IMG/VR virus record: IMGVR_UViG_3300033145_000767
Location: 1-64,000 of that record
Direction: 5' to 3' (one strand)
Origin: a virus
DNA length: 64,000 nt
Of the stretch, positions 1 to 64,000 are shown piece after piece. Each line of letters starts with the position of its first letter. Within the stretch, counting starts at the first letter, position 1. A program made the translations under genes and the position numbers. The notes beneath the pieces are model-generated. The model saw nothing but the letters and a program-made list of their open reading frames with translations. It had not been told where the DNA came from and searched no databases.

Positions 1-461
1 GTTTGCCCTGCTATAAAAGTTTGTGCAGAATCATAAGCAGAATTAGCATAAACATTCCAGTTCTCACTCGCAGTTAATTGTTCTTGGTCTAATATTTCTC
101 CTGAACCTTTTAAAATGGTGTCAGTATCTTGCGTATGGTCTAATGTGTTAGCGTGTTTTTTGATGACAGCATCATCAATATCTTCTACTGAAGACGAAGG
201 TTTATCTTCTATACTGCCCCAAGATAATGATATAATATCTCCCTGGTCAGTCCAATCACTTAAAGAACCACTAGAAGCATTTAATGTCCATATATACAAA
301 TGACCGGTATCGTTGGTTATTCTACCATTATTAAGGGTATTCCCTGTTATAGGTAAGCTATTATATGTGTCTACGCCCTCTTGAAAATAAATTATCCCTG
401 CGTCATTTACAAGGTCAAACTTTCCTGAAATAGGGTTAAAAACTTGTTTATATAAACTCAT
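1..461 (-). CDS. Virion-like protein, N-terminal part (cut by window edge)
   Basis: Open reading frame on the minus strand that runs off the left edge; it starts with ATG (MSLYKQVFNPISG) at 461. It has no catalytic motif. The text is rich in Gly, Ser, Thr, Asn and Trp with short beta-type stretches (GHLYIWTLNASSGSLSDW), as in phage tail or appendage proteins. It is followed upstream by two further minus-strand genes, so it is probably at the end of the late structural operon. A fibre, collar or tail-tip protein is an inference; only about 153 residues are visible. Confidence 0.6.
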   Translation of the reverse strand, partial: MSLYKQVFNPISGKFDLVNDAGIIYFQEGVDTYNSLPITGNTLNNGRITNDTGHLYIWTLNASSGSLSDWTDQGDIISLSWGSIEDKPSSSVEDIDDAVIKKHANTLDHTQDTDTILKGSGEILDQEQLTASENWNVYANSAYDSAQTFIAGQ

Positions 462-476
462 AATAAATTCCTTATC

Positions 477-701
477 TTATAATTTCCAGTGGTCTAAAGT
501 GTAAAATGGGTAGGTATTAGGTGATGCTATAACAGTTGCAAATGCATCTGTTGTTAAACAAAATCTTGTAGAATCCGTAGCAGTTTCTATTTTTCTAATT
601 AAAACTTGTGCAAATTTATTAACATACACATAGTAATCATAACTACCTACAGTTACTTTTTCATGGAATTCAAACCCTTCAATTGCTTTATAATGAGCCA
701 T
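477..701 (-). CDS. Small hypothetical protein (74 aa), late arm
   Basis: 74 residues, start MAHYKAIEGFEFHEKV, predicted compact beta-rich fold (alternating hydrophobics in VGSYDYYVYVNKFAQVLIRKI). The family is not recognised. It overlaps the stop of the upstream gene by one base and lies 15 bases from the next virion-like gene, so it is co-transcribed with it. A small virion accessory protein is possible. Confidence 0.6.
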   Translation of the reverse strand: MAHYKAIEGFEFHEKVTVGSYDYYVYVNKFAQVLIRKIETATDSTRFCLTTDAFATVIASPNTYPFYTLDHWKL

Positions 702-1459
702 TAGTTACTCCTCTTTATATCTTCCTGTATTTTATCAAATAATTCTATTCTATAGTTTTCATATAACCATGGAATATAATCTTCTGCTACATTAAGAATT
801 AAACACACATCTTTTAATGTAATCTTTTTCTCATAATATAAACGAAATGTATGCTCATTAAATAGTAAGCCACCCCTTACAAACCAAGGATGTTCCATTA
901 TTGTATCTTTTTCTTTATCTAGTCTTCGTCTTACTAATTGTAAGTTTTGACAACTATCGCATCTATAAGTATAATTAGCCCTATTCTCTGGGTCATTTAT
1001 ATACTTTTTAAATCTAGCTTTTAATATATTTAAGGCCTTTACAGCATCATTACCTGATTTATCTTCTTCTTCTAATAAACCTAATTGCTTCTTTATTTTA
1101 ATGCATTGCTCAATTGCTTTATTATAAGCTTCTAGTTCTTTATGAGGTTGTGCATTATCTTTAGTACTTGAAGAATTTAACGATAGCTGTATTCTATGGA
1201 TAACAAGTTCTAAATAAGTTAGTTGCTTAAGTAGTTCCTTGTCAGATGGGTTATCTATACTGCCCGTTTTTAAATACTTGCGAATTAAGGTATAATAAAA
1301 TTCTACTTCTTTCTTTTTAGTAAGCCCTATATGCCATTCCTCATTAAAGTCTTCGCCTTCCATCTTAACTTTAACTGCTTTTTGAAGAGCCTCTTCATTA
1401 TCCTTATATTGGGCTAAGTGCTTGATTTTATTATAATACTTTTGCTCTCTGTCTGTCAT
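701..1459 (-). CDS. Hypothetical protein with helical N-terminus and CxxC site (252 aa)
   Basis: The ATG at 1459 (MTDREQKYYNKIKHL) is preferred because AAGG lies 7 bases upstream; an ATG 27 bases further up has no ribosome site. The first 150 residues are charged and mostly helical. Residues around 165-172 carry CDSCQ, which could be half of a metal site. The C-terminal 80 residues contain an aromatic-rich segment (FRLYYEKKITLKDVCLIL) resembling a small helix-turn-helix. Not recognised. It sits between the HNH gene and virion-like genes on the same strand. Confidence 0.6.
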   Translation of the reverse strand: MTDREQKYYNKIKHLAQYKDNEEALQKAVKVKMEGEDFNEEWHIGLTKKKEVEFYYTLIRKYLKTGSIDNPSDKELLKQLTYLELVIHRIQLSLNSSSTKDNAQPHKELEAYNKAIEQCIKIKKQLGLLEEEDKSGNDAVKALNILKARFKKYINDPENRANYTYRCDSCQNLQLVRRRLDKEKDTIMEHPWFVRGGLLFNEHTFRLYYEKKITLKDVCLILNVAEDYIPWLYENYRIELFDKIQEDIKRSN

Positions 1460-1476
1460 TTTAAACCTTATCTTTG

Positions 1477-1502
1477 TGGAGCTCATGGAAAGAATCGAAC
1501 TC
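1477..1502 (-). other. tRNA 3'-half-like fragment
   Basis: Read on the minus strand, this contains GAGTTCGATTC followed by a stretch ending in GCTCCA, which looks like a T-arm plus a 3' acceptor with CCA. No matching 5' half is present: the bases upstream encode the end of the HNH endonuclease. It may be the relic of a tRNA gene invaded by the endonuclease, or chance similarity. Confidence 0.25.
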
Positions 1503-1822
1503 TAATCTCTTGAATGAAATTTTCTATGGCAATTAGAACATAATACTTCACATTTTTCTATTTCTTTTTTAATCCTTTTAAATGAATAGAAATGATGCAT
1601 AGCCCCAACTGTAAAATCTTTTTTACTGGGGTCTATATGGTGAAAGTCAAGGCATCTAATATCTTTTTCTCCACAAGAATTACATTTTAGTGTTTTCTTA
1701 AAAGATATGAACTCTTTTTTATTTTTAGCTCTCCAAGCATAGTTAATAGCAATTCGTCTTTTTTTATTCTTTTCATACCATTGCTTACCATAAGCTCTCA
1801 TGTCTTCTTTGTTTTTATACAT
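1502..1822 (-). CDS. HNH homing endonuclease (106 aa)
   Basis: Classic small HNH nuclease. CNSCG and CSNCH zinc pairs surround LDFHHIDPSKKDFTVG (HH-I-DP core) and the fold ends in EVLCSNCHRKFHSRD. The N-terminal 40 residues are Arg/Lys/Trp rich, as in DNA-binding leaders of this family. It nicks or cuts double-stranded DNA and probably spreads by homing. It lies between a tRNA-like 3' fragment and a large gene-free structured region, a common insertion setting for such genes. Confidence 0.9.
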   Translation of the reverse strand: MYKNKEDMRAYGKQWYEKNKKRRIAINYAWRAKNKKEFISFKKTLKCNSCGEKDIRCLDFHHIDPSKKDFTVGAMHHFYSFKRIKKEIEKCEVLCSNCHRKFHSRD

Positions 1823-3300
1823 TAATTTCTCTTCTAGGAGGTGAGTTGAACACCCACCTATATCTTAGGTTAGTTTAGATTATACCAATAGTCTCTTAGT
1901 TATTTTTCCCTTAGGGGGCATCCTTTACTATGTGCGTAGTAATCTAAATTGCAATTGGCTAGGGCATGGAAATCCTTTTACAGCCCCAGATGGTAGTGGT
2001 TAGCCAGTTGTAAGCTTTTTAGTCATATGAGGGATATATTCCCTTATTTGTAACCTTTAGTTTTTAAGCAACATCAGTTTACTGGACTTATTAACCACTT
2101 GGTAGACAAGGGCAGAATATACCCTTACCTATATATAAGTATAGGAATATATAAAGGATTCTTTAGCTTTATTTTAAAATAATTCCTATTATCTACCATT
2201 ATCTTCTATTAGTTCTTATTTATACTTAAATCGCCGTTTTGTTCTTTCCGAGTCCATTCGTTCCTCTTACTGCGTAAGTGTTACTCATTCCCTCGTTAAA
2301 GTTAGAAAACAACGGTATAACCTAATAGCGTGCTTTCTAACTTCTAAAAGCTTATACCCTAGGGGGTTACAACTATGCCATAGAGACATCTGCTTTTATC
2401 TACCCTAACATGTGCTAAATATCTACCCTGTTGCTATTAAACAATTTAGAACTTCGGGCTTTAATATTTCCCATATTAAACCCCTTGTAAACAAAGGGGT
2501 TATATCAATAAATGCTGTTTTAGTACAATTACTCACATCTACCTAGTTTCTGCCCTGTTGGTACTAAACGACTTACACCAATATTAAAACATTCACCCTC
2601 TGAGAGCATACAAGATTACTTATATACACTTCAACCATCTTACGATAGTAAGTATAGGATTAAAACAGGAAAAGTTTAGGTATTTCTCAAAATAATAGCT
2701 ATATTCCAATGGTGTAGAGGGTAGCATGCCCTTGAGCCACAGAAACGCTAGGTGTCTACCGTAATAGACCCTTGACCCCCAGTAGGTTATACCGTTAGGT
2801 ATACCCTTACTACACCGTTATTATACCCGTAAAAACCTCCAGCGTCAGCTCCAAATACCGTAGGCTCCTAAAATAAAATCTGGGAGGAATGTGCTAATCC
2901 TAACCCCTCCCCCAGCTCTATCCCTTGTTACTCCATACACTTATGATTCCATGGGTAAAGGTTTACACACTATCCTATTAGGTTATACTGTAGCAGTACA
3001 CACACATAGTCCAATATATACTCTTATATTATAATACTGTTGCCCTGTGTTGTAGTGTTGTTTTAATACTTATTACTTGCATTCCTCAGGGTATGCTATA
3101 ACATCTTTTTTATTTACTAGGCTAATAACAGGCACTTTACACCAGATAATATTATAAGGTATATTTAAGACACTTTAAGCGATAGGCTATAGGTTCATAC
3201 CATTAAAGGTTAAACAGGCTTAAAAAGGTATCTGCAATGTTTTTAAAGGGGTATGCAACAGGGGGAGGGGGTATAGTTATTATCTTATTTTATAGGCAAT
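1823..3300. ncRNA. 1.5 kb gene-free, highly structured region; candidate large ornate RNA
   Basis: No open frame of useful size on either strand, although coding density elsewhere is near complete. Many helices can be drawn by eye: CAATTGGCTA 1952-1961 with TAGCCAGTTG 2001-2010; CTTAC/GTAAG 2267-2279; GTTAGAAA 2301-2308 with TTTCTAAC 2334-2341; AACCCCTT/AAGGGGTT 2479-2501; a long-range GGTGTAGAGGGTA 2711-2723 with TACCCT..CTACACC 2802-2816; GGGAGG/CCTCCC near 2882-2911. A motif CCCTGTTGSTAYTAAAC recurs at about 2426 and 2552. T-G pairs at 1955 and 2710 favour the plus strand, but the hairpin 1840-1858 favours minus, so the strand is left open. GOLLD- or ROOL-type RNA of phages is the known analogue to test. 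Confidence 0.5.
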
Positions 3301-3337
3301 AAAAAAAGGGGCAAGCTGTTAGGCTTGCCCCTTTTGT
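3301..3337 (-). terminator. Strong rho-independent terminator, probably bidirectional
   Basis: A perfect 9-bp stem GGGGCAAGC (3308-3316) / GCTTGCCCC (3323-3331) has a 6-base loop. Seven T follow on the minus strand and four T on the plus strand. It ends the basic-protein gene at 3347-3739 and could also stop plus-strand transcripts of the structured region 1823-3300. Confidence 0.9.
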
Positions 3338-3346
3338 AGCAGGGTA

Positions 3347-3739
3347 TTATTTGCTTGTAACTAAGTTGCCTGTGTTATCTACCTTGTTACCTCTTAGGTT
3401 AAAAACACATACCAGATTACTAAATTCCAGAGGGTTTTTATGGTGTTTACTTTGCAGTACACCATAAATGGTTCTTGCCTTACCAGAATTTAAGGCTTTA
3501 ATACCTGCTGTTATAGCCTTATTAATGTTAGTGTAACCTGTTTTTTCCTCTAACATTTTCATACTACTTGCCAGATAAATTTTATCACCTTTGTTAACCT
3601 TTTTTGACCTGCTGTAAGTATTTTTTGCTGTAGATTGAATAGAGGTTTTAATTACTGCTTTTTTACTGACAGTCTTTTTGCTCTTAATTGTTACTGACTT
3701 ACTGCTTTTTTTTGCCTGTTTTTTAATTGCCTTTTTCAT
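3347..3739 (-). CDS. Lysine-rich basic protein with histone-tail-like N-terminus (130 aa)
   Basis: The ATG at 3739 is chosen because GGGAGG lies 5 bases upstream. Residues 1-50 are almost entirely Lys, Ala, Ser, Thr and Val (KKAIKKQAKK, SKKTVSKKAVIK), like the tails of histone H1 and bacterial histone-like proteins. Residues 55-130 form a separate small domain (IYLASSMKMLEEKTGYTNI). DNA binding or packing is likely; a head protein that travels with DNA is possible. It has its own terminator and lies next to the divergent control region. Confidence 0.75.
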   Translation of the reverse strand: MKKAIKKQAKKSSKSVTIKSKKTVSKKAVIKTSIQSTAKNTYSRSKKVNKGDKIYLASSMKMLEEKTGYTNINKAITAGIKALNSGKARTIYGVLQSKHHKNPLEFSNLVCVFNLRGNKVDNTGNLVTSK

Positions 3740-4290
3740 AATTCCTCCCATGTTACTGTTATAAAACAAATTAGTTATAATACCCTTTACAGCTTTATTA
3801 TCTTATAAAAATCCCCCCTTTGTTTTAGCATAATTTTTTGCCCCTCTTTTAATAGTGTATAGGCTCTATTGATTTTCCTCAGGCTTGCTTTTTTATGCTC
3901 TAGTAGTAATTGGATTTGTAAGATGTTTAATTTTCTCATAATTAAAGTATACCTGACGAATTTGAAAATTGCTAATGAATTTGCTATTTTTTTTTAAAAT
4001 CAATTTTGCAGCAGATTTAGGGGACTTTGGCATGATTATTGCTAAGGGAAATTATTTCGGGGATTTGTAGCAATTTCCGTGCCAATCCTCAGAAAAAATT
4101 ATTCCTTGCTTTCATCCATGGAGTGTATATAGGCAACTTGAAATACCTCTCCGAAATAGCCTTAAAATAAGGTTAAAAAAAATGCTTTTCCTATTAGCAA
4201 TTTGCAGCATTACATGGTATACTTTAACAGGTTCATTGAAAGCATTATTTTATAGTATGAGGTAAAAAGCACTCAGTAGGGAAAGCCCCT
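3740..4290. promoter_or_regulatory. Divergent control region with repeated TTAGCAATT motifs
   Basis: This intergenic stretch separates leftward and rightward genes. The motif TTAGCAATT or its reverse complement occurs at 3967-3975, 4038-4045, 4068-4075 and 4194-4202. The middle two form a cruciform: ATTGCTA/TAGCAAT inside TTGGCA 4027-4032 / TGCCAA 4080-4085. CCGAAAT at about 4150 is complementary to ATTTCGG at about 4054. An extended -10 (TGGTATACT) ends at 4223. It is likely to hold the operators and promoters for both arms; a replication origin is possible. Confidence 0.6.
4194..4223 (+). promoter_or_regulatory. Rightward promoter candidate with extended -10
   Basis: TGGTATACT at 4215-4223 matches the extended -10 found at several other operon starts in this genome. 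The -35 side is weak and overlaps a TTAGCAATT motif at 4194-4202, so a repressor bound there would block it. Confidence 0.45.
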
Positions 4291-4298
4291 CGTAAGTA

Positions 4299-4529
4299 TT
4301 GAGGAGGTTAGTACCAAAAGCCGAAAGGCTGTGGAAGGTAAAGTCCTTTCTGGGTATGGCGAACCGAGTTTCCTACAACGAAATTCTCTACCATATCGGG
4401 AAGAAGGGTACTGAAGCGAGGATAGCGGGATTCCTGATAAACTATAACTTAGTTGGAAAGAGTATAAAGCCTATTATATTATATAGGAACTTAACCTATA
4501 TATACCGAGATTTTAGGCGGGAAGAATAA
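4299..4529 (+). CDS. Doubtful small gene or structured RNA segment
   Basis: An open frame of 76 codons from TTG, or 57 from the first ATG at 4356 (MANRVSYNEILYHIGKKG). No convincing ribosome site precedes that ATG. GC content is higher than in neighbours. The DNA holds a GCC-GAAA-GGC tetraloop hairpin at about 4319-4328, a CCTC/GAGG hairpin just before it, and GGAAGG/CCTTTC pairing. It may therefore be part of the structured RNA that continues to 4660 rather than a protein gene. Confidence 0.3.
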   Translation: MRRLVPKAERLWKVKSFLGMANRVSYNEILYHIGKKGTEARIAGFLINYNLVGKSIKPIILYRNLTYIYRDFRREE

Positions 4530-4551
4530 AAAAACTCCCCACTACTTAATC

Positions 4552-4660
4552 CCCTGCTGATAACATAGCAGGCTAATCTAATGGTTATCCGACATGGCTG
4601 GCATGGTACGGTGTGGGATGCTCGGTAAGATAATATCCGAGTTAAAAGAAAGCATACTAT
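4552..4660 (+). ncRNA. Structured non-coding segment
   Basis: Gene-free. The hairpin CCTGCT/AGCAGG (4552-4571) competes with GATAAC/GTTATC pairing across the same bases, and CTCGG/CCGAG forms a second hairpin at about 4620-4640. Downstream of it lies a separate promoter-like sequence, so this may be the 3' part of a small RNA starting near 4230. Confidence 0.35.
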
Positions 4661-4687
4661 TTGACAGTAGGGAGAACATCCTATAAT
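4661..4687 (+). promoter_or_regulatory. Sigma70-type promoter
   Basis: TTGACA at 4661-4666 and TATAAT at 4682-4687 are both perfect consensus boxes, but the spacer is only 15 bp. It would drive the early operon that starts with the folded leader 4715-4798 and the gene at 4834. Confidence 0.6.
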
Positions 4688-4714
4688 GATATAAAGTATG
4701 GTTAAAATGTCGAA

Positions 4715-4798
4715 ATGGGAGCATACAATTATTTAGTTACCTTTATATAAGGGGCTAACCTTGCGTTCCCATAGGCTATATATAGTGATATGATAGCC
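4715..4798 (+). ncRNA. Folded 5' leader of the first early operon
   Basis: Outer stem ATGGGA 4715-4720 / TCCCAT 4767-4772 encloses a GTTA-CCTT/AAGG-TAAC hairpin. A second hairpin, GGCTAT 4774-4779 / ATAGCC 4793-4798, follows. CCCT at its end could also pair with the AGGG of the ribosome site ahead of 4834, giving a possible way to control translation. Confidence 0.45.
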
Positions 4799-4833
4799 CT
4801 GAGGAAGACAAATCACTTAACAAGGGAGGAAAT

Positions 4834-5007
4834 ATGCAAAAAGATTTACATGATTTTTTATTAGAGGCTTGGAATCAAACAGAACACGGATGTATCAGCT
4901 TAGTAAACATAAAAGTTAGGGCAGAAAATGAAAAAGAAGCAAAAGAGAAAGCAAGGAAACTTGTTGATAGGGAAAGATTTACAGTAACCCATGTAACAGC
5001 TGCATAA
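4834..5007 (+). CDS. Small early protein, tandem paralogue of next gene (57 aa)
   Basis: It starts after AAGGGAGG. The core VNIKVRAENEKEAKEKARKL resembles the core of the next protein (LIKLRVKAKNDKEALIKAKRL) and, more weakly, the 46-aa protein at 21825. The pattern is a beta strand followed by an Ala/Lys helix, as in small phage proteins that handle a substrate through a beta-alpha unit. Function unknown. Confidence 0.7.
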   Translation: MQKDLHDFLLEAWNQTEHGCISLVNIKVRAENEKEAKEKARKLVDRERFTVTHVTAA

Positions 5008-5022
5008 GCAGGGGAGAAAAAA

Positions 5023-5235
5023 ATGAAAGATGATGTAGATATTAAATCCAAAGGTTTAATTGAGGAAGTAAAAAGGTATATCATCCACGGGTGGAATTAT
5101 GTGGGGGTTAGTAAAAATGATAAGGAACTAATAAAATTAAGGGTTAAAGCAAAAAATGATAAGGAGGCTTTAATTAAAGCAAAAAGATTAGCAACTAGGG
5201 ATAATTATAATATAGTTGAAATAAGGGAGATTTAA
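5023..5235 (+). CDS. Small early protein, paralogue of preceding gene (70 aa)
   Basis: MKDDVDIKSKGLIEEVKRY... with a GGGGAG ribosome site. The C-terminal 40 residues repeat the strand-helix core of the gene before it, so the pair arose by tandem duplication. Function unknown. Confidence 0.7.
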   Translation: MKDDVDIKSKGLIEEVKRYIIHGWNYVGVSKNDKELIKLRVKAKNDKEALIKAKRLATRDNYNIVEIREI

Positions 5236-5250
5236 ACAAAGGGAGGCAAC

Positions 5251-5670
5251 ATGGATAGGGTAAAAGGCAGATGTATTCATCTAATGGAATATGAGTGTTG
5301 TGCAATATGTTCAGGTCTTATGGAAAAGAAAGAAAAACAGCAACTGGAATATAGTGATGTAAGAGTACGGAGGTCAGAGGCTAGGGCAAGGCGTTTATAT
5401 ATGCAGGAATCTAGCAAGTTTTTCGCTACAAAGCACGCAGAACCCTACACAGATGAGGAATTGAAATATATCATTGTTAATACTAAGGATACCACAAGGC
5501 AAGATACCGAAATATTTTATAATATAGCAAAGGAAGTAAAAAGAAGGCTTGGTAGTATTGAATGGTTATGGAATTATATATGGCGTGAAGGATTTAATAA
5601 TGTTTTAAAAGCTGGTTATGATAATAAACTATATGAAAGAGTCCAACAATTAAAAAAGGGGTTAGTGTAA
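5251..5670 (+). CDS. Zinc-finger-type protein, paralogue of 11116-11547 (139 aa)
   Basis: N-terminal C-x-H...C-x2-C knuckle (CIHLMEYECCAICSG), then a basic helix and PYTDEELKYII. The same plan (CKH..CIYC.G then VYVDSELQYIL) occurs in the protein encoded inside the amidoligase cluster at 11116. Probably a small metal-binding DNA- or protein-binding factor. The stop overlaps the next start by one base. Confidence 0.7.
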   Translation: MDRVKGRCIHLMEYECCAICSGLMEKKEKQQLEYSDVRVRRSEARARRLYMQESSKFFATKHAEPYTDEELKYIIVNTKDTTRQDTEIFYNIAKEVKRRLGSIEWLWNYIWREGFNNVLKAGYDNKLYERVQQLKKGLV

Positions 5671-5861
5671 TGAGGTGTCCTCATTGTAATTATGTTCATA
5701 ATGAAATGAATGAATTTAACGAATGGGTGGAAGGAGAACATGGGGATTTTTATACAAATGATGTGTCTTTAATGCTAAGAGGGGCAGGGTTGGGAATTGG
5801 AGATGTAGAATCTAAACTTATAAAAGGATGCCCTAAATGCAACAAATTATTTATGTTATAA
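5670..5861 (+). CDS. Zinc-ribbon protein (63 aa)
   Basis: Two Cys pairs at the ends (CPHC near residue 3 and CPKC near residue 55) enclose an acidic middle. This is a small zinc-ribbon fold. Translationally coupled to the gene before it. Role unknown. Confidence 0.7.
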   Translation: MRCPHCNYVHNEMNEFNEWVEGEHGDFYTNDVSLMLRGAGLGIGDVESKLIKGCPKCNKLFML

Positions 5862-5881
5862 TTAAAAAGGGAGGCTGTATA

Positions 5882-6010
5882 ATGTTTTATTGTATAGTTT
5901 GTAAGGAATGGCATGACTATTCGGAAAGTTTAGCCTGGGTAAGAAAAAGAAAAGGTAAGATATTAGGATTGGTTTGTGATGATTGTATAGATAATATTGA
6001 AAGGGAATAG
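5882..6010 (+). CDS. Small zinc-binding protein (42 aa)
   Basis: MFYCIVCKEW at the start and LVCDDCIDN at the end give two CxxC pairs around a basic linker, a minimal zinc ribbon. Ribosome site GGGAGG. Function unknown. Confidence 0.6.
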   Translation: MFYCIVCKEWHDYSESLAWVRKRKGKILGLVCDDCIDNIERE

Positions 6011-6012
6011 TC

Positions 6013-6123
6013 ATGAGGATGCATATGTTTCCACAGAGCAAAATGAGATTATCATTTATATTAGCATTTATCCTAATATTCGCTTTAATACTAAATACTC
6101 TGGGAAATTGCTACACGCTATAA
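6013..6123 (+). CDS. Small single-pass membrane peptide (36 aa)
   Basis: MRMHMFPQSK followed by about 20 hydrophobic residues (LSFILAFILIFALIL). It starts two bases after the previous stop. Only the membrane segment supports it. Confidence 0.45.
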   Translation: MRMHMFPQSKMRLSFILAFILIFALILNTLGNCYTL

Positions 6124-6131
6124 CTAATTGA

Positions 6132-6240
6132 GGGGGTAATACCGATAAGGTAATGGGAGGTCGAAACTCTCCATGGTAAGGTAGATAGTAATCTACTACT
6201 GCTTACTATGTAGGTATATCCCCTTATTTTTAATAAGGGA
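6132..6240 (+). ncRNA. tRNA-like folded leader with switch-type ribosome-site hairpin
   Basis: A 7-bp closing stem GGGGGTA 6132-6138 / TATCCCC 6217-6223 (one G-U) encloses TACC-GATAA-GGTA, a 7-base-loop hairpin with GTCGAAA in the loop, and a long hairpin GTAAG-GTAGAT/ATCTAC-CTTAC. The closing strand CCCC also belongs to CCCTTAT 6221-6227, which can pair with ATAAGGG just before the ATG at 6248 and hide its ribosome site. The two pairings exclude each other, so this looks like a translation switch for the radical SAM gene. Confidence 0.5.
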
Positions 6241-6247
6241 GGCAGTA

Positions 6248-6742
6248 ATGAAAAAGTTAAGGCTACTAATAACTGAGGATTGTAATAGGTCTTGCAAAGG
6301 ATGTTGTAATAAAGATTGGGATTTAAAGTCTTTACCTATAAATAAAGGTTATAAAGGCTATAAGGAAATAATGCTTACAGGTGGAGAGCCTATGTTATAC
6401 CCTAATCTTATTATAAAGATATGCAAGGAAATTAGAGAGCAAACTGATTGCCCTATATACCTATATACCGCAAAGGTTGAGGTATTATATGATATATTGG
6501 AAGTAATGTTTAATTTAAGCGGGATTTGTTTAACATTACATGAACAAAAGGATGTAAAACCTTTTATATATTTTAGTAATATGCTAAATCAGCTAGGAGC
6601 TAAAGGCTCTTTTAGGTTAAACATATTTAAAGGGATTAATACATACAATGTAGATTTATCTGCATGGAAGGTAAGAAAAGATATGGTATGGATGAAGAAT
6701 TGTCCTATACCAAAAGATGAAGTTTTTAAAAGGTATAACTAA
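6248..6742 (+). CDS. Minimal radical SAM enzyme (164 aa)
   Basis: DCNRSCKGCC gives the CX3CX2C iron-sulfur motif at residues 12-19, and MLTGGEPMLY (41-50) is the GGEP motif that binds the SAM amino group. At 164 residues it is shorter than the 7-carboxy-7-deazaguanine synthase (QueE) or activase families it resembles, with only about half a barrel. It should cleave SAM to a 5'-deoxyadenosyl radical; the substrate is unknown. It sits behind a possible RNA switch. Confidence 0.8.
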   Translation: MKKLRLLITEDCNRSCKGCCNKDWDLKSLPINKGYKGYKEIMLTGGEPMLYPNLIIKICKEIREQTDCPIYLYTAKVEVLYDILEVMFNLSGICLTLHEQKDVKPFIYFSNMLNQLGAKGSFRLNIFKGINTYNVDLSAWKVRKDMVWMKNCPIPKDEVFKRYN

Positions 6743-6760
6743 AACACTTGGGAGGGTGTC

Positions 6761-7030
6761 ATGGCTAAAAAATATATTCAATCAAGAGTACTGGATAAAA
6801 CAAAAGTTTATTCAAATGTAGGAAGTAAAATAGCAAAGCCTAAGAACAAAGGATATAAAGCATATACACATACCCTAAAGGCGGGGGAATCCTTAAAATG
6901 TTCATGCTGTAGATGTATGGCAAGGAGAAGTCAAGGACATAGGAAGGTATATATAATTACCCGTAAGAGTATTACAAGTGTATACTCCGTATTATGTTAT
7001 GAATGTAAGATTAAACTATTGAAGGGATAA
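6761..7030 (+). CDS. Basic Cys-rich protein (89 aa)
   Basis: Lys-rich N-terminus, then CSCCRC in the middle and CYEC near the end, so one zinc site is likely. Ribosome site GGGAGG. Not recognised. Confidence 0.65.
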   Translation: MAKKYIQSRVLDKTKVYSNVGSKIAKPKNKGYKAYTHTLKAGESLKCSCCRCMARRSQGHRKVYIITRKSITSVYSVLCYECKIKLLKG

Positions 7031-7031
7031 A

Positions 7032-7271
7032 ATGCCAAAACCTATTATTAAATTGACAGTATTGGAGGAACATTTGGGTTTTAGGTTAGAGGTTAATGGT
7101 ATAGCTTCCGACCTAATGGTTATCAATAATGTCCTATCAATGATTAGGAGTATATGGTATAGATTTCATGAAAAGTATGCTATACACTTAAAGGAAGAGT
7201 TGACCTTTGAATTAACTCAAGGAGAACTTGACTACGCTTTTGGTAGACAAGATTCCTTAGTTATATACTAA
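7032..7271 (+). CDS. Hypothetical protein (79 aa)
   Basis: Starts one base after the previous stop region and is probably translationally coupled. Beta-hairpin (IIKLTVLEEHLGFRLEVNG) followed by helices. No motif recognised. Confidence 0.6.
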   Translation: MPKPIIKLTVLEEHLGFRLEVNGIASDLMVINNVLSMIRSIWYRFHEKYAIHLKEELTFELTQGELDYAFGRQDSLVIY

Positions 7272-7352
7272 AATTTTATTGCCTGAACAGAAGTATAGAG
7301 GGGGGGGGGGTGTCTACCCTTTCTCCCCTCGCCTCCCAACAGAAAGGATAAA
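7272..7352 (+). repeat. Intergenic stretch with an 11-G homopolymer
   Basis: G run at 7300-7310, very unusual in this AT-rich sequence. GAGGGG at its start can pair with CCCCTC about 20 bases later, so it may form a hairpin. The run is a likely site of length variation or sequencing error. Confidence 0.7.
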
Positions 7353-7490
7353 ATGGATAAAATTGTTAATAGACTTGTATATGTATTCCTACACATAAGG
7401 TTGCATTTTTTAATTAAAAGGTTAAGACCTCGGGATTATGAATGTGTTAAAACAGCAAGGGCTATAAACTATACAAGGATGTTAATTTAA
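7353..7490 (+). CDS. Small basic protein (45 aa)
   Basis: MDKIVNRLVYVFLHIRL; AGAAAGGA ribosome site 7 bases upstream. An amphipathic basic helix is the only visible feature. Confidence 0.45.
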   Translation: MDKIVNRLVYVFLHIRLHFLIKRLRPRDYECVKTARAINYTRMLI

Positions 7491-7502
7491 AAGGGGTATT
7501 GT

Positions 7503-7589
7503 ATGACAGAGAAAATAATAGTAATAATATTATTATTTATTGTGTGCAACCAAGATATATGGGACTGGTTATCAAAAAAGGAGGACTAA
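7503..7589 (+). CDS. Tiny membrane peptide (28 aa)
   Basis: MTEKIIVIILLFIVCN followed by a charged tail. Its stop overlaps the next start by one base and its end carries that gene's AGGAGG site, so it could act as a leader peptide. Confidence 0.4.
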   Translation: MTEKIIVIILLFIVCNQDIWDWLSKKED

Positions 7590-7780
7590 TGGAGGGTGTA
7601 AATTTATTTAATGCGTTAGCATCGGATGCCATGAAAAAGAATATACATGAAATGGGGGAACAAAAAACATTAAAAGTTATTAAAGAATTAAATGTTTCTA
7701 AGGAAACTAAAAAGGTTTATCTTAAAGCATTTTTTCAAGAAGTTCAAAGAAGGGAGAATAACTTACATCCAAGTAAGTAG
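7589..7780 (+). CDS. Small helical protein (63 aa)
   Basis: Start set by AGGAGG 5 bases before the ATG. MEGVNLFNALASDAMKKNI and the rest are predicted helical and charged. Not recognised. Confidence 0.6.
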   Translation: MEGVNLFNALASDAMKKNIHEMGEQKTLKVIKELNVSKETKKVYLKAFFQEVQRRENNLHPSK

Positions 7781-7791
7781 TTACAGTCCGT

Positions 7792-7855
7792 GGGGTAGTC
7801 TTGATATTATAGGGAAGGTTCTGAACCTTAAGGGGTTAGATTCCCCTACTACCCC
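7792..7855 (+). ncRNA. Three-way-junction RNA, D-armless-tRNA-like
   Basis: Perfect 8-bp closing stem GGGGTAGT 7792-7799 / ACTACCCC 7848-7855. Inside are AAGGTT-CTG-AACCTT (7815-7829), whose loop reads TTCTGAA like an anticodon loop, and AGGGG-TTAGATT-CCCCT (7831-7847), which resembles a T-arm. A 15-base single strand replaces the D-arm. It may be a degenerate tRNA, an mRNA processing site or a leader for the gene at 7879. Confidence 0.55.
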
Positions 7856-7878
7856 TTAACAAGTAAGAAAGGAATATT

Positions 7879-8265
7879 ATGTTTACTTTAATTAGTGTTA
7901 TTCTAATGATAGTTTTTGGGATATATTGTGTTATTCATGGGTTTTTCTTTGAAAGCGGATATGACCATTCTGGGACTATCCTCCTTGGTGTAGTAATTCT
8001 AATAGTCGGAGTAATGGCTATTGGTTTTAGTTACTACGAAAATATAGTAACTGCCCCACATGAATATACCTATTATAAAACTGTTGTTAAGGAAACAAAA
8101 GAAGTATTAAACTTATCTGCTGGGAAGCAGATTGAATTAAAAGATATTGAAATGGGAAAACAAATATCTAATGTTATAAAAGATTTAAGGAATTTTGAAA
8201 AGGGTATACAAATTAAAAAGGTTAGTCCTTTTACAATATTTAAGCCTACTATAGTAATTGACTAG
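7879..8265 (+). CDS. Two-pass membrane protein (128 aa)
   Basis: Hydrophobic segments at about residues 3-22 and 32-52, then a charged soluble C-terminal domain of about 75 residues (VVKETKEVLNLSAGKQIELKD). Likely inner-membrane anchored with the soluble part inside. Function unknown. Confidence 0.7.
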   Translation: MFTLISVILMIVFGIYCVIHGFFFESGYDHSGTILLGVVILIVGVMAIGFSYYENIVTAPHEYTYYKTVVKETKEVLNLSAGKQIELKDIEMGKQISNVIKDLRNFEKGIQIKKVSPFTIFKPTIVID

Positions 8266-8284
8266 ATATTCCAAAGGAATGTAT

Positions 8285-8420
8285 AAGGCTGTTTAAGGGC
8301 TTTATTTTTAGGGTATATAGTACTTTATACCTCTATAAAGGGGGCTTAAACAGGCTTAAAACAGGCTTAAAACAGGCTATATTATAGGCTATAATACATT
8401 ACAGGCAAGCACAACAGAAA
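8285..8420 (+). repeat. AACAGGC repeat block 1, with long hairpin and 11-bp tandem units
   Basis: Large inverted repeat: CTGTTTAAG 8289-8297 with CTTAAACAG 8345-8353, CTTTAT 8300-8305 with ATAAAG 8335-8340, GGTATA 8312-8317 with TATACC 8326-8331. Then tandem units GGCTTAAACA, GGCTTAAAACA and GGCTTAAAACA (8343-8374), spaced about one helical turn. Related blocks occur at 15940-16110, 19787-19860 and near 3140-3240. It lies directly ahead of the amidoligase cluster. Confidence 0.75.
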
Positions 8421-8431
8421 GGCCCTAAGGA

Positions 8432-8824
8432 ATGAAATTACTTTTTGTATATGGAACTTTAAAGCGCGGTTTCCAACTTAATGGCTATTTAAAAAAGGCT
8501 AGATATTTACAGGATGTTACACTACAAGGTTATACATTATTCCTATATACTAGGCTTAATTTTGCTTACCCATATATGATGAAATCATCAGAGGATGATT
8601 ATGTGAGTGGGGAATTGTGGGAAGTATCAGATTATTCTTTTGCACAAACTAAACTCATGGAATGTCGGGCAGGGTACTGGCATTGTGAATTTAATTCTGA
8701 CATGGGAGTAATAAACTCTTTCATAGTACAAAGGAAATTTCGTAAGGCAGATGAATGTATAGGTAATAATTTTACTAAGGAAATGCAAGATAAGGAGGGT
8801 GTGTATGCCCACAGTAAAAAATAG
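8432..8824 (+). CDS. Gamma-glutamylcyclotransferase-like protein (AIG2/GGCT fold)
   Basis: 130 residues, the usual length of this fold. LLFVYGTLKRG (residues 3-13) is the substrate-binding loop. VSGELWEVSD and KLMECRAGYW match the later strands, with Glu in the position of the family's catalytic acid. Known members release 5-oxoproline from gamma-glutamyl amines or peptides. Here it leads the amidoligase cluster and may trim or recycle gamma-glutamyl products. It overlaps the first amidoligase by 20 bases. Confidence 0.85.
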   Translation: MKLLFVYGTLKRGFQLNGYLKKARYLQDVTLQGYTLFLYTRLNFAYPYMMKSSEDDYVSGELWEVSDYSFAQTKLMECRAGYWHCEFNSDMGVINSFIVQRKFRKADECIGNNFTKEMQDKEGVYAHSKK

Positions 8825-10121
8825 GGGTATTAAGTTAAAAGCAGGTATGAATGTAACTTGCACTATAGATGAAACACATATTCCCAAAGCTAAAATTCAA
8901 TTACAGGATGGGATGTTTTTTATATGTCAAAACAAAAAGAATGGTTCTATGTGCATAGATAGAATGGGATTTAGCTATTCTTGGGCAATAGGAACTGAGA
9001 AAACTCGTGATATACTTTTTCCTGATGAAGTAAAAAACTTGCGTGTTGTTCCCAACAATGGTAAAAATTATTTTACAGAGTGCTTGAACTGTGGGGTAGA
9101 CCTTAAAAGAAAAACAAGCAATTCAGGTTACTGTAAGGAGTGTTTAACAAGTTATAGGCTACATAAGTGCTATAAATGTGGGAAATATTATAGGAACATC
9201 CTAAGATATAATGCATGTGATAAAAGAGTATGTGAAAAATGCATCCCTACCTTACCTAAATGTTTTATATGTGGTATACATATTATCCCTAGATATAAAC
9301 TTTCTACTGGGGAGTTTTGTTGTACTTCTTGTAAGCATATGGAATTTGGTGTTACTCATGGGCATTTTAATAACTTTTCTAGGATGAAACATGAGGGTAA
9401 TGAAAAGAATTATATAGGATTTGAACTAGAGCTGGAGGTAAAAGAAAAACTAAGGCTTGCTTATCGGGGGAAAAATAAGTATAGTAGAGGTGGAGGTGTA
9501 CATTACTCTATAGGCTCTATGTTTATGATGATATTTGAAAAATTAGGGATAAAAAATCAGATATTCTCCGCAACTGATGGCTCACTATCTTGTGGGATTG
9601 AATTCCAGTCAGCCCCTTGTACCTATGCTTATCTAACAAAAAGATTCCCTTTAAAAAAATTCTTTATTCACTTAAAAAAATATTTTTCTTCCTTAAACTC
9701 TTGTGGGTTACATTTTCATATGAGTAGGGAAACACTTACTAATAATGATATATCTAAGCTATTTTTATTTATAGATAATAATAAAGATATACTTTGGAAA
9801 TTATCTTTAAGGGGTAGAAGTGATTATTGCAGCCCTTATACCTTAGATTTTGACTGGAAGAGAAATAAGTTTACCTCCAGTAAACACCTAGCCCTAAATG
9901 TATGCCAACATACTGTGGAGTTCAGGCTATTTAAAGCCCCTGAGACTTTTAAGGATTTTATGGTTGCCCTACAATTTACTAATCTTATGAGGATATTTGT
10001 TCAAGGTAATAGTAAATCCTCTTTTGTACATAGAAACAGATGGGAAGATTTTAAATCAATGGCTAAAGTATACGGATATAACTACTTACTAGAAGGCATA
10101 AAGGAAAGGTGTTCACAATGA
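8805..10121 (+). CDS. Zinc-ribbon amidoligase 1 (438 aa)
   Basis: ATG at 8805 chosen for AAGGAGG seven bases upstream. Residues about 90-180 hold a chain of CxxC pairs forming two or three zinc ribbons. The glutamine-synthetase-like amidoligase domain follows, with GFELELE (G205), DGSLSCGIEFQSAP, the metal-binding HFH of LHFHMS (H303, H305) and VEFRLF (E372-R374). Such enzymes use ATP to join a carboxylate and an amine. Overlaps the next gene by four bases. The substrate is unknown; a protein or peptidoglycan peptide is possible. Confidence 0.88.
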   Translation: MPTVKNRGIKLKAGMNVTCTIDETHIPKAKIQLQDGMFFICQNKKNGSMCIDRMGFSYSWAIGTEKTRDILFPDEVKNLRVVPNNGKNYFTECLNCGVDLKRKTSNSGYCKECLTSYRLHKCYKCGKYYRNILRYNACDKRVCEKCIPTLPKCFICGIHIIPRYKLSTGEFCCTSCKHMEFGVTHGHFNNFSRMKHEGNEKNYIGFELELEVKEKLRLAYRGKNKYSRGGGVHYSIGSMFMMIFEKLGIKNQIFSATDGSLSCGIEFQSAPCTYAYLTKRFPLKKFFIHLKKYFSSLNSCGLHFHMSRETLTNNDISKLFLFIDNNKDILWKLSLRGRSDYCSPYTLDFDWKRNKFTSSKHLALNVCQHTVEFRLFKAPETFKDFMVALQFTNLMRIFVQGNSKSSFVHRNRWEDFKSMAKVYGYNYLLEGIKERCSQ

Positions 10122-11137
10122 AATGTTTTATCTGCGGGGAAAGAGAAAGCTGCAAAAAAGTGGATGGTAAAAGTTTATGTTATGAATGTCGTAACTATTC
10201 TTCCAGCACTTTTAAGTGTTTCCAATGTAATGAGGTTCATCTTACGGAAAATGCTGGGTATACTAGTTGTGATGATGAATCTATGTGTACTAAATGTTTA
10301 GGTATGAAGCAGGAAGACTTTAAAATAATTGAGGATTATAACTATGTACCTAGGAGATACACCTTTTATAAAGAAAAAGGGGAAAGACACCCTTTATTCA
10401 TGGGGTTTGAACTAGAGCTGGAAAGCATAGAGGATGAGGTAGATGATTCACTTATAAAATTAAATAAATTTATATATAAAGAGGAAATATCTAAATACTT
10501 TTATATAAAAAGTGATTCATCCATAGATTATGGGTTTGAAATTGTAAGCTTCCCTGCAACACTTAAGTATATGAAAAAACATTATAAATTGGATAAACTT
10601 TGTAAATTTTTACAAACTATAATGAAGGCGGATGATACCTGTGGTTTCCATGTTCATATACCTAGGAAGACTTTAGCTGTTAAGGAACTTGTTGCCCTGC
10701 AACATTTTGCATATGTTAATAGGGAAGAATTATTTAGTCTTAGTGGGAGAAGGGCAGAGTGGTTTTTATCCACAGATAGGGATGTAAAGGAGGTTTTAAA
10801 AACAGCGGATTGTTTTAGTTTCGTTGAAGTAACAAAAGAGGACATAAGTAAAAGTAAACTTTATAATTATAAATATATAGCCATAGCTCCTAGAGCACAA
10901 ACTATAGAATTTAGATTTTTTGGGAGTAGTTTAAATTCAAAACAAATAAACAACAACTTCCAAGTAATACAAAGTCTAATATCCTATTGCAAAGCTACTA
11001 AGCCTAAAGTAATAGGGGATTACCCTGAATTTAAGCATTTTGAAAAGTTTTTATTAAGGAACGAAAAGTTTGATGCTATTAAACCAATTATTAAAGAGGC
11101 AGGAGAAAAATTATTATGGGGTGTTCACACATATTAG
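10118..11137 (+). CDS. Zinc-ribbon amidoligase 2 (339 aa)
   Basis: ATG at 10118 overlaps the stop of amidoligase 1. Two short zinc ribbons (CFICG..CYEC, CFQC..CTKC) occupy residues 1-70. The amidoligase domain has GFELELE (G96), SSIDYGFEIVSFPAT, FHVHI (H178, H180) and IEFRFF (E264). DGSL of the family is replaced by DSSID, a small change. Paralogue of the flanking amidoligases with the shortest N-terminus. Confidence 0.87.
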   Translation: MKCFICGERESCKKVDGKSLCYECRNYSSSTFKCFQCNEVHLTENAGYTSCDDESMCTKCLGMKQEDFKIIEDYNYVPRRYTFYKEKGERHPLFMGFELELESIEDEVDDSLIKLNKFIYKEEISKYFYIKSDSSIDYGFEIVSFPATLKYMKKHYKLDKLCKFLQTIMKADDTCGFHVHIPRKTLAVKELVALQHFAYVNREELFSLSGRRAEWFLSTDRDVKEVLKTADCFSFVEVTKEDISKSKLYNYKYIAIAPRAQTIEFRFFGSSLNSKQINNNFQVIQSLISYCKATKPKVIGDYPEFKHFEKFLLRNEKFDAIKPIIKEAGEKLLWGVHTY

Positions 11138-11547
11138 GAACTATGCCACAATGTAAGCACAGAATTTTTGAGGATAGGTGTATTTATTGCACAGGGGCAT
11201 GGCGGGAAATATTTACTCATGCATTACATCATATGTGTACTGAATCTATGGATTATAATTTAAGTGATAGTCTGGAAGCCCTTATTCAAAGGACTGAGGT
11301 ATTAGCAACAAGGGATGAAGATGTCTATGTAGATTCGGAGTTACAGTACATACTTAGGTGTTTCAGAGGAGTTAATTTATATGATTTTGAAAGCCTAGCA
11401 ATAATTGCAGAAAGGTGTGGAAGGTCTATTTTGGATATAATATATATTCAATCAAATTATTATGGTAAAGAGGAAGTTAAACATTTTAATTTAAGGCTAA
11501 GGTTTTTGGAGAAAAAATACAAAAAAAAGGAGGTAATAAGTGCTTAA
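11116..11547 (+). CDS. Zinc-knuckle protein within amidoligase cluster (143 aa)
   Basis: CKHRIFEDRCIYCTG near the N-terminus and VYVDSELQYIL...LAIIAERCGRSI later. Paralogue of the protein at 5251-5670. The ATG at 11116 has CAGGAG ten bases upstream; an ATG at 11143 is an alternative. Its position between amidoligases 2 and 3, with overlaps on both sides, suggests an adaptor or regulator for the cluster. Confidence 0.65.
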   Translation: MGCSHILGTMPQCKHRIFEDRCIYCTGAWREIFTHALHHMCTESMDYNLSDSLEALIQRTEVLATRDEDVYVDSELQYILRCFRGVNLYDFESLAIIAERCGRSILDIIYIQSNYYGKEEVKHFNLRLRFLEKKYKKKEVISA

Positions 11548-13483
11548 AATAGGCAGTAGAGTTATTAATAAATCAGGTAATTGCTCCTCGTGGGAAAGCC
11601 CTGTATGGGGAGAAAGAAGGCAGGGTAAAGTAATTGGAACAGTAGTCCAGATAAATAAGAATGGCACACTAAGAGTATTTTGGGATAATCATATAGGTGG
11701 ATTAAGTAGCCGTTCTTACTGTATTTCCAATCAACATATAGTTGAAGTAAAACCCCTAATGATTCCTTTAGGTATTGAAATTTATCTTAAAGATTATGTA
11801 GACTTTCCTGAACATGAAGGTATATATGGTACAGTAGTTCTAAGGAGTGCAAGACTTGGGGTTAAAGTAAAATTTGGAAGAATATCTAAATATGTTAATA
11901 TAAATAATATAGTCCCAAAATCTAATGATATACATAGTAGTTGTATCTATTGTGGGGAGAAGTTAGTAAAGGGAAAAGATAACATTGTATTTTTGAATGG
12001 ATTCTTTGCACATAAATACTGTTCCACTAAATGTATTCATTGTGGGTTAAAAAAAGATATAGTAGTTAGTAAGGATGAGATACATCCTATGAGAAATTTT
12101 TGTGATAGATGTGCTAAAAAACATTATTACTTTAAGTGTGCTATCTGTAAGGAAGTGCAGTATAAGGATGGAATGTTAAAGATACACACAGGGGAGTATT
12201 TTTGTTCTACTTGCATGGAAGAACATATAAGTAATTGTCAGCATTGTGGAGAAGCTGAGTTAAAGGATTCATTAATTTTGATAGGGGGTAGAAAAATATG
12301 TAGGGGTTGTCAAAGGTACATCCAATCATGCAGTATATGTGATGATAAAACAGTACAAGGATCTGAGTTTGATAGGGTTATATACTGCCCTAAGTGTAGG
12401 AAAAAACACTTTGGGGATTGTAGTAGATGTGGTCGTAACCTCCCTACAGGTTCTTTATCAGATTTTACTTTAAATGAGGAAGAATATAAGAAAGTATGTG
12501 CACATTGTAGGAGTAGATTAGAGGAAGACCTTTATATACATAGGTGGAATTATAAGCCTAACAGATACTATTATAGCAAAATGAAATATGATAAAAATCC
12601 CCTTTACTTAGGGTTGGAACTTGAAGTAGAATTACCTAATTGTACCGCTGGGGAAGGGGCAAAAGAAACTATAAAGGCTATTGAATCCTTTGGGGCTAGC
12701 AAATATTTTTATCTAAAACAGGACGGTTCTCTTAGTAGAGGACATAGTTTTGAACTAGTGGGGCAACCTGCAACCCTAGCATTTATAGGAAATAACTATA
12801 AGATATATAATCTATTAAACTTCTTTAAGGAAAAAGGTTATGACTGTGAAACAACTGGACAATGTGGTCTACATGTTCATGTATCTAATAAAGATTTATC
12901 TTTTAGGGATGTAGCAAAAATAAAGATGTTTATATGGAAGCATAAGAATATCCTTGATATATTTGGTAATAAAACTGCATCCTCACAGCAGAGGTATGCA
13001 AAGTATGAACCATATACAATTAAGGAATTTAAGAAAAAATATATGGTAAATTATATTCATACAAAATATATGGCGTGTAACCTAACAAATAATACTTTGG
13101 AATTTAGATTTTGGAAGGCTACATTTGACCACCTAAGATTCCTTGCAACACTATCCTTTAGTGAGGCTATAACCTACTATGTTAAAGATACATCCTTAGC
13201 AAAGATACATTATGGGAAGTTTGGTGATTTTGTTCAGTGGCTGTACAAATCGGAGTATTATCACTTAGTTAAATACTTTAACCTATTAAAACTTTCAGAA
13301 AAAGAGGAAGAGTATATAAAAAATCCGCCTAAAGAAAAAAAGGAAACAAAGAAACAAGAGGCCGTTTGGGACGGGTTTGTTACTAGGAGAGATATTCGTG
13401 TGGAAGTTGAGAGAGTAGAGGAAGTAGGCTATGCAAACCCTATATTTGTACATGAAGAAGAACCTTGTGAGGATGAAGGTTAA
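11540..13483 (+). CDS. Zinc-ribbon amidoligase 3, long form (647 aa)
   Basis: GTG start with AAGGAGG six bases before it. Residues 1-130 are beta-rich and look like two SH3/KOW-type barrels. About 135-330 contain at least five zinc-ribbon units. The amidoligase domain has GLELEVE (G358), QDGSLSRGHSFELVGQPAT, LHVHVS (H445, H447) and LEFRFW (E521). A charged tail of about 50 residues follows. The extra N-terminal domains probably recruit a protein or nucleic-acid target. Longest of the three paralogues. Confidence 0.87.
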   Translation: MLKIGSRVINKSGNCSSWESPVWGERRQGKVIGTVVQINKNGTLRVFWDNHIGGLSSRSYCISNQHIVEVKPLMIPLGIEIYLKDYVDFPEHEGIYGTVVLRSARLGVKVKFGRISKYVNINNIVPKSNDIHSSCIYCGEKLVKGKDNIVFLNGFFAHKYCSTKCIHCGLKKDIVVSKDEIHPMRNFCDRCAKKHYYFKCAICKEVQYKDGMLKIHTGEYFCSTCMEEHISNCQHCGEAELKDSLILIGGRKICRGCQRYIQSCSICDDKTVQGSEFDRVIYCPKCRKKHFGDCSRCGRNLPTGSLSDFTLNEEEYKKVCAHCRSRLEEDLYIHRWNYKPNRYYYSKMKYDKNPLYLGLELEVELPNCTAGEGAKETIKAIESFGASKYFYLKQDGSLSRGHSFELVGQPATLAFIGNNYKIYNLLNFFKEKGYDCETTGQCGLHVHVSNKDLSFRDVAKIKMFIWKHKNILDIFGNKTASSQQRYAKYEPYTIKEFKKKYMVNYIHTKYMACNLTNNTLEFRFWKATFDHLRFLATLSFSEAITYYVKDTSLAKIHYGKFGDFVQWLYKSEYYHLVKYFNLLKLSEKEEEYIKNPPKEKKETKKQEAVWDGFVTRRDIRVEVERVEEVGYANPIFVHEEEPCEDEG

Positions 13484-13511
13484 ACAGGCGATATAACTAG
13501 GAGGATAAAAT

Positions 13512-14540
13512 ATGTGTATGATTTGCGTTAAACCCAAAGGGATAGAGTTTCCCCCAGAAGAACACCTATTAAATTCAGAGAATAGAAATAAGGATGGTAT
13601 AGGTATAGCCTATACAAAGTACATTAAAAATAAAAAAGGAACTACAGTAGTAATTAAAAAGGATTTTAAAGATGCTAAGGATTGTTATGCATGGATGAAG
13701 AAAAATCTTAAAGTAGAGCAGTCTATTATTATCCACCAAAGGTTAGGTACATCAGGCTTATCAGATGAAGGAACAAGACACCCCTTCCCTGTAACAACTG
13801 AATGTGAAATAATGAGGGAAGCAAATCAAAAATGCCCTATAGCCTTTGCTCATAATGGGATATTCTCTGGGCATGGTTCGGATAAAAAGTATAGTGATAG
13901 TATGTTAGTGCTATCAAAGTTCTTTGGAACATTAGGTAATTTAATATTCAACAATGAAAGTGTAAGGGAATTAGTACTAGAATTTGTTGGAAACTTTAAT
14001 AAAATTGTTTTTCTAAAGGCATCTGGAAAAGTTGCAATATTTGGTAGTGGCTGGATAGAACATCCTAATGGTTGTTTATATTCTAATGAAAACTATAGCT
14101 ACACAGTTGTAAAGAAAAAAGCTTATACCCCAACAAATACTTGGGATTCAAGGTCAACATCTAAACCACAATATAATAACCAACAGGGTTGTCTTCCTTA
14201 CTATGGTAAACCTCCTTCAGGACAGCCTAAGAAAAAATATCATTGTGATATGTGTCAACAAGGGAAAAAATCTAAATGGCGTGGAGATTTAGAAATGTAT
14301 GTGTGTTCCAAATGCTACAAATCTATTCACAATGAGGCTACAAAGGATGTACCTATGCTTTCAAGTAGTACCTTGATGTGTCATTACTGTGGAAGTAATC
14401 ATGGTGTGTGGAGATTTGAAATAAAAGAAAATTCATGTAGTAAATGCTTCAGGAATCAACTATGGTTTAAAAATAAGTTAAATGAATTAGAAGCAGGAAT
14501 AATTGACACTACAGGTAAAGTAATAAATGGGAGGAAATGA
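13512..14540 (+). CDS. Class II glutamine amidotransferase with zinc-ribbon tail (342 aa)
   Basis: Cys2 after Met1 (MCMIC) is the expected N-terminal nucleophile. NKDGIGIAY, IIHQRLGTSG, RHPFPV and FAHNGIF are the family's pocket motifs. It hydrolyses glutamine and can pass on ammonia, or uses the same fold for amide transfer. Residues about 245-330 add zinc ribbons (CDMCQQG, CHYCGS, CSKCF) like those of the amidoligases. AGGAGG site at 13499. Placed between amidoligase 3 and the ATP-grasp gene. Confidence 0.87.
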   Translation: MCMICVKPKGIEFPPEEHLLNSENRNKDGIGIAYTKYIKNKKGTTVVIKKDFKDAKDCYAWMKKNLKVEQSIIIHQRLGTSGLSDEGTRHPFPVTTECEIMREANQKCPIAFAHNGIFSGHGSDKKYSDSMLVLSKFFGTLGNLIFNNESVRELVLEFVGNFNKIVFLKASGKVAIFGSGWIEHPNGCLYSNENYSYTVVKKKAYTPTNTWDSRSTSKPQYNNQQGCLPYYGKPPSGQPKKKYHCDMCQQGKKSKWRGDLEMYVCSKCYKSIHNEATKDVPMLSSSTLMCHYCGSNHGVWRFEIKENSCSKCFRNQLWFKNKLNELEAGIIDTTGKVINGRK

Positions 14541-14965
14541 TGATACAAATAAGTAATAGAGATGTATTACAAAGGAGAGTGTTAGAATTAATGCTCTCGG
14601 AGGGCATTAAAGATTTAAAAACAGTTATGGATATTGTATATGCAGAATACGCATATACTAAGGATGCCCTAGTAAATGCCATTTATGATTTATCCACCAA
14701 ATGGTTTATAGAAACAGGTCGGGGAGGTTATAGTGAACCTGATGGAATCTATACTAGGTATCAAGTTATTATGTTTGATAAAAAAGGTAATGTGGAGTCT
14801 ACCCCTATATTTAAAGATGCGGATGATGCCTTAGATATGTATTCAATATGGAGAGATAAGCATATTTTTAATAGATGTAGGGTTGCAAAAATTGACACTC
14901 TCCATAGTAAAATACTAGATGTGTTATTAGATGATTTTGAAGTAGAGGAAGGGGATGATAAATAA
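14537..14965 (+). CDS. Hypothetical protein, possible winged helix (142 aa)
   Basis: Residues 1-60 (ISNRDVLQRRVLELMLSEGI..TKDALVNAIYDLS) look like a helix-turn-helix domain; the rest is mixed alpha/beta. It overlaps the amidotransferase and abuts the ATP-grasp gene. It could regulate the cluster or bind its target. Family not recognised. Confidence 0.65.
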   Translation: MMIQISNRDVLQRRVLELMLSEGIKDLKTVMDIVYAEYAYTKDALVNAIYDLSTKWFIETGRGGYSEPDGIYTRYQVIMFDKKGNVESTPIFKDADDALDMYSIWRDKHIFNRCRVAKIDTLHSKILDVLLDDFEVEEGDDK

Positions 14966-15696
14966 TGAGGATAGTGATGGCACAAGGCGGATGCAAGACA
15001 GCAAAACGATTATCAAAGGTTATAGGATGTCCTGCTAGGTATGGTCTTCCAAAAAAGAAAAAAGTATTTGTTGTTTCCTATGGAAGGGTACTACCTCAAG
15101 CAAATCTTAATAAAAGCATTATACCAAATAAAAGAAAAGCCTTAGAAATCCTTGAGAATAACGGGATAGGTGTGCCTAAAGTTATTGGTAAGCATGAAAT
15201 AAATAATTACCCTGAAGGAGAATTCCCTGTATTAGGTAGAAAAAATCATCATGCTAAAGGTCGGGATATTGTGTTTATAAAAACAAAAGCAGGCCTTGCG
15301 GAAGTTGATAAATCTAACATAGATTATTATGTAAAGTATATTCCTAAATGGGCAGAGTACAGGGTTCATGTCTTAGGTGGAGTAGCAAAGGTAGTTGCTG
15401 TTAAGATACATGATAATAAAGAGGAAGTAAAAAAGCAACCTGTATGGAACTATGATAGTGGCTGGAAACAATTCACTTACAATGGGGGGCATGAACAAAC
15501 CCTTAAAGAATTAGGAGAAAAAGTTATAGAAATTTTAGGTTATGACTTTGGGGCTATAGATATAATAAGAAAAGGTAGGGATTATTATGTGCTTGAAGTT
15601 AATTCAGCTCCAGCTTTAATACCAGAAAGACAAGAAGTGTATGCTAATTATTTTAAAGAAACAGAAAGAGTATGGAAATTAAACGGTAGGAGATAA
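14965..15696 (+). CDS. ATP-grasp ligase (243 aa)
   Basis: The ATP-grasp core ends in FGAIDII..YYVLEVNSAPAL, the Mg-binding D...ExN signature. The middle has PVLGRKNHHAKGRDI (loop over ATP) and YVKYIPKWAEYRVHV. It activates a carboxylate as an acyl-phosphate and joins it to an amine. At 243 residues it is compact, lacking a large N-terminal domain. Adjacent genes supply further amide-forming enzymes, so both probably build one product. Confidence 0.87.
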   Translation: MRIVMAQGGCKTAKRLSKVIGCPARYGLPKKKKVFVVSYGRVLPQANLNKSIIPNKRKALEILENNGIGVPKVIGKHEINNYPEGEFPVLGRKNHHAKGRDIVFIKTKAGLAEVDKSNIDYYVKYIPKWAEYRVHVLGGVAKVVAVKIHDNKEEVKKQPVWNYDSGWKQFTYNGGHEQTLKELGEKVIEILGYDFGAIDIIRKGRDYYVLEVNSAPALIPERQEVYANYFKETERVWKLNGRR

Positions 15697-15697
15697 G

Positions 15698-15934
15698 ATG
15701 ATACAAGCCCCAAAAGAACTTAAAGAAATACACACAAGGAAAAGTTTAAATAGAGGTTGGAAAGTATACTCTTTTAAAGGCAGGGAAGCTGCAGTAAGAG
15801 AACTTAGGAGTACTGATAGGGTACAATTTAATTTTTGTAATCATTGTAATAATAAAGGGGTGTATTTAATCATAGAACTATGGGATATTAAAAGCCACGT
15901 GCAGGAAGTGTGGGCTTGGTGCGGTAAGTGCTAA
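15698..15934 (+). CDS. Small zinc-binding protein ending the cluster (78 aa)
   Basis: CNHC in the middle and CGKC at the very C-terminus make one zinc ribbon. AGGAG site; starts one base after the ATP-grasp stop. The repeat block follows directly, so this is the last gene of the cluster. Confidence 0.65.
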   Translation: MIQAPKELKEIHTRKSLNRGWKVYSFKGREAAVRELRSTDRVQFNFCNHCNNKGVYLIIELWDIKSHVQEVWAWCGKC

Positions 15935-15939
15935 ATGGG

Positions 15940-16110
15940 GTATATTTTAACCTATAGTATAGGCTTATAACAGGCTATCTTAGAGGGGGTCTTATTAAGG
16001 TATAGACAAGCATATACCCTCTATAAAAGGGCCTTAAAACAGGCCCTAAGGGGCTTATTTAAGGCTATTATATAAGCCTATAACATACAATAACATATAA
16101 TACAAGGAAT
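15940..16110 (+). repeat. AACAGGC repeat block 2
   Basis: Same order of elements as block 1: GGTATA-N-TATACC (15999-16018), CTCTATAAAAGGG, then AGGGCC-TTAAAACA-GGCCCT (16028-16047) and several AGGCTTATA-type units. It marks the downstream edge of the amidoligase cluster. No gene is seen here. Confidence 0.7.
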
Positions 16111-16113
16111 ATT

Positions 16114-16386
16114 ATGAAAAAAGCTAAAGGATTCTTATATAGGGTTAGTAAAATAGTTCCTATATGGCTATGGTGTGCATATCTGGGGGGAAAGGACTTT
16201 AGTAAATACCTCCTAATACATCTAGGTAAATTACTTTTTGAAATACTTAAAAGAATTATCCTAGCAATACTAATAATTTTAGGTGGGGATACTTTCTTGT
16301 TTACCATATATGAACCAGAGGAATATTATAAACCTATTAAAAAGGGTAAAGTAAAATATGTCAAAGGCAGCATGAAAATAATCTAA
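16114..16386 (+). CDS. Membrane protein (90 aa)
   Basis: One or two hydrophobic segments (IVPIWLWCAYLGG, RIILAILIILGGDTFLF) and a basic C-terminus. Ribosome site AAGGA. Function unknown. Confidence 0.6.
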   Translation: MKKAKGFLYRVSKIVPIWLWCAYLGGKDFSKYLLIHLGKLLFEILKRIILAILIILGGDTFLFTIYEPEEYYKPIKKGKVKYVKGSMKII

Positions 16387-16395
16387 GGAGGAATA

Positions 16396-16563
16396 ATGAA
16401 AGCTACTAGAGAACCTGGCGAATGTAAAGTAATGTTTTGTGGATGTACTCATAAGTATCAGGATGAAAAGTATGGGCATCAAATGAGGATGCACAATGCT
16501 GGAAAAGGTATGGGTAATAGTTATACTTATAAATGTACTGTTTGTGGAACTAAGAAAATATAA
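16396..16563 (+). CDS. Zinc-finger protein (55 aa)
   Basis: CGCTHKYQDEKYG..H..RMHN and CTVCG give Cys and His ligands for one or two zinc ions. Perfect AAGGAGG site. Function unknown. Confidence 0.65.
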   Translation: MKATREPGECKVMFCGCTHKYQDEKYGHQMRMHNAGKGMGNSYTYKCTVCGTKKI

Positions 16564-16575
16564 AGGGGGGACAAT

Positions 16576-16731
16576 ATGGAAGACAAAATTAAAAACAGGA
16601 TAATGGTAGAAGGTCTAAGTAAGATTGTAAAATTGGAATTAAATGATACTTCATCTATAGAAAATTTAGCAAGTATGGTAGAACATTTACAGTCCATAGC
16701 TAAAGGCATATTAAAAAAGGTAGGTGTATAA
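16576..16731 (+). CDS. Small helical protein (51 aa)
   Basis: MEDKIKNRIMVEGLSKIVKL; predicted amphipathic helices. GGGGGG ribosome site. Not recognised. Confidence 0.55.
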   Translation: MEDKIKNRIMVEGLSKIVKLELNDTSSIENLASMVEHLQSIAKGILKKVGV

Positions 16732-16732
16732 A

Positions 16733-16942
16733 ATGGAACTGCACAAAAATAATATATTTGCATTAGCTGAAAGACAGTTAATAAAAGAGTATGGGGAGAA
16801 GTTTCCTCCAGCAATGATTATAGATTATGCTGTTAAGATAAGATACTTCATGGATAGAAATGCTAAGTTTGCAAAGTATACCTTAGAAGGTGGAGAGATA
16901 TCCATACAAGGTTTAAGATACCATAATATATTGATAAGATGA
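16733..16942 (+). CDS. Hypothetical protein (69 aa)
   Basis: ATG at 16733, one base after the previous stop. Helical N-terminal half, then TLEGGEISIQGLRYHN. Not recognised. Confidence 0.6.
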   Translation: MELHKNNIFALAERQLIKEYGEKFPPAMIIDYAVKIRYFMDRNAKFAKYTLEGGEISIQGLRYHNILIR

Positions 16943-16952
16943 GGGAGGATAT

Positions 16953-17138
16953 ATGTTAAAGGAACAAGTTACAAATATGGTTGATAGATTATTTGAGAGT
17001 GAATTTGGAAGTAATAACTTAATAATACATTGTTATCTTAACTTCCTAGAAAGTTCCTTATTAGCAGGAAACATATTTATATGTAGATATAGAGTAAAGT
17101 TTCTAGGGAAAGCAGATAAGGCTGTAACAATGCACTAA
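16953..17138 (+). CDS. Hypothetical protein (61 aa)
   Basis: MLKEQVTNMVDRLFESEFG; GGGAGG site. One mildly hydrophobic stretch (FLESSLLAGNIFICRYR). Not recognised. Confidence 0.55.
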   Translation: MLKEQVTNMVDRLFESEFGSNNLIIHCYLNFLESSLLAGNIFICRYRVKFLGKADKAVTMH

Positions 17139-17150
17139 AAGGAGTATAGG

Positions 17151-17453
17151 ATGAATAAAAAATGTAGTGATTGTCCGTTTATGATTAACATTAAGGAGGA
17201 AGCTTATGCGTTATTTAGCAATAGGTGTCCTAAATGTGGAGCAGATTTAGTGCCTAGTAAGCTATCTACAATGAATGATTTGGGTTTAGTAGATAGGGTA
17301 AAACATTCAATCAACAAATGGTTTGGGGAACTAGGTATAGAAGGTACATTAGAAATGCTGGAGACAGGGGATAATTTCCCTCATTCAGAATTATTCTATG
17401 CAGAGTTATTTAGTAGAGGACTTAAAATAAGGGTAAAGAAAGCAGGGGGATAA
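17151..17453 (+). CDS. Zinc-ribbon protein (100 aa)
   Basis: CSDCPF near residue 5 and CPKCGADL near residue 26 form a zinc ribbon; the remainder is helical. AAAGGAG site. Function unknown. Confidence 0.65.
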   Translation: MNKKCSDCPFMINIKEEAYALFSNRCPKCGADLVPSKLSTMNDLGLVDRVKHSINKWFGELGIEGTLEMLETGDNFPHSELFYAELFSRGLKIRVKKAGG

Positions 17454-17454
17454 G

Positions 17455-17610
17455 ATGATACTGTGTATGGAATGTAAACAACCTGTTACTGAATGTAAAG
17501 GCGGATATTTTTGTGTAAACCCTGAATGTCCCTGCTATGTTGTAGCAATATTAAAGGGGGAACAAGTGTATAGGGAAGATAACCCTGTGGAATTTTTACT
17601 AGAAAGCTAA
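17455..17610 (+). CDS. Small zinc-ribbon protein (51 aa)
   Basis: CMECKQPVTECKGGYFC..CPCY: a dense Cys pattern. The ATG overlaps the stop region of the gene before it. Function unknown. Confidence 0.6.
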   Translation: MILCMECKQPVTECKGGYFCVNPECPCYVVAILKGEQVYREDNPVEFLLES

Positions 17611-17628
17611 AAGAATGAGGAGGATATT

Positions 17629-17802
17629 ATGGTTTGGTTAGGAATATATATACTAGGGGCAATTATAAGTGCAGGGGGGGTATTAGGTTATGAATATTAT
17701 AAGAATAATAGTACACTTGGGGAATCATTAGTTATGTCTATAACATTTGGTTTAATATCTTGGGTTGGAGTTATAGCCTTAATAGTGAAAGAATCCAGTT
17801 AG
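17629..17802 (+). CDS. Two-pass membrane protein (57 aa)
   Basis: Hydrophobic segments IYILGAIISAGGVLG and ITFGLISWVGVIALIV flank a charged loop. AGGAGG site. Function unknown. Confidence 0.6.
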   Translation: MVWLGIYILGAIISAGGVLGYEYYKNNSTLGESLVMSITFGLISWVGVIALIVKESS

Positions 17803-17808
17803 TTGAAA

Positions 17809-17840
17809 TTTCATACCTTATGGTATAATTGTATTAGAGG
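17809..17840 (+). promoter_or_regulatory. Phage-type promoter (site A)
   Basis: TTTCAT 17809-17814, 9-bp gap, TATAAT 17824-17829 preceded by TATGG (extended -10), then TGTATTAGAGGGGG. The gap and downstream run match the sites at 22583, 36671 and 48549. The leader is only about 15 bases and contains the ribosome site of 17849. Confidence 0.75.
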
Positions 17841-17848
17841 GGGATATT

Positions 17849-18046
17849 ATGAGTAAGAGGAATGTTAAACATTTAATTGCAATCTTAGAAAATAATGGGT
17901 ACCAGTATTATATTGCTGGTATGGTTATACATTATGGCAAAGAAAAATATGATAAGAGAATGGGATGTGATTATATCCATATAGTAGGCGGAGAAATAGA
18001 TTATGCAAAAGGATTTTTAAAAATAGTTAATAAGATAACTAATTAA
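17849..18046 (+). CDS. Hypothetical protein (65 aa)
   Basis: First gene after promoter A. MSKRNVKHLIAILENNGYQYY; mixed alpha/beta. Not recognised. Confidence 0.6.
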   Translation: MSKRNVKHLIAILENNGYQYYIAGMVIHYGKEKYDKRMGCDYIHIVGGEIDYAKGFLKIVNKITN

Positions 18047-18057
18047 AGAAGGGAAGA

Positions 18058-19062
18058 ATGAAACCTGTAAATAAACTTTCAGAATTTTTTAAAAACCTTT
18101 GGGGTACAGTAGAGGAGGAGGAAGAACCAACAGTTGAAATAATTGTTCCTACTCATACGACTAAGCCCCTAAGAAAATTTATATTTAGACCAAGGAATCT
18201 ATCTGAATATATAGGTCAGGAAAAAGCTAAGGCTTTGATAAGACTTAATATAAAAAAGATATGTAACATAAAGCCTGTCCATATACTTATAAATGGTAAT
18301 GCTGGGCATGGAAAGACTACTCTTGCCTATGTTATAGTAAATGAATTAAGGTCTAAAATGTACTCAGTTATAGGAAGTAATTTTACAAGGGAAGCTTTGT
18401 TAGATTTTATAAAAGCTAATGAACAGGACTTATATAACTTACACATACTTTTTATAGATGAAATCCACTCTATGTCTAAAGATATGGCAGAAGTATTATA
18501 TCCTATATTAGAAGATTTTAGGCAAGCAGATGTGGATTTAAAACCTTTTGTTATGATTGGAGCAACAACTGAAAAAGCAACTTTAATTAAAAGATTCCAC
18601 CCATTAGTAGATAGGTGTGGATGTCAGATTCATTTAGAATCCTATACTAATTTAGATATTGAAAAAGTATTATCACAATATAGTCAACAGTTATATGAGG
18701 AATATCTAGTACCCATAGATATTATTAAAATATTATCTGCTAGTAGTAAGAATGTTCCTAGAATAGCTATCGCTATGTTAGATGATTACATTGTATGTAA
18801 GGATATAGATATGGTTTTATCAGCACATAGAATGGTTAAGGGAAGTTTAAATGAAATTGATATACAGATATTACTATGTCTAAGAACAAATGGAAAACCT
18901 ATGGGGCAGAAAAATATTTCTACCAAAGTAGGGATAGACCAAGTAGACTATGTATATATGTATGAGCCCTTCCTAATAAAGGAAGACTATATAAATGTAA
19001 CCACAAGGGGCAGGGAGATTACACCTAAAGGCACAGCTGTCCTACAAGAGATAGGGGTTTAA
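18058..19062 (+). CDS. ruvB: RuvB-like Holliday junction branch-migration helicase
   Basis: 334 residues, the length of bacterial RuvB. FRPRNLSEYIGQEKAKA (about 43-59) is the RuvB entry motif, then Walker A NGNAGHGKTT (79-88), Walker B LFIDEIH (131-137) and sensor-1-type MIGATTE. The C-terminal winged helix ends GREITPKGTAVL. A hexamer would drive Holliday junctions, normally with RuvA and RuvC. A RuvC-like resolvase is present at 47934; no RuvA is seen in the window. Phage-borne RuvB is uncommon. Confidence 0.9.
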   Translation: MKPVNKLSEFFKNLWGTVEEEEEPTVEIIVPTHTTKPLRKFIFRPRNLSEYIGQEKAKALIRLNIKKICNIKPVHILINGNAGHGKTTLAYVIVNELRSKMYSVIGSNFTREALLDFIKANEQDLYNLHILFIDEIHSMSKDMAEVLYPILEDFRQADVDLKPFVMIGATTEKATLIKRFHPLVDRCGCQIHLESYTNLDIEKVLSQYSQQLYEEYLVPIDIIKILSASSKNVPRIAIAMLDDYIVCKDIDMVLSAHRMVKGSLNEIDIQILLCLRTNGKPMGQKNISTKVGIDQVDYVYMYEPFLIKEDYINVTTRGREITPKGTAVLQEIGV

Positions 19063-19063
19063 A

Positions 19064-19345
19064 ATGAAAAGTAATCAGCCTTCTGCAAGAGGAAAACCAA
19101 CTGTAATAAGGGCAGGAATACCTGAATTACCTAAACAACCCCCATTGAGAGAAATAGATTGTACACCTTTTCCTACTATAGCAGAGTTAAAGGATTTTAT
19201 TGCTTTAGGTATAGCAGGAATATGTACATCATTAGTATTTGGGGCTATAGGATATTTGGTTATATTTGATGCATTTTTTAGAACACTTTTTATTGCCCTT
19301 ATATTTGGGGGAACTTTTGTTTGGTCTTTAACAAAACTTAGATAA
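19064..19345 (+). CDS. Two-pass membrane protein (93 aa)
   Basis: Pro-rich soluble N-terminus of about 45 residues, then two membrane helices (FIALGIAGICTSLVFGAIG and FRTLFIALIFGGTFVW). Starts one base after the RuvB stop. Function unknown. Confidence 0.65.
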   Translation: MKSNQPSARGKPTVIRAGIPELPKQPPLREIDCTPFPTIAELKDFIALGIAGICTSLVFGAIGYLVIFDAFFRTLFIALIFGGTFVWSLTKLR

Positions 19346-19353
19346 GGAATAAT

Positions 19354-19491
19354 ATGACTAAAAATGAATTACTAGCTAATTTAATTATACAATACTTTGA
19401 AGTAGAATCCGCAGTAGCATGGGATTTTGTAACAGAGTATATGATAAAAGAGTATGAATTAAAAGAGGGGAAAGATGATGTCAAGGAGTAG
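19354..19491 (+). CDS. Small acidic protein (45 aa)
   Basis: MTKNELLANLIIQYFEVESAV; predicted helical and acidic. Ends inside the start of the next gene. Not recognised. Confidence 0.5.
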   Translation: MTKNELLANLIIQYFEVESAVAWDFVTEYMIKEYELKEGKDDVKE

Positions 19492-19786
19492 ACTAGCTCG
19501 TTGCAGGAGGCATTTTAGATATAGAATATCTATAAGGTTTCATATTAAAAGGAAAATAGTTCTAAACCTAGAAATGATTTTAATGAGAAAGCTTTTCCTA
19601 GGTAAACTTATTATTGTGAAAGAAAACAAGCGTTCCTTAATGATATGGTATCCTGACTTGCATGAAAAATGTATACTAATTTTTGATAAAAAAAGGAATG
19701 TGTTTCTAACAGGGTATGTTGGAAATAGAAGTTACCTTGTTAAACATAAGGTATTAAAGCAGGGTGTATGTATACCTGCCTGTTAA
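19475..19786 (+). CDS. Basic hypothetical protein (103 aa)
   Basis: Arg-rich start (SRSRLARCRRHFRYR) followed by a beta-rich domain. GGGG ribosome site inside the previous gene. It could bind nucleic acid; the family is not recognised. It ends at repeat block 3. Confidence 0.55.
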   Translation: MMSRSRLARCRRHFRYRISIRFHIKRKIVLNLEMILMRKLFLGKLIIVKENKRSLMIWYPDLHEKCILIFDKKRNVFLTGYVGNRSYLVKHKVLKQGVCIPAC

Positions 19787-19921
19787 AAGTGCCTTAAAAC
19801 AGGCTATAGGGGGCTTTTAGGGGCATTTTTAAGGGGGTAAAACAGGCTTATATTGCACATGCAAAGGAATGAAAAGGGGTAATACATATATGGAAAATCA
19901 GCAAATACTTGGAGGAAGATA
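19787..19921 (+). repeat. AACAGGC repeat block 3, upstream of recombinase gene
   Basis: GCCTTAAAACAGGC at 19791-19804 is an imperfect palindrome, and AAAACAGGCTTATA occurs at about 19838-19852. Related to the blocks that flank the amidoligase cluster. AGGAAG ahead of 19922 is the recombinase ribosome site. Confidence 0.65.
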
Positions 19922-20758
19922 ATGAATAATATTGAGGTATTATCTGACTATTGCAATTATTTAACTGTAATGAAAAGCTCCAAGGTATATTATAACTCAC
20001 TTAAAGTATTTTTTAATGAATACCTAATACCAAAAGGTGTTTTTATTGGGGATGTTACTCGGGATAATATAACTGAATACCTTGCAGAAAAAAACTATGC
20101 CTCTAATTCCTTTAATACTTTTATAAAAGCAGGTAGACATTTGTTTAAGAATTACTTAGAGGTGGAAAAAAGTGTGTTCAGTAATATAAAACTTTTAAAA
20201 GTAGAAAGAAAGATACCTGACTATATAACAAAGGAAGAATTAAAACAAGGTGTAAAGTATGCTTTAGTTACTATGGAAAGATACAGTACCAAAAAGATTA
20301 TAGCTGTATTATATTTCATGTTTTATTCAGGTCTTAGAAAAGGAGAGATATTAAACTTAGTTAGAAATGATTTCTCTTTGGAGAAAAGACCTATAGAGGT
20401 TAAAGTAAGAATCCCTACAAAAGGTAAACGAGAAAGAATAGTTTATCTTCCACCCAAGTTAAGGGTAATGCTATATAGATACTTTAATTCAGAGGAAGAA
20501 AAGAATAATGCTTTTAACCTATGCACATCAGGGCTGGATTATTTAGTAAGAATTTTTGCAGATGCAGTCCCAGATAAGAAAATCTCTGCCCATACATTTA
20601 GACATTCATATGCTAAGGATTTAATAAAAGGAGATATAGATGTAACAATAGTATCAAAGCTCCTTGGGCATAAAAATATAGAAACCACTTTAATATATGT
20701 AGACCCAGACGAGGATATGGTAAGGAAAATTTATAAGGATAAAAACATAGGGAGATAA
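19922..20758 (+). CDS. Tyrosine recombinase / integrase
   Basis: 278 residues. A SAM-like core-binding N-terminus (1-95) precedes the catalytic domain, which has the Arg of SGLRKGEILNL, Lys of TKGKRERIV, HTFRHS (His-x-x-Arg), LLGHKN and the nucleophile of TTLIYVD. It cuts and joins DNA through a 3'-phosphotyrosine bond. It could integrate the phage, resolve dimers or act on the nearby repeat blocks. No attachment site can be proved. Confidence 0.93.
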   Translation: MNNIEVLSDYCNYLTVMKSSKVYYNSLKVFFNEYLIPKGVFIGDVTRDNITEYLAEKNYASNSFNTFIKAGRHLFKNYLEVEKSVFSNIKLLKVERKIPDYITKEELKQGVKYALVTMERYSTKKIIAVLYFMFYSGLRKGEILNLVRNDFSLEKRPIEVKVRIPTKGKRERIVYLPPKLRVMLYRYFNSEEEKNNAFNLCTSGLDYLVRIFADAVPDKKISAHTFRHSYAKDLIKGDIDVTIVSKLLGHKNIETTLIYVDPDEDMVRKIYKDKNIGR

Positions 20759-20760
20759 TT

Positions 20761-20922
20761 ATGAAGTTATACATTTTTGATATAATACTTTATTTTGCAT
20801 GGTGTATTTTTGTTTGTGCTGTATTAAATTTTTTAGGTTTTACAGGAAATTTATTATTATGTTTGGAATATTGGTTCTCTTGCTGGGTTGTTTGGGGGTT
20901 ACTATGTTTAACAGGGGGATAA
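20761..20922 (+). CDS. Small membrane protein (53 aa)
   Basis: Nearly all hydrophobic: IILYFAWCIFVCAVLNFLG and CLEYWFSCWVVWGLLCL. Two bases after the recombinase stop. Function unknown. Confidence 0.55.
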   Translation: MKLYIFDIILYFAWCIFVCAVLNFLGFTGNLLLCLEYWFSCWVVWGLLCLTGG

Positions 20923-20923
20923 T

Positions 20924-21259
20924 ATGAAAAGGTCTAATTGGTGTACTTGTGAAGATACTATGGATGAATTTGGTGGGTGTGTACCTAATGAGGAAAATAC
21001 TAAATGTATAGCTTGTGGAAAAAGAATTTCTAAAAGTCAACTAGAAAAGTTTAAAAAACGAATGTTATTTGAAAGTGGTTGGGATATAGAATTTGAAACT
21101 CAACTTAAAGAATATTGGGACTATGAAGGGTATGGTGGTTTTGGTTTTGATGAAGATACTACTGATGAAAATATGGGTAGTATTATTGAAAAATATATTG
21201 GAGAAAATAAAGTAAAACTTAATTGTAAGGATGGTTTAATACAGATAGAAAGGATATAA
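20924..21259 (+). CDS. Zinc-binding protein with conserved C-terminal tail (111 aa)
   Basis: N-terminal CTCED..GGCVP..CIACGK metal site and acidic middle. The tail IIEKYIGENKVKLNCKDGLIQIERI is nearly shared with the protein at 49554 (KFIGEAK..KVKCKGGMIQIERI), although the rest differs. Both may dock to a common partner through the tail. Function unknown. Confidence 0.65.
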   Translation: MKRSNWCTCEDTMDEFGGCVPNEENTKCIACGKRISKSQLEKFKKRMLFESGWDIEFETQLKEYWDYEGYGGFGFDEDTTDENMGSIIEKYIGENKVKLNCKDGLIQIERI

Positions 21260-21813
21260 TGAAGCTATTACTTATTGCATTACTATATGGTTTAATATGG
21301 GCATGGAGGGGTTGGGATAAGCCTAAGTTTATTCATGGGTACTTTAGGGCTTTTATTACCTCATTTGTTCTAATAGGTACTTACTATGGGTATACAGGGG
21401 GTACTATCTTTTGCCCTAATGGTATACTTGCTTTGGTAACTCTTACCTTAATTGAAAGTCTTTTAGGGTATGGGGAAACATGTGAAGTAATAGACATAAA
21501 TAAGGGTTCTTTCCTTAAATCTAAGGAAGACTATACATACTTAGGGCTTGTGTCTTACTTCTACTATATGCTTCCATTGTTTTTAATATCCAATCAAGTA
21601 TTTAATCTAACCATAATTAGTGGTACACAATTAGTAATTAGCTTTCTTGCTTTTCCAGTATTTAAGTATTTACAGGTAAAAGTAACTAAATTCTTTAAAG
21701 AAGAAGAATTTATATTTATCTTTGATACAGAGATACGCTTAGATACTATAGATACTTGGAAGTTATGTGTAGAATTTCCTATAGGTATGTTGTTTATACT
21801 ATGGTATGTGTAA
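21259..21813 (+). CDS. Multi-pass membrane protein (184 aa)
   Basis: About four or five membrane segments (LLLIALLYGLIWAW, FITSFVLIGTYYGYTGG, YFYYMLPLFLI, FPIGMLFILWYV). Starts on the last base of the previous stop. Not recognised. Confidence 0.65.
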   Translation: MKLLLIALLYGLIWAWRGWDKPKFIHGYFRAFITSFVLIGTYYGYTGGTIFCPNGILALVTLTLIESLLGYGETCEVIDINKGSFLKSKEDYTYLGLVSYFYYMLPLFLISNQVFNLTIISGTQLVISFLAFPVFKYLQVKVTKFFKEEEFIFIFDTEIRLDTIDTWKLCVEFPIGMLFILWYV

Positions 21814-21824
21814 AGGGGATAAAA

Positions 21825-21965
21825 ATGAAAACTTATACTATAAAATTTACAAGAGTAGTACAGGTTAAAGCTAATAGTGTAGGACAAGCCGAAGAACATT
21901 TTTATAATAAAGGTTATTTAAAAGAATTAGTCAAGGAAGAAGTTGAAATCAAGGAGGTAAAATGA
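21825..21965 (+). CDS. Small protein related to 4834 and 5023 products (46 aa)
   Basis: YTIKFTRVVQVKANSVGQAEEH: a strand followed by an Ala-rich helix, as in the small early paralogues. GGGG site upstream. It overlaps the sigma-like gene by four bases. Function unknown. Confidence 0.6.
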   Translation: MKTYTIKFTRVVQVKANSVGQAEEHFYNKGYLKELVKEEVEIKEVK

Positions 21966-22567
21966 TTGATAAATTAGCAGTCCAATATAAAAAGACAGGT
22001 TATTTATCCGTAAGGGATGCTTTATTTAATAAGCTACTTCCTACTATTAAAGAAAAAGCTAAGTATGTATATTGGTATAAATCCTATAAGCTATATGACA
22101 AAGTATGTAAGGTTAAACATCTATATAGTATAACACAGGAAGATATATTTCAAGAATTATGCTTAGATGTACTAACTTGGATAGAAAACTTTAATAGTAA
22201 TGGTTCTTTTAGTACATATGTATTCTCTTGCCTTTGGAATTGGAGACCTAAGATTATAAATAAAGAAACCTATATGAATTTAAAATCCATTAAGTGCATG
22301 AGTTTAACATCAGAACAAAAAGAAAATTTTATGGATAGCCTATCAAAAGAGATTAAATTTGATATAAGAATAGGGGTTAATACTTTATTAGATTCCGTTA
22401 AAGGCTCTAATGAAAAAGCAGTATTAAAACTTCTATATATTAATCCAGACATACCAAAAAAAGATATAGCTAAAATCTTAGGGGTGTCAAGTGGTAGGGT
22501 TACACAGATATTCTCTAACCTCAAGAAGAACAAGGGGTTATATGAATTTATAAAAAAGGATTTATAA
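21962..22567 (+). CDS. Sigma70-family-like RNA polymerase factor
   Basis: 201 residues. ITQEDIFQELCLDVLTWI..FSTYVFSCLWN resembles sigma region 2, and the C-terminal DIAKILGVSSGRVTQIFSNLKK is a region-4 helix-turn-helix. It would direct host RNA polymerase to phage promoters. A phage-type promoter (site B) lies just downstream, so it could activate the next operon. The middle is short, and the assignment rests on the two ends. Confidence 0.75.
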   Translation: MIDKLAVQYKKTGYLSVRDALFNKLLPTIKEKAKYVYWYKSYKLYDKVCKVKHLYSITQEDIFQELCLDVLTWIENFNSNGSFSTYVFSCLWNWRPKIINKETYMNLKSIKCMSLTSEQKENFMDSLSKEIKFDIRIGVNTLLDSVKGSNEKAVLKLLYINPDIPKKDIAKILGVSSGRVTQIFSNLKKNKGLYEFIKKDL

Positions 22568-22582
22568 TTTTATTTGTAGAAT

Positions 22583-22618
22583 TTTCATTTAGTGTGTTAT
22601 AATTGTATTAGAGGGGGT
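22583..22618 (+). promoter_or_regulatory. Phage-type promoter (site B)
   Basis: TTTCAT 22583-22588, 9 bp, TATAAT 22598-22603, followed by TGTATTAGAGGGGG exactly as at site A. It drives 22623 and the replication genes after it. Confidence 0.75.
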
Positions 22619-22622
22619 ATGT

Positions 22623-22829
22623 ATGAAAGAAGTCTTAGTTAAAATTAGAAAACCAACTACTAAGGAAGGGGAAAGCAATGATTTAGAAAAGTTCTTTGGT
22701 ATGTATAGAAAGCCTATAAGAAGATGGGTTTATGCTGTAGAATTTCCAGGTGGTAGGGTACATTATACTGCTAATGATAGTATTAGAACATTTATTGAAG
22801 AATATAAACAAAGAAATAATTTAATATAA
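22623..22829 (+). CDS. Hypothetical protein (68 aa)
   Basis: First gene after promoter B. Basic, with a beta-hairpin RRWVYAVEFPGGRVHY. Not recognised. Confidence 0.6.
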   Translation: MKEVLVKIRKPTTKEGESNDLEKFFGMYRKPIRRWVYAVEFPGGRVHYTANDSIRTFIEEYKQRNNLI

Positions 22830-22841
22830 CAAGGAGGAAGT

Positions 22842-23873
22842 ATGGCGAAGAATAAAAGTAAATGGCAAGAAAGATTACCACAGTTAAAGATATTAGCTGA
22901 CTATGGGATGACACCTATAGAAATAGCTAAAGTCTTTGATGAAAGTCCTGCAGGGGCAGAAAGAGCCCTGCAGAGATATGGTATAAAGAGGAAGAAAAAG
23001 AAAGCCTCAGTTAATATATACGAAAAGCTATCGCAAAAAGAGATAGATAAGTTAAGGGCTTCCTTGGCTTTAGATTTTAAAATAAAAACTACTAATCTAA
23101 AAAAGAGTAGGAAGAAGAATAGCTTTAAAACTATAATTGCTTGTGCAGACCACCATGTACCTTATCAAAATGTTCCTGCCAATAGAGCTATGCTGTATTT
23201 GATGGAAGACATTAAGCCAGATGGGTTGTATATAATAGGTGATTATGTTGATATGGAACCTATATCTCATTGGTTGCAGGATAAAGGTAAGCGTAGAACA
23301 CTAGAAAATAAACGCATGCAGCAGGATTATATAGTAGGTAATTCTTTGTTAGACGAATATGATAAGAGATTACCTAAAGGAGCAGACAAAAGGTTTTGGT
23401 ACGGCAACCATGAAAGGTTTTACTATGACCTTATTGAGAAAATTCCTGCATTAGAAAATATGCTTAACCCTACTATAGAATTAAAATTAAGGGAAAGAGG
23501 GTATACAGTATATGAGGATATTAACCATATAGAAAGAGTGGGAAGACTAAGCATATGTCATGGTATGTATGCAGGAGTTAACTATGTAAAGAAACACATT
23601 GATGAATTTAAAACTAATGTATTATTTGGGCATCTTCATTCCCCAAGAATGAGGTTAGCATGTAGTCCTGCAAGAGAAATTGCTATAGCAGGTTACTGTC
23701 TAGGTACTATGGGCGATTTGAACCCTCAGTTCATGCAGAACAGACCTAATAAGTGGCAACATGGCTTTGCTGTGGTACACTTTTTTGATAACGGTTACTT
23801 TGATGTGCAGATGATTAGATTAGTAAAGGGTAGATTTGTTTTTAATGACAAACTTTATGACGGGAATGTATAA
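22842..23873 (+). CDS. Metallophosphoesterase with N-terminal DNA-binding helix
   Basis: 343 residues. Residues 1-55 (LADYGMTPIEIAKVFDESPAGAERAL) form a helix-turn-helix. The calcineurin-like core has ACADHHVPY, IIGDYVD, YGNHERFY, ICHGMYAG and FGHLHSP metal-binding motifs. Phage relatives act on DNA ends or nucleotides. It sits just before the sliding clamp, so a replication or repair role is likely. Confidence 0.85.
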   Translation: MAKNKSKWQERLPQLKILADYGMTPIEIAKVFDESPAGAERALQRYGIKRKKKKASVNIYEKLSQKEIDKLRASLALDFKIKTTNLKKSRKKNSFKTIIACADHHVPYQNVPANRAMLYLMEDIKPDGLYIIGDYVDMEPISHWLQDKGKRRTLENKRMQQDYIVGNSLLDEYDKRLPKGADKRFWYGNHERFYYDLIEKIPALENMLNPTIELKLRERGYTVYEDINHIERVGRLSICHGMYAGVNYVKKHIDEFKTNVLFGHLHSPRMRLACSPAREIAIAGYCLGTMGDLNPQFMQNRPNKWQHGFAVVHFFDNGYFDVQMIRLVKGRFVFNDKLYDGNV

Positions 23874-23882
23874 GGAGGAAGT

Positions 23883-24578
23883 ATGTTAAGTCAACTATTT
23901 AATTTAGCAAAGCTAAGCGGTAAAAGAGAAATAAAAGAGGTAGTAGTTAAACCTACTAAGGATAGTTTAAGTGTTTTAGCTACATCCCCAGATGAAAGCA
24001 TAGCAGTAAACTTACTTATTAAAAGTAATGATTTAGGGATTACAGCTCAGATAGGGCTTACAAACATAGTTAGTATACAAAAATATATAGCCCTGTTTGG
24101 GGAAGAGCCTAAGATTGTTGTAAAAGATAATAGGCTAATTTTAAGTAAAGGTAGAAAAAGAATTTCTTCCTTACTTAAAGAGGCAGAATATGTAACATCT
24201 AAGATAGGGAAGGACAAGTATGACACTATAAGAAAACTTGTTGAAGACGGGGAAGAAGTACAGATTTCATCCGATGATGTAAAGAAAATAAAAGATTATC
24301 TTAATGCAACAGGTGTGGAAGCCTTTAAACTAACAGTAGAGGGTAAAGAAATCTTAGTTGAAGTAGGGGGTGCAAATACAGATACTATAACTGATGTTAT
24401 AGATATCCCAAATAAGGTTGCAAATAAGGTATCAGTTGTTTTAGGGCAGGCTTTTATTGATGCCACTACAAATCTAAGTGGTACTATAACCTTAGTATTA
24501 AAAAATGATTCGCCTGTGTTAGTTAAAGCTGAGGCAACTACATATAAATATGAGGCTCTAGTAGCTTTATTCGGTTAA
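23883..24578 (+). CDS. Sliding clamp (PCNA / T4 gp45-like)
   Basis: 231 residues, the length of gp45/PCNA trimer clamps. Two repeats of the clamp fold are suggested by LLIKSNDLGITAQIGLTNI and VVLGQAFIDATTNLSGTITLVL; the C-terminus is YKYEALVALFG. The clamp-loader gene directly downstream supports the call. It should encircle DNA and tether the phage polymerase. Confidence 0.75.
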   Translation: MLSQLFNLAKLSGKREIKEVVVKPTKDSLSVLATSPDESIAVNLLIKSNDLGITAQIGLTNIVSIQKYIALFGEEPKIVVKDNRLILSKGRKRISSLLKEAEYVTSKIGKDKYDTIRKLVEDGEEVQISSDDVKKIKDYLNATGVEAFKLTVEGKEILVEVGGANTDTITDVIDIPNKVANKVSVVLGQAFIDATTNLSGTITLVLKNDSPVLVKAEATTYKYEALVALFG

Positions 24579-24586
24579 ATAACAAG

Positions 24587-24696
24587 GGCTTGGCGTAGGA
24601 TAATGGTTCAAACTCTTCCAGCTAAATAGGATAGATGCATGGTGAAAGTCCAAACCCATGATTGCTTGAAAGCGTTAGGGGCTATCCCGCAAAGCC
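24587..24696 (+). ncRNA. Folded RNA leader between clamp and clamp-loader genes
   Basis: Closing helix GGCTT+GCG (24587-24595) / CGC+AAGCC (24688-24696). Inside, GGATAG 24629-24634 pairs with CTATCC 24682-24687 and CATGG/CCATG (24638-24660) forms a hairpin. A second GGATA copy at about 24598 could compete for CTATCC. CCTT at its end can pair with AAGG of the clamp-loader ribosome site. Likely translational control of the loader. Confidence 0.5.
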
Positions 24697-24720
24697 TTTC
24701 ATTTATATATAAGGAGAAAC

Positions 24721-25632
24721 ATGATTAAGTTACCATTTGTAGAAAAATATAGAGCAAAAAACCTAGATGAAATAGTACTGGATGAAAATAGCAAGGAGTT
24801 AATATTTAATGCTATTTCAGAGGGTAATATGCCTAATCTATTCTTTCATAGCTATTCAGCAGGTACAGGTAAGACCTCTATGGCTAAGATAATAATAGCT
24901 ACAATAGGCTGTGATAAGCTTACACTTAACGCCTCAGATGAAAGGGGTATAGACACTATAAGAGAAAAAGTAAGTGGGTTTTGTAAAACAATGTCAATGA
25001 TAAAGGACATAAAGAAGTGTGTGTTCCTTGATGAAGCAGATTACTTAACATCACAGGCACAAGCTAGTTTAAGAAACCTGATGGAAGAAGTTAGCAGTAA
25101 TGCTTTCTTTATTCTTACAGCTAATTATGAAGAAAAAATTATAGCGCCTTTAAGGAGTAGGTGTATATCAATAAACTTTAATACCCCTCCAAGGCATGCA
25201 ATAGGGCAAAGGCTTATAGAAATTGTTAATAAAGAAAAGTTAGATGTGGAAGTTGAAGTTTTAGACGATATGATAGATTATTTCTACCCAGATATTAGAA
25301 GTATGGTATCTTCTCTACAAGCAATAAAGCTAGGGGCGAACTATGAAGATATGTTTAAGCAATATAAGGTCTTTAAAGAGGTACTAACAGAGATTTCACG
25401 GGGTAAATATGATAGGGTAAGGCAAAGAATTATAAATGAACAGATAGATGTTAAGCGTTTTATAAAATGGTTGTTTGAAAAAACTGTTGATTTGAATTTG
25501 CCTTTTAATAAGGTTGGAGAATTATGTTTAATTCTATCAGACATAGAGAAATATATTTCTAATGGAGTAACACCAAAGATTATATTCCTAGCTAATATAG
25601 TGAGGTTAAATAAATGTTTGACTATCAATTAG
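24721..25632 (+). CDS. Clamp loader ATPase (RFC small subunit / T4 gp44-like)
   Basis: 303 residues. PFVEKYRAKNLDEIVLDE is the RFC box, HSYSAGTGKTSMAK the Walker A, VFLDEADYL the Walker B, PLRSRC the arginine finger (SRC) and LNASDERGIDTIR the RFC box after it. It opens and loads the clamp encoded upstream. No gp62-like partner is recognised downstream. Confidence 0.92.
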   Translation: MIKLPFVEKYRAKNLDEIVLDENSKELIFNAISEGNMPNLFFHSYSAGTGKTSMAKIIIATIGCDKLTLNASDERGIDTIREKVSGFCKTMSMIKDIKKCVFLDEADYLTSQAQASLRNLMEEVSSNAFFILTANYEEKIIAPLRSRCISINFNTPPRHAIGQRLIEIVNKEKLDVEVEVLDDMIDYFYPDIRSMVSSLQAIKLGANYEDMFKQYKVFKEVLTEISRGKYDRVRQRIINEQIDVKRFIKWLFEKTVDLNLPFNKVGELCLILSDIEKYISNGVTPKIIFLANIVRLNKCLTIN

Positions 25633-25668
25633 TTGCAAACTTATTTTTAAAGAAAGGTATAAAAAAGT

Positions 25669-25860
25669 ATGTTAGAAATAATAGCATTTCTATTGGGGGC
25701 ATTATTGTCTGTATTAGCATCCTTAATAACCATTACATTTATGATATTTATGTCCGTAATGCAATTAGTATGCTCTTTACTGTTAAACCCTTACATACTT
25801 ATATTTATCTTTATTACAATATTCCTAAAAGAAATAGTATGCCACATACAAGGAAGATAA
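25669..25860 (+). CDS. Two-pass membrane protein (63 aa)
   Basis: Two hydrophobic helices (IIAFLLGALLSVLASLITITF and LILFIFITIFL type) with AAAGG upstream. This frame is preferred over an overlapping longer open frame that has no ribosome site and odd composition. Confidence 0.55.
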   Translation: MLEIIAFLLGALLSVLASLITITFMIFMSVMQLVCSLLLNPYILIFIFITIFLKEIVCHIQGR

Positions 25861-26006
25861 TAAAGTTTAAAACGGAGTTATGCCCTGAATATGAGGCTTT
25901 AGGGAGAGCATTTGGTTGGTCTACAAGGACGACATTCAGAAATAAACTATTATTAGATAGATTGTATAATAAAGAGGGCTTAAAAAGAGAGTTAGGGATA
26001 AAATGA
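25839..26006 (+). CDS. Small basic protein (55 aa)
   Basis: MPHTRKIIKFKTELCPEYEAL; helix-rich and basic, possibly DNA binding (RAFGWSTRTTFRNKLLL). It overlaps the gene before it by 22 bases. Confidence 0.5.
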   Translation: MPHTRKIIKFKTELCPEYEALGRAFGWSTRTTFRNKLLLDRLYNKEGLKRELGIK

Positions 26007-26185
26007 GACAGTTAAAACTTTTAACCTGTGGTATAATTAAAATATTTCTATTTTTAGTGTGCATTATACCTGTAATTGTTATATTAATTATACAGGTTAT
26101 AGGTGGGGCAGATGATTGTGAAACTCTAGCTGATTTTTATTGGGATAAAATAGATGATTTGCAAAATATATTGACAAAGGAGTAA
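26003..26185 (+). CDS. Small membrane protein (60 aa)
   Basis: One long membrane helix (IFLFLVCIIPVIVILIIQVI) and an acidic tail. It overlaps the previous stop. Paralogue-like in shape to the next gene (both have an acidic tail after GGADDC or GDCP). Confidence 0.55.
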   Translation: MRQLKLLTCGIIKIFLFLVCIIPVIVILIIQVIGGADDCETLADFYWDKIDDLQNILTKE

Positions 26186-26186
26186 T

Positions 26187-26357
26187 ATGAAATATTTTTT
26201 CAAAGGTATTTTAAATATGGCAGTTATAGTAGTGTCTTCCCCCTTATGGGTTATATTTGCAGTAGTATCCTGCATACAGCTAGTTGGGGATTGCCCTGTA
26301 GAGGAAAGTGCATTTGTAAAGTTTACTAATTTTGCAGACAAATTAATGAAAGTATAA
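26187..26357 (+). CDS. Small membrane protein (56 aa)
   Basis: ILNMAVIVVSSPLWVIFAVV membrane segment, then an acidic soluble tail with VGDCPVEES. AAAGGAG ribosome site. Similar plan to the gene before it. Confidence 0.55.
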   Translation: MKYFFKGILNMAVIVVSSPLWVIFAVVSCIQLVGDCPVEESAFVKFTNFADKLMKV

Positions 26358-26366
26358 GAGGTTAAT

Positions 26367-26714
26367 ATGAAACTAGGTAAATTTCTTCCAGAAGAAGATA
26401 GATTAGGTAGCCAATATGAAACTTTCTTAAAACTTAAAAAGAAGTTTGAAAAGGAAGGTATCCCAGAGAATATAGCAACATACAAAGCAAGTTATGTGCT
26501 AGAGCCTAAGAAGTTAAAGAAGATTAAAATGCTTGCTAGTAAGAAGGGCGAGAGCAAGTCAAGGGTTATATCTTTCTTCTTTGATAGTGATGAAGATATA
26601 GCTTTAGTAAGTAAATACTTTAATGTATCAGTACTAAACAATAGAGAGCCACAAGTAGGGCACTCAGACCTATTAATAGCTATATTAAAGGAATTAGATA
26701 AGTATGGTAAATAA
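26367..26714 (+). CDS. Hypothetical protein (115 aa)
   Basis: Basic helical N-terminus, then LASKKGESKSRVISFFFDSDEDIALVSKYF, an alpha/beta segment. Its last 11 bases overlap the following homing endonuclease, which suggests that the insertion took place at this gene's end. Not recognised. Confidence 0.6.
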   Translation: MKLGKFLPEEDRLGSQYETFLKLKKKFEKEGIPENIATYKASYVLEPKKLKKIKMLASKKGESKSRVISFFFDSDEDIALVSKYFNVSVLNNREPQVGHSDLLIAILKELDKYGK

Positions 26715-27282
26715 ACTTTGCACTAAATGTAAATTAACAAAAAAGTTAAATGAATTTCCACCGCATAGAAAATATAAAAGTGGAAGAAATTCTTGGTGTA
26801 GAAAATGTAAAAATCAATATATGAGGGCATTTAGAAAAAATTATCCTTGGCTTTGTTCTTATAAATCTGCAAAGAATAGGTGCAATAACAAAAATTGTAA
26901 TGATTATAAAGATTACGGTGGTAGAGGTATTAGATTTTTATTGACCAAGGAACAGATAAAGAAACTTTGGTATAGAGATAAGGGTTATAAACTAACACAG
27001 CATAGTATAGACCGTATAGATAATGATGGAGACTATACATTTAATAATTGTAGGTTTATAGAATTAAGTGAAAATTCAATAAAACAAGAACATAATAAAA
27101 AAGAAAAAGAGGTATATCAATACAGTTTGCAAGGAAAATCCCTTAACAAATGGAAGAGTATGTCAGAAATCTCTAATAAATTAAATTACGATATTAGTGG
27201 TATATCTAAGGCTTGTTCAGGAAAACAAAAAACATCTTATGGGTTTATATGGAAACTTAAAGAAATGGAGAAATTAAAATGA
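26704..27282 (+). CDS. Homing endonuclease, IDRIDNDG family with NUMOD1-like tail
   Basis: 192 residues. Starts with an extra CxxC zinc unit (CTKCKLTKK..WCRKC). Core: PWLCSYKSAKNRCNN, YGGRGI, SIDRIDNDGDYTFNNCRFIE. C-terminal YQYSLQGKSLNKWKSMSEI..ISKACSGKQKTSYGFIWKLK matches a NUMOD1 DNA-binding repeat. One of five paralogues in the window. It probably cuts DNA near its own site. Confidence 0.87.
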   Translation: MVNKLCTKCKLTKKLNEFPPHRKYKSGRNSWCRKCKNQYMRAFRKNYPWLCSYKSAKNRCNNKNCNDYKDYGGRGIRFLLTKEQIKKLWYRDKGYKLTQHSIDRIDNDGDYTFNNCRFIELSENSIKQEHNKKEKEVYQYSLQGKSLNKWKSMSEISNKLNYDISGISKACSGKQKTSYGFIWKLKEMEKLK

Positions 27283-27443
27283 AAAAACTAATTACAAAAA
27301 AATTAAAAAATATTGAATTTGAATATAATGAGGATGATACAGGGCTTGCTTTAAGAGTAACAGCGTATAATGGGCGAAGTTATTATTTGCACAAAAAAGA
27401 AGCTAAGGCTTTAGGTAAGTTTATTAATAAGGAGATAAAATGA
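27279..27443 (+). CDS. Small basic protein (54 aa)
   Basis: MKKLITKKLKNIEFEYNEDD; the ATG overlaps the endonuclease stop. Strand-rich with a helix (YYLHKKEAKALGKFI). Not recognised. Confidence 0.5.
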   Translation: MKKLITKKLKNIEFEYNEDDTGLALRVTAYNGRSYYLHKKEAKALGKFINKEIK

Positions 27444-27574
27444 TATATAACATACTATATGTACTTATGTTGGTAGGTTTTATAGGGTGTTCTTTATACA
27501 GCCCTAGCCTTAGAATGAAAGCAATAGGGTTGCTTTTAGCACTTGTAAATGGTTTATTATTTTATAAAGGTTAG
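27440..27574 (+). CDS. Small membrane protein (44 aa)
   Basis: ILYVLMLVGFIGCSLYS and IGLLLALVNGLLFY hydrophobic segments. It overlaps the previous stop by four bases. Function unknown. Confidence 0.5.
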   Translation: MIYNILYVLMLVGFIGCSLYSPSLRMKAIGLLLALVNGLLFYKG

Positions 27575-27576
27575 TT

Positions 27577-28149
27577 ATGATAACTAAAGAATTTTTAGTA
27601 GAACAATATATAAATCAAAAGAAGTCCACCAATTTAATAGGTAAAGAGATTGGTTCTTCTAGTGGGGATGTATATTATTATCTAAAGAAATATGGTATAA
27701 AACTTAGGGATAAAAGCACATTAATGATGGGGAATACCAATTCAAAAGATAGGGTAGTTACAGAAAAGACTAGAAAATTATTAAGCAAAATACATAAAGG
27801 AAAATCGAAATCAGAAGAGCATAAGAAAAAATGTAGCTTAGCACAGATAAAAAGATTTAAGGATAACCCTGAACATGGGGAACACCTAAGAAAAATTAGA
27901 TTAGGTATTAAAATGTCTACAGAACAAAAAGAAAAAATTTCTAAAAGTGTACTTAAAAATAATAAAGTAAAACATCATATATTTGGAAAAGAATATAATG
28001 ACCTAATAGATTTAACTAGAAGTAAACACATGAGTTTACACCATAGTGCTTACTTTTACATACTAGACAAACATGGCAAAGAAGGTATATTAGATTACCT
28101 TAATTGGTTTGATACAAAACATGGGCTAGGAGAAAATTATGGCGTGTAG
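27577..28149 (+). CDS. HNH-type homing endonuclease with NUMOD3 repeats
   Basis: 190 residues. An N-terminal helix-turn-helix (NLIGKEIGSSSGDVYYYLKKYG) precedes NUMOD3-type units (KIHKGKSKSEEHKKK, IRLGIKMSTEQKEKIS). The C-terminal HHIFGKEYNDLIDLTRSKHMSLHHSAYF resembles an H-N-H fold. Overlaps the following radical SAM gene by 11 bases. Confidence 0.8.
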   Translation: MITKEFLVEQYINQKKSTNLIGKEIGSSSGDVYYYLKKYGIKLRDKSTLMMGNTNSKDRVVTEKTRKLLSKIHKGKSKSEEHKKKCSLAQIKRFKDNPEHGEHLRKIRLGIKMSTEQKEKISKSVLKNNKVKHHIFGKEYNDLIDLTRSKHMSLHHSAYFYILDKHGKEGILDYLNWFDTKHGLGENYGV

Positions 28150-29491
28150 TAAAGGATATACTTCCCCAAGAATTTCATCGGAGTATAAGGATTGCGGACT
28201 TATTTTGACTTTTGACCAATACAATATATGTGGTTTTGGTTTTGGGAAACAATGTGCAGGATGTTTGTATTGTTTTAGTAATTCCCAGAAAATAAACCAC
28301 CCAATGTACCAAGAAAAAGCATTTCAAGTAAGGTCAGTAAACCCTGATAAAGTAGTTGACATGCTTACAGGAAAAAGTAAGTCTAAATATTATGATAATT
28401 TCTTTAAATATAGATTCCCCTTTCATTGGGGGGGTTTAGCAGACCCATTCTGTTACATGGAGGAGAAAGAAAGAGTTGGTTTAAAAATATTACAAGGTGC
28501 AAGTAAAGTACAGTATCCTATAATATTCTCTACAAAAGGCACTTTTATGTGCTATGATAAAGAGTATCTTAAAGTATTTGAAAGTTATAAGAAAAGTAAA
28601 AACTTAGGGTTTAGCTTTAGTATAATTACTAATGAAGAAAGTCTTGCAAGTAAAATAGAAAAAGAAGTGCCAACTGTAGAAGAAAGACTTAAAGCAATGA
28701 AAATTCTTTCTGACATGGGCTTTTGGACAGTTCTTAGGCTAAGACCCTTTATGATTGGTATAACAGATATTAACTTAGAAACCCTCTTAGAAAGGGCTAA
28801 AAAGGCCGGTGCAAGGGCAGTATCAACAGAGTTTTATTGCCTAGACCTTAGAAGTTTAAGCACCTTAAATGAAAGACTTAAAGAAATGAATAAAATAACA
28901 GGTCTTGACTATAGAAAATATTATAAAGCTTTATCCCCAAGTAGCAGAGGAACTTACTTGAGATTGAATAGGCTGGCAAAAGAGCCCTATATGAAAAGGT
29001 TACTAAAGAAATGTAAGGAACTAGATTTAAAGGTTTCTATATCAGACCCAGACTTTAAAGAGTTTAATTTTTCTGGGTGTTGCTGTGGCTACCCTGAAAC
29101 TAAAGAAGAATATAATAGTGAAATTTGTAATTGGTCTAAAGGTCAATTAACATATCATTTAACAGAATTAAGAAAAAAGTATTGGTCTGGTTATAGACCT
29201 GCATTATTAACTTGGGACGAGGTTAAAGATACTATAGCTAATGATTGGGCAAGTGATGGGAGATACTTTAAAGATAGTATAAAATATTGGTCAACAGATT
29301 TTAGAAAGAAACAGCAATCACACATAGATGAATTTCTACAGTCATGGAATAGTACTAAGTCAAGTGATAGCCCATACAGTTATTTTGATGGGTTATTAGT
29401 CCCATATAAATTAGACGACAATGGTAATATAGTTTATAAATATGAACCTTCTGATTCTGAGCTTAGATTGCGTAAGGACGGAATTGTATGA
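28139..29491 (+). CDS. Radical SAM protein, spore-photoproduct-lyase-like class
   Basis: 450 residues. QCAGCLYCFSNSQ (C39, C42, C45) is the likely iron-sulfur site, but spaced CX2CX2C rather than the usual CX3CX2C. GGLADPFCYMEEKERVGLKIL and FSTKGTF resemble the SplB-type barrel that follows, and SFSIITNEESLA the next strand. C-terminal CCCGYP may hold a second cluster. It might act on DNA bases or tRNA; the substrate is unknown. AGGAG site inside the upstream endonuclease. Confidence 0.75.
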   Translation: MACSKGYTSPRISSEYKDCGLILTFDQYNICGFGFGKQCAGCLYCFSNSQKINHPMYQEKAFQVRSVNPDKVVDMLTGKSKSKYYDNFFKYRFPFHWGGLADPFCYMEEKERVGLKILQGASKVQYPIIFSTKGTFMCYDKEYLKVFESYKKSKNLGFSFSIITNEESLASKIEKEVPTVEERLKAMKILSDMGFWTVLRLRPFMIGITDINLETLLERAKKAGARAVSTEFYCLDLRSLSTLNERLKEMNKITGLDYRKYYKALSPSSRGTYLRLNRLAKEPYMKRLLKKCKELDLKVSISDPDFKEFNFSGCCCGYPETKEEYNSEICNWSKGQLTYHLTELRKKYWSGYRPALLTWDEVKDTIANDWASDGRYFKDSIKYWSTDFRKKQQSHIDEFLQSWNSTKSSDSPYSYFDGLLVPYKLDDNGNIVYKYEPSDSELRLRKDGIV

Positions 29492-29524
29492 ATAAAAAAG
29501 AATATATGAAAGAATATAGATTAA

Positions 29525-29550
29525 ATAACATTTATATGTTATACTTGTTT
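29525..29550 (+). promoter_or_regulatory. Weak promoter candidate
   Basis: TATGTTATACT with -10 at 29540-29545, 30 bases before 29575. No TTTCAT box nine bases upstream, so only partial agreement with the phage promoter class. A 22-codon open frame (29488-29556) covers it. Confidence 0.3.
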
Positions 29551-29574
29551 GCATAGGAGGAAAGAGGAGATAAT

Positions 29575-29817
29575 ATGAAAAAGTTTATTACCATGTTACT
29601 AATGATACTAATGGTTTGGGTAGTTGTTGATAAACAATGCACACATAGCAGAAATTATTTTGTGTTAGAAAATAAAATAGGGGTTAGAAAAGTTTTCCAT
29701 AGCCATGCCTCTAAGGATAATGAGGTTATTATTGGGGATAGAGTAAAAATTAAAATACCCACAAAAAGATTAAAATGGTATGAAGATTCATATAAGTACT
29801 TAGAGGGGGTAATATGA
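29575..29817 (+). CDS. Small exported or membrane-anchored protein (80 aa)
   Basis: MKKFITMLLMILMVWVVVDKQC: an N-terminal signal or anchor with a Cys, then a basic beta-rich domain (VIIGDRVKIKIPTKRLKWY). It may lie outside the membrane. Function unknown. Confidence 0.6.
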   Translation: MKKFITMLLMILMVWVVVDKQCTHSRNYFVLENKIGVRKVFHSHASKDNEVIIGDRVKIKIPTKRLKWYEDSYKYLEGVI

Positions 29818-30368
29818 TAAACGAAAAAGAAGTTAGTAACTTATTACTAGAAAAAGTTGGTACTCATAGTAGTATCTTTATGTTCAAAGCAAAAGTTATA
29901 TTCGATAAGAAAATAAAAACTTACTGTTGCTTAGAGTATAATGGGAAAAAAGGGTGTCCTAACTATGGTAAAAAGAAAGGGTGTCCACCAAACAATAGAG
30001 ATATAGATGAAGTGCTAGATGTAACAGAAGACATTTATGTATTTGGTATGTCTTTTAACTTAAAGATACACGCAGATGAAATGAAAAAGAAACACCCTAA
30101 GTGGACACAAAGGCAATGCTATAATGTAATATATTGGCAACCAAAGCAGAGAAAGAAATTTAAGATGTTTATAGATAACTTTAAAAAGAAGTACCCTGAA
30201 TTAAGGGTAGACACCTTGCCAGAGGGGCATGGGGTTGATGTAACTAAAATGTTAAAAGATGCAGGTGTAGGTATATCCTGGGACTACCCTTTGGACACAG
30301 TTTGGACAGTTGCAATAGCAGGTAAGAAGGCTAAATATAAAAGAAAAAAGAGGGTTAAAAATGTATAA
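29814..30368 (+). CDS. DUF2284-like metal-binding protein (184 aa)
   Basis: CCLEYNGKKGCPNYGKKKGCPPN has the Cys pattern of the DUF2284 predicted metal-binding family (C..CPNYG..CPP). The C-terminus ends in Lys/Arg. A second such protein occurs at 57914. The biochemical role of the family is not known; an iron-sulfur cluster is likely. Confidence 0.65.
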   Translation: MINEKEVSNLLLEKVGTHSSIFMFKAKVIFDKKIKTYCCLEYNGKKGCPNYGKKKGCPPNNRDIDEVLDVTEDIYVFGMSFNLKIHADEMKKKHPKWTQRQCYNVIYWQPKQRKKFKMFIDNFKKKYPELRVDTLPEGHGVDVTKMLKDAGVGISWDYPLDTVWTVAIAGKKAKYKRKKRVKNV

Positions 30369-31155
30369 GGTATACATTCCTACAAAAGGCAGAGCAAATA
30401 ACTTATACCTAAATAGGTTAGTAGATGTCATTAAGGTAAAACCTATATTAGTTGTAGAACCTCAAGAGTTAGAGGAGTATAATAAAGCATACAAGAATAA
30501 GGTATACTATGAGGTATTAGCTAAAGATAATATGGGGTATAATTACCTTATAAAAAAATTATATAAAACTATAAAGCTATTTAACTTTAATGCTTTTATC
30601 ATTGATGATGATATATGTAATATATACTTAAAAGAAGTGGGGAAGAAAAGGTTAAATCTAGGTATAGAAAACATAAATTTTGCACTAAACTATATATCCT
30701 GTTATACCCCATATGCCCTAACAGGTAGCGTATTTAAACAACACCAATGGGTGTGTGAAACAGATTTTCAAGACTTTGGCAGACCTTCAGCTTTTGTATA
30801 TATAAAAGGCAATGAGATAACGGATGAAGTTTTGTCATATTTCAATAGATATGATATACTTAGTTATAGGCTTAAAGCAGACATTATGTTTGCCACAGCC
30901 TGCTTATATAACGGTTTAAAGATAGGTATGTGTGGTAGATATGGGTTTACTACACCCGATATGGCTAAAAGTAAAGGGGGTTGTTATGATGATTACCAAA
31001 CAGACCAGCAATCTTTATGTAGTAAAGAAATACACAATATAGTAGGTAGTAATTTTTCATCAGTAATACATAGAAGGGGTAGAACAGAAGTAAAGATAGC
31101 ATGGAAAAAGCTATATGATGCAAAAGTAAAAACTAAACAGAACAAACTATTTTAG
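30361..31155 (+). CDS. TET-associated-type glycosyltransferase (GT-A fold)
   Basis: 264 residues. VYIPTKGRANNLYLNRLV...KPILVVEPQELEEY is the start typical of the TET-associated glycosyltransferase group, followed by the DDDIC (FIIDDDICNIY) metal site. The known group is found in phages with modified pyrimidines and glycosylates hydroxymethylated bases. No TET-like dioxygenase or base hydroxylase is seen in the window, so DNA modification is an inference. Confidence 0.75.
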   Translation: MYKVYIPTKGRANNLYLNRLVDVIKVKPILVVEPQELEEYNKAYKNKVYYEVLAKDNMGYNYLIKKLYKTIKLFNFNAFIIDDDICNIYLKEVGKKRLNLGIENINFALNYISCYTPYALTGSVFKQHQWVCETDFQDFGRPSAFVYIKGNEITDEVLSYFNRYDILSYRLKADIMFATACLYNGLKIGMCGRYGFTTPDMAKSKGGCYDDYQTDQQSLCSKEIHNIVGSNFSSVIHRRGRTEVKIAWKKLYDAKVKTKQNKLF

Positions 31156-31164
31156 GAGGGTAAT

Positions 31165-31380
31165 ATGAGTGAATTAAATTTGGTAGCCACAGAAGATTTA
31201 CTAAAAGAGTTGGTAAGAAGAACAGACAATATTGTTGTAGTAGGAGAAAAAGTTTTAGATGAGGGCACATGCGAGGTTATTCACACAATTAACGGAGACC
31301 CCTTGAAGTGTTTAGGTTTAGTTGAACTTATAAAACTGTCAATAATGCCAGAGGCTATTAATACTAACTACGAGGGATAA
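31165..31380 (+). CDS. Hypothetical protein (71 aa)
   Basis: MSELNLVATEDLLKELVRRTDN; AGGAGG site. Alpha/beta, no motif recognised. It follows the glycosyltransferase closely. Confidence 0.6.
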   Translation: MSELNLVATEDLLKELVRRTDNIVVVGEKVLDEGTCEVIHTINGDPLKCLGLVELIKLSIMPEAINTNYEG

Positions 31381-31383
31381 ATT

Positions 31384-31602
31384 ATGTTAGGAAAAATATT
31401 ACGAAAAATAATAGACTTAATAACAATGTTCACAATAAGTATTGCAGGGAGTTTATGTGTTTTAACCATGCTTAAGCTAAAGGACTTTACTCTTACAAAT
31501 ATGACTGCTATGATATATCTAGGTGTCTTTATGGGTATGGTGAGCCTTTATGTGCAGGAAGGTATTAGAGAGGGAGAAAATGAATCCAATAAGGTTCGAT
31601 AA
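31384..31602 (+). CDS. Two-pass membrane protein (72 aa)
   Basis: Helices at MFTISIAGSLCVLTMLKL and MTAMIYLGVFMGMVSLYV. Its end overlaps the start of the next gene. Function unknown. Confidence 0.6.
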   Translation: MLGKILRKIIDLITMFTISIAGSLCVLTMLKLKDFTLTNMTAMIYLGVFMGMVSLYVQEGIREGENESNKVR

Positions 31603-32215
31603 AGAAAAATTTAAAGATGGTTTTTTTACACTAAGGAGTAAAGTAGCATGGGCAAAGGATATTGTCTCTATACTTAATGTTAGAAAACTTATTATATATG
31701 CTATAGTTATAGGGCTATTCATTGGTTATGGTTACTGGAAGGGGGTAAAAGAAAAACCAGTCCATTTAGATTTAAAACAAAAAATTACAGTTCATTTAGA
31801 TAAGAAAAAAATCAATGCTATGGAACAACCAACTATAGTTAAACAGGAGTTTGAAACTACATTTAACTATACTGATTATATCAATGGTAAGAAACATGGT
31901 GTAGTTAAAGTAGATAAAATAGAAGAACTTAGAAAGAAATATAAACCATACGGCTTTACTAATAAAGTTATAGGTGTAATGGGGTTAGGTGTAAGTGCTA
32001 ATGATGTGTCTGGGGAATCAGGGGTAGGTTACAGGTATGCTAGATTATGGAAGTTTAGAACTGAAATAGTGGTTACAGATAAGGGATTTTATCCTATTAG
32101 CGTGTCTTATAAACCAGATTGGTTCTTTAGTAACACAAGTATAAATGTAGCTGGTGGAAAAGCGTGGGAAGACGGTTCAAACAGAGCCTTTTTAGGCGTA
32201 AATGTGGAGTTTTAA
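31580..32215 (+). CDS. Single-pass membrane protein with external domain (211 aa)
   Basis: ATG at 31580 has GAGGGAG upstream. A cytosolic segment of about 35 residues precedes one membrane helix (LIIYAIVIGLFIGYGYW), then about 150 residues of beta-rich sequence ending LGVNVEF. An envelope-facing role is likely. It may interact with the small membrane protein encoded just before it. Confidence 0.65.
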   Translation: MNPIRFDKEKFKDGFFTLRSKVAWAKDIVSILNVRKLIIYAIVIGLFIGYGYWKGVKEKPVHLDLKQKITVHLDKKKINAMEQPTIVKQEFETTFNYTDYINGKKHGVVKVDKIEELRKKYKPYGFTNKVIGVMGLGVSANDVSGESGVGYRYARLWKFRTEIVVTDKGFYPISVSYKPDWFFSNTSINVAGGKAWEDGSNRAFLGVNVEF

Positions 32216-32216
32216 A

Positions 32217-32342
32217 ATGAGGTGTAAACGATGTGGAGATAGTCCTTGTATATATAAACATGGTAAAATAAGCAGATGTATTGTTTGTGGATGCACTGTT
32301 TTTACTGATGGCGTAAAATTATATGGAAATGAAAAAGTTTAA
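32217..32342 (+). CDS. Small zinc ribbon (41 aa)
   Basis: CKRCGDSPC and CIVCGC provide Cys pairs. Starts immediately after the previous stop. Function unknown. Confidence 0.55.
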   Translation: MRCKRCGDSPCIYKHGKISRCIVCGCTVFTDGVKLYGNEKV

Positions 32343-32430
32343 ATTAAAAGATAGAAAAATAAAAATCGAGCTTGAAGTTTGTAATCCAGATAATAAATTT
32401 TTTAGTGATTTTTTAAAGATGGAGAATTAA
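32323..32430 (+). CDS. Tiny basic protein (35 aa)
   Basis: MEMKKFKLKDRKIKIELEV; overlaps the zinc-ribbon gene by 20 bases. Supported only by an open frame and tight packing. Confidence 0.35.
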   Translation: MEMKKFKLKDRKIKIELEVCNPDNKFFSDFLKMEN

Positions 32431-32431
32431 A

Positions 32432-32596
32432 ATGACGCCAAAAGAAATTTGTCCGATTTGTTATAATGATTCTTTAAATTTCGATATTAAAAACGAGAAA
32501 GTTATAATTACTTGTAGTAAATGTTATTATAAACATACTAAATATAAAAGTACATATGTCAGTCTTGTTAGTAATGAAGGGTGGAAATTAAAATGA
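32432..32596 (+). CDS. Zinc-ribbon protein (54 aa)
   Basis: CPICYNDS near residue 7 and CSKCYY near residue 31 form a zinc ribbon. Good GGAG site. Function unknown. Confidence 0.6.
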   Translation: MTPKEICPICYNDSLNFDIKNEKVIITCSKCYYKHTKYKSTYVSLVSNEGWKLK

Positions 32597-32736
32597 TAAA
32601 TAAAGAATTTTTATTAGAAACCATGTTAGACATTTTAGTTAAAGGAAGAGAAATTAATAAGGAAGCCAAGAGATTAGATATTGACGATATGGAATTGAGG
32701 TATTGTTTTTGTACTCAATTAGACTGTTTAGAATAA
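32593..32736 (+). CDS. Small acidic protein (47 aa)
   Basis: MINKEFLLETMLDILVKG; four-base overlap with the previous gene. Predicted helical with CFC near the end. Not recognised. Confidence 0.5.
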   Translation: MINKEFLLETMLDILVKGREINKEAKRLDIDDMELRYCFCTQLDCLE

Positions 32737-32765
32737 AATCCACAAGGCAATAGGAGGGTAAAGTG

Positions 32766-33209
32766 ATGGATAAACCTAGATTGGTAACAGATAGGGAATA
32801 TGGAGATTGGGCTAAAAAGAAGATAGAATCGCTGACTAAACAGGTTGAGGAGTTAAAAGAGGTAGTTAAGAAAACAAACTTCTTAATCAGAGAACCAAAT
32901 ACTACTGTTAATGTTGGTGCTTTAATTCAAGAAAACCAAGAGTTGAAAGATGAAATCCAAATTATTACTGCACCACAAAATTCAACAGGTAAGGTATATT
33001 TAGACCTCCAAGCACGCATTAAAGAACAGGGTAATGTTTTACAAAAGTCAGCAATTTCACAAGCTAAAATCCAAGCCAAGTTATCAAGAGTAACTAAAGT
33101 AGCCAATTACCCAGAAGAGCCTAATGGTGCTAATATGAATAAAAGTTTAGTCTGGGATTATAAAGAAAGATTAGATTCAATAGTCAACATGATAGAGGGT
33201 AAGAAATAA
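32766..33209 (+). CDS. Coiled-coil protein (147 aa)
   Basis: AGGAGG site. Residues about 10-110 have heptad-like Leu/Val spacing (KKIESLTKQVEELKEVVKK, IQENQELKDEIQII). Probably oligomeric. A scaffold or chaperone role is possible; the family is not recognised. Confidence 0.65.
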   Translation: MDKPRLVTDREYGDWAKKKIESLTKQVEELKEVVKKTNFLIREPNTTVNVGALIQENQELKDEIQIITAPQNSTGKVYLDLQARIKEQGNVLQKSAISQAKIQAKLSRVTKVANYPEEPNGANMNKSLVWDYKERLDSIVNMIEGKK

Positions 33210-33214
33210 TAAAC

Positions 33215-33243
33215 TTGCAATTTCAACATTTATGGGATATACT
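33215..33243 (+). promoter_or_regulatory. Sigma70-type promoter (site E)
   Basis: TTGCAA 33215-33220, 17-bp spacer, TATACT 33238-33243. It also contains TTTCAA and TATGGGA, so it is a hybrid of the common promoter and the phage class. It starts 17 bases before the next gene. Confidence 0.6.
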
Positions 33244-33259
33244 ATATATGGAGGATAAA

Positions 33260-33616
33260 ATGAAAAGATTAATGGCGTGTGTGGTTTTGGTTATGGCAGT
33301 TATGGTAATATCACTTGGCAGATTAGGAAATAATAGAGAAAGTAATTTTGGGTCGGCAACTGTTGTGCATTCTCCTGTAAATCAGGTTAAACCGCTTGAT
33401 GTTCAAATAATAGAAATACAAGAAGCTATTGATGCTCAAAGTAAAGAATTAAGAGAATTAAAAATTAGAGTACAAGCTGATTTTATTCGTCAAGGTTATG
33501 GCAACAGGACTCTTTATGCGTATATTAAACAGCTAAAACAAGAAAATAGGAATATAAAACAATATTTAGAGTTAAAAGGTAAAGATGAGTGTAAAGGTGA
33601 TGGTGATTGCAAATGA
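33260..33616 (+). CDS. Membrane-anchored coiled-coil protein (118 aa)
   Basis: MKRLMACVVLVMAVMVISLG is a signal anchor. The rest is a helical stalk (IQEAIDAQSKELRELKIRV, IKQLKQENRNIKQYLEL) with an acidic Cys-containing end. This resembles the inner-membrane subunit of a spanin or holin-associated protein, but no lysis genes are nearby. Confidence 0.6.
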   Translation: MKRLMACVVLVMAVMVISLGRLGNNRESNFGSATVVHSPVNQVKPLDVQIIEIQEAIDAQSKELRELKIRVQADFIRQGYGNRTLYAYIKQLKQENRNIKQYLELKGKDECKGDGDCK

Positions 33617-34092
33617 GTAAAGAACTAATAGTAATGGCTGGGAACATAGGTACAGGTAAGACCACTTATGTTAAGAATTATCAGAAGGAAGGCTATATAG
33701 TTATAGCAAGAGATACCTTAAGATATGCAATAGGTGGGGGAACTTATGTATTTAACCTAGACTATGAACCTATTGTACATGCAACAGAAAAATATTTACT
33801 TAGAAAATTTCTTGATTTAGGTGTAAACATAGTTATAGATGAAACAAATGTTACAGCAAGAAGTAGGAGAGTTTTGGATGTAGAGGCAAAACAGGGGGGT
33901 TACAAAGTAATATGCATAGTAATGCCTAGGCTATCTAAAAAGGATAGTGTTGATAGGCGTATGCAAAACCCCCATGATTGCCCAGATAGAACAGTATGGG
34001 AAGGTGTATGGGGAAGATTTAATGACAAGTATGAAGAACCTAAGTACTCAGAAGGCTTTGATGAGATTAATTTTATAACTGATTGGGCTTAA
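33613..34092 (+). CDS. Polynucleotide kinase-like P-loop kinase
   Basis: 159 residues. GNIGTGKTTY is the P-loop and VIARDTLRYAIGGG and IVIDETNVTARSRR are the lid and substrate segments of T4 Pnk-type 5' kinases. The phosphatase domain of T4 Pnk is absent. It phosphorylates 5' ends of DNA or RNA, helpful in repair or tRNA rescue. Confidence 0.85.
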   Translation: MSKELIVMAGNIGTGKTTYVKNYQKEGYIVIARDTLRYAIGGGTYVFNLDYEPIVHATEKYLLRKFLDLGVNIVIDETNVTARSRRVLDVEAKQGGYKVICIVMPRLSKKDSVDRRMQNPHDCPDRTVWEGVWGRFNDKYEEPKYSEGFDEINFITDWA

Positions 34093-34093
34093 T

Positions 34094-34264
34094 ATGCATA
34101 AAGTAATTATACTTTTAAAAGAGGGTAAAAAGGTTGAAAGCTCTTTTACCGAATATGATAAAGCTTGTGAGGCTGTATCTTTATTATGGTACGGTACAGG
34201 GGAGGTACACCCTTATATGATTGAAAAAATCTTCTTGGAGGCTGACAATGGAAAGAGAAAATAA
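34094..34264 (+). CDS. Hypothetical protein (56 aa)
   Basis: MHKVIILLKEGKKVESSFTEYDKA; one base after the kinase stop. Strand-helix arrangement. Not recognised. Confidence 0.5.
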   Translation: MHKVIILLKEGKKVESSFTEYDKACEAVSLLWYGTGEVHPYMIEKIFLEADNGKRK

Positions 34265-34511
34265 TTGTGATATGAAAGAATTTTGTCAGAATAACTTTGA
34301 AAAGCATGGCATGTACACATGCTTTAACCAGATTTATTACTACGATAATTTATGTACTAGAATAGGTAAAAGAAAAAAGAAAGGCTATCAAAAATGCGAG
34401 ACAAAAGAGAAGAGGCAATTGAAGCAAAGGAAAGACTTGAAAGAGAGAACAGAAAAAAGAAGGGCAACAAAGAAAAGAGTAATGAAAAAGTACAGGACAA
34501 AGAACCACTAA
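34248..34511 (+). CDS. Basic protein with Cys-containing N-terminus (87 aa)
   Basis: MERENNCDMKEFCQNNFEKHG then CFNQIYYYDNLC; the last 40 residues are almost all Lys, Arg and Thr. Preceded by TTGGAGG. The basic tail is encoded by DNA that is also the start of the next gene in another frame. Confidence 0.5.
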   Translation: MERENNCDMKEFCQNNFEKHGMYTCFNQIYYYDNLCTRIGKRKKKGYQKCETKEKRQLKQRKDLKERTEKRRATKKRVMKKYRTKNH

Positions 34512-34702
34512 AATTCTTTGTACAGATTGGGGACTGTAACCCTCATATATACAATATAGTTATAGGGTTCAACCCTGAAATTGATTATGCTGGTTTAAAA
34601 TTTGATGAGAATTTATTAAAGGGTATAGTAGAAGATACAAATAAAGCATTAGTACCAGTACTTAAAAGATATGTTAAACAACTAAAAAAGGCTAACAAAT
34701 AA
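34394..34702 (+). CDS. Hypothetical protein with charged N-terminus (102 aa)
   Basis: Residues 1-36 are charged (REEAIEAKERLEREN) and the remaining 65 look like a compact alpha/beta fold (FFVQIGDCNPHIYNIVIGFNPE). It overlaps the previous gene by 118 bases in a different frame. Confidence 0.55.
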   Translation: MRDKREEAIEAKERLERENRKKKGNKEKSNEKVQDKEPLKFFVQIGDCNPHIYNIVIGFNPEIDYAGLKFDENLLKGIVEDTNKALVPVLKRYVKQLKKANK

Positions 34703-34963
34703 ATGAAAAAAGAATTTAAAATCCCATTTTGGACATTCATGTTCTTTATTATATGCTACTCTAATCAAGGGTTAGCAGGTTTACCAGAACAATGTTTGTA
34801 TTATTTAAAGAGGGAATCTTGGGGTTTGTCAGCTACATCTATAGGCCTTATTGGTATAATAACAGGTCTAGCTTGGTATACAAAGGTCTTGTGGGGCTAT
34901 CTAAATGATTATACTCCGTTAAGAAAAATAAAAATAAGATTTAGAAAAAAAGGAAAGAAATGA
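34703..34963 (+). CDS. Split transporter, N-terminal part (86 aa)
   Basis: Two membrane helices (FWTFMFFIICYSNQGLAGLP and SIGLIGIITGLAWYTKVLWG) followed by GYLNDYTPLRKIK, the G..D..P-[LR]..[KR] loop of major facilitator/BT1-type transporters. It then ends in basic residues. The next gene supplies about ten more helices, so the two together equal one 12-helix carrier. Confidence 0.7.
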   Translation: MKKEFKIPFWTFMFFIICYSNQGLAGLPEQCLYYLKRESWGLSATSIGLIGIITGLAWYTKVLWGYLNDYTPLRKIKIRFRKKGKK

Positions 34964-35991
34964 TTATTAAACTACCTTATAAGTATGAAGTAACTATTGA
35001 AATAACAAAAGACAGGTACTTATCTAAGTACTATTTATATATAGCTTATTCATTGATTATAGCTTGTATACTATATATAGTTACATTTGGCTTAAATATT
35101 GTAAGCCTTATTGTAACAGGGTTACTAATTAATATTGGAATTGCTTTAGCAGATGTAGCAAATGATAAGCAGATGTGTTTAATAGAAAGAGAGCATAATT
35201 TAAAAGGGAAGGTTCAAGCTATTCAATGGGCATCATTAAGTGTATGTAGCTTAGTTGTATCTTTACTTGGGGCATACTTAGCTTCCACATTACCAGAACC
35301 TTTAAATTATAAACTAGCTTATGGTATTTGTATAATAATACCTATAAGTGCATTAATATATTTGAGAACAAAATATTTTGAAGAGCCTGTAAAAGAAGTT
35401 AAGAAGTTTACTTTAAGTGTATTTAGATATTTGAAAAATAAAGACTTCTTACTTGGTCTAGCCTTTATAGTTTTACTTAGGTTTAGCCCATCCTTTGGTA
35501 CAGGGCTTATGATTAAATGCAGAGAAGAATTATTTATTGGTAAGATGTTCCTAGGTTATGTTGGGGCATTGGGTACAGTAGTAGGTATGGTAGGTTATGG
35601 CTTATATTATTGGAAAGCACATAAGTTTCCTATTAAAAAAATGTTATATTTTACAATAGTATTTGGGGCTATAACAAGTCTTTTCTACCTATATCTGCCT
35701 AGTAAGTGGTTTTTAGTTGCTTACAGTCTATTATTTGGGGCATTTGAGGGTATATCTTTCTTAGCTGTTATGTCCTTCATGGTTAAGATATTACCTACTG
35801 GAAGTGAAGCTATGTTTTATGCATTAGTTACATCAGCTAATAACTTATCTAGTAGATTAGGTAGTGCATTTGGTGGTATAATATATGATAACTTTGGCTA
35901 TAATATGAATGTAGTAGTAGCAAGTTTGTGCACTTTTTTATGCATATTCATAATCCCACACTTAAAAATAGAGGAGATACCTAATGAGTAA
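34960..35991 (+). CDS. Split transporter, main part (343 aa)
   Basis: ATGA overlap with the N-terminal part. About ten membrane helices (YLYIAYSLIIACILYIVTFG to VVVASLCTFLCIFIIP). ALADVANDKQMCLIE and FEGISFLAVMSFMVK sit in loops as in folate-biopterin/MFS carriers. Its first 25 residues (KLPYKYEVTIEITKDRYL) are an extra soluble strand pair at the join. The substrate is unknown. Confidence 0.7.
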   Translation: MIIKLPYKYEVTIEITKDRYLSKYYLYIAYSLIIACILYIVTFGLNIVSLIVTGLLINIGIALADVANDKQMCLIEREHNLKGKVQAIQWASLSVCSLVVSLLGAYLASTLPEPLNYKLAYGICIIIPISALIYLRTKYFEEPVKEVKKFTLSVFRYLKNKDFLLGLAFIVLLRFSPSFGTGLMIKCREELFIGKMFLGYVGALGTVVGMVGYGLYYWKAHKFPIKKMLYFTIVFGAITSLFYLYLPSKWFLVAYSLLFGAFEGISFLAVMSFMVKILPTGSEAMFYALVTSANNLSSRLGSAFGGIIYDNFGYNMNVVVASLCTFLCIFIIPHLKIEEIPNE

Positions 35992-36037
35992 GTTAAAAGT
36001 ATTAAACTTATATGCAGATATAGGGGGTAAAAGATGA
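35984..36037 (+). pseudogene. Stub of a cytosine-methyltransferase-like N-terminus
   Basis: 17 codons, MSKLKVLNLYADIGGKR, then stop. KVLNLYAGIGG is the SAM-binding motif I at the start of phage DNA-methyltransferase-like proteins; here G is replaced by D and the rest is missing. Probably the scar of a deleted gene. Confidence 0.45.
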
Positions 36038-36336
36038 AAAAATTGTTAGCCAAACTAAACTTATGGTGGGCAGTAAAAACTAATAAGAAAGTGAAACAGC
36101 AGTATGAAGCAAAGAAAAAAATGGATTTCTTTTATAAGAGGTTAAAATTAGGCTTATGGGTACTTTATCTTGTTGATAATAAAATGAAAGAGTTAGGGTT
36201 TAGTAGAGAGCAAAAGAAACAAATGAGGAGAAGTTACTTTAAAGATGGTATATTATCTTCAACATTTATGAATAAACTAATCAATGACACTAACATTATT
36301 GAGGAGATAAAGAATTATGAACGAAGAAAGGTATAA
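36034..36336 (+). CDS. Helical basic protein (100 aa)
   Basis: MKKLLAKLNLWWAVKTNKKV, with GGGGG upstream. Lys-rich helices throughout. Overlaps the methyltransferase stub and the next gene. Not recognised. Confidence 0.6.
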   Translation: MKKLLAKLNLWWAVKTNKKVKQQYEAKKKMDFFYKRLKLGLWVLYLVDNKMKELGFSREQKKQMRRSYFKDGILSSTFMNKLINDTNIIEEIKNYERRKV

Positions 36337-36661
36337 AACACCAGATGATAAGTTGACCTGTAAAGACTGTAAGGCAGTTATTGAAGATAAAGTGAACTGT
36401 TTAGCAAACATAATAATTCTTACAGAAGATGCAGAATCAATAATAACCCTTGAGATGAAACAAGCTTTAAACATAATAGAGGACTATAGTTATAAAAAAT
36501 ATTACCATTTAAGTGCCTCACAGATAGTATTATTTAGACCAGATATTGCAGTAAAGGCATTTAAAAGAATATTTAAAAAACCTATATTCTTTGGGTTTGA
36601 GTTTAGCATACTTTGTAAGAGTTGCTATGCATTACATAAGGTTAAACACCCTCTCAAATAG
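36317..36661 (+). CDS. Zinc-ribbon protein (114 aa)
   Basis: CKDCKAVI near residue 15 and CKSCYALHK near residue 100 bracket a helical domain, so the metal site closes the fold. Starts inside the previous gene. Function unknown. Confidence 0.6.
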   Translation: MNEERYKTPDDKLTCKDCKAVIEDKVNCLANIIILTEDAESIITLEMKQALNIIEDYSYKKYYHLSASQIVLFRPDIAVKAFKRIFKKPIFFGFEFSILCKSCYALHKVKHPLK

Positions 36662-36670
36662 TTGTTGAGT

Positions 36671-36704
36671 TTTCATCCAATATGCTATAATTGAAGTAGA
36701 GGGT
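36671..36704 (+). promoter_or_regulatory. Phage-type promoter (site C)
   Basis: TTTCAT 36671-36676, 9 bp, TATAAT 36686-36691, then TGAAGTAGAGGGT. Upstream TTGTTGAG may add a -35-like element. It drives the nucleotide and replication genes from 36734. Confidence 0.7.
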
Positions 36705-36733
36705 AGAAATAGGTAGAAACTTAAAAAGGAGAC

Positions 36734-37447
36734 ATGATGATACACATAGAGAGATTTATAGATAATACATTTTTAAAGGGGGGCAATAGAGCAAAGTTGC
36801 TAGATGATTTTATGAGTACATATAAACATGCCTTTAGGTCATTATGTACCAATGAGGGTAACCTTGAGTTAGCTAAAGAGGCTAAAGTGTTATTCCCTTC
36901 ATCCCCAACTAAACTGGCTATTGTTAGAAATTTTCCTTATGGAACATCTAGTAAGCCTGCACCTATAGAAGATAGGGAAATTGACGAATATGATGTAGTT
37001 ATACCGCATAAGTTAATAGCAAGAAACAAAGTAGACAAGGTAAAGTTTTTCTTAGACGCCTACTACAGAACAGGTAGAACCATTAAGTGGGTAATAGAAG
37101 AACCTCTATATGAAGACTATGAAATATCGGAGCTAGTAAATTTTATATACTCTCATTATATGGAGGGAAGATATAATAATAGAGTTTATATAAAATCAAA
37201 CTCTGGGTTTGTAGACAGAAAGAGGGCATTTAATACAGTTGTTAAACTATTTCCAAGCCTTGTTAGAAGGGTTGCACCTAAAGAACACCTTGGGGTAAAG
37301 ATTTCGGGTTGGGTATCAACACTAAAACAGGCGAGGAGAATTGCACAGCAAGATTGTATTATGGGCTCATCTAAAGGTTTAAAAATATTTTATGAACAGC
37401 AGAACTTAAAATATGATACTGCAAATAAAAGAATTATAGAGGGGTAG
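36734..37447 (+). CDS. Hypothetical protein (237 aa)
   Basis: Start is one of two adjacent ATGs (36734 or 36737, the latter better spaced from AAGGAG). Mixed alpha/beta; EEPLYEDYEISELVNFIY and RRIAQQDCIMGSS are the clearest blocks. First gene after promoter C. No family recognised. Confidence 0.65.
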   Translation: MMIHIERFIDNTFLKGGNRAKLLDDFMSTYKHAFRSLCTNEGNLELAKEAKVLFPSSPTKLAIVRNFPYGTSSKPAPIEDREIDEYDVVIPHKLIARNKVDKVKFFLDAYYRTGRTIKWVIEEPLYEDYEISELVNFIYSHYMEGRYNNRVYIKSNSGFVDRKRAFNTVVKLFPSLVRRVAPKEHLGVKISGWVSTLKQARRIAQQDCIMGSSKGLKIFYEQQNLKYDTANKRIIEG

Positions 37448-37448
37448 T

Positions 37449-37604
37449 ATGAAGAAGTATAAACTTTTTGTAACCTATGGACTAATGGTGGCCAGTAATA
37501 ACCCTTTGTACCTAAGAGTAGGGTTTCATAATAGGGGGGCAAAGTATGGGTTATACATTGATACCTTAGTAAGTAGAACATGGGTGTACCTGAAAAGAGG
37601 TTAG
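37449..37604 (+). CDS. Small beta-rich protein (51 aa)
   Basis: MKKYKLFVTYGLMVASNNPL; strands rich in Tyr and Gly. One base after the previous stop. Not recognised. Confidence 0.5.
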   Translation: MKKYKLFVTYGLMVASNNPLYLRVGFHNRGAKYGLYIDTLVSRTWVYLKRG

Positions 37605-37606
37605 TT

Positions 37607-37825
37607 ATGGTAAGAAAAAATAGTAAAAAGTATAGAATAGCTAAAAGACTAGGGGAAATATACTTAGCCTTAAAAGAACTCTCTGGAGAATTGCAGGAAT
37701 TTGCAGAAGACCATGAACTAGGTAGTATAGGTAATATGCTTTTAGATGATATTAAAAAGATAGAGCAAGCAGACCACGATTTAATTCGGGTTGCTCACAA
37801 ATTAATAAAAGAGGGGGGAAACTAG
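37607..37825 (+). CDS. Small helical protein (72 aa)
   Basis: Start at 37607 directly after the previous stop. Acidic/basic helices (LGEIYLALKELSGELQEFAED). Overlaps the next start by one base. Not recognised. Confidence 0.55.
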   Translation: MVRKNSKKYRIAKRLGEIYLALKELSGELQEFAEDHELGSIGNMLLDDIKKIEQADHDLIRVAHKLIKEGGN

Positions 37826-38418
37826 TGTTAATTAATAAAATAAACTCTATGAAAAATCTTGATGATTTTTTATATACTACTTACCTAATTGGTGCTATGG
37901 AAGAGAAAGCCGAAGGTGATAGTGGAGAGTCTAAAAGAGAGGTATTTTTTAATGGGTTAGTAAAAAGAAATGTATTCCCTATAGACTCAACTAGAACTGA
38001 AGTTATGAGAACAGGTTTTACTTCTAAAGAACTTAAAGAAAAAATGGCAGGTTGGACAGCTTCAGGTAATAAAGAACTAAGAAAAAAATATGCTAAATGT
38101 ATCTGGGAAGGAAGAAATATGGTTGATGAAGATTTTAACCTAATATACATTCCAGGCGATTTTCATGCAGTTAAGATTTCTAATTGGATAACAGCCGTTA
38201 TAAATGAAGGGGATAGACCTTGTGGTACATTTGGTGAAGCTGGTGTAGCTACAGATATAAAGATACCTATTTATATAATAACTGAGCTACCAAAATATAA
38301 ATTGCCAGGAAGCTTAATACAATGGATGGATATTAATGATGGGGAAGTATTTAAAACTCAAAGAGAGTATTTTAACTTTATAGATAAAAAATATGTTTTA
38401 AAGGAGAAAAAAAGATGA
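37825..38418 (+). CDS. Nucleoside 2-deoxyribosyltransferase-like protein
   Basis: 197 residues, GTG-type start coupled to the gene before it. YLIGAMEEKAEG, a SKREVFFNGLVKRNVFPIDSTR segment and CGTFGEAGVATDIKIPIYIITE match the fold of deoxyribosyltransferases and DUF4406 proteins. The catalytic Glu may be in the GTFGEAG segment. Role in nucleotide salvage or base exchange is likely given the next gene. Confidence 0.7.
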   Translation: MLINKINSMKNLDDFLYTTYLIGAMEEKAEGDSGESKREVFFNGLVKRNVFPIDSTRTEVMRTGFTSKELKEKMAGWTASGNKELRKKYAKCIWEGRNMVDEDFNLIYIPGDFHAVKISNWITAVINEGDRPCGTFGEAGVATDIKIPIYIITELPKYKLPGSLIQWMDINDGEVFKTQREYFNFIDKKYVLKEKKR

Positions 38419-38876
38419 GCAATGAAAAACCCACTAACCCAAAAGGTATTATTGGTAGTAGTAAACTACCTTTTCACCTTTGCCCAACAACCTTTATAGC
38501 AGGGGTATCAATGGCTTTTCTTGAAGGTTGCTTAAAGTATGGCAGAAGTAATTTTAGAGCAGCAGGGGCAAGGTCTAGTATTTATTATGATGCAACAATG
38601 AGGCATTTAATATCATGGTTTGAGGGGGAAGATATAGACCCTGATAGCGGGATACATCATTTATATAAAGCAGGGGCTTGTTTAGCAGTAATAGCTGATG
38701 CTATGGAAGCAGATAAATTAAATGATGATAGAATGATTAAGGGAGGTTATGAAGATATAATTAAAAAATTTACCCCTTTAATTAAAGAGATAAAAGAAAG
38801 GCATAAAGGTAAAAACCCTAAACATTATACTATAAAAGATAACAAAAAGGAGGAACAGGATGAAGTTAAAAGTTAA
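38415..38876 (+). CDS. dATP/dGTP diphosphohydrolase-like protein
   Basis: 153 residues. NPKGIIGSSKLPFHLCP, EGCLKYGRSNFR, YYDATMRHLISWFEGEDIDPDSG and HHLYKAGACLAVIADA match the all-alpha phage dATP/dGTP diphosphohydrolase domain. It would shape dNTP pools. Relatives occur in phages with altered adenine, but no PurZ is visible here. Confidence 0.8.
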   Translation: MSNEKPTNPKGIIGSSKLPFHLCPTTFIAGVSMAFLEGCLKYGRSNFRAAGARSSIYYDATMRHLISWFEGEDIDPDSGIHHLYKAGACLAVIADAMEADKLNDDRMIKGGYEDIIKKFTPLIKEIKERHKGKNPKHYTIKDNKKEEQDEVKS

Positions 38877-39219
38877 AGAAGTACTAAGTATGAAAGAAGT
38901 TTTACAGAAACTAATAGGTCAAGATTTAGATACAGTAGTAAGTTATGATGTAGAGGAAATAGTTTCAAGTATTAATGAAGAATTAGCTACTTATAATAAA
39001 ACTAAAACTAAACTTATAAAGAAACTAGGTAAAGAAGATAAAGATAAAAAGACTATTGTAGTTGAAAAAGAAAACATAGAAAAATATAATAAAGAGTTAG
39101 TTAAAATATTAGAAAAAGAAGTAGAAATAAAAGGTAACAAAATTAAAGTTTCAAGACTAGAGGGAAGTAAATTAAATGTTATAGAAGTTGCTAGAATTAA
39201 ACCTATACTAGAAAGATGA
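38860..39219 (+). CDS. Coiled-coil protein (119 aa)
   Basis: Starts after AGGAGGAACAG inside the previous gene. Residues 20-100 are Lys/Glu-rich helices (EELATYNKTKTKLIKKLG). The end overlaps the start of a homing endonuclease. Not recognised. Confidence 0.6.
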   Translation: MKLKVKEVLSMKEVLQKLIGQDLDTVVSYDVEEIVSSINEELATYNKTKTKLIKKLGKEDKDKKTIVVEKENIEKYNKELVKILEKEVEIKGNKIKVSRLEGSKLNVIEVARIKPILER

Positions 39220-39671
39220 AAATGAGCATTAAAAATGAGTACTACAAAAAGTATCCTTGGCTACACTCTTTAATGTTAGCTAAACAAAGGTGTAACAATA
39301 AAAAAAATAATAGGTATAAAACCTATGGTGGTAGGGGTATAAAACTATTTTTAACCAAGGAAGCCATAAAGAAACTTTGGTTTAGAGATAAAGCATTTAA
39401 TATGATTAAGCCCTCTATAGACCGTATTAATAATGATGGGAATTATGGGTTTAGTAATTGTAGGTTTATTGAAACATCCGATAATGTAATTAAATCTAAA
39501 GAAAAAATTATTAATCAATATGATTTACAAGGTAAATTTATTAAATCTTGGAAAAGCCAAATTGAAATACAAAATACTTTAGGTTTTTTACAATGCTGTA
39601 TTTCAGATGTTTGTAGAAAGAAACAAAAAACTGCTTATAGTTTTATTTGGAAGTTTAAAAAAGAGAGGTAG
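39216..39671 (+). CDS. Homing endonuclease, IDRINNDG family
   Basis: 151 residues: YPWLHSLMLAKQRCNN, YGGRGI, FRDKAFNMIKPSIDRINND and NCRFIE, then a NUMOD1-like tail (QYDLQGKFIKSWKSQIEI..SDVCRKKQKTAYSFIWKF). Near-identical core to the copy at 45839. Starts within the last codons of the upstream gene. Confidence 0.87.
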   Translation: MKMSIKNEYYKKYPWLHSLMLAKQRCNNKKNNRYKTYGGRGIKLFLTKEAIKKLWFRDKAFNMIKPSIDRINNDGNYGFSNCRFIETSDNVIKSKEKIINQYDLQGKFIKSWKSQIEIQNTLGFLQCCISDVCRKKQKTAYSFIWKFKKER

Positions 39672-39675
39672 TACT

Positions 39676-40140
39676 ATGGAAAAAGTCGTAACTTATAGTG
39701 AATTAGTAGACTTATGTAAATCAGAGGGGGGTATAGAACAGCTTAAGGGTTATATACAGGATGTAGCAGATATAGTAAATGACTGTACTTTAGATTTTTT
39801 AAATGATGTAGCTTTTACTATAGACGAATACCAGAAGATACAGAAAACCTTAACAGGTTGTGTAATGTATTTAAACCCTATAGTTAATTATGCTAGTACA
39901 GTTAAGAGAAATGAATCCTTAAGAAAGTTTGTATCTCTTAAAGACAACTTTATTCCTGCTACTGTAAAGGATAAGTTTGTAGCTACATCAGCAACTAATG
40001 AAGCAGAGCTTAGTGTAGCTAGTTTTAGGGAAGTAAGAGACATGGCAGAAGCTTATCTTAAATCTTCTGAAAGTGGTATATATACCTGTAAAGACAGAGT
40101 ATTAGAGAAGAAGAAAGAATTTAAGGCAAGTAATGAATAG
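39676..40140 (+). CDS. Helical protein near recombination genes (154 aa)
   Basis: ATG at 39676 with GAGAGG upstream. Mostly helical: CKSEGGIEQLKGYIQDVADI, SFREVRDMAEAYLKSSESGI. Position suggests a replication or recombination accessory, but no family can be named. Confidence 0.6.
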   Translation: MEKVVTYSELVDLCKSEGGIEQLKGYIQDVADIVNDCTLDFLNDVAFTIDEYQKIQKTLTGCVMYLNPIVNYASTVKRNESLRKFVSLKDNFIPATVKDKFVATSATNEAELSVASFREVRDMAEAYLKSSESGIYTCKDRVLEKKKEFKASNE

Positions 40141-40237
40141 TATATTTATTATAATAGTTATTAATTTGAATACGCCATCTGAAGAAGATGAATACTGGCA
40201 TAATCATTTTATGAAAAACCTGGAGGAAGATGAATGA
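40133..40237 (+). CDS. Tiny acidic protein (34 aa)
   Basis: MNSIFIIIVINLNTPSEEDEY; overlaps both neighbours and ends with the AGGAAGATGA ribosome site region of the next gene. Weak support. Confidence 0.35.
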   Translation: MNSIFIIIVINLNTPSEEDEYWHNHFMKNLEEDE

Positions 40238-40554
40238 GTAACACTAAGAGAGGTAAATCAACAGATAAGTATAAAAAATATAATCATCACCATGAAATAC
40301 TAAATGAACATAAAATAGTGGATTTTAATAATGGTAAATTTGTAGCTAATATTGAAGCTATACCTTTATTAAAAGCACTTAATGAAATAGGTTTAAGAAC
40401 AAGAACACATCACATTGGAAAAGAAAAAGAGGCTTTTATAAGTATTTTATTAGATAAAGATGTAAGTATAGAAATAAAAACTGTATTTGAAAGAGATGCA
40501 GATAGAACTAAATACACTGGTAAAAAAGAATTATTAATTTCTTGGAGAAAATAA
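40234..40554 (+). CDS. Hypothetical protein (106 aa)
   Basis: Basic N-terminus with HHH, then an alpha/beta core (VANIEAIPLLKALNEIGLRTRTHHIG). GGAGGAAG site. Not recognised. Confidence 0.6.
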   Translation: MSNTKRGKSTDKYKKYNHHHEILNEHKIVDFNNGKFVANIEAIPLLKALNEIGLRTRTHHIGKEKEAFISILLDKDVSIEIKTVFERDADRTKYTGKKELLISWRK

Positions 40555-41156
40555 TGAGTAAAATAATATTAGGGTATATAGCAGAAGAAGGTGATGCAAA
40601 ACGAATGGAAGAATTTCAAATATCGCCTGAAACTAATGAATGTCTAAAACCTATTTATAAGAAAAATAAAATAATAGTAATAGATAAAATAAAAAAACAA
40701 TTTCTAAAGAAGTATTTTCTTAAATACCCTTGGATGAAGCATTATTTCAATGCTAGAAGAAGGTGCAAAGATAAAAAGTTCTATAGCTATAAATATTACG
40801 GTAAACTTGGCATTAAATGTCTAATTAATAGGGTTGAAATTGAGGAAAGATGGTATAAAGATAAAGCATATAAAATGAAGAAACCGACTTTAAGTCGTAG
40901 TAGCCATGATAAAGATTACACTTTTAAAAATGCTAGGTTTATAGAGAATTCTAATAATATAGCGGAAAGAAATAAAAGAGTATGCTCAAAAAAAATAGAA
41001 CAATATGACTTAGAAGGTAATTTTATTAAAGAATGGGAAAGCCAATCTCAAATAGAAAGGTGGTTAGGTTACGACCAAGGTAATATATCAAATGTATGTA
41101 GGGGCAAGTATAAACAGTCATATGGTTTTGTTTGGAGGTTTAAAGATGCCAAATAA
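40554..41156 (+). CDS. Degenerate homing endonuclease with N-terminal extension (200 aa)
   Basis: Residues 1-50 have no counterpart in the paralogues. The core KYPWMKHYFNARRRCKD..YYGKLGIKC is intact, but the catalytic-site block SIDRIDNDG..NCRF reads TLSRSSHDKDYTFKNARF, losing the first Asp and the Cys. A NUMOD1-like tail follows. Possibly inactive. TGGAGGTTT at its end serves as the ribosome site of the next gene. Confidence 0.75.
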   Translation: MSKIILGYIAEEGDAKRMEEFQISPETNECLKPIYKKNKIIVIDKIKKQFLKKYFLKYPWMKHYFNARRRCKDKKFYSYKYYGKLGIKCLINRVEIEERWYKDKAYKMKKPTLSRSSHDKDYTFKNARFIENSNNIAERNKRVCSKKIEQYDLEGNFIKEWESQSQIERWLGYDQGNISNVCRGKYKQSYGFVWRFKDAK

Positions 41157-41889
41157 AGTTATTGTGGTGGATCATGGATACGTTATGTTCACCGCCATAC
41201 ATGTATTTAGAAAGACATATGCTATGCCGGCTACTGACATGTATTTGTCCATGATACTAGGGTATTTAAGAATACTAGGAGCTACTCTTGATGATACTAT
41301 AATCATAGCACAGGACAGCTTTAAAGGTTCTTGGCGTAGAAGCATATACCCTGAATATAAAGCCCAGAGAAAAGGAAACAGGGAGGCCCAAGAGGACAAA
41401 GACTGGTGGGATGAGGTATTCGGGGAGTTCAATGACCAAAAGAAAGTACTAGCTAGGGGTTTACCTTGGAATTGGGTAAGCGTAACACGCATGGAGGCAG
41501 ACGATATAGCTAGTGTAGCTTGCAGATACTACAAAGATAGGGAAGTAGTACTCGTATCTAGCGATAGTGATTGGGGCATGCTCCTACAATATCCGAATGT
41601 AAAGATTCTTAGCATTAAAACAAAGAAGTTTAAGGAAGTAAAAGACCCTTTAGCAATCCTCAAAGACAAAATAGAAAACGGGGACAGAGCAGACAACATC
41701 CTAAACAAGCCCAAGAGCGGAAGCGAGTGGGCTGTTAGGAAACAAATCGTGTCGTTGCTGGAATTGCCAGTTGAGGTAGAAAATGCTATTAAATGGGAAT
41801 TATCAAACATTAATGTTAAGAGTGCAGATTTATCAGTAATTAGTAGTGGTATGCTTAGAAAGAGATTAAAAAAAATATATAACATATAA
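41146..41889 (+). CDS. 5'-3' flap exonuclease (FEN/D15-like)
   Basis: 247 residues, start set by GGAGG 7 bases upstream. VIVVDHGYVMFTAI, IIAQDSFKGSWRRSIYPEYKAQRK, EADDIASV and VLVSSDSDWGMLL carry the metal-binding Asp/Glu set; GDRADNILNKP matches the H3TH loop. It removes RNA primers and flaps. This supplies the exonuclease missing from the polymerase at 49829. Codon use is more GC-rich up to about 41760 and then returns to the AT-rich norm. Confidence 0.88.
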   Translation: MPNKVIVVDHGYVMFTAIHVFRKTYAMPATDMYLSMILGYLRILGATLDDTIIIAQDSFKGSWRRSIYPEYKAQRKGNREAQEDKDWWDEVFGEFNDQKKVLARGLPWNWVSVTRMEADDIASVACRYYKDREVVLVSSDSDWGMLLQYPNVKILSIKTKKFKEVKDPLAILKDKIENGDRADNILNKPKSGSEWAVRKQIVSLLELPVEVENAIKWELSNINVKSADLSVISSGMLRKRLKKIYNI

Positions 41890-41901
41890 GGAGGAATAAA
41901 A

Positions 41902-41985
41902 ATGGCAGGACGTAAAGGAGATTGTGGTGGAACACCAAGAACAGGAAGAAAAGGGGACGCAAAACCAAGAAGAGGCAGGAAATAA
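41902..41985 (+). CDS. Tiny Arg/Gly-rich basic peptide (27 aa)
   Basis: Perfect AAGGAGG site 9 bases before ATG. The peptide contains two GRKGD units, GGTPRT and the tail KPRRGRK: 9 Arg/Lys and 7 Gly in 27 residues. It lies 20 bases before a putative ssDNA-binding gene. It may bind nucleic acid. Too short for homology, but the strong ribosome site supports expression. Confidence 0.55.
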   Translation: MAGRKGDCGGTPRTGRKGDAKPRRGRK

Positions 41986-42004
41986 ATCATAAAAGGAGAA
42001 CAAT

Positions 42005-42490
42005 ATGAGTAATGTTATAACAGGTCAACTTAAAGCTAAAGCTAGAACAAATAAAGCTTTCAAGCTAGATGATAATAAATGGTATGAAGTATCAGGTAAG
42101 ACAGAGGAATTTCTTGCCAATATGAATAAGCCTTACCCGCAGGTAGAGGTAACTTATGAACAGAATGGCTATAAAAGAAAAGTAACTTTTATTAAGCCTG
42201 TAGGGGCAGGGGAAGCCCCAGCACAGAATACAACAGTTGTAAATAATACTGTTGTTGATACAGGTAGTAAATCTAAACCTTCTTATGATTATAAGAAATC
42301 TGCAAAAAAGCAAGAAGATAAACCTACTCAAGAATATTGGGATAAAAGAGGTTTGGATATTAAAAAAGGTAATGCTTTAAATGCTTCAGCTTATGCATTA
42401 TCAGGAACAGAGCCAGATGTAGAAGCATTAGCAGAGAAAGTTTTGTTTCTAGCAAATAAATTTTATGAGTATTTAACCTTAGAGGATTAA
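42005..42490 (+). CDS. Possible single-stranded DNA-binding protein (161 aa)
   Basis: Residues 1-65 look like an OB-type beta barrel (FKLDDNKWYEVSG, VEVTYEQNGYKRKVTFI). A low-complexity linker follows (PAQNTTVVNNTVVDTGSKSK) and an acidic helical tail ends YEYLTLED, as in SSB C-termini. Located between FEN and primase-helicase. The call is inferred from plan and place. Confidence 0.55.
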   Translation: MSNVITGQLKAKARTNKAFKLDDNKWYEVSGKTEEFLANMNKPYPQVEVTYEQNGYKRKVTFIKPVGAGEAPAQNTTVVNNTVVDTGSKSKPSYDYKKSAKKQEDKPTQEYWDKRGLDIKKGNALNASAYALSGTEPDVEALAEKVLFLANKFYEYLTLED

Positions 42491-42503
42491 TCAGGAGATA
42501 ACA

Positions 42504-44375
42504 ATGGATATAGGTAAAAAGCTATTTGAGTATTTAGAGCTTAAATTGCCTGACTTCAATCAGACCAGAAATAAAAAGGGTAAGATACTATTTACTTGCC
42601 CTAATTATTATGGTCATAAGTTTAAAAAAGGTTCTCCTACCGCTATGTTTACTATGGGCGATAGCAAGAAAATATGTTGTCTCCAATGTGGCTGGAAGGG
42701 GGATGCTTATGATGCTGTTAGAACAGTTGAGGCTGATAAGAAAAATTCTGATAATGCAGGCATACTAAAGCATCTTATGGATATATTGGATTTAGATGTG
42801 TTCTCTGAACTTAATGATTATAAAAAACTTGGATTTTCAATACTACCTGTAGCTAGAAATGGTAAAGAGGCTATTGAACCTAAGTGGCAACAGATAACCC
42901 ATTATGAAAAAGTAGATTGGATTAAATGGTTAAACAATGGTTTAAATATAGGTCTTAGGACAGGGGAAGTATCTGGTGTTACTGTAGTTGATTATGATAT
43001 AAAAGGGGAAGAGACAGAAGAGCAAAAAGCAATTCTTAAGTCTTTACGGGATTCTGATACGCTTGTACAGAAAACACCAAGTGGGGGTAAACACTTTATT
43101 TTTAAGTTTGATGAAGAAGTACCTCAACAAGTAAACTTAGGTGGGATACACATAGATACAAGAAACACAAATGGTTATGTATTAGTTGCACCTTCTAAAA
43201 GAACAGAAGGGGATTATGCTATTGAAGACTTTGGTAAAGAGATTAAAGACATACCAAAGGAAATTAGAGAATTTATATTAGCTAATGCTAACAAGTCTAA
43301 AAAAGAGAAAGATGTTAAAATAATACTAAAAGATGGGGTAGATTTAGGTATAGACTTAACAGCAATAAACCAAGTAAAAGAAGGGGACGGTAGAAATACT
43401 ATAATCACATCTTTAGGGGGTTTATTAATAAAGAAATTTAATATACAACAGACTGCTGACATTGTAAGTATAATCAATCATAATTTTTTTACACCCCCTC
43501 TATCTAAAAAAGAGATACTAAATACTTTACATAGTTTGGCTAAGTATCAAGATAGTGATGATTTAACGCATGAGCAGACTGTATATGATTATTGTAAAGA
43601 AATGCAGAGTGATATTACTGCTAGAGATATGATGGATAGTTTACAGTTGCCAAGAGCAACAGTAGATAAGTATTTATCTAAGTTTAAGAAAGAACATATA
43701 TTAATTAGGTGTGGCAGGGGGAGATACAAATTTAGAGAGGTAATAGAATGGTCTAAAGAATCTCCTAAGACACTTGAAGAATACCCATATGAAATTAAAT
43801 ATTTTAGTGAATGTAACCATTTTCAAACAGGGGATATTCTACTACTTGGGGGTCAAACAAATATAGGTAAAACAACAATAGCTTTAAATATGTTAAAACA
43901 TATGATTGCTCAGAATGTTACACCTTACTATATTTATTTAGAATCTGGTAGTAGGTTTCAAAAGACAAGCAAGATACTAGATATTTCACACAAGTACTTT
44001 CATGCCTATCATGCAGACCCAATGAGTATAGATATTATACCTGATAGCTTTACAATAATAGATTGGTTGCATATTAGTATGAAGGAATATACTGATACAG
44101 TATTTAAACATCTTAGTGATGAAATACAAAGAAAAGGTGGCATACTTGTAGTATTTACTCAGTTAAAAGAAACTAATGATTGGTTTGCCCCTAATTTAAT
44201 TAAATCTTTTCCTACCTTTGCTTCTAGGTATTTTCAAGATAAAGATAATAAATCAGGGGGCTACTGGAAAATAGATAAATTAAAAGAACCTAAAGGTAAT
44301 TATACAAGTTATGAGATACCTTGTCAATATAACTTTGAAACAAGAGAACTAAATAGGAAGGATTTACTTTACTAA
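42504..44375 (+). CDS. PrimPol primase-helicase fusion (623 aa)
   Basis: N-terminal zinc finger (CPNYYGHKF..CLQCGW, about 32-65). PrimPol domain about 100-260 with PKWQQ, NIGLRTGEVSGVTVVDYDIKG (Asp-x-Asp), TPSGGKHFIFK and DTRNTNGYVLVAPS. A winged helix lies about 355-410, and a RecA-type ATPase with Walker A GGQTNIGKTT (about 450) closes the protein. It should make primers and unwind DNA at the fork. AGGAGA site. Confidence 0.9.
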   Translation: MDIGKKLFEYLELKLPDFNQTRNKKGKILFTCPNYYGHKFKKGSPTAMFTMGDSKKICCLQCGWKGDAYDAVRTVEADKKNSDNAGILKHLMDILDLDVFSELNDYKKLGFSILPVARNGKEAIEPKWQQITHYEKVDWIKWLNNGLNIGLRTGEVSGVTVVDYDIKGEETEEQKAILKSLRDSDTLVQKTPSGGKHFIFKFDEEVPQQVNLGGIHIDTRNTNGYVLVAPSKRTEGDYAIEDFGKEIKDIPKEIREFILANANKSKKEKDVKIILKDGVDLGIDLTAINQVKEGDGRNTIITSLGGLLIKKFNIQQTADIVSIINHNFFTPPLSKKEILNTLHSLAKYQDSDDLTHEQTVYDYCKEMQSDITARDMMDSLQLPRATVDKYLSKFKKEHILIRCGRGRYKFREVIEWSKESPKTLEEYPYEIKYFSECNHFQTGDILLLGGQTNIGKTTIALNMLKHMIAQNVTPYYIYLESGSRFQKTSKILDISHKYFHAYHADPMSIDIIPDSFTIIDWLHISMKEYTDTVFKHLSDEIQRKGGILVVFTQLKETNDWFAPNLIKSFPTFASRYFQDKDNKSGGYWKIDKLKEPKGNYTSYEIPCQYNFETRELNRKDLLY

Positions 44376-44626
44376 TGAATGCTTTTTATAACTTTTGGAT
44401 AAATCAACTAGGGTATTTGAACATTACTATATTATTAATAGCTGGGTTGATGATAGTTAGTACTAAAAGAAAAGTTAAGCTTATTGCTTGTTGGTTGTAT
44501 ATACTAAGTAATATTATTATCTTTTTAAGGGGTTATATGACCAATGTAGATTCTTTTATAAGTGCAAGTCTTATATTTGGTGCATTAACTGTGATAAATA
44601 TGGTTAGAATATATAAACAAAAGTAG
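44375..44626 (+). CDS. Three-pass membrane protein (83 aa)
   Basis: Helices ILLIAGLMIVS, LIACWLYILSNIIIFL and ISASLIFGALTVINMV. Starts on the last base of the primase stop. Function unknown. Confidence 0.6.
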   Translation: MNAFYNFWINQLGYLNITILLIAGLMIVSTKRKVKLIACWLYILSNIIIFLRGYMTNVDSFISASLIFGALTVINMVRIYKQK

Positions 44627-44639
44627 AGGGGGTTTACTA

Positions 44640-44828
44640 ATGGATATTAAAAAAGGTTTAAAAGTTTACACAGATGATTTTTGGTATGATTTAGCCCATG
44701 GAGGGTATATACACCCTACAAGTATATGTGTAAAAGAAAGTGATGCTATGAAGGTATTAAACGCTTTAGCTATAATACAAGATTTTGAAGATTCTTGTGA
44801 AGAACAAATAGGGGGGTTTATTCAATGA
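44640..44828 (+). CDS. Hypothetical protein (62 aa)
   Basis: MDIKKGLKVYTDDFWYDLAHG; GAGGGGG site. Acidic. Overlaps the next gene by four bases. Not recognised. Confidence 0.55.
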   Translation: MDIKKGLKVYTDDFWYDLAHGGYIHPTSICVKESDAMKVLNALAIIQDFEDSCEEQIGGFIQ

Positions 44829-45535
44829 GTCAAAAGAAACACTATAATATAGGTAGAAAAAACCCAAATTGGGGAAGTAAAAGTTTTACCCCAAGTACTA
44901 TACAAAAATTTAAGAAGTTAAGTTGTAAAGAAAATCATTCACGATGGAAAAAAATACCTAAAAAAATAATAGAAGGTTTATATTTAAACCAAAAGCGGTC
45001 TATTGCAGAGATAGCTAAAATTCTTAAGTGTAGTACAACTGCTATTTACAATAAGTTACTCTATTATAAAATTAAGAGAAGAACACAATCAGAGGCTATG
45101 AAAGAAAAATTCTTGGGTAGAAAACTATCAAAAGAACATAAAGAAAAAATTAGTAAAAGTAGAATTAAGAAGAAATCAGCAAGAGGTAAGCATAACCCAA
45201 TGTTTGGTAAAAAGCATAGCACAAAAACTAGAAGTAAAATGAGTATAATAGCAGGCGGCTCTGGCATACCTTATGAAGATAAACAGTATACTTACTATTT
45301 TTATAGTATTCGTGATAAAATAAGAAAAGGGGATAAAAATATTTGTCAGTTATGTAAAAAAATTAAACTAAAGAATGGGAATAATTTAGATGTTCACCAT
45401 ATTGACTACAATAAGAATAATAATAAATTTATTAACTTAATTAGTTTATGTAAAAAGTGCCATCTTAAAACAAATAGAAATAGAGAACTTTGGAAGGAAG
45501 TGTTTTTACCATGTCGCAACACAATAATTCTTTAG
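44825..45535 (+). CDS. HNH homing endonuclease with NUMOD3 repeats (236 aa)
   Basis: Helix-turn-helix (SIAEIAKILKCSTTAIYNKLLYY), NUMOD3 units (GRKLSKEHKEKISKS, GKKHSTKTRSKMS), then CQLCKK..LDVHHIDYNKNNNKFINLISLCKKCH, a full HNH site with zinc pairs. Its tail overlaps the start of a nuclease gene at 45511. Confidence 0.9.
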   Translation: MSQKKHYNIGRKNPNWGSKSFTPSTIQKFKKLSCKENHSRWKKIPKKIIEGLYLNQKRSIAEIAKILKCSTTAIYNKLLYYKIKRRTQSEAMKEKFLGRKLSKEHKEKISKSRIKKKSARGKHNPMFGKKHSTKTRSKMSIIAGGSGIPYEDKQYTYYFYSIRDKIRKGDKNICQLCKKIKLKNGNNLDVHHIDYNKNNNKFINLISLCKKCHLKTNRNRELWKEVFLPCRNTIIL

Positions 45536-45846
45536 AGTTGGCTATAGCAGAAGAACTTAAGTCTAGGGGTTTAGACATATATGCAAGACCTACAAAGGCT
45601 AGTGGGGCTAGTACAGAGTTGGGGGATGTAGAGAATAAATTGCTCATGGTTGAAGCAAAGCAACAGCTTACAAAGAAACACCTTACTATAAACAGTAATG
45701 TATTCCTAGAAAATGAAGCTTTGTTGCCATACAATTCCAAGAAAATAGCAATTATGGCTTTAGAGAATAAAACCCTAGGAAAGTTAATTGCCTTACGCAT
45801 GAATGACTTTTTTGACCTTTTAGAAAGAGCAGAAAAAAATGATTAG
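45511..45846 (+). CDS. PD-(D/E)XK-like nuclease or resolvase (111 aa)
   Basis: ATG at 45511 with GGAAGG upstream. The core LAIAEELKSRGLDIYARPT..STELGDVENKLLMVEAKQQ has Asp and ExK in the spacing of small PD-(D/E)XK nucleases. The C-terminus (ENKTLGKLIALRMNDFFDLL) is duplicated as a decayed fragment after the next gene. Probably cleaves DNA in replication or recombination. Confidence 0.65.
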   Translation: MSQHNNSLELAIAEELKSRGLDIYARPTKASGASTELGDVENKLLMVEAKQQLTKKHLTINSNVFLENEALLPYNSKKIAIMALENKTLGKLIALRMNDFFDLLERAEKND

Positions 45847-46234
45847 CGAGAAGACAAAATACAACAAGCTATATTATAAGAAAAATAAAGCTAGAGAATT
45901 AGAGCGGGCTAAAAAATGGGCAGTAGATAATAGAGATAAAAGAAGAGCAAGCCTTAAAAAATACTATAGGGAGAACCCATGGATGAATGCTTATAGAGGA
46001 GCAAAGGCTAGGTGCAATAACCAAAATAACAATAGATATAACTCTTATGGTAAGAGGGGTATAAAGTTTTTATTAACCAAGGAAGAACTAAAGAAGTTAT
46101 GGTTTAGAGATAAAGCATTTAATATGATTAAGCCTTCTATAGACCGTATTAATAATGATGGGAATTATGAGTTTAATAATTGTAGATTTATTGAATTAAA
46201 GGCTAATTTATTAAAAAGGCATAGTAAGATATAG
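45839..46234 (+). CDS. Homing endonuclease, IDRINNDG family (131 aa)
   Basis: A short Lys/Arg leader, then PWMNAYRGAKARCNN, YGKRGI, FRDKAFNMIKPSIDRINND and NCRFIE. It lacks the NUMOD1 tail present in the paralogues. It sits between a nuclease gene and a decayed copy of that gene's 3' end, so its arrival changed the nuclease C-terminus. Confidence 0.85.
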   Translation: MISEKTKYNKLYYKKNKARELERAKKWAVDNRDKRRASLKKYYRENPWMNAYRGAKARCNNQNNNRYNSYGKRGIKFLLTKEELKKLWFRDKAFNMIKPSIDRINNDGNYEFNNCRFIELKANLLKRHSKI

Positions 46235-46237
46235 GTT

Positions 46238-46361
46238 ATGTATAAAATAGCCTTAAAAGTGCTTTGAGAACAAGATTTTAGGTAAACTAATAGTACTTAG
46301 ATTAGGCGATTTCTTCGATATACTAGAAAAAGCTATAAAAGGTGGTAATAATGATAGGTAA
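46238..46361 (+). pseudogene. Decayed duplicate 3' end of the nuclease gene at 45511
   Basis: In one frame MYKIALKVL; after a one-base shift, ENKILGKLIVLRLGDFFDIL, then EKAIKGG. The intact gene reads KIAIMALENKTLGKLIALRMNDFFDLL. This is clearly homologous but frameshifted and without a start region. It looks like the original 3' end displaced by the homing endonuclease. Confidence 0.75.
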
Positions 46362-46788
46362 AATAGTATTTTTATTTGTATTAGCTTATCTTCATGCCTT
46401 ATGGGAAACAGAGATTGAAGGCAAAGATGGTTGGGCTAAGAATCTTCCTACATGGCGTATATCAAATCCCTATAAGAAAACATTTAATGGTAAAGATATA
46501 ACAGGTTATCATACATTTATGGTATTAATATTTACTTTATTCTTCCATAGCTACTTTCTTTATAACTCTTGGAGCTTTGGTAGAGAATTAATATGCATAG
46601 GTACAATGTTAATCTATCTCATAGTAGAAGATTTTTTATGGTTTATTGTAAACCCATACTATGAAACAAAGAAATTCTTTGAAAAAAAAGTTAGATGGCA
46701 TAAGAAATGGTTTTTATACTTACCTATAGATTATTGGGCAATGATAATTATTGGTTCATATTTAATTTTAATAGGGAGTAAAATATGA
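46351..46788 (+). CDS. Multi-pass membrane protein (145 aa)
   Basis: ATG at 46351 with AAAAGGTGG upstream. Three or four membrane helices (IVFLFVLAYLHALW, TFMVLIFTLFFHSYFLY, LICIGTMLIYLIVEDFLWF, YWAMIIIGSYLILIG). His/Glu/Asp within helices recall small metal-site hydrolases, but no family is claimed. Confidence 0.65.
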   Translation: MIGKIVFLFVLAYLHALWETEIEGKDGWAKNLPTWRISNPYKKTFNGKDITGYHTFMVLIFTLFFHSYFLYNSWSFGRELICIGTMLIYLIVEDFLWFIVNPYYETKKFFEKKVRWHKKWFLYLPIDYWAMIIIGSYLILIGSKI

Positions 46789-47030
46789 TAAGAGGCTTTA
46801 TATTAACAGGGCATCCCTGCCAATACAAATATTATATTAAACTTCAGAAACTTAAGAGTAAAGAGTTTCCTGAACTGAAAAGTATTAAACAACTTAGGGA
46901 TAACCCTCAAGCAATATTAATAGAAGTAGGTACTTATTGGTTACACCCCATATATGAAAGGGTACAGACATGGCAAAGAAAAGAAAATCTAAAGAACCAG
47001 AAGTGGTTGAACAGGGTAAAGAGAAACTAG
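46785..47030 (+). CDS. Hypothetical protein overlapping recA start (81 aa)
   Basis: MIRGFILTGHPCQYKYYIKL; four-base overlap upstream. Its last 61 bases overlap the start of the recombinase gene. Its stretch up to 46969 looks coding; the overlap could be real or the gene could end functionally earlier. Confidence 0.5.
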   Translation: MIRGFILTGHPCQYKYYIKLQKLKSKEFPELKSIKQLRDNPQAILIEVGTYWLHPIYERVQTWQRKENLKNQKWLNRVKRN

Positions 47031-47950
47031 CTAAGTTAGCAATTAGGGGACTAAATAAAAAATTTGGTTATGAAGCTTTAAAACCTGCCTCAGAAGAAAA
47101 AGAAAGAGAAAGAATACCTTTTGATTTAGATATTCTAAATGAATTGACAGGTGGGGGTATACCCCTTGGTATGTTTAGTATTTTATGGGGGAATAAGTCC
47201 TGTGGTAAAACTACTCATACTTATGGGCTAATAGCAAGGGCACAGAAAATGGGTAAGTTGTGTGCTTTTTTTGACTTAGAACATTCTTTTGATACACATT
47301 GGGCTAAGAAATTTGGTGTGGATATAGATAAATTATTGATAGGGCATTTTGATACTGCTGAACAAGCTATGGATACATTTATAGAATTAGCAGATAAGAA
47401 AGCTATAGACTTTGTAGTACTTGATAGTGTTCAATCTTTAAGCCCTGAGGGGGAACAACATAAAAAGAAGAGTGAAAAGATTAAATCTACAAGTGATGAT
47501 ACAATGGCTCTATTAGCTAGAAAGCTATCACAGTTCTTTAGAATGAGTGGTAATAGGGCATATAAGGCTAATGTAGGTTTACTTCTTATAGGTCAAGCTA
47601 GAGTAGACCTAAGTGGTTTTATACCAATGCAGAAAATAAGTGGTGGTAATGCTTTAGAACATTGGTCTTCTTTAATTTTACATATAAGAAGGGGTACTAA
47701 AGCTAATGCCCCTAGATATAAATTTAATAATGAAGAAGGTAAAAAAAGAGAAATAATTATAGGGTTTGATACATGTGTTGTTTTAGATAAAAAGAAACTA
47801 CCTTTTTGTGCCCCTGAAAAAACAGAAGTTCACTTCCCATTCTTTGAGTCAGCTGGCTGGAATGAACCAACAAGGGAACAGATAGAGGAATGCTACGGAG
47901 ATTGGATAGAATTTGAAAAGGAGGCTGAATCTGATGAAGATAGCGATTAA
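46970..47950 (+). CDS. RecA/UvsX-like recombinase (326 aa)
   Basis: Basic N-terminus, then LTGGGIPLGMFSILWGNKSCGKTTHTYG (Walker A), AFFDLEHSFD (Walker-associated Glu), FVVLDSVQSLSP (Walker B) and a long alpha/beta region to MQKISGGNALEHWSSLILHI. It should form a filament on single-stranded DNA and drive strand exchange. The acidic tail EAESDEDSD is like RecA. Overlaps the RuvC-like gene. Confidence 0.9.
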   Translation: MAKKRKSKEPEVVEQGKEKLAKLAIRGLNKKFGYEALKPASEEKERERIPFDLDILNELTGGGIPLGMFSILWGNKSCGKTTHTYGLIARAQKMGKLCAFFDLEHSFDTHWAKKFGVDIDKLLIGHFDTAEQAMDTFIELADKKAIDFVVLDSVQSLSPEGEQHKKKSEKIKSTSDDTMALLARKLSQFFRMSGNRAYKANVGLLLIGQARVDLSGFIPMQKISGGNALEHWSSLILHIRRGTKANAPRYKFNNEEGKKREIIIGFDTCVVLDKKKLPFCAPEKTEVHFPFFESAGWNEPTREQIEECYGDWIEFEKEAESDEDSD

Positions 47951-48545
47951 ATCCTTAGAAAAAAAGCTAGGTAAAAAACTAAAAAGAAATCTTACAGTTC
48001 TTGGGATAGATTCAGCAAGTACAGCAGGTATGGCTTTATTAAAAGTAAATAGTAGAAGTATAGATTTTACAACCCAGAAACTAAAATTTGGTACACATAA
48101 AAAAGGTACACCAATTAATAGTAAATTAGATACTGGGATTAAAGCAATTCAAGAATATATTGCTTTTAACATACACAAACCAATGGATTTAATTGTCATT
48201 GAAAATGCTTATTTAAACTTAAATAAGTATACTTATGGTTTACTTAGAATGTTATCAGGTATATTTTACTGTGAGTTTTCAGAGTATTCTAAGGATATTG
48301 TATTTTATTATCCTACTGAACATAGAAAGATTACAGGTTTTGATTCTAAAAAAATGAAGGGGGATGCATTAAAGAAATTAGTTGTAACTTGGGTTGAATA
48401 CCTGGGGTTTGGTAAACTATCGCATGATGAAGCAGATGCAATAATGTTAGCTTTAGCAGGCTTAGTTATACAACCCCCTGTGCAACAAGCACTTGAGAAG
48501 AAAAAGAAAGTAAAAGCAAAGAAAAAAAGAATTAAAAAAGCTTAG
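47934..48545 (+). CDS. RuvC-like Holliday junction resolvase (203 aa)
   Basis: ATG at 47934 chosen for AAGGAGG upstream. RNase-H-like core: VLGIDSASTAGMALL (first Asp), LIVIENAYLN (Glu), SHDEADAIMLALAGLV (last Asp pair). The Lys-rich tail would bind DNA. It pairs with the RuvB-like helicase at 18058 and the neighbouring RecA. Confidence 0.85.
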   Translation: MKIAIKSLEKKLGKKLKRNLTVLGIDSASTAGMALLKVNSRSIDFTTQKLKFGTHKKGTPINSKLDTGIKAIQEYIAFNIHKPMDLIVIENAYLNLNKYTYGLLRMLSGIFYCEFSEYSKDIVFYYPTEHRKITGFDSKKMKGDALKKLVVTWVEYLGFGKLSHDEADAIMLALAGLVIQPPVQQALEKKKKVKAKKKRIKKA

Positions 48546-48548
48546 TTT

Positions 48549-48585
48549 TTTCATACTTTATGGTATACTTATATTGAAGGGTAGG
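48549..48585 (+). promoter_or_regulatory. Phage-type promoter (site D)
   Basis: TTTCAT 48549-48554, 9 bp, TATACT 48564-48569 preceded by TATGG, then TATATTGAAGGG. It starts 26 bases before the secreted protease, so the protease begins its own unit. Confidence 0.7.
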
Positions 48586-48594
48586 TGTTAATTA

Positions 48595-49554
48595 ATGAAA
48601 GATTTACGAAGGTATATTGCTGTAGTTTTGTTACTAACTGTTGTGGGGCTAAACTCTTATGGTATAAACAAAAATACTGCACATGCTAATTCAAATGCAA
48701 GAGCTACAATTTCATTATCTGGGGGTGTTATTATATTAGCCGATTCTTTTTCTTATTTTATAAAAAATTATATTAAAACTAGAGATTCATCTAATAGTGG
48801 GATGAAAGAACTAGCCCATAGAGAGCTTGAAAATCATGTAAATATCGCTAGAAATAAAGGAAGTATAAAAAGCAATAAAATAACAGCCATGATTAATAAA
48901 GCTTTTATAATACACAATGAGATTGAAATAGAAAATATAAACAAAAAACCTTCATACAAGTATCTTAAATCAGTAACAGTATTTGTAGAGGGGTTACAGC
49001 TAGTTTTTAAAACAGAAGACACACCATTTGATGTAAAAAGATGGTCGGGAACAGGTGTAGTAGTTAAGATAGATAATAAAAACACCTATATATTAACTAA
49101 TAAGCATGTAGCTGGTGGTTATAGAGATGGGCATAAAGAAATCTATATTGCAACTGCAAATAGAAAGTATACATGTGAAATAGTAAAATTACATAAATCA
49201 CAGGATTTAGCGTTATTAAAAATAAACGCTGTTTTAAAAGGCAAAGAGGTTGTTAAGGGTTATAATACACCTGCTATTACTGAACAGGTATTTACAGTAG
49301 GTCATTCTTTAGCCAGACCTTTCATGTATGGTGAAGGTATATTTGCAGGAACAACAATAGAGCATGATGTTTACCAGTTGCCTACAATCGGAGGTCAATC
49401 TGGGAGTGGGGTGTTCAATAAAAATGGTGAATTACTTGGGTTACTATATAGTATATCTGGTACACGAAATGGCTTTGGTGTACAATGGGATTTTACTAGG
49501 GGTAATGTAGTTAAAAGCGTATATGTTAGAGAATTTTTAGAGGAGAATCTATAA
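48595..49554 (+). CDS. Secreted trypsin-like serine protease (319 aa)
   Basis: Signal peptide (residues about 1-31: LRRYIAVVLLLTVVGLN, AHA). A helical pro-region to about 145. The trypsin/HtrA-type domain has GTGVVV, ILTNKHVAGG (H171), DLALLKI (D204) and GGQSGSGVF (S269). It would be exported and cut proteins outside the membrane. No PDZ domain follows. Unusual company for a replication region. Confidence 0.87.
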   Translation: MKDLRRYIAVVLLLTVVGLNSYGINKNTAHANSNARATISLSGGVIILADSFSYFIKNYIKTRDSSNSGMKELAHRELENHVNIARNKGSIKSNKITAMINKAFIIHNEIEIENINKKPSYKYLKSVTVFVEGLQLVFKTEDTPFDVKRWSGTGVVVKIDNKNTYILTNKHVAGGYRDGHKEIYIATANRKYTCEIVKLHKSQDLALLKINAVLKGKEVVKGYNTPAITEQVFTVGHSLARPFMYGEGIFAGTTIEHDVYQLPTIGGQSGSGVFNKNGELLGLLYSISGTRNGFGVQWDFTRGNVVKSVYVREFLEENL

Positions 49555-49829
49555 TGAGTGAAATAAATAAATATAAGAAATGTAAATCAAAGAAGTGTAA
49601 TAATAAAGTCCATGTTATGCATCCATCAGGGATATGTGCTTTTTGCCCTGTAAAACCATATTGGCAAGAAGAATTTGAAGATAAAATACAGTTTAGTAAT
49701 TGGGGTGATTTAGATTTTTTAAGCACTGATTATAACATAGAAAGACTATGTGAAAAATTTATCGGAGAAGCTAAACAAAAAGTTAAAGTTAAATGTAAAG
49801 GTGGAATGATACAGATAGAGAGAATATAA
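49554..49829 (+). CDS. Zinc-binding protein with shared C-terminal tail (91 aa)
   Basis: CKSKKCNNKV..HPSGICAFC metal site. The tail KFIGEAKQKVKVKCKGGMIQIERI closely matches the tail of the protein at 20924. One-base overlap with both neighbours. It may dock on the polymerase encoded next. Confidence 0.65.
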   Translation: MSEINKYKKCKSKKCNNKVHVMHPSGICAFCPVKPYWQEEFEDKIQFSNWGDLDFLSTDYNIERLCEKFIGEAKQKVKVKCKGGMIQIERI

Positions 49830-51562
49830 TGGGATTATTTGATGCTATAAAGAAAAAGGAAGCTTTAGCAAATGGTATACTAAATAACATAGATGAAGTA
49901 GATTTTGTTGGGGGTAGAATAACCCTTGATATTGAAACTAATTCTCTTCAAGATAATGCAAAAATACTGGGGGTTGGTTTAAGAACAAATGACAAAAGTT
50001 ATTTTGTACCTTTTGAAAGAATAATAGTTGATAAGTTAAGCAAGTTACTTATGAAAGCTGACCCTCTTATTCTTCATAATGCTATCTTTGATTTAAACTT
50101 ATTAAAAATAAATGGGGTAAACTTTACAGAAAATGTATTTTGTACTCAAGTAGCCTCATGGCTAGAAGACGAAAATCAATCTCATAAATTAGTAGATTTA
50201 ACCTTCGTTAAATTTGGGGAAGAGATTACAGAATATAAAGAATTTAGTAACCCTGATTTAATACAATTAGCTATACATTGTAAAAAGCAAATACCTGCAA
50301 CAGAAATGTTGTATGATTACTATATGGAAAATCTAGATATACCTATGGATTTGATAAATCTAGAAATGAAGATTACTCCTATATTGTTACATATGCAGAG
50401 GGAAGGGCTATATATAGATGTTGATAAGCTCCTTGACTTAAAAAAAGAATATAAAGTAGAGGTAAAAAAGCTAGAAAAAGAAGTATTAGCCTTAATGCCT
50501 AGTAAAGTAGATATAATGTCCCCAAAGCAACTAAGTAATATGCTCTTTAATATTATGGGGTTTAGACCCGAGGGGGAGTTAAATAAGGCCGGTTACTATT
50601 CAACGGCTAAAGAAGTTCTTAAGAAGTTAGGATTAAAGCATGCAGTAGCAAAGAAGATTTTAGAATTTAGGGAAAAGATTAAAACTCAAAATACTTATAT
50701 AGACCCCCTGCTTATTAAAAGATGGGCAGATGGTAAGGTACACACCCATTTTAAGCCTACAGGCACTAGGGTGGGTAGACTTTCTTCTAAGAACCCTAAT
50801 GTTCAACAGGTTACAAATAAAGAGCCTAGAATTAGAAAGATATTTAAAGCCCCAAGGGGGTATAAGTTATTGATTGCTGATTATAGCCAAATGCATTTAA
50901 GGATATTGGCTCACTTTTCACAAGAACCAAAAATGCTTAAAATATTTAATGACCCCAAAGGGGACATTCACCAAACTACTGCTGACTTAGTAGGTGTTTC
51001 AAGGGATGAAGCAAAGATAGTAAACTTTGGTATACTATATGGATTTTCAGCCGGGAGTTTATCAGAGTTTTTGAAAGTACCTTATAAAAAAGGTAAGCAA
51101 ATAATGAAAGAGTATAAAGAAACATATAAGTGTGTGTTTCAGTTTATGGCCCAGGTTATACAGTTCTTTAAAGCTAATGGTTATGTATATACGCTTCTAG
51201 GGAGAAAAAGAAGGTTAATATATGATAGTAGCTTTTCAGAAGGTAAGAAAGGTTATCTAGAAAGGGAAGCTTTTAACTCAGTAGTTATTGGTAGTGAAGC
51301 TGATATAATGAAGACAGGCATGGTTAATGTATATGAATTAACTAAACAATATGGCTTTAGTATGGTTAATCAGGTACATGATGAATTAGTGTTACAAATT
51401 AAAGAAGAAGATATAACAAAAGAACTGCTATTAAAGGTGCAAGAAGCTTTAGATTATGATTTAGGTTCTGTTGTAGTTAATAGTGAAATTATAATAGCTG
51501 ACAACTGGGGAGAGAAAAAGACAGGCGAAAAGTTTGATATAGAAAGCTATGAAGGGATATAA
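49829..51562 (+). CDS. polA: Family A DNA polymerase with 3'-5' exonuclease
   Basis: 577 residues, no 5' nuclease domain. Exonuclease motif LDIETN (D34, E36). Motif A IADYSQMHLRIL has D351 and His356 where nearly all family A enzymes have Glu (E710 in Klenow). Motif B RDEAKIVNFGILYG (R392, K396, F400, Y404) and motif C QVHDEL (515-520) are intact. The replicative or repair polymerase of the phage, assisted by the clamp, FEN and PrimPol. The His change may alter dNTP/rNTP choice. Confidence 0.93.
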   Translation: MGLFDAIKKKEALANGILNNIDEVDFVGGRITLDIETNSLQDNAKILGVGLRTNDKSYFVPFERIIVDKLSKLLMKADPLILHNAIFDLNLLKINGVNFTENVFCTQVASWLEDENQSHKLVDLTFVKFGEEITEYKEFSNPDLIQLAIHCKKQIPATEMLYDYYMENLDIPMDLINLEMKITPILLHMQREGLYIDVDKLLDLKKEYKVEVKKLEKEVLALMPSKVDIMSPKQLSNMLFNIMGFRPEGELNKAGYYSTAKEVLKKLGLKHAVAKKILEFREKIKTQNTYIDPLLIKRWADGKVHTHFKPTGTRVGRLSSKNPNVQQVTNKEPRIRKIFKAPRGYKLLIADYSQMHLRILAHFSQEPKMLKIFNDPKGDIHQTTADLVGVSRDEAKIVNFGILYGFSAGSLSEFLKVPYKKGKQIMKEYKETYKCVFQFMAQVIQFFKANGYVYTLLGRKRRLIYDSSFSEGKKGYLEREAFNSVVIGSEADIMKTGMVNVYELTKQYGFSMVNQVHDELVLQIKEEDITKELLLKVQEALDYDLGSVVVNSEIIIADNWGEKKTGEKFDIESYEGI

Positions 51563-51595
51563 TGAGTAAAAAAGGTGAAAAACACTATATGAAAA

Positions 51596-51910
51596 ATGAT
51601 TAAGTGGCTACCAATTACAATAATATATTACATAATTCACTCAGTAATCTCTTACAAAGTAAATATTGTAGGGGGTTGGAAGTGGGGGGCAATATGTTAT
51701 GCTCTAGGTTTCATACCCCTGTGGTTATGGGTGTGCATGGTGTCAGATAACCTATTAAGAGATGGGTTAATATTTGATACAGTATTAGTTGTTACATGTG
51801 CTTTAACATATGCTTATTTGGGTTATGGTAGTAAGTTTACAGTACTTCAATGGGTAGGTGTAGCAGTAGCAGTAATAGGGTTTTTAATCATTCAACTAGG
51901 GGGTAAATAA
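51596..51910 (+). CDS. Four-helix membrane protein (104 aa)
   Basis: Four hydrophobic segments (ITIIYYIIHSVISY, ICYALGFIPLWLWVCMV, TVLVVTCALTYAYLGYG, WVGVAVAVIGFLIIQLGG). Size and layout resemble small multidrug-resistance or DMT half-transporters, but no key Glu is seen in helix 1. Overlaps the MgtC-like gene by one base. Confidence 0.6.
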   Translation: MIKWLPITIIYYIIHSVISYKVNIVGGWKWGAICYALGFIPLWLWVCMVSDNLLRDGLIFDTVLVVTCALTYAYLGYGSKFTVLQWVGVAVAVIGFLIIQLGGK

Positions 51911-52320
51911 TGTATACTGAAATGTACGCTAAGCTAGCTTTAGCATTATGCATTGGTTATTTACTTGGCATTGATAGGGGAAGGTTTCAGAAACCTGCAG
52001 GACTTAGAGACCTTATATTCGTAACACTATCGGGGTGCTTATGCTCACTATTAGGGCTAGAACTACTAAAAATGGGTATGCCAAATGTAGATATGTCAAG
52101 AGTTTTATACGCCCCAATTATAGGGCTAGGGTTTTTAGGTAGTGGGGTTATTATACAATATAAACAAAACATAGAAGGTATCACAACAGCTAGTCTTTTA
52201 TTATTATCAGTAATTCTAGGGCTACTTTGTGGCATAGGCTCATATGAAATAGTCTGTGTAGCAACTTTAGTATCTTATATAGTTTTAAAAGGAAAGTTTG
52301 TGGAAGGGGTGAAAAAGTAA
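51910..52320 (+). CDS. MgtC/SapB-family membrane protein (136 aa)
   Basis: LALALCIGYLLGIDRG, QKPAGLRDLIFVTLSG, YAPIIGLGFLGSGVII and GITTASLLLLSVILGLLCGIGS follow the MgtC/SapB helix order, with the short cytosolic D-R-G and R-D charges. Known members affect F-ATPase activity or magnesium adaptation in intracellular pathogens. Rare in phages; it may change host membrane energetics. Confidence 0.8.
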   Translation: MYTEMYAKLALALCIGYLLGIDRGRFQKPAGLRDLIFVTLSGCLCSLLGLELLKMGMPNVDMSRVLYAPIIGLGFLGSGVIIQYKQNIEGITTASLLLLSVILGLLCGIGSYEIVCVATLVSYIVLKGKFVEGVKK

Positions 52321-52868
52321 TGAGATTTTATTTTACTGCGGATTGCCATTTTAATCATGGGAATGTAATTAAGTATTGTGGGAGACCATTCTCAGATTAT
52401 ACCGAGATGAACGAAACTATAATCAGGAATTGGAACTCAATAGTTAAGCCTGAAGACACAGTATTTCATATTGGGGATTTCATCTTCTATAGAGGTAAGG
52501 AGTGTCCTGAAGGGGAGGATAAGGCAAAGACAATACAGGATAGGCTAAATGGTACAATTATACATATAGAAGGTAATCACGATAAGAATAATACTGTTAA
52601 AGCAATTATACGAAGTTGTGTAATAAAGCTTGGTGGAAAATCTTTATTTCTAGTACATAACCCTAGCTATTCAAATAAGAAATACCCTATCAATCTAGTA
52701 GGTCATGTGCATGAAAAGTGGCTAGTTAGAGAGAATGGTAATAATTCAGTATGCATAAATGTAGGGGTAGACCAGCATAACTTTCGACCTATTGACATAA
52801 ACACTATTTTAAACATATACTATAAGTTTATAAAGGCAAAAGATGAAACACACAAATCTATACTTTAA
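52320..52868 (+). CDS. Small metallophosphoesterase (182 aa)
   Basis: FTADCHFNHGN, FHIGDFIF, IEGNHDKNN, LVHNPSY and LVGHVHEKW are the calcineurin-like metal motifs. The compact size matches phage nucleotide or DNA-end phosphatases. One-base overlap with the previous gene. Confidence 0.87.
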   Translation: MRFYFTADCHFNHGNVIKYCGRPFSDYTEMNETIIRNWNSIVKPEDTVFHIGDFIFYRGKECPEGEDKAKTIQDRLNGTIIHIEGNHDKNNTVKAIIRSCVIKLGGKSLFLVHNPSYSNKKYPINLVGHVHEKWLVRENGNNSVCINVGVDQHNFRPIDINTILNIYYKFIKAKDETHKSIL

Positions 52869-52989
52869 TAAAAAAGTTAGAAAAACTTGGGCTGTCAACC
52901 CAGTTGAAAAAGTTAAGAGAAGTAAAAAGAAATACAATAGACAAACAGCTAAGAAAGAGCTAAGGAGAATTAAAAATGATAGTCTATAA
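52843..52989 (+). CDS. Small very basic protein (48 aa)
   Basis: MKHTNLYFNKKVRKTWAVNP; 18 Lys/Arg in 48 residues. It overlaps both neighbours. Likely nucleic-acid binding if expressed. Confidence 0.5.
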   Translation: MKHTNLYFNKKVRKTWAVNPVEKVKRSKKKYNRQTAKKELRRIKNDSL

Positions 52990-53146
52990 TGTAACAATAG
53001 AGTATGTGGTGGATGGTGAAAAAATTTATGAAAATAAAACAATGAAAAGAAATGAAGAAATGGATGTAATTAATGACCTTTATTATGAATACCCAGAAGA
53101 GGATTATGAACAATTTAGAATACTATCTATAGAAAGAATATTATAA
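52976..53146 (+). CDS. Small acidic protein (56 aa)
   Basis: MIVYNVTIEYVVDGEKIYEN; its stop overlaps the Mre11-like start. Acidic, beta-alpha pattern. Not recognised. Confidence 0.55.
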   Translation: MIVYNVTIEYVVDGEKIYENKTMKRNEEMDVINDLYYEYPEEDYEQFRILSIERIL

Positions 53147-54036
53147 TGAAAGTACTTATTTTCTCAGACCTTCACATAGATAAAAATAGTAGAGAGGAAT
53201 GCAGGAGTATCCTTGCTGAAATACTAAAAATTGCAGGGAAACATAATGTAGATGCCCTATGGAACTTAGGGGATACCTTTAATATGTATAGCCCAGCATC
53301 GGAATGCTTAGATATGTATGCATTATTTGTTTTCTCATGGGGAAAAGACATACTAAATGTAGTAGCTTCCTCACATGAAAGTACTGAATTAGGTAAGAGT
53401 GTTCTAAATCATTTTGAAATACTGTCAAAAGACTACTATATTAAACACCATGAGACAGAGTTATATGGTTATCTATTAGGTCATTATATGTTAAATGAAA
53501 GTTCATGTGGTTATAAGGTAAAGAGAAGTGTTAAGGAACTAAAAAAGTACAAAAGAGTATTCTTAGGGCATCAGCATACTTCTCAAGAGATGGGAAATGC
53601 TATTCACATTGGTAGTTGTAGATATGTAAGCTTTTCAGAATACCTAGATACTAAAAGAGTTTTAATACTAGATTTAGAAACAGATATACTAGAAGAAATT
53701 ATTTTAGAGTCCCCTATACCTATGTCTGTAGTTGGGTGTGATAAAGATAGTATAAATAAACTTTGGTGTGAATTGAAGATTTTAAACCCAAGGAACAAGG
53801 TAAAGGTAATATTTAACGACTTAGAAAGCTACAAAAATAGTATAAACTCTATGTCAGGGTGGTCAAACAAATTTGTAGAATTTAAAATAGAATTGAATTT
53901 TCAAATTAAAGGCACAGAAATTAAAGAAAATAATGATGATAGTTTTAGTAATGATTTTATAAAATGGCTAGATGATAATAACATTGACAAGGAGATTAAA
54001 GAGGTATTAAAGAAAGAAGTTGAAAATGTCAGATAA
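53146..54036 (+). CDS. SbcD/Mre11-like nuclease (T4 gp47-like)
   Basis: 296 residues. IFSDLHIDKNS, NLGDTFNM, VVASSHESTELG and FLGHQHTSQE keep the phosphoesterase metal ligands, with GNH replaced by SSH. It partners with the Rad50-like ATPase encoded 193 bases on to process DNA ends for recombination-driven replication. Confidence 0.85.
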   Translation: MKVLIFSDLHIDKNSREECRSILAEILKIAGKHNVDALWNLGDTFNMYSPASECLDMYALFVFSWGKDILNVVASSHESTELGKSVLNHFEILSKDYYIKHHETELYGYLLGHYMLNESSCGYKVKRSVKELKKYKRVFLGHQHTSQEMGNAIHIGSCRYVSFSEYLDTKRVLILDLETDILEEIILESPIPMSVVGCDKDSINKLWCELKILNPRNKVKVIFNDLESYKNSINSMSGWSNKFVEFKIELNFQIKGTEIKENNDDSFSNDFIKWLDDNNIDKEIKEVLKKEVENVR

Positions 54037-54232
54037 AATTGTTAGGTGTTCAAACTGTAGAGAGGAAATATATGAATATATAAATCCCTATAAAAATGAT
54101 GCGTGCGTATCCTCAGATTTTATGGGCATTAATGGTAATAGAAACCCTATAGAAGGGGAAGAAACTTCTTGCCCTAGGTGTAACTATAACATCTTTAACG
54201 ATTTAGCAAAAATAGCAGGGGTGAATAGATGA
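54026..54232 (+). CDS. Zinc-ribbon protein (68 aa) between Mre11 and Rad50 genes
   Basis: CSNCREEI near the start and CPRCNYNIF near the end. ATG at 54026 overlaps the Mre11-like gene; its end overlaps the Rad50-like gene by four bases. It could be a third subunit. Confidence 0.65.
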   Translation: MSDKIVRCSNCREEIYEYINPYKNDACVSSDFMGINGNRNPIEGEETSCPRCNYNIFNDLAKIAGVNR

Positions 54233-55671
54233 GAGTAAAAAGATTATACCTTAATAATTTTAAACTATTTATAGAAGAAAATATAGAGCCTAAAGGTCTT
54301 AATATTTTTATAGGGGATAATAGGGATAATGAAAGTTCTAACGCTTCTGGTAAGTCTACACTAGCTTTAGAGGCTTTAATGTTCGTATTATATGGGTATA
54401 CTACTGCTAAATTAGCAGATACTATTTCTAAAGGTAAAAATATGGCATCTGTAGAAGTTTTACTAGAGTTAAAAGGTATTGAGTATAAGATTAGTAGAGA
54501 AATACCAAGTAAGCTCTATATGGAAGTTAATGGCGAGGAAAAGCAATTTGCTACAGCTACTATAGCCCAAAAATATATTAACGCCATCTTTGGGGATGTT
54601 GACTTCTTTAAAAAGTTTAGAACTCTTGATATGCAAAGCGGTATAAACCTATTAGACTTAGGTAATACTTCTTTAAAGAATTTACTTATGCAATTTATAC
54701 AAGATTACTTTACCAAGATAAGAAAATCTTTACAAGAGAAGAAACAAAACATGGCTAGATTTCACATCAAGCATAGAATATTCACACATTTTTATTCTGA
54801 GAAAAGAATAGCAGTACTTGACAAACAAATTACTAGGCTTAAGGGTGAATTTGGTTCTACTAAGGGAGACCCTAATACACAAGCTAGAGAGATATATAGT
54901 GAGTTATGTGGAAGTAATACTGCAATTATTAATATAGCACAACATCTTGAAGAGATTAGTAGAAATAACTGCCCTACATGCAATAGGAAACTTCCTAAAG
55001 AGATAAATAAGAAACTAGTAGATGAACTTAATGAAGAGTTAGATATAGCTACAGATAGGAGCCAAGAACTTACAGAACAGTTAGGTAAAACTAATAAAGA
55101 TATAGGAAATTATAACAAAAGGTTAGAAGAAGTACATAATGATTTAAACCATGTTCGTGAGTTAAAGCAAAAAATAGAGCATATGAAAATATTAAAAGAC
55201 TATAAATATACTGATAGGGATGTATCAATCTATACTAGTTCCCTGAGGGTACTTGATAATTTCTCTGCTCTTTATATAGAAAATTGGTTAGCAAGTTTGA
55301 GTGTTATAATCAACGCATTGTTAAAAGAAATAAATATAAGTATCAAATTTGATGCTACCAAAGAATTTATGACAATACAAGATGGTACAGAAACAATGAA
55401 GTATGACCAGCTTAGCACAGGTCAAAAAAGATTTCTTAACATAATATTTAAGTTATCAATATTAATGCATAAAAATTTAGAAGGTATTATAGTAATAGAT
55501 GAGGGAATAGATGCCTTAGATATTACTAATCTTAAAAGATTAATTAGAGTATTTGAATCTTTACCTTTTCAAGTATTTTTAATATCTCAACACTCTGACA
55601 TAAAGAGTTTGAAAGATGTTAAATGTTTTAATATACTTAGGCAAAACAACAAGGCTAAGGTGGTTGCATGA
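54229..55671 (+). CDS. SbcC/Rad50-like ATPase (T4 gp46-like, short form)
   Basis: 480 residues, shorter than usual Rad50. Walker A SNASGKSTLALEAL (about 42) after FIGDNRD; a coiled-coil arm about 170-350 with the zinc hook NCPTCNRKLP; signature LSTGQKRFLN and Walker B IIVIDEGIDALD near the end. ATP binding closes the dimer over DNA ends. Ends overlapping a homing endonuclease. Confidence 0.9.
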   Translation: MRVKRLYLNNFKLFIEENIEPKGLNIFIGDNRDNESSNASGKSTLALEALMFVLYGYTTAKLADTISKGKNMASVEVLLELKGIEYKISREIPSKLYMEVNGEEKQFATATIAQKYINAIFGDVDFFKKFRTLDMQSGINLLDLGNTSLKNLLMQFIQDYFTKIRKSLQEKKQNMARFHIKHRIFTHFYSEKRIAVLDKQITRLKGEFGSTKGDPNTQAREIYSELCGSNTAIINIAQHLEEISRNNCPTCNRKLPKEINKKLVDELNEELDIATDRSQELTEQLGKTNKDIGNYNKRLEEVHNDLNHVRELKQKIEHMKILKDYKYTDRDVSIYTSSLRVLDNFSALYIENWLASLSVIINALLKEINISIKFDATKEFMTIQDGTETMKYDQLSTGQKRFLNIIFKLSILMHKNLEGIIVIDEGIDALDITNLKRLIRVFESLPFQVFLISQHSDIKSLKDVKCFNILRQNNKAKVVA

Positions 55672-56111
55672 GTGCGAAAGGTATAAGATTCTATAAAAGA
55701 AACCCTTGGTTAAGGCACTATTATAATGCTAAAACTAGATGCGAAAATATTAAATATAAAAATTATAAAAACTATGGAGGTAGAGGAATAAAGTTTTTAT
55801 TAACCAAAGAAGAAATAAAGACTATATGGTTTAGGGATAAAGCATGGTTATTAAATAAACCAAGTATAGATAGGGTAAACAATGATGAAGATTATACTTA
55901 TGGTAATTGTAGGTTTATAGAGATAGAAGAAAACAGAATTAAAGATAGTATAAAGGGTGTAAATCAATATAATTTAGAGGGTGTTTTTATCTGTAATTGG
56001 AAAAGTGCCAGACAGATAGAAAGAATATTAGGTATACCTAATAGTAATATTTCTAGTGTATGTAAGGGAAAAAGAATATCAGCACATGGGTATACTTGGA
56101 GGTTTATATAA
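55668..56111 (+). CDS. Homing endonuclease, IDRVNNDE family with NUMOD1-like tail
   Basis: 147 residues: NPWLRHYYNAKTRCEN, YGGRGIKFLLT, SIDRVNNDEDY, NCRFIE and tail NQYNLEGVFICNWKSARQI..SSVCKGKRISAHGYTWRFI. The last codons, TGGAGGTTT, provide the ribosome site for the next gene. Inserted just after the Rad50-like gene. Confidence 0.87.
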   Translation: MSAKGIRFYKRNPWLRHYYNAKTRCENIKYKNYKNYGGRGIKFLLTKEEIKTIWFRDKAWLLNKPSIDRVNNDEDYTYGNCRFIEIEENRIKDSIKGVNQYNLEGVFICNWKSARQIERILGIPNSNISSVCKGKRISAHGYTWRFI

Positions 56112-56626
56112 TGAGAAAAGAACCTAAATGGAAATATTTTGTAAGAATGGCTCACTTCTTAATGGGTAGGTTTGGTTTTGATAAGCCCTTAGTTGTGGTA
56201 CGAGATAATAGAATTGATTGTCCCTGCTGTGTAGATGATTGGAATGACGCAGAAAAGATTAAAATTCAATACCACTCAAGAAGACTTGGGCGGGTTCCTT
56301 ACTGTTATGTACTTAGTTTCTTACTACACGAAATAGGTCATTTAGTTAATGAAATGCCTTATGCTACAGATATGGAAGTAATTGAAAGCGAAAGGGAAGC
56401 AGAACGATTCTCTAATGAAACCATTAAAGAAGAGTACCCTGAAGTATACAAACAAATGATAAAGGAGATGAGAAAAAGAAAAAGCTTAGTAAAAATATTT
56501 AGAGAAAAAACCTGTAGAAACCCATACTATTGGGCATACAAAGAATTAAAAGAGTATAAAATAACTACATCAAAGGAGGATAAGAAATGGTTAAGAAAAA
56601 AAGAGAGCCAATTAAAATCCCTGTAG
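56111..56626 (+). CDS. HEXXH zinc metalloprotease-like protein (171 aa)
   Basis: LLHEIGHLVNEMPYATDMEVIESEREAERF gives the HEXXH site and a following Glu as third ligand, as in small phage and SprT-like peptidases. A CPCC site near residue 37 may bind another zinc. Overlaps the ClpP-like gene, so two proteases are translated together. Confidence 0.75.
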   Translation: MRKEPKWKYFVRMAHFLMGRFGFDKPLVVVRDNRIDCPCCVDDWNDAEKIKIQYHSRRLGRVPYCYVLSFLLHEIGHLVNEMPYATDMEVIESEREAERFSNETIKEEYPEVYKQMIKEMRKRKSLVKIFREKTCRNPYYWAYKELKEYKITTSKEDKKWLRKKESQLKSL

Positions 56627-57222
56627 AAGTTAGAAAAGCAAAAGAAAAAGAAGTAAATCACATCACTTTAGATTATGGGGATAAGGTATATTCAGCTATA
56701 CTAAATAAGTATAGACGCGTATTTATGTATGGTAATATATCTACTACCTCAGCAGAAGAGCTTAACAAAAAATTAATTGCTATGTCTATTGATAGCCCTG
56801 AAAAACCTATTACCATAGAAATAAATAGTGGAGGTGGAAGTTGTATAGCAGGTCTTTCTATAATAGACACAATTGAAAGTCTATCTTGCCCTGTGTACAC
56901 AATAATAACAGGTGTTTCAGCCTCTATGGCAACATTTATTAGCATAGCGGGGGATAGAAGGTTCATCACAAAAAATGCTTATTGGATGGCACACCCTATC
57001 AGCTTAATGAAAGCAGATTATATTGGGTTTTTAAAAGATAGTATGCCTTGGTTGAAGGGGCTAGAAAAAAGATGCTTATCCATGTATTTAAAGAAAACTA
57101 ATCTACCTAAAGAAACCATTGAAAAATGCAAGCGTGGGGAAGTGTGGTTAAATGCAAAGCAATGCATTAAGTATAATGTAGCAGATGAAATTCTTAAAAA
57201 ACAAGTAATAGTAAGGAGATAA
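56587..57222 (+). CDS. ClpP-like serine protease (211 aa)
   Basis: Perfect AAGGAGG site. ITIEINSGGGSCIAGLSIIDTI is the oxyanion loop, GVSASMATFISIAG holds Ser113 and AYWMAHPIS His136. The third residue is likely in the GEVWLNAKQ segment. Basic first 25 residues are extra. It may degrade host or phage proteins with host Clp ATPase, or serve as a maturation protease far from the head genes. Confidence 0.85.
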   Translation: MVKKKREPIKIPVEVRKAKEKEVNHITLDYGDKVYSAILNKYRRVFMYGNISTTSAEELNKKLIAMSIDSPEKPITIEINSGGGSCIAGLSIIDTIESLSCPVYTIITGVSASMATFISIAGDRRFITKNAYWMAHPISLMKADYIGFLKDSMPWLKGLEKRCLSMYLKKTNLPKETIEKCKRGEVWLNAKQCIKYNVADEILKKQVIVRR

Positions 57223-57224
57223 TA

Positions 57225-57917
57225 ATGCGGACAGCCCTCATAACAGGAAGTTCTAAAGGAATAGGTTACCAAATAGCTAAAGATTTTTTAGCTAAAGGTT
57301 ACTATGTTATTACGAACTCAAGAAAAATGCAGTATGATTTACCTGAAAATCAGCTACATTTATGTGGGGATTTATCTAGCCATAAAGGATGTATGTCTTT
57401 ATGTTCTAAAGTTAAAGACTTAGATACTAAGTTAGATAGCATTGTTCTAAGTGTAGGTGTAACAGATAGAACCCCTTTTGGGAATATTAAATACTCTAAC
57501 TGGGGTAAAGTTATAGATACAAATTTAAACCTACCTTTTTTCCTAGTTCAGCAGTTGAAAGAATGTATCAAACGCAATGGTAGTATAATTTTTATTTCAT
57601 CTGTTCTAGGTAGTCTCCCTAGGTCAAGAAGTATATCCTATGGGGTTTCAAAAGGGGCATTAGAACCTTTAATTAAATACCTAGCTGTAGAGTTTACATA
57701 TAATAATATTACTGTCAATGGTGTAGCTCCAGGGTTTATTAACACAGATTGGCATAAAGGTAAAACAAAAAAAATACTTAATAGTATTAAGTATTCTATA
57801 CCTATGGGTAGATTTGGTAGCACTAAAGAGATTAGCAGTACTGTAATGTTCTTAGCTAATAATAGGTATATTACAGGGCAGATGATTACTGTAGATGGGG
57901 GGTATAGCTTAGCATGA
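57225..57917 (+). CDS. Short-chain dehydrogenase/reductase (FabG-like)
   Basis: 230 residues. TGSSKGIGYQIA (7-18) binds NAD(P); LSVGVTD replaces NNAG; FISSVLGS..SYGVSKGALEPL has catalytic Ser, Tyr and Lys; VAPGFINTDW and MITVDGGY complete the fold. It reduces a keto group or oxidises an alcohol. Its place before a cytidylyltransferase and LicD-glycosyltransferase suggests sugar or polyol chemistry. Confidence 0.9.
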   Translation: MRTALITGSSKGIGYQIAKDFLAKGYYVITNSRKMQYDLPENQLHLCGDLSSHKGCMSLCSKVKDLDTKLDSIVLSVGVTDRTPFGNIKYSNWGKVIDTNLNLPFFLVQQLKECIKRNGSIIFISSVLGSLPRSRSISYGVSKGALEPLIKYLAVEFTYNNITVNGVAPGFINTDWHKGKTKKILNSIKYSIPMGRFGSTKEISSTVMFLANNRYITGQMITVDGGYSLA

Positions 57918-58402
57918 TTACCACTAAGGTAATAGAGCCTAAAGTATTAGTTAAGTACCTAAGTAATAAAGTTAGAGATTGGTGTAAAGGGTGTAAAAGG
58001 TATGCACAAAATTTGCCTTGTTGCCCGCCAAGCTTAATGCCTATAAAAAGGTATAAGCGTTTGATTCTATCTTATAAAAACGCAATGCTAATAGCTGTTA
58101 AATTCGATATTGATAGTGAAATACATTGGAAAGTACAGGGCAGAGAATCAAGCAAACTATTAGTATCTATACTAAAGTCTTATGCGAAAGAATTTAAAAA
58201 CCATATAATCTTTGGGGCAGGGTCTTGCAAAAGCTGTGATATTTGTAGTAACCCCTGTAAAAACCTTAAAGGTAAAGTAATAGCAGTAGAAGCTATTGGT
58301 ATCAATGTGGTTAAGTTAATGGCAGAGCAAACAGATATTAAACTATTTTTCCCTGTAGAAAAGAAGGGCTACTTTTATAGAATAGGGTTATTATTATGGT
58401 AA
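57914..58402 (+). CDS. DUF2284-like metal-binding protein, second copy (162 aa)
   Basis: WCKGCKRYAQNLPCCPPSLMP and GSCKSCDICSNPCKNL match the Cys layout of DUF2284. Four-base overlap with the reductase, suggesting redox partnership through an iron-sulfur cluster. More complete than the copy at 29814. Confidence 0.75.
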   Translation: MITTKVIEPKVLVKYLSNKVRDWCKGCKRYAQNLPCCPPSLMPIKRYKRLILSYKNAMLIAVKFDIDSEIHWKVQGRESSKLLVSILKSYAKEFKNHIIFGAGSCKSCDICSNPCKNLKGKVIAVEAIGINVVKLMAEQTDIKLFFPVEKKGYFYRIGLLLW

Positions 58403-58848
58403 ATGTAACCAATTTATATGTTCCAGGCACTTTTGACCTATTCCATGTAGGGCATATTAGAATGTTTAAGTATGCATCTAAGTTTGGGAATGTAATTGCA
58501 GGGGTCAGTACTGATGAACTAGTACTCTCATATAAGAATTTAGCTCCTATATACCCATTTAAGGAGAGATGGGAGACGGTTGATGCATGTAGATATGTTA
58601 ATAGGGTAATTCCTCAGAGAAAATTTTTTAGTATTCCACAACTAAAGAAATTAAATATATGCTATGTTATACTTGGTAGCGATTGGGAAGGTAAAGACTT
58701 CCCTGAATTAGACCAAGCCCAAAAAGCTTTAGGTTTTGAGATAATATATAAACCTTATACAGAAGAAACAAGTTCATCAAAAATAAAAGAGAGAATTATT
58801 CGTAATAGCTTTGATATTATTAAAGCTCAACTAGAAAGAGACCTATAA
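58396..58848 (+). CDS. Cytidylyltransferase, glycerol-3-phosphate/phosphocholine type
   Basis: 150 residues. PGTFDLFHVGH (HxGH at 17-20) binds CTP and SSSKIKERI closes the site. Relatives (TagD, LicC-like) form CDP-glycerol or CDP-choline from the phosphate ester. The LicD-like domain in the next gene would use such a CDP-activated group. Overlaps the DUF2284-like gene. Confidence 0.88.
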   Translation: MVNVTNLYVPGTFDLFHVGHIRMFKYASKFGNVIAGVSTDELVLSYKNLAPIYPFKERWETVDACRYVNRVIPQRKFFSIPQLKKLNICYVILGSDWEGKDFPELDQAQKALGFEIIYKPYTEETSSSKIKERIIRNSFDIIKAQLERDL

Positions 58849-60767
58849 TGAGCCACGAAAACTTTAGCTACGATAACTATACACCATACTTAAGAGCTTT
58901 AACCAAAATAATGGCTACCTTTAAAGCTATTAATATTCCTCTTTGTTTGCATGGAGGAACTTTATTGGGTAGTGTAAGAGAAGGCGATTTCATCCAAGAT
59001 GATGATGATATAGATATTTTCTATATTAGTAGAGGGAAAAACAAGTATCAGGTTAAAAAAGAGTTTGAAGAACTAATATTACCTGCTCTAAAGAAAGCAA
59101 GATATGATGTCAAACCAATTTCTTGGACTTTTCATAATGGTAAGAAAGAGATTTTTGGTCAGTACCATGTAACTAAAAATGGCATAACTTTAGATGTATG
59201 GATGGCATGGACTGATGAAAATGATAAATTCTTTTTATCCCCCTATATATCTGGTCAACTAGATAAGAAAGACATTTACCCTCTTAAAAAAGGTAAGATA
59301 AAAAATAACAAGTTTTTAATACCTAATAAGGCAGAAAAGCTTATAGAATTAATATATGGCAGTGAGTGGAAAATACCTAGTAAGTTTAGGGCAAGTTTAA
59401 ATCGTTACTTTGTTAAGAAGAATATGCTAAAAATAATTGATGAATTTGGTTGGGCTTATTACTTTATAGCTAAAGAGCAACAAGTGTATACAGTACACAA
59501 CATATCTTATATTAGGCTAAAAGATTATACTGATAGTATACTAAAAGATATTGACATAGTATACTTTCCATCCCCAGGAATCCAAGCACCAATAGTTACC
59601 AAAGTATGCAAGGGTATAAGAGCTAAGTACCCTAAAATAAAAATAATAGGAGCGTATGCAGGGGAAAATAGATTCATTTATACTGATGTTGACATAATAG
59701 TATCTATATCAGCTAAGTTTGTTCCCGTACTAAGGGATAGATACCCAAATAAGGAAGTTATCTTCTTACCTGAATCAATTGACACAAACTACTTTAAACC
59801 TAATACTAAAAAGGCTAAGGAGTTTACTGTTGGTTACGCAGGAAGAAAAAACCCTTATATAAAGAGAACGCCTTTACTTGAAAAATTAGATTACCCTGTT
59901 GTAAAAAAGATGAATCATGGTAAAGATTTCTTTGTAGAAGGCAGCGACCGTACAGAAATGATAAACTTCTATAATAGTGTCTCATGCTTGGTATTAGTTA
60001 GTAGAACTGAATGTATGCCAAGGGTTATACTAGAGGCTATGGCTTGTGGTAAAGCAGTTGTGTGTACTGATGTAGGTAGTATTAGAATGTTATTAGACCT
60101 TGAATGGGTTGTACCTGTAAACCCAGATGAAGTTGTTATCTCAGAGGTAAATGCTAGATTAAATATATTAAACAAATACCCTAGTGTATTAAAAGCAGTA
60201 GGTAAACGAAATAGAGAATATATACACAAATACTTCTCATGGGAAAAGAATCAACACTTATGGGATTCAGTAGTAGATTATTTATACCTAGAGGACTATA
60301 AAACTATACTAGAGATTGACGACCAGTATTGTGAGTTGTTTAAAGATATTGAACCAGCATTGGTTGAGAAAGATGTTGTATCTGCTTTAACTATAGAAGT
60401 AACTACTAAAGTTATTGAGCCTCCTAAGGTTACTTACCTAGCAGACCCTATAACTTTTAATTCTAAAGGTATTAAAGACCCAATAGCTCTATCTATGGAA
60501 TTAAACTATAGAGGAATAGATTTCTGGTTATTGTCAGATTCATGCCTATCTTTAGTTAATCATAAAGAGTTGAGGGGTAACAAGTTACATATAGGGGTTA
60601 GTAGTAAGGCATTAAAAGACAAGATAAAAGAACTCTATGCACATAAAAATTTATTTATTAAAGTAGAACCTAAACGAAAAGTAAAATCATATGGGGCCTA
60701 CAAAGTTCCTGTGCCAGTAGTTTCTTACCTACATGAGCTTTTTGGTAGCGAATGGGACTCTTTCTAA
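58848..60767 (+). CDS. LicD-glycosyltransferase fusion with degenerate LicD-like tail (639 aa)
   Basis: LicD domain (1-190): LCLHGGTLLGSVREGDFI (H35) and DDDDID (51-56). Glycosyltransferase family 4 domain (about 215-480): TECMPRVILEAMACGKAVV with E388 and E396 (EX7E). Residues 520-639 resemble the LicD start (FWLLSDSCLSLVNHKELRG) and end (YLHELFGSEW) but lack the acidic cluster. It should add a sugar and then a phospho-alcohol (choline or glycerol) to a surface glycan. One-base overlap with the cytidylyltransferase. Confidence 0.87.
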   Translation: MSHENFSYDNYTPYLRALTKIMATFKAINIPLCLHGGTLLGSVREGDFIQDDDDIDIFYISRGKNKYQVKKEFEELILPALKKARYDVKPISWTFHNGKKEIFGQYHVTKNGITLDVWMAWTDENDKFFLSPYISGQLDKKDIYPLKKGKIKNNKFLIPNKAEKLIELIYGSEWKIPSKFRASLNRYFVKKNMLKIIDEFGWAYYFIAKEQQVYTVHNISYIRLKDYTDSILKDIDIVYFPSPGIQAPIVTKVCKGIRAKYPKIKIIGAYAGENRFIYTDVDIIVSISAKFVPVLRDRYPNKEVIFLPESIDTNYFKPNTKKAKEFTVGYAGRKNPYIKRTPLLEKLDYPVVKKMNHGKDFFVEGSDRTEMINFYNSVSCLVLVSRTECMPRVILEAMACGKAVVCTDVGSIRMLLDLEWVVPVNPDEVVISEVNARLNILNKYPSVLKAVGKRNREYIHKYFSWEKNQHLWDSVVDYLYLEDYKTILEIDDQYCELFKDIEPALVEKDVVSALTIEVTTKVIEPPKVTYLADPITFNSKGIKDPIALSMELNYRGIDFWLLSDSCLSLVNHKELRGNKLHIGVSSKALKDKIKELYAHKNLFIKVEPKRKVKSYGAYKVPVPVVSYLHELFGSEWDSF

Positions 60768-60786
60768 CAATCTATGGAGGAATACA

Positions 60787-60936
60787 ATGAGTAGTAAAAT
60801 TAAGAGACAGTTTGCATTGATTAAAGAATATCAGCGTAAAGTAGACTTAGCTAGAAACGCATATGATACAGAAGTTGATTATTTAGAAGACCATATTGCC
60901 AAATTGTTAAAAATGGTTAAAAAAGAATTGAGGTAA
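60787..60936 (+). CDS. Small coiled-coil protein (49 aa)
   Basis: GGAGG site. MSSKIKRQFALIKEYQRKVD and the rest form one amphipathic helix. Function unknown. Confidence 0.6.
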   Translation: MSSKIKRQFALIKEYQRKVDLARNAYDTEVDYLEDHIAKLLKMVKKELR

Positions 60937-60941
60937 ATCAA

Positions 60942-61142
60942 ATGACAGTTCGTAAACTAAGTTGTGGGTGTGAAGTTTGGAATAGCTACACAAAGAAAGA
61001 GTGTAAAAAGCATAAAGAGATGTGCCATTGGGGTAGTTGTACTAAAGTAGCTATAAAGGATAAGTTCTATTGTGAAGTACACAAAAAGCTACTGGCTGAC
61101 TTCAACTACGAAGGTGAAGGGCATTATAAGGGGGGTGTTTAA
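60942..61142 (+). CDS. Cys/His-rich protein (66 aa)
   Basis: LSCGCEVWNSYTKKECKKHKEMCHWGSC..YCEVH: enough ligands for two zinc ions. Resembles small phage zinc fingers. Followed by a 136-base gap with a short TAACC/GGTTA hairpin and promoter F. Confidence 0.6.
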   Translation: MTVRKLSCGCEVWNSYTKKECKKHKEMCHWGSCTKVAIKDKFYCEVHKKLLADFNYEGEGHYKGGV

Positions 61143-61237
61143 ACCCCTTTACAAGCAGTTTAAGGCATAAATATGCTATATGTAGGGTAACCTATGGGTT
61201 AGTATATAAAAAGACCTTATACATAATAGTTGGTGAG

Positions 61238-61270
61238 TTATAACAAATATGGTATACTTATAATAGAGAG
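61238..61270 (+). promoter_or_regulatory. Phage-type promoter (site F)
   Basis: TTATAA 61238-61243 in place of TTTCAT, 9 bp, TATACT 61253-61258 preceded by TATGG, then TATAATAGAGAGG. It precedes 61279. Confidence 0.6.
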
Positions 61271-61278
61271 GATATAAT

Positions 61279-61464
61279 ATGCAAATAGTATCAATTAATA
61301 CATTAGTTAAAAAGTATAGGTTTAAAATATGTAAATCTATAATGAGAAGTAAGAAAAGAGATGGGGGAGATGTAGGGGCTATAAAGATAATAATACAAGT
61401 ACCTTATAGAATATACAACATTTTTATAGGGGAATTTAACTTATCTAAAACATTTAAAATATAG
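61279..61464 (+). CDS. Small basic protein (61 aa)
   Basis: MQIVSINTLVKKYRFKICKSI; first gene after promoter F. Not recognised. Confidence 0.5.
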   Translation: MQIVSINTLVKKYRFKICKSIMRSKKRDGGDVGAIKIIIQVPYRIYNIFIGEFNLSKTFKI

Positions 61465-61475
61465 AAAGGCTACCT

Positions 61476-61577
61476 ATGAGTAAATTAATAGATAAAGCAT
61501 GTGCAGTTACCCTTATAGTATTAATATCACTTGCTTTCTGGTGTGTAGCTATAAAAATAATAATGGAGATTTTCTAA
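61476..61577 (+). CDS. Single-pass membrane peptide (33 aa)
   Basis: ACAVTLIVLISLAFWCVAIKI forms one helix. AAAGG site. Overlaps the next start by one base. Confidence 0.5.
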   Translation: MSKLIDKACAVTLIVLISLAFWCVAIKIIMEIF

Positions 61578-61774
61578 TGAGTACATTAAAAGAGTGGGTA
61601 GTTATAATTTTAATAGTGGGGGGTTTAATAGCTTTAGTGTTTGGTCTTGGTGGACATGCTAAAGAATGTGGAATTGATATAATTAAAATACTTATAGATT
61701 CACCTTTAAGTCTTAAAGTAGCATCTGCTGGTCTTTTTTCTTTTGCAATCGGGATGAGTATATTAGATATATAG
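61577..61774 (+). CDS. Two-pass membrane protein (65 aa)
   Basis: WVVIILIVGGLIALVFGLGG and VASAGLFSFAIGMSIL segments. Part of a run of three tiny membrane genes, holin-like in size but with no lysin nearby. Confidence 0.55.
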   Translation: MSTLKEWVVIILIVGGLIALVFGLGGHAKECGIDIIKILIDSPLSLKVASAGLFSFAIGMSILDI

Positions 61775-61785
61775 AGGGAGTAAAT

Positions 61786-61908
61786 ATGAACATACTAAAA
61801 GAGTGGTTGATTAGAGTGGCAACTATTGTAGGCATAGTAATGTTTATTCATGTTATGTTCTACTTAGGTGAAATGGCTTATGTAGCAGGGGGGTTATTCG
61901 CACTATGA
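61786..61908 (+). CDS. Single-pass membrane protein (40 aa)
   Basis: MNILKEWLIRVATIVGIVMF; begins like the gene before it (LKEWVVI), so possibly a duplicate. GAGGGAG site. Confidence 0.5.
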   Translation: MNILKEWLIRVATIVGIVMFIHVMFYLGEMAYVAGGLFAL

Positions 61909-62075
61909 AAACATTGCATGAATGTGTAAGTAGCTGGTATTGTACTAATTATGTAATTTGCCCTATATGCAAATGTAGAGCAGGGTATGATGTGATGTAT
62001 GATAGTGAAACAAAGAAGGTATTTAAGTGCAAATGTAATAAAGGGTTAAAACAAATAAAGGATGAAAATGCATAA
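61905..62075 (+). CDS. Zinc-ribbon protein (56 aa)
   Basis: CPICKCRAGYDVMYD..FKCKCNKG: two Cys clusters. Four-base overlap upstream and eight downstream. Function unknown. Confidence 0.6.
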   Translation: MKTLHECVSSWYCTNYVICPICKCRAGYDVMYDSETKKVFKCKCNKGLKQIKDENA

Positions 62076-62826
62076 AATAGCTATATGCTTAACTACTTTT
62101 ATGAGAAATGAATTATTAATTGATACTGTAGATAGTATCATTAAGTACTTCCCAGAAAATAGTGTACTATACATAGCAGACCAAGGGAATAAATCACAAG
62201 TTAAAGATAGATACTTTTCTTACCTTACCAGTAAAACTGGTAGGGTTTTTTACTTTAACCTTCCTTATGACTGTGGTTTAAGCTATGCTAGAAATTACCT
62301 TGTTGATGTGGCTAAGCACGCTGGTATAGATTATTGCCTTATTACAGCAGATAGTTTAAGATTTATAAATAAACTTAATCTTGAACCAATAGTAAATGGC
62401 ATGGAAAAGAATGTAGATGCTCTTGTAGGTTTTGAGATAAAAGATAGAATACCTTGGGAGTGGAATATAGAACTAGTCCCTGAAAAACATTTCTGGTTAT
62501 CTAAAATTAGCCCTGATGCTATTATACAGCATGAGGGTTTTATTATTAAGCGAGTAGAGCTATGTAGAAACTTCTTCTTAGCTAAGACAGAGGCTTTACT
62601 AGATGTTAAATGGGACAATGATTTAAAGCTTGCAGAACATGAAGACTTCTTTTATAGGCTTAAGCTGAAGGGGTATAAGTGTATATGGACTAATATAGTG
62701 TCAGCAGAGTATATAGAAGATAAGCCAGAAGAATATAGAAAGATGCGAGATAGAATGTATAACCACTTTCAATACATAATGTTAAAGAAATATAATATTA
62801 AACAATGGATGAAATATGAGATATAG
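62068..62826 (+). CDS. Glycosyltransferase family 2-like (252 aa)
   Basis: ATG at 62068 with AAAGG upstream. IAICLTTFMRNELLIDTVDSI starts a GT-A fold; LSYARNYLVDVAKHAG and YCLITADSL (in place of DDD) hold the nucleotide-sugar pocket; LAEHEDFFYRLKLKGYK is the acceptor-side ED motif. It may act with the LicD-glycosyltransferase on the same glycan, or on phage DNA or protein. Confidence 0.8.
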   Translation: MHKIAICLTTFMRNELLIDTVDSIIKYFPENSVLYIADQGNKSQVKDRYFSYLTSKTGRVFYFNLPYDCGLSYARNYLVDVAKHAGIDYCLITADSLRFINKLNLEPIVNGMEKNVDALVGFEIKDRIPWEWNIELVPEKHFWLSKISPDAIIQHEGFIIKRVELCRNFFLAKTEALLDVKWDNDLKLAEHEDFFYRLKLKGYKCIWTNIVSAEYIEDKPEEYRKMRDRMYNHFQYIMLKKYNIKQWMKYEI

Positions 62827-63475
62827 TATAACTAAGTTTTTAAGACCGTTCACAGGTACAGGTGCAATATTCTTTCCAGTTGGGCATCCCCCATTTGGGA
62901 CGTGTGAAAATGCTACACCTGATTGTTACCATTATTGTTATGCAGTAGATAAGGAAGACTTAAACTTTGATGAAGAATTAAGAATATCTAAAGTGGAAAA
63001 ACGAGCAATATATAATTACTTTGTAACAACCAATAATAAAAAACTTAAATCAAGAATAATTAGAGAGCTAGATGGGCTACAAACACCTATACTGCATTGG
63101 TTTGGTACAGGTGATTGCCTTAATAAAGATTTACCTAAGATTAGTAAACTTATAGATGTTTTAAGAGGGGAAAATGTTATACAAATGGGGTTTACTAGAA
63201 ATAAAAAATTATGGGAACTGCATAAAGATGTATTTGCATTAAGCATTGATTCAAAAAAAGAGGCTACAGACCCTAATGCAATGTATTCCATACCAGATTA
63301 TAAAAAACAAATATCTGTAATGTATTGCCCTTCATATCAAGTTGTAGGAGGTTATTGTGGGGCTCTTACTTGCAGAGATAAAGATAAATCAAGAACTAAT
63401 TTAGAACATTATATAAATTGTAGAACTTGTTTAAGAATGAAAACTGGATGTTTTGATAGGAGGAATAATGTATAA
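62816..63475 (+). CDS. Gp88-like Cys-rich protein (219 aa)
   Basis: GTCENATPDCYHYCYAVDKE..ISKVEKRAIYNYF resembles the start of the phage 'gene product 88' family, and HWFGTGDCLNKDL continues it. The C-terminus has CGALTCRDKDKSR..CRTCLRMKTGC. A cluster-bound, radical-SAM-related fold has been supposed for such proteins, but the role is unknown. Overlaps the glycosyltransferase. Confidence 0.65.
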   Translation: MRYSITKFLRPFTGTGAIFFPVGHPPFGTCENATPDCYHYCYAVDKEDLNFDEELRISKVEKRAIYNYFVTTNNKKLKSRIIRELDGLQTPILHWFGTGDCLNKDLPKISKLIDVLRGENVIQMGFTRNKKLWELHKDVFALSIDSKKEATDPNAMYSIPDYKKQISVMYCPSYQVVGGYCGALTCRDKDKSRTNLEHYINCRTCLRMKTGCFDRRNNV

Positions 63476-63623
63476 AGTAACTGTTTATTTTAAAAATGGG
63501 GCTACAATAGTTAAATATATATCAGGATATAATTATGCTTGTGTTTATTCAACTAATGTATGGAAAGAACTTGATGATGTAATTAAAACAGAATTGAAAG
63601 AGGTTAAACATGGAAAAATTTAA
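63468..63623 (+). CDS. Small hypothetical protein (51 aa)
   Basis: MYKVTVYFKNGATIVKYISGY; AGGAGG site inside the previous gene. Beta-alpha layout like the small protein at 34094. Not recognised. Confidence 0.55.
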   Translation: MYKVTVYFKNGATIVKYISGYNYACVYSTNVWKELDDVIKTELKEVKHGKI

Positions 63624-63810
63624 CAGTAAGGTTAAAAAGAAAGTAGTAGAGAAGATTAAATGTGAAGTCTGTGGTAAGTTAAGAAGCTGGGAAGGTATGA
63701 AGTTATTAGATACTTGTGTTTGTTTAGATAATACAACTATTAAGTTTAAAACCAAAAGGCATAGGACAAGGCTTTCTAATATGAAACTTATTCGTAGGAG
63801 AAAAAAATAA
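63610..63810 (+). CDS. Basic zinc-binding protein (66 aa)
   Basis: CEVCGKLRSWEG and CVCLD form one metal site in a Lys/Arg-rich chain ending NMKLIRRRKK. It overlaps the gene before it by 14 bases. Possibly nucleic-acid binding. Confidence 0.6.
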   Translation: MEKFNSKVKKKVVEKIKCEVCGKLRSWEGMKLLDTCVCLDNTTIKFKTKRHRTRLSNMKLIRRRKK

Positions 63811-63830
63811 CAAGTAAGAAAGGTTAAAAA

Positions 63831-64000
63831 ATGAGTAACTCATGTAAAGATTGTATATGTAGAAAAGATAATAAGTGTATGAGATTCCCCCCAAGTATAG
63901 GAGAATTTGGTAATACAGTATCCGGTTACCCTACAATTAGGTATGAAAGAGTAATACCTTATAAACCAACTGAAATTATTTATTGTTATGCATGTTTTGA
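63831..64000 (+). CDS. Cys-rich protein, cut by window end
   Basis: MSNSCKDCICRKDNKCMRFPPS and CYACF near the right edge; the frame is open to 64000. At least 56 residues. Zinc or iron-sulfur binding is likely. Confidence 0.6.
   Translation, partial: MSNSCKDCICRKDNKCMRFPPSIGEFGNTVSGYPTIRYERVIPYKPTEIIYCYACF

What the first reader, a model, noticed from the sequence alone, without database searches (positions are those of the whole stretch)
8432..15934. Phage amidoligase system: GGCT, three amidoligases, class II amidotransferase and ATP-grasp in one operon
Seen: eight overlapping or adjacent genes, including YGTLKRG (GGCT), three GFELELE/GLELEVE..HxHxx..EFR amidoligases, an MCMIC-started amidotransferase and an ExN ATP-grasp. 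Known: comparative work on amidoligases has linked these families in bacterial and phage operons predicted to make amide-linked peptides or protein tags. Inference: the phage builds a gamma-glutamyl or similar amide tag on a protein, lipid or cell-wall peptide, perhaps to alter the host or evade defence. Three paralogues in one phage cluster seem unusual.
Basis: partly seen in the sequence, partly recalled or inferred. Interest (0 to 1): 0.87.

Follow-up and report, generated by a model that had tools for sequence, protein, structure and literature searches.

The report
Phage amide-bond enzyme operon
A virus of bacteria carries a nine-gene operon of enzymes that make and break amide bonds; it is a three-ligase version of a cassette already known in many phages and suspected, but never shown, to alter the host cell wall.

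Summary
Window 8432-15934 is a tight nine-gene (not eight) operon: gamma-glutamylcyclotransferase (GGCT), three amidoligases, a class II glutamine amidotransferase (GAT), a RimK-like ATP-grasp ligase and three small genes. The amidoligases share 23-26% identity, all keep the 12 residues invariant across 48 relatives, and the most divergent is predicted to have a glutamine-synthetase fold (closest solved: YbdK, Dop, GS).

The gene set is not new. phiEco32, LUZ24-like and RIO-1-like podoviruses carry GGCT + GAT + ATP-grasp + amidoligases, published as a "peptidoglycan modification cassette" hypothesised to block superinfection. This is a divergent variant: it lacks their PF14395 ligase, has three zinc-finger amidoligases instead, and sits in a non-podoviral 90-kb record.

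Relatives show the core is an amidoligase-GAT pair (73 of 80 viral loci; 31 of 34 sequence clusters); GGCT and ATP-grasp are usually absent. Several paralogues per phage are uncommon but not unique; one contig has four amidoligases and four GATs.

Most likely the AL3-GAT pair uses glutamine-derived ammonia to amidate a carboxylate, while AL1, AL2 and ATP-grasp form further amide bonds and GGCT trims gamma-glutamyl groups. The substrate (peptidoglycan, protein or DNA base) is unproven.

The parts
8337..8431 (+). Only sizeable intergenic space ahead of the operon, with an 11-bp-period direct repeat (AAACAGGCTTA, 8337-8378) and a promoter-like TTAAAA-17-TATAAT (8367-8395); candidate operon promoter
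   Evidence: promoter-like sites are no more frequent than in shuffles, so inference only
8432..8824 (+). GGCT / AIG2-like gamma-glutamylcyclotransferase; YGTLKRG motif; likely catalytic Glu83 (placement ambiguous)
   Evidence: PF06094 E=1.1e-10; phrog_2520 1.9e-7; PDB 1v30 1.1e-5, alignment places E83 on a glutamate of that protein, but the alignment puts Ala at the phage-family glutamate
8799..10121 (+). AL1: amidoligase (GS fold) with N-terminal Cys-rich zinc-finger array (6 CxxC); probable true start ATG 8805
   Evidence: PHROG amidoligase hits; 12 invariant residues kept; AlphaFold2 pLDDT 86, Foldseek YbdK/Dop/GS
10109..11137 (+). AL2: amidoligase with N-terminal zinc-finger region (4 CxxC); probable true start ATG 10118
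   Evidence: PF12224 4.7e-8; phrog_16683 1.1e-18
11116..11547 (+). Small ORF (143 aa) of unknown family
   Evidence: no significant Pfam, PHROG or PADLOC match
11540..13483 (+). AL3: amidoligase with a long N-terminal region (poorly modelled beta-rich part, then 11 CxxC, LIM-like); directly followed by the GAT, as in relatives
   Evidence: phrog_16683 3.2e-31; Foldseek YbdK 1.2e-5, GS 1.9e-5, weak LIM hits; zinc Cys 233/236/254/257 invariant or nearly so in 28 homologues
13512..14540 (+). GAT: class II (Ntn) glutamine amidotransferase, nucleophile Cys2, with C-terminal CxxC zinc-finger part
   Evidence: profile of 34 homologues matches GlmS/PurF structures; M1, C2, H75, R77, G82, N115, G116, D129 invariant
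14537..14965 (+). Small ORF (142 aa) of unknown family
14965..15696 (+). RimK-like ATP-grasp amide ligase (DFGAID...LEVNSAP)
   Evidence: phrog_2599 2.6e-22, PF08443 over cut-off, TIGR00768 weak; 38% identical to L012 homologue
15698..15934 (+). Small ORF (78 aa) with two CxxC motifs

Best explanation
This is a phage amide-bond-forming module of the phiEco32/LUZ24/RIO-1 kind. Shown (by sequence and predicted structure): enzyme classes, intact catalytic residues, operon structure, conserved pairing of amidoligase with class II glutaminase. Inferred: AL3 and GAT form a two-part glutamine-dependent amidotransferase. GAT Cys2 releases ammonia from glutamine; AL3 activates a carboxylate as acyl phosphate with ATP, as glutamine synthetase does, and amidates it. 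AL1 and AL2, without GAT partners, either share this ammonia or join amino acids or amines to carboxylates; the RimK-like ATP-grasp adds an amino acid; GGCT removes gamma-glutamyl groups as 5-oxoproline to trim or recycle. The likeliest target is the host's peptidoglycan stem peptide or its precursor, changing the envelope during infection, for example against superinfection. The zinc-finger arrays probably dock the enzymes on each other or on a macromolecular substrate.
For: Gene classes. All 12 residues invariant in 48 amidoligases kept in AL1-3. GAT directly follows an amidoligase in 73 of 80 viral loci and 31 of 34 clusters at 60% identity; 77 of 78 GAT ORFs abut an amidoligase; L013 has four of each. 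Loci fetched by the ATP-grasp alone carry amidoligase + GAT in 7 of 10 (one of the seven, L093, is the same record as L012). phiEco32 and LUZ24 have amidoligase, GAT, ATP-grasp and GGCT in one module, in the order amidoligase-GAT-ATP-grasp as here. Literature hypothesis of peptidoglycan modification and superinfection exclusion (PMC5498523; PMC11945000; PMC6256558; PMC10580990). Phages with an amidoligase, most with a GAT beside it, infect hosts as far apart as E. coli, Pseudomonas, mycobacteria, OM43 bacteria, Clostridioides and Christensenellales, which favours a universal target such as peptidoglycan. The same phage encodes another envelope-type cluster (TagD-like cytidylyltransferase, LicD-glycosyltransferase).
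Against: No substrate or activity has been measured here, and none was found in the papers read. Zinc-finger arrays are unusual for peptidoglycan-precursor enzymes and absent from the phiEco32 and LUZ24 amidoligases. The PF14395 ligase of the classical modules is missing. No peptidoglycan-binding domain was found by Pfam in these proteins, although precursor modification would be cytosolic. The host is unknown.
Confidence: 0.5

Rival explanations
1. Protein tagging: the amidoligases and ATP-grasp attach amino acids, a short peptide or ammonia to side chains or termini of host or phage proteins (as RimK, Pup ligase or tubulin ligases do), with the zinc fingers recruiting the target protein.
For: Zinc-finger arrays (LIM-like hits, weak) precede 80 of 92 related amidoligase domains; LIM-type arrays usually bind proteins. 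Dop, a depupylase of the same fold, is among the best structural matches. The ATP-grasp is RimK-like.
Against: GGCT and a GAT are not parts of known protein-tagging systems; no tag peptide or cognate protease was identified in the operon; classical modules lack the zinc fingers.
Confidence: 0.25
2. DNA base hypermodification: the ligases amidate a carboxylated base in phage DNA, as phage CmoY ligates glycine to 5-carboxymethylcytosine.
For: Direct precedent for phage amide ligases on DNA, some with a glutaminase domain (PMC12783734); zinc fingers suit nucleic acids; this phage has a TAGT / glucosyl-HMC glucosyltransferase-like gene at 30361-31155 and a radical SAM gene at 28139-29491, suggestive of other base modification.
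Against: No CmoA or C5 cytosine methyltransferase in the 90-kb record; CmoY is an asparagine-synthetase homologue, not of the GS fold; GGCT has no role there; the TAGT gene is 15 kb away.
Confidence: 0.1
3. Small-molecule metabolism: the operon makes or recycles gamma-glutamyl amines, polyamine amides or glutamine during infection, as gamma-glutamylpolyamine or GCS-type ligases do.
For: Fold matches to YbdK (gamma-glutamyl-cysteine ligase-like) and gamma-glutamylmethylamide synthetase; GGCT classically acts on small gamma-glutamyl compounds.
Against: Three diverged ligases with zinc-finger arrays are excessive for a small substrate; GGCT is absent from 47 of 49 relatives searched (many are fragments).
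Confidence: 0.15

Closest known systems
Phage peptidoglycan-modification cassette of phiEco32, LUZ24-like, RIO-1/PSA-HP1-like podoviruses (Iyer et al. 2009; Hardies et al. 2013, both known here only through citing papers)
   Same: GGCT, class II GAT, RimK-like ATP-grasp and Amidoligase_2 in one module beside replication genes; in LUZ24 the same order amidoligase-GAT-small gene-ATP-grasp
   Different: No PF14395 COOH-NH2 ligase; three Amidoligase_2-type ligases instead of one; amidoligases carry N-terminal zinc-finger arrays that phiEco32 gp84 and LUZ24 gp18 lack; the record has a tape-measure gene, so not a podovirus
L012/L093 (IMGVR_UViG_3300037493_003182), nearest relative found
   Same: Two amidoligases + GAT + ATP-grasp followed by a RuvB-like ATPase of the type at window 18058-19062; best AL match 36%, ATP-grasp 38% identity
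   Different: No GGCT found, two amidoligases not three; interspersed with a repeated family of ~100-aa small proteins
Amidoligase-GAT pairs of mycobacteriophage Marvin, OM43 phages MEP401/402 and viral contigs
   Same: Adjacent amidoligase then class II GAT
   Different: Usually no ATP-grasp and no GGCT found
MurT-GatD / glutamine-dependent peptidoglycan amidation (cellular)
   Same: Proposed logic: glutaminase feeds ammonia to an ATP-dependent ligase that amidates a carboxylate (established knowledge; PMC3267633 abstract)
   Different: MurT-GatD is a Mur-ligase fold with a class I glutaminase; no homology

Membership tests
Phage peptidoglycan-modification module (phiEco32/LUZ24/RIO-1 type) | Amidoligase_2 (PF12224) gene | tested here: met
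   three copies; AL2 above Pfam cut-off, AL1 and AL3 by PHROG profiles, motifs and fold
Phage peptidoglycan-modification module (phiEco32/LUZ24/RIO-1 type) | Class II glutamine amidotransferase | tested here: met
Phage peptidoglycan-modification module (phiEco32/LUZ24/RIO-1 type) | ATP-grasp ligase (RimK-like) | tested here: met
Phage peptidoglycan-modification module (phiEco32/LUZ24/RIO-1 type) | GGCT | tested here: met
   PF06094 1.1e-10; catalytic Glu placement ambiguous
Phage peptidoglycan-modification module (phiEco32/LUZ24/RIO-1 type) | COOH-NH2 ligase PF14395 | tested here: not met
   absent from the 90-kb record (which may be incomplete) while found in phiEco32, LUZ24 and GAP52 in the same search. 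Hence filed as a variant, not a plain member
Phage peptidoglycan-modification module (phiEco32/LUZ24/RIO-1 type) | Acts on peptidoglycan | not testable with these tools
   hypothesis only in the papers read
Amidoligase_2 / GS-fold COOH-NH2 ligases | Glutamine-synthetase fold | tested here: met
   AL1 model: YbdK, Dop, GS best PDB matches; AL3 likewise; AL2 not modelled
Amidoligase_2 / GS-fold COOH-NH2 ligases | Conserved GxExE, D, E, GxHxH, TxExR residues | tested here: met
Class II (Ntn) glutamine amidotransferases | N-terminal Cys nucleophile, HxR, NG and D motifs | tested here: met
Known anti-phage defence systems (PADLOC) | Match to a PADLOC protein model | tested here: not met
   no match for any of nine proteins

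The most novel reading that the evidence does not exclude
The zinc-finger amidoligase-GAT pairs are a widespread phage enzyme class that amidates or peptide-tags a macromolecule other than peptidoglycan (a host protein or phage DNA base), with each paralogue and its finger array aimed at a different target; this phage would then carry three such tools.
Probability: 0.2. Interest if true: 0.8.

Novelty: new variant of a known kind. Interest (0 to 1): 0.36.

Why it matters
Phage amidoligase modules are common (at least 526 viral stretches encoding relatives) and have been predicted to remodel the host since 2009, yet I found no paper that measured a product. The survey here narrows the question: the conserved core is a two-gene amidoligase-GAT pair, with GGCT and ATP-grasp as occasional additions. 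That pair is small enough to express and assay directly.

Tried and rejected
Direct homologues: nucleotide search of phages gave nothing; single-protein scans of viral contigs with AL3, GAT and ATP-grasp found none, so alignments were used. Profile search of PDB sequences with the amidoligase alignment gave nothing; the fold comparison was needed. The genome-contig scan with the ATP-grasp alignment returned one partial match in a MAG, so the host remains unknown. Defence system: rejected. CmoA/CmoX-type DNA modification: no CmoA or C5 methyltransferase. Dead GGCT: considered because one alignment puts Ala at the catalytic Glu; the solved-structure alignment keeps Glu83, left open. Recent triplication of the amidoligases: rejected, they are 23-26% identical and AL1 groups apart from AL2/AL3, with L089 (long branches). 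A trustworthy operon promoter: the promoter-like site is within chance expectation.
Full report
What is there. The window is 64 kb of a 90,469-base viral record. Between 8432 and 15934 lie nine + strand genes that overlap or abut: GGCT, AL1, AL2, a 143-aa gene, AL3, a class II glutamine amidotransferase (GAT), a 142-aa gene, an ATP-grasp ligase and a 78-aa gene. Family searches support GGCT, AL2 and the ATP-grasp above Pfam's cut-offs; AL1 and AL3 fall below Pfam's cut-off but match PHROG amidoligase families strongly. GAT is hardly visible alone but a profile of 34 relatives matches solved GlmS and PurF; all start Met-Cys (or an alternative start then Cys) and keep the class II residues.

Are the enzymes intact? 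Across 48 amidoligases twelve residues are invariant (GxExE, D, E, P, GxHxH, TxExR) and all three window paralogues keep them. AL1, the most divergent, models at pLDDT 86 and its best solved matches are YbdK, the depupylase Dop and glutamine synthetases. AL3's catalytic part gives the same. AL2 was not modelled, but is the clearest by sequence. GGCT probably keeps its catalytic glutamate, with a three-residue ambiguity.

Architecture. Each amidoligase domain is preceded by a Cys-rich array (6, 4 and 11 CxxC motifs; for AL1 and AL3 more than any of 2,000 shuffles, for AL2 equal to the highest shuffle). 80 of 92 related ORFs have at least two such motifs ahead of the domain, and four cysteines are invariant or nearly so in 28 full-length homologues. 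phiEco32 gp84 and LUZ24 gp18 have none.

Comparative survey. One scan gave at least 526 viral stretches encoding relatives; the best 80 were kept, so the sample leans towards close kin. In 73 of 80 (31 of 34 clusters) a GAT directly follows an amidoligase, and 77 of 78 GATs abut one. Ten loci have two or more amidoligases (nine clusters); L013 has four amidoligases and four GATs. In 49 records searched whole GGCT occurs in 2 and the ATP-grasp in 1; many of these records are fragments. Fetching loci by the ATP-grasp alone, 7 of 10 carry amidoligase and GAT. So the genes are linked, with a strict pair at the core and looser additions. The nearest relative, L012, has amidoligase-GAT-amidoligase-ATP-grasp followed by a RuvB-like ATPase of the type that also lies downstream in the window. 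The paralogues are old: 23-26% identical, AL1 grouping with an L089 protein, AL2 and AL3 falling near L012-L014 (long branches make these placements uncertain).

Prior art. phiEco32 and LUZ24 carry COOH-NH2 ligase, amidoligase, GAT, ATP-grasp and GGCT in one module, also reported for UFV-P2 (PMC3890496), PSA-HP1 and RIO-1 ("peptidoglycan modification cassette", PMC5498523), phiM6 (PMC6256558) and a LUZ24-like phage (PMC11945000). C. clostridioforme prophages have two amidoligase genes and GGCT (PMC11318856). The function, cell-wall change against superinfection, is attributed to Iyer et al. 2009, which I could not read; no experiment was found. The window differs: PF14395 is absent while the same search finds it in three classical phages, and three zinc-finger amidoligases are present. 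I therefore file it as a variant.

Mechanism. The strict amidoligase-GAT pairing, with four of each in L013, argues that they form one glutamine-dependent amidotransferase: glutaminase supplies ammonia, the GS-fold ligase activates and amidates a carboxylate. In the window only AL3 has this partner. AL1, AL2 and the ATP-grasp would form other amide bonds and GGCT trim gamma-glutamyl groups. The hosts of relatives are diverse, which favours a universal target such as peptidoglycan; the zinc fingers argue for docking on a macromolecule and keep protein tagging alive; DNA base amidation has a recent precedent with a different enzyme (PMC12783734) but its partner genes are missing here. All substrate assignments are inference.

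Verdict. Real, well observed, intact by the tests available, and a clear relative of a known but, as far as I could find, biochemically untested phage cassette. Its special features, three ligases with finger arrays and no PF14395 ligase, make it a new variant of moderate interest.

Noticed in passing
window 57225-60767 (and 62062-62826): Apparent second envelope-related cluster: SDR reductase, DUF2284 protein, TagD-like glycerol-3-phosphate cytidylyltransferase (58396-58848, TIGR01518 8e-20 but below cut-off), LicD-glycosyltransferase fusion (58848-60767) and a GT2 glycosyltransferase. Suggests phage-encoded decoration of surface polymers.
   Followed up: partly
window 30361-31155: Glycosyltransferase resembling TAGT (PF20691) and beta-glucosyl-HMC alpha-glucosyltransferase (phrog_842 1e-15), suggesting glucosylated DNA bases.
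   Followed up: no
window 19922-20758: Tyrosine recombinase/integrase (phrog_1 3e-35), so the phage may be temperate.
   Followed up: no
window 34960-35991: Major facilitator superfamily transporter of 343 aa, unusual cargo for a phage.
   Followed up: no
window 6248-6742 and 28139-29491: Two radical SAM-type proteins, the second resembling the PA0069/Rv2578c family.
   Followed up: no
window 56587-57222: ClpP-like protease (PF00574 2.8e-30) among non-structural genes.
   Followed up: no
window 46970-47950 and L010 644-1261: Two RecA-like genes in one phage record.
   Followed up: no
window 8337-8378: Short direct repeat with 11-base period directly before the operon's candidate promoter.
   Followed up: partly
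L012 7083-15025: A family of ~100-aa proteins with a shared C-terminus (KRPRKRTPPIKRKGYALWIHNIE) alternates with the amidoligase-module genes, about six copies.
   Followed up: no
L013 1-12058: Four amidoligases and four GATs in about 12 kb of one viral contig.
   Followed up: partly
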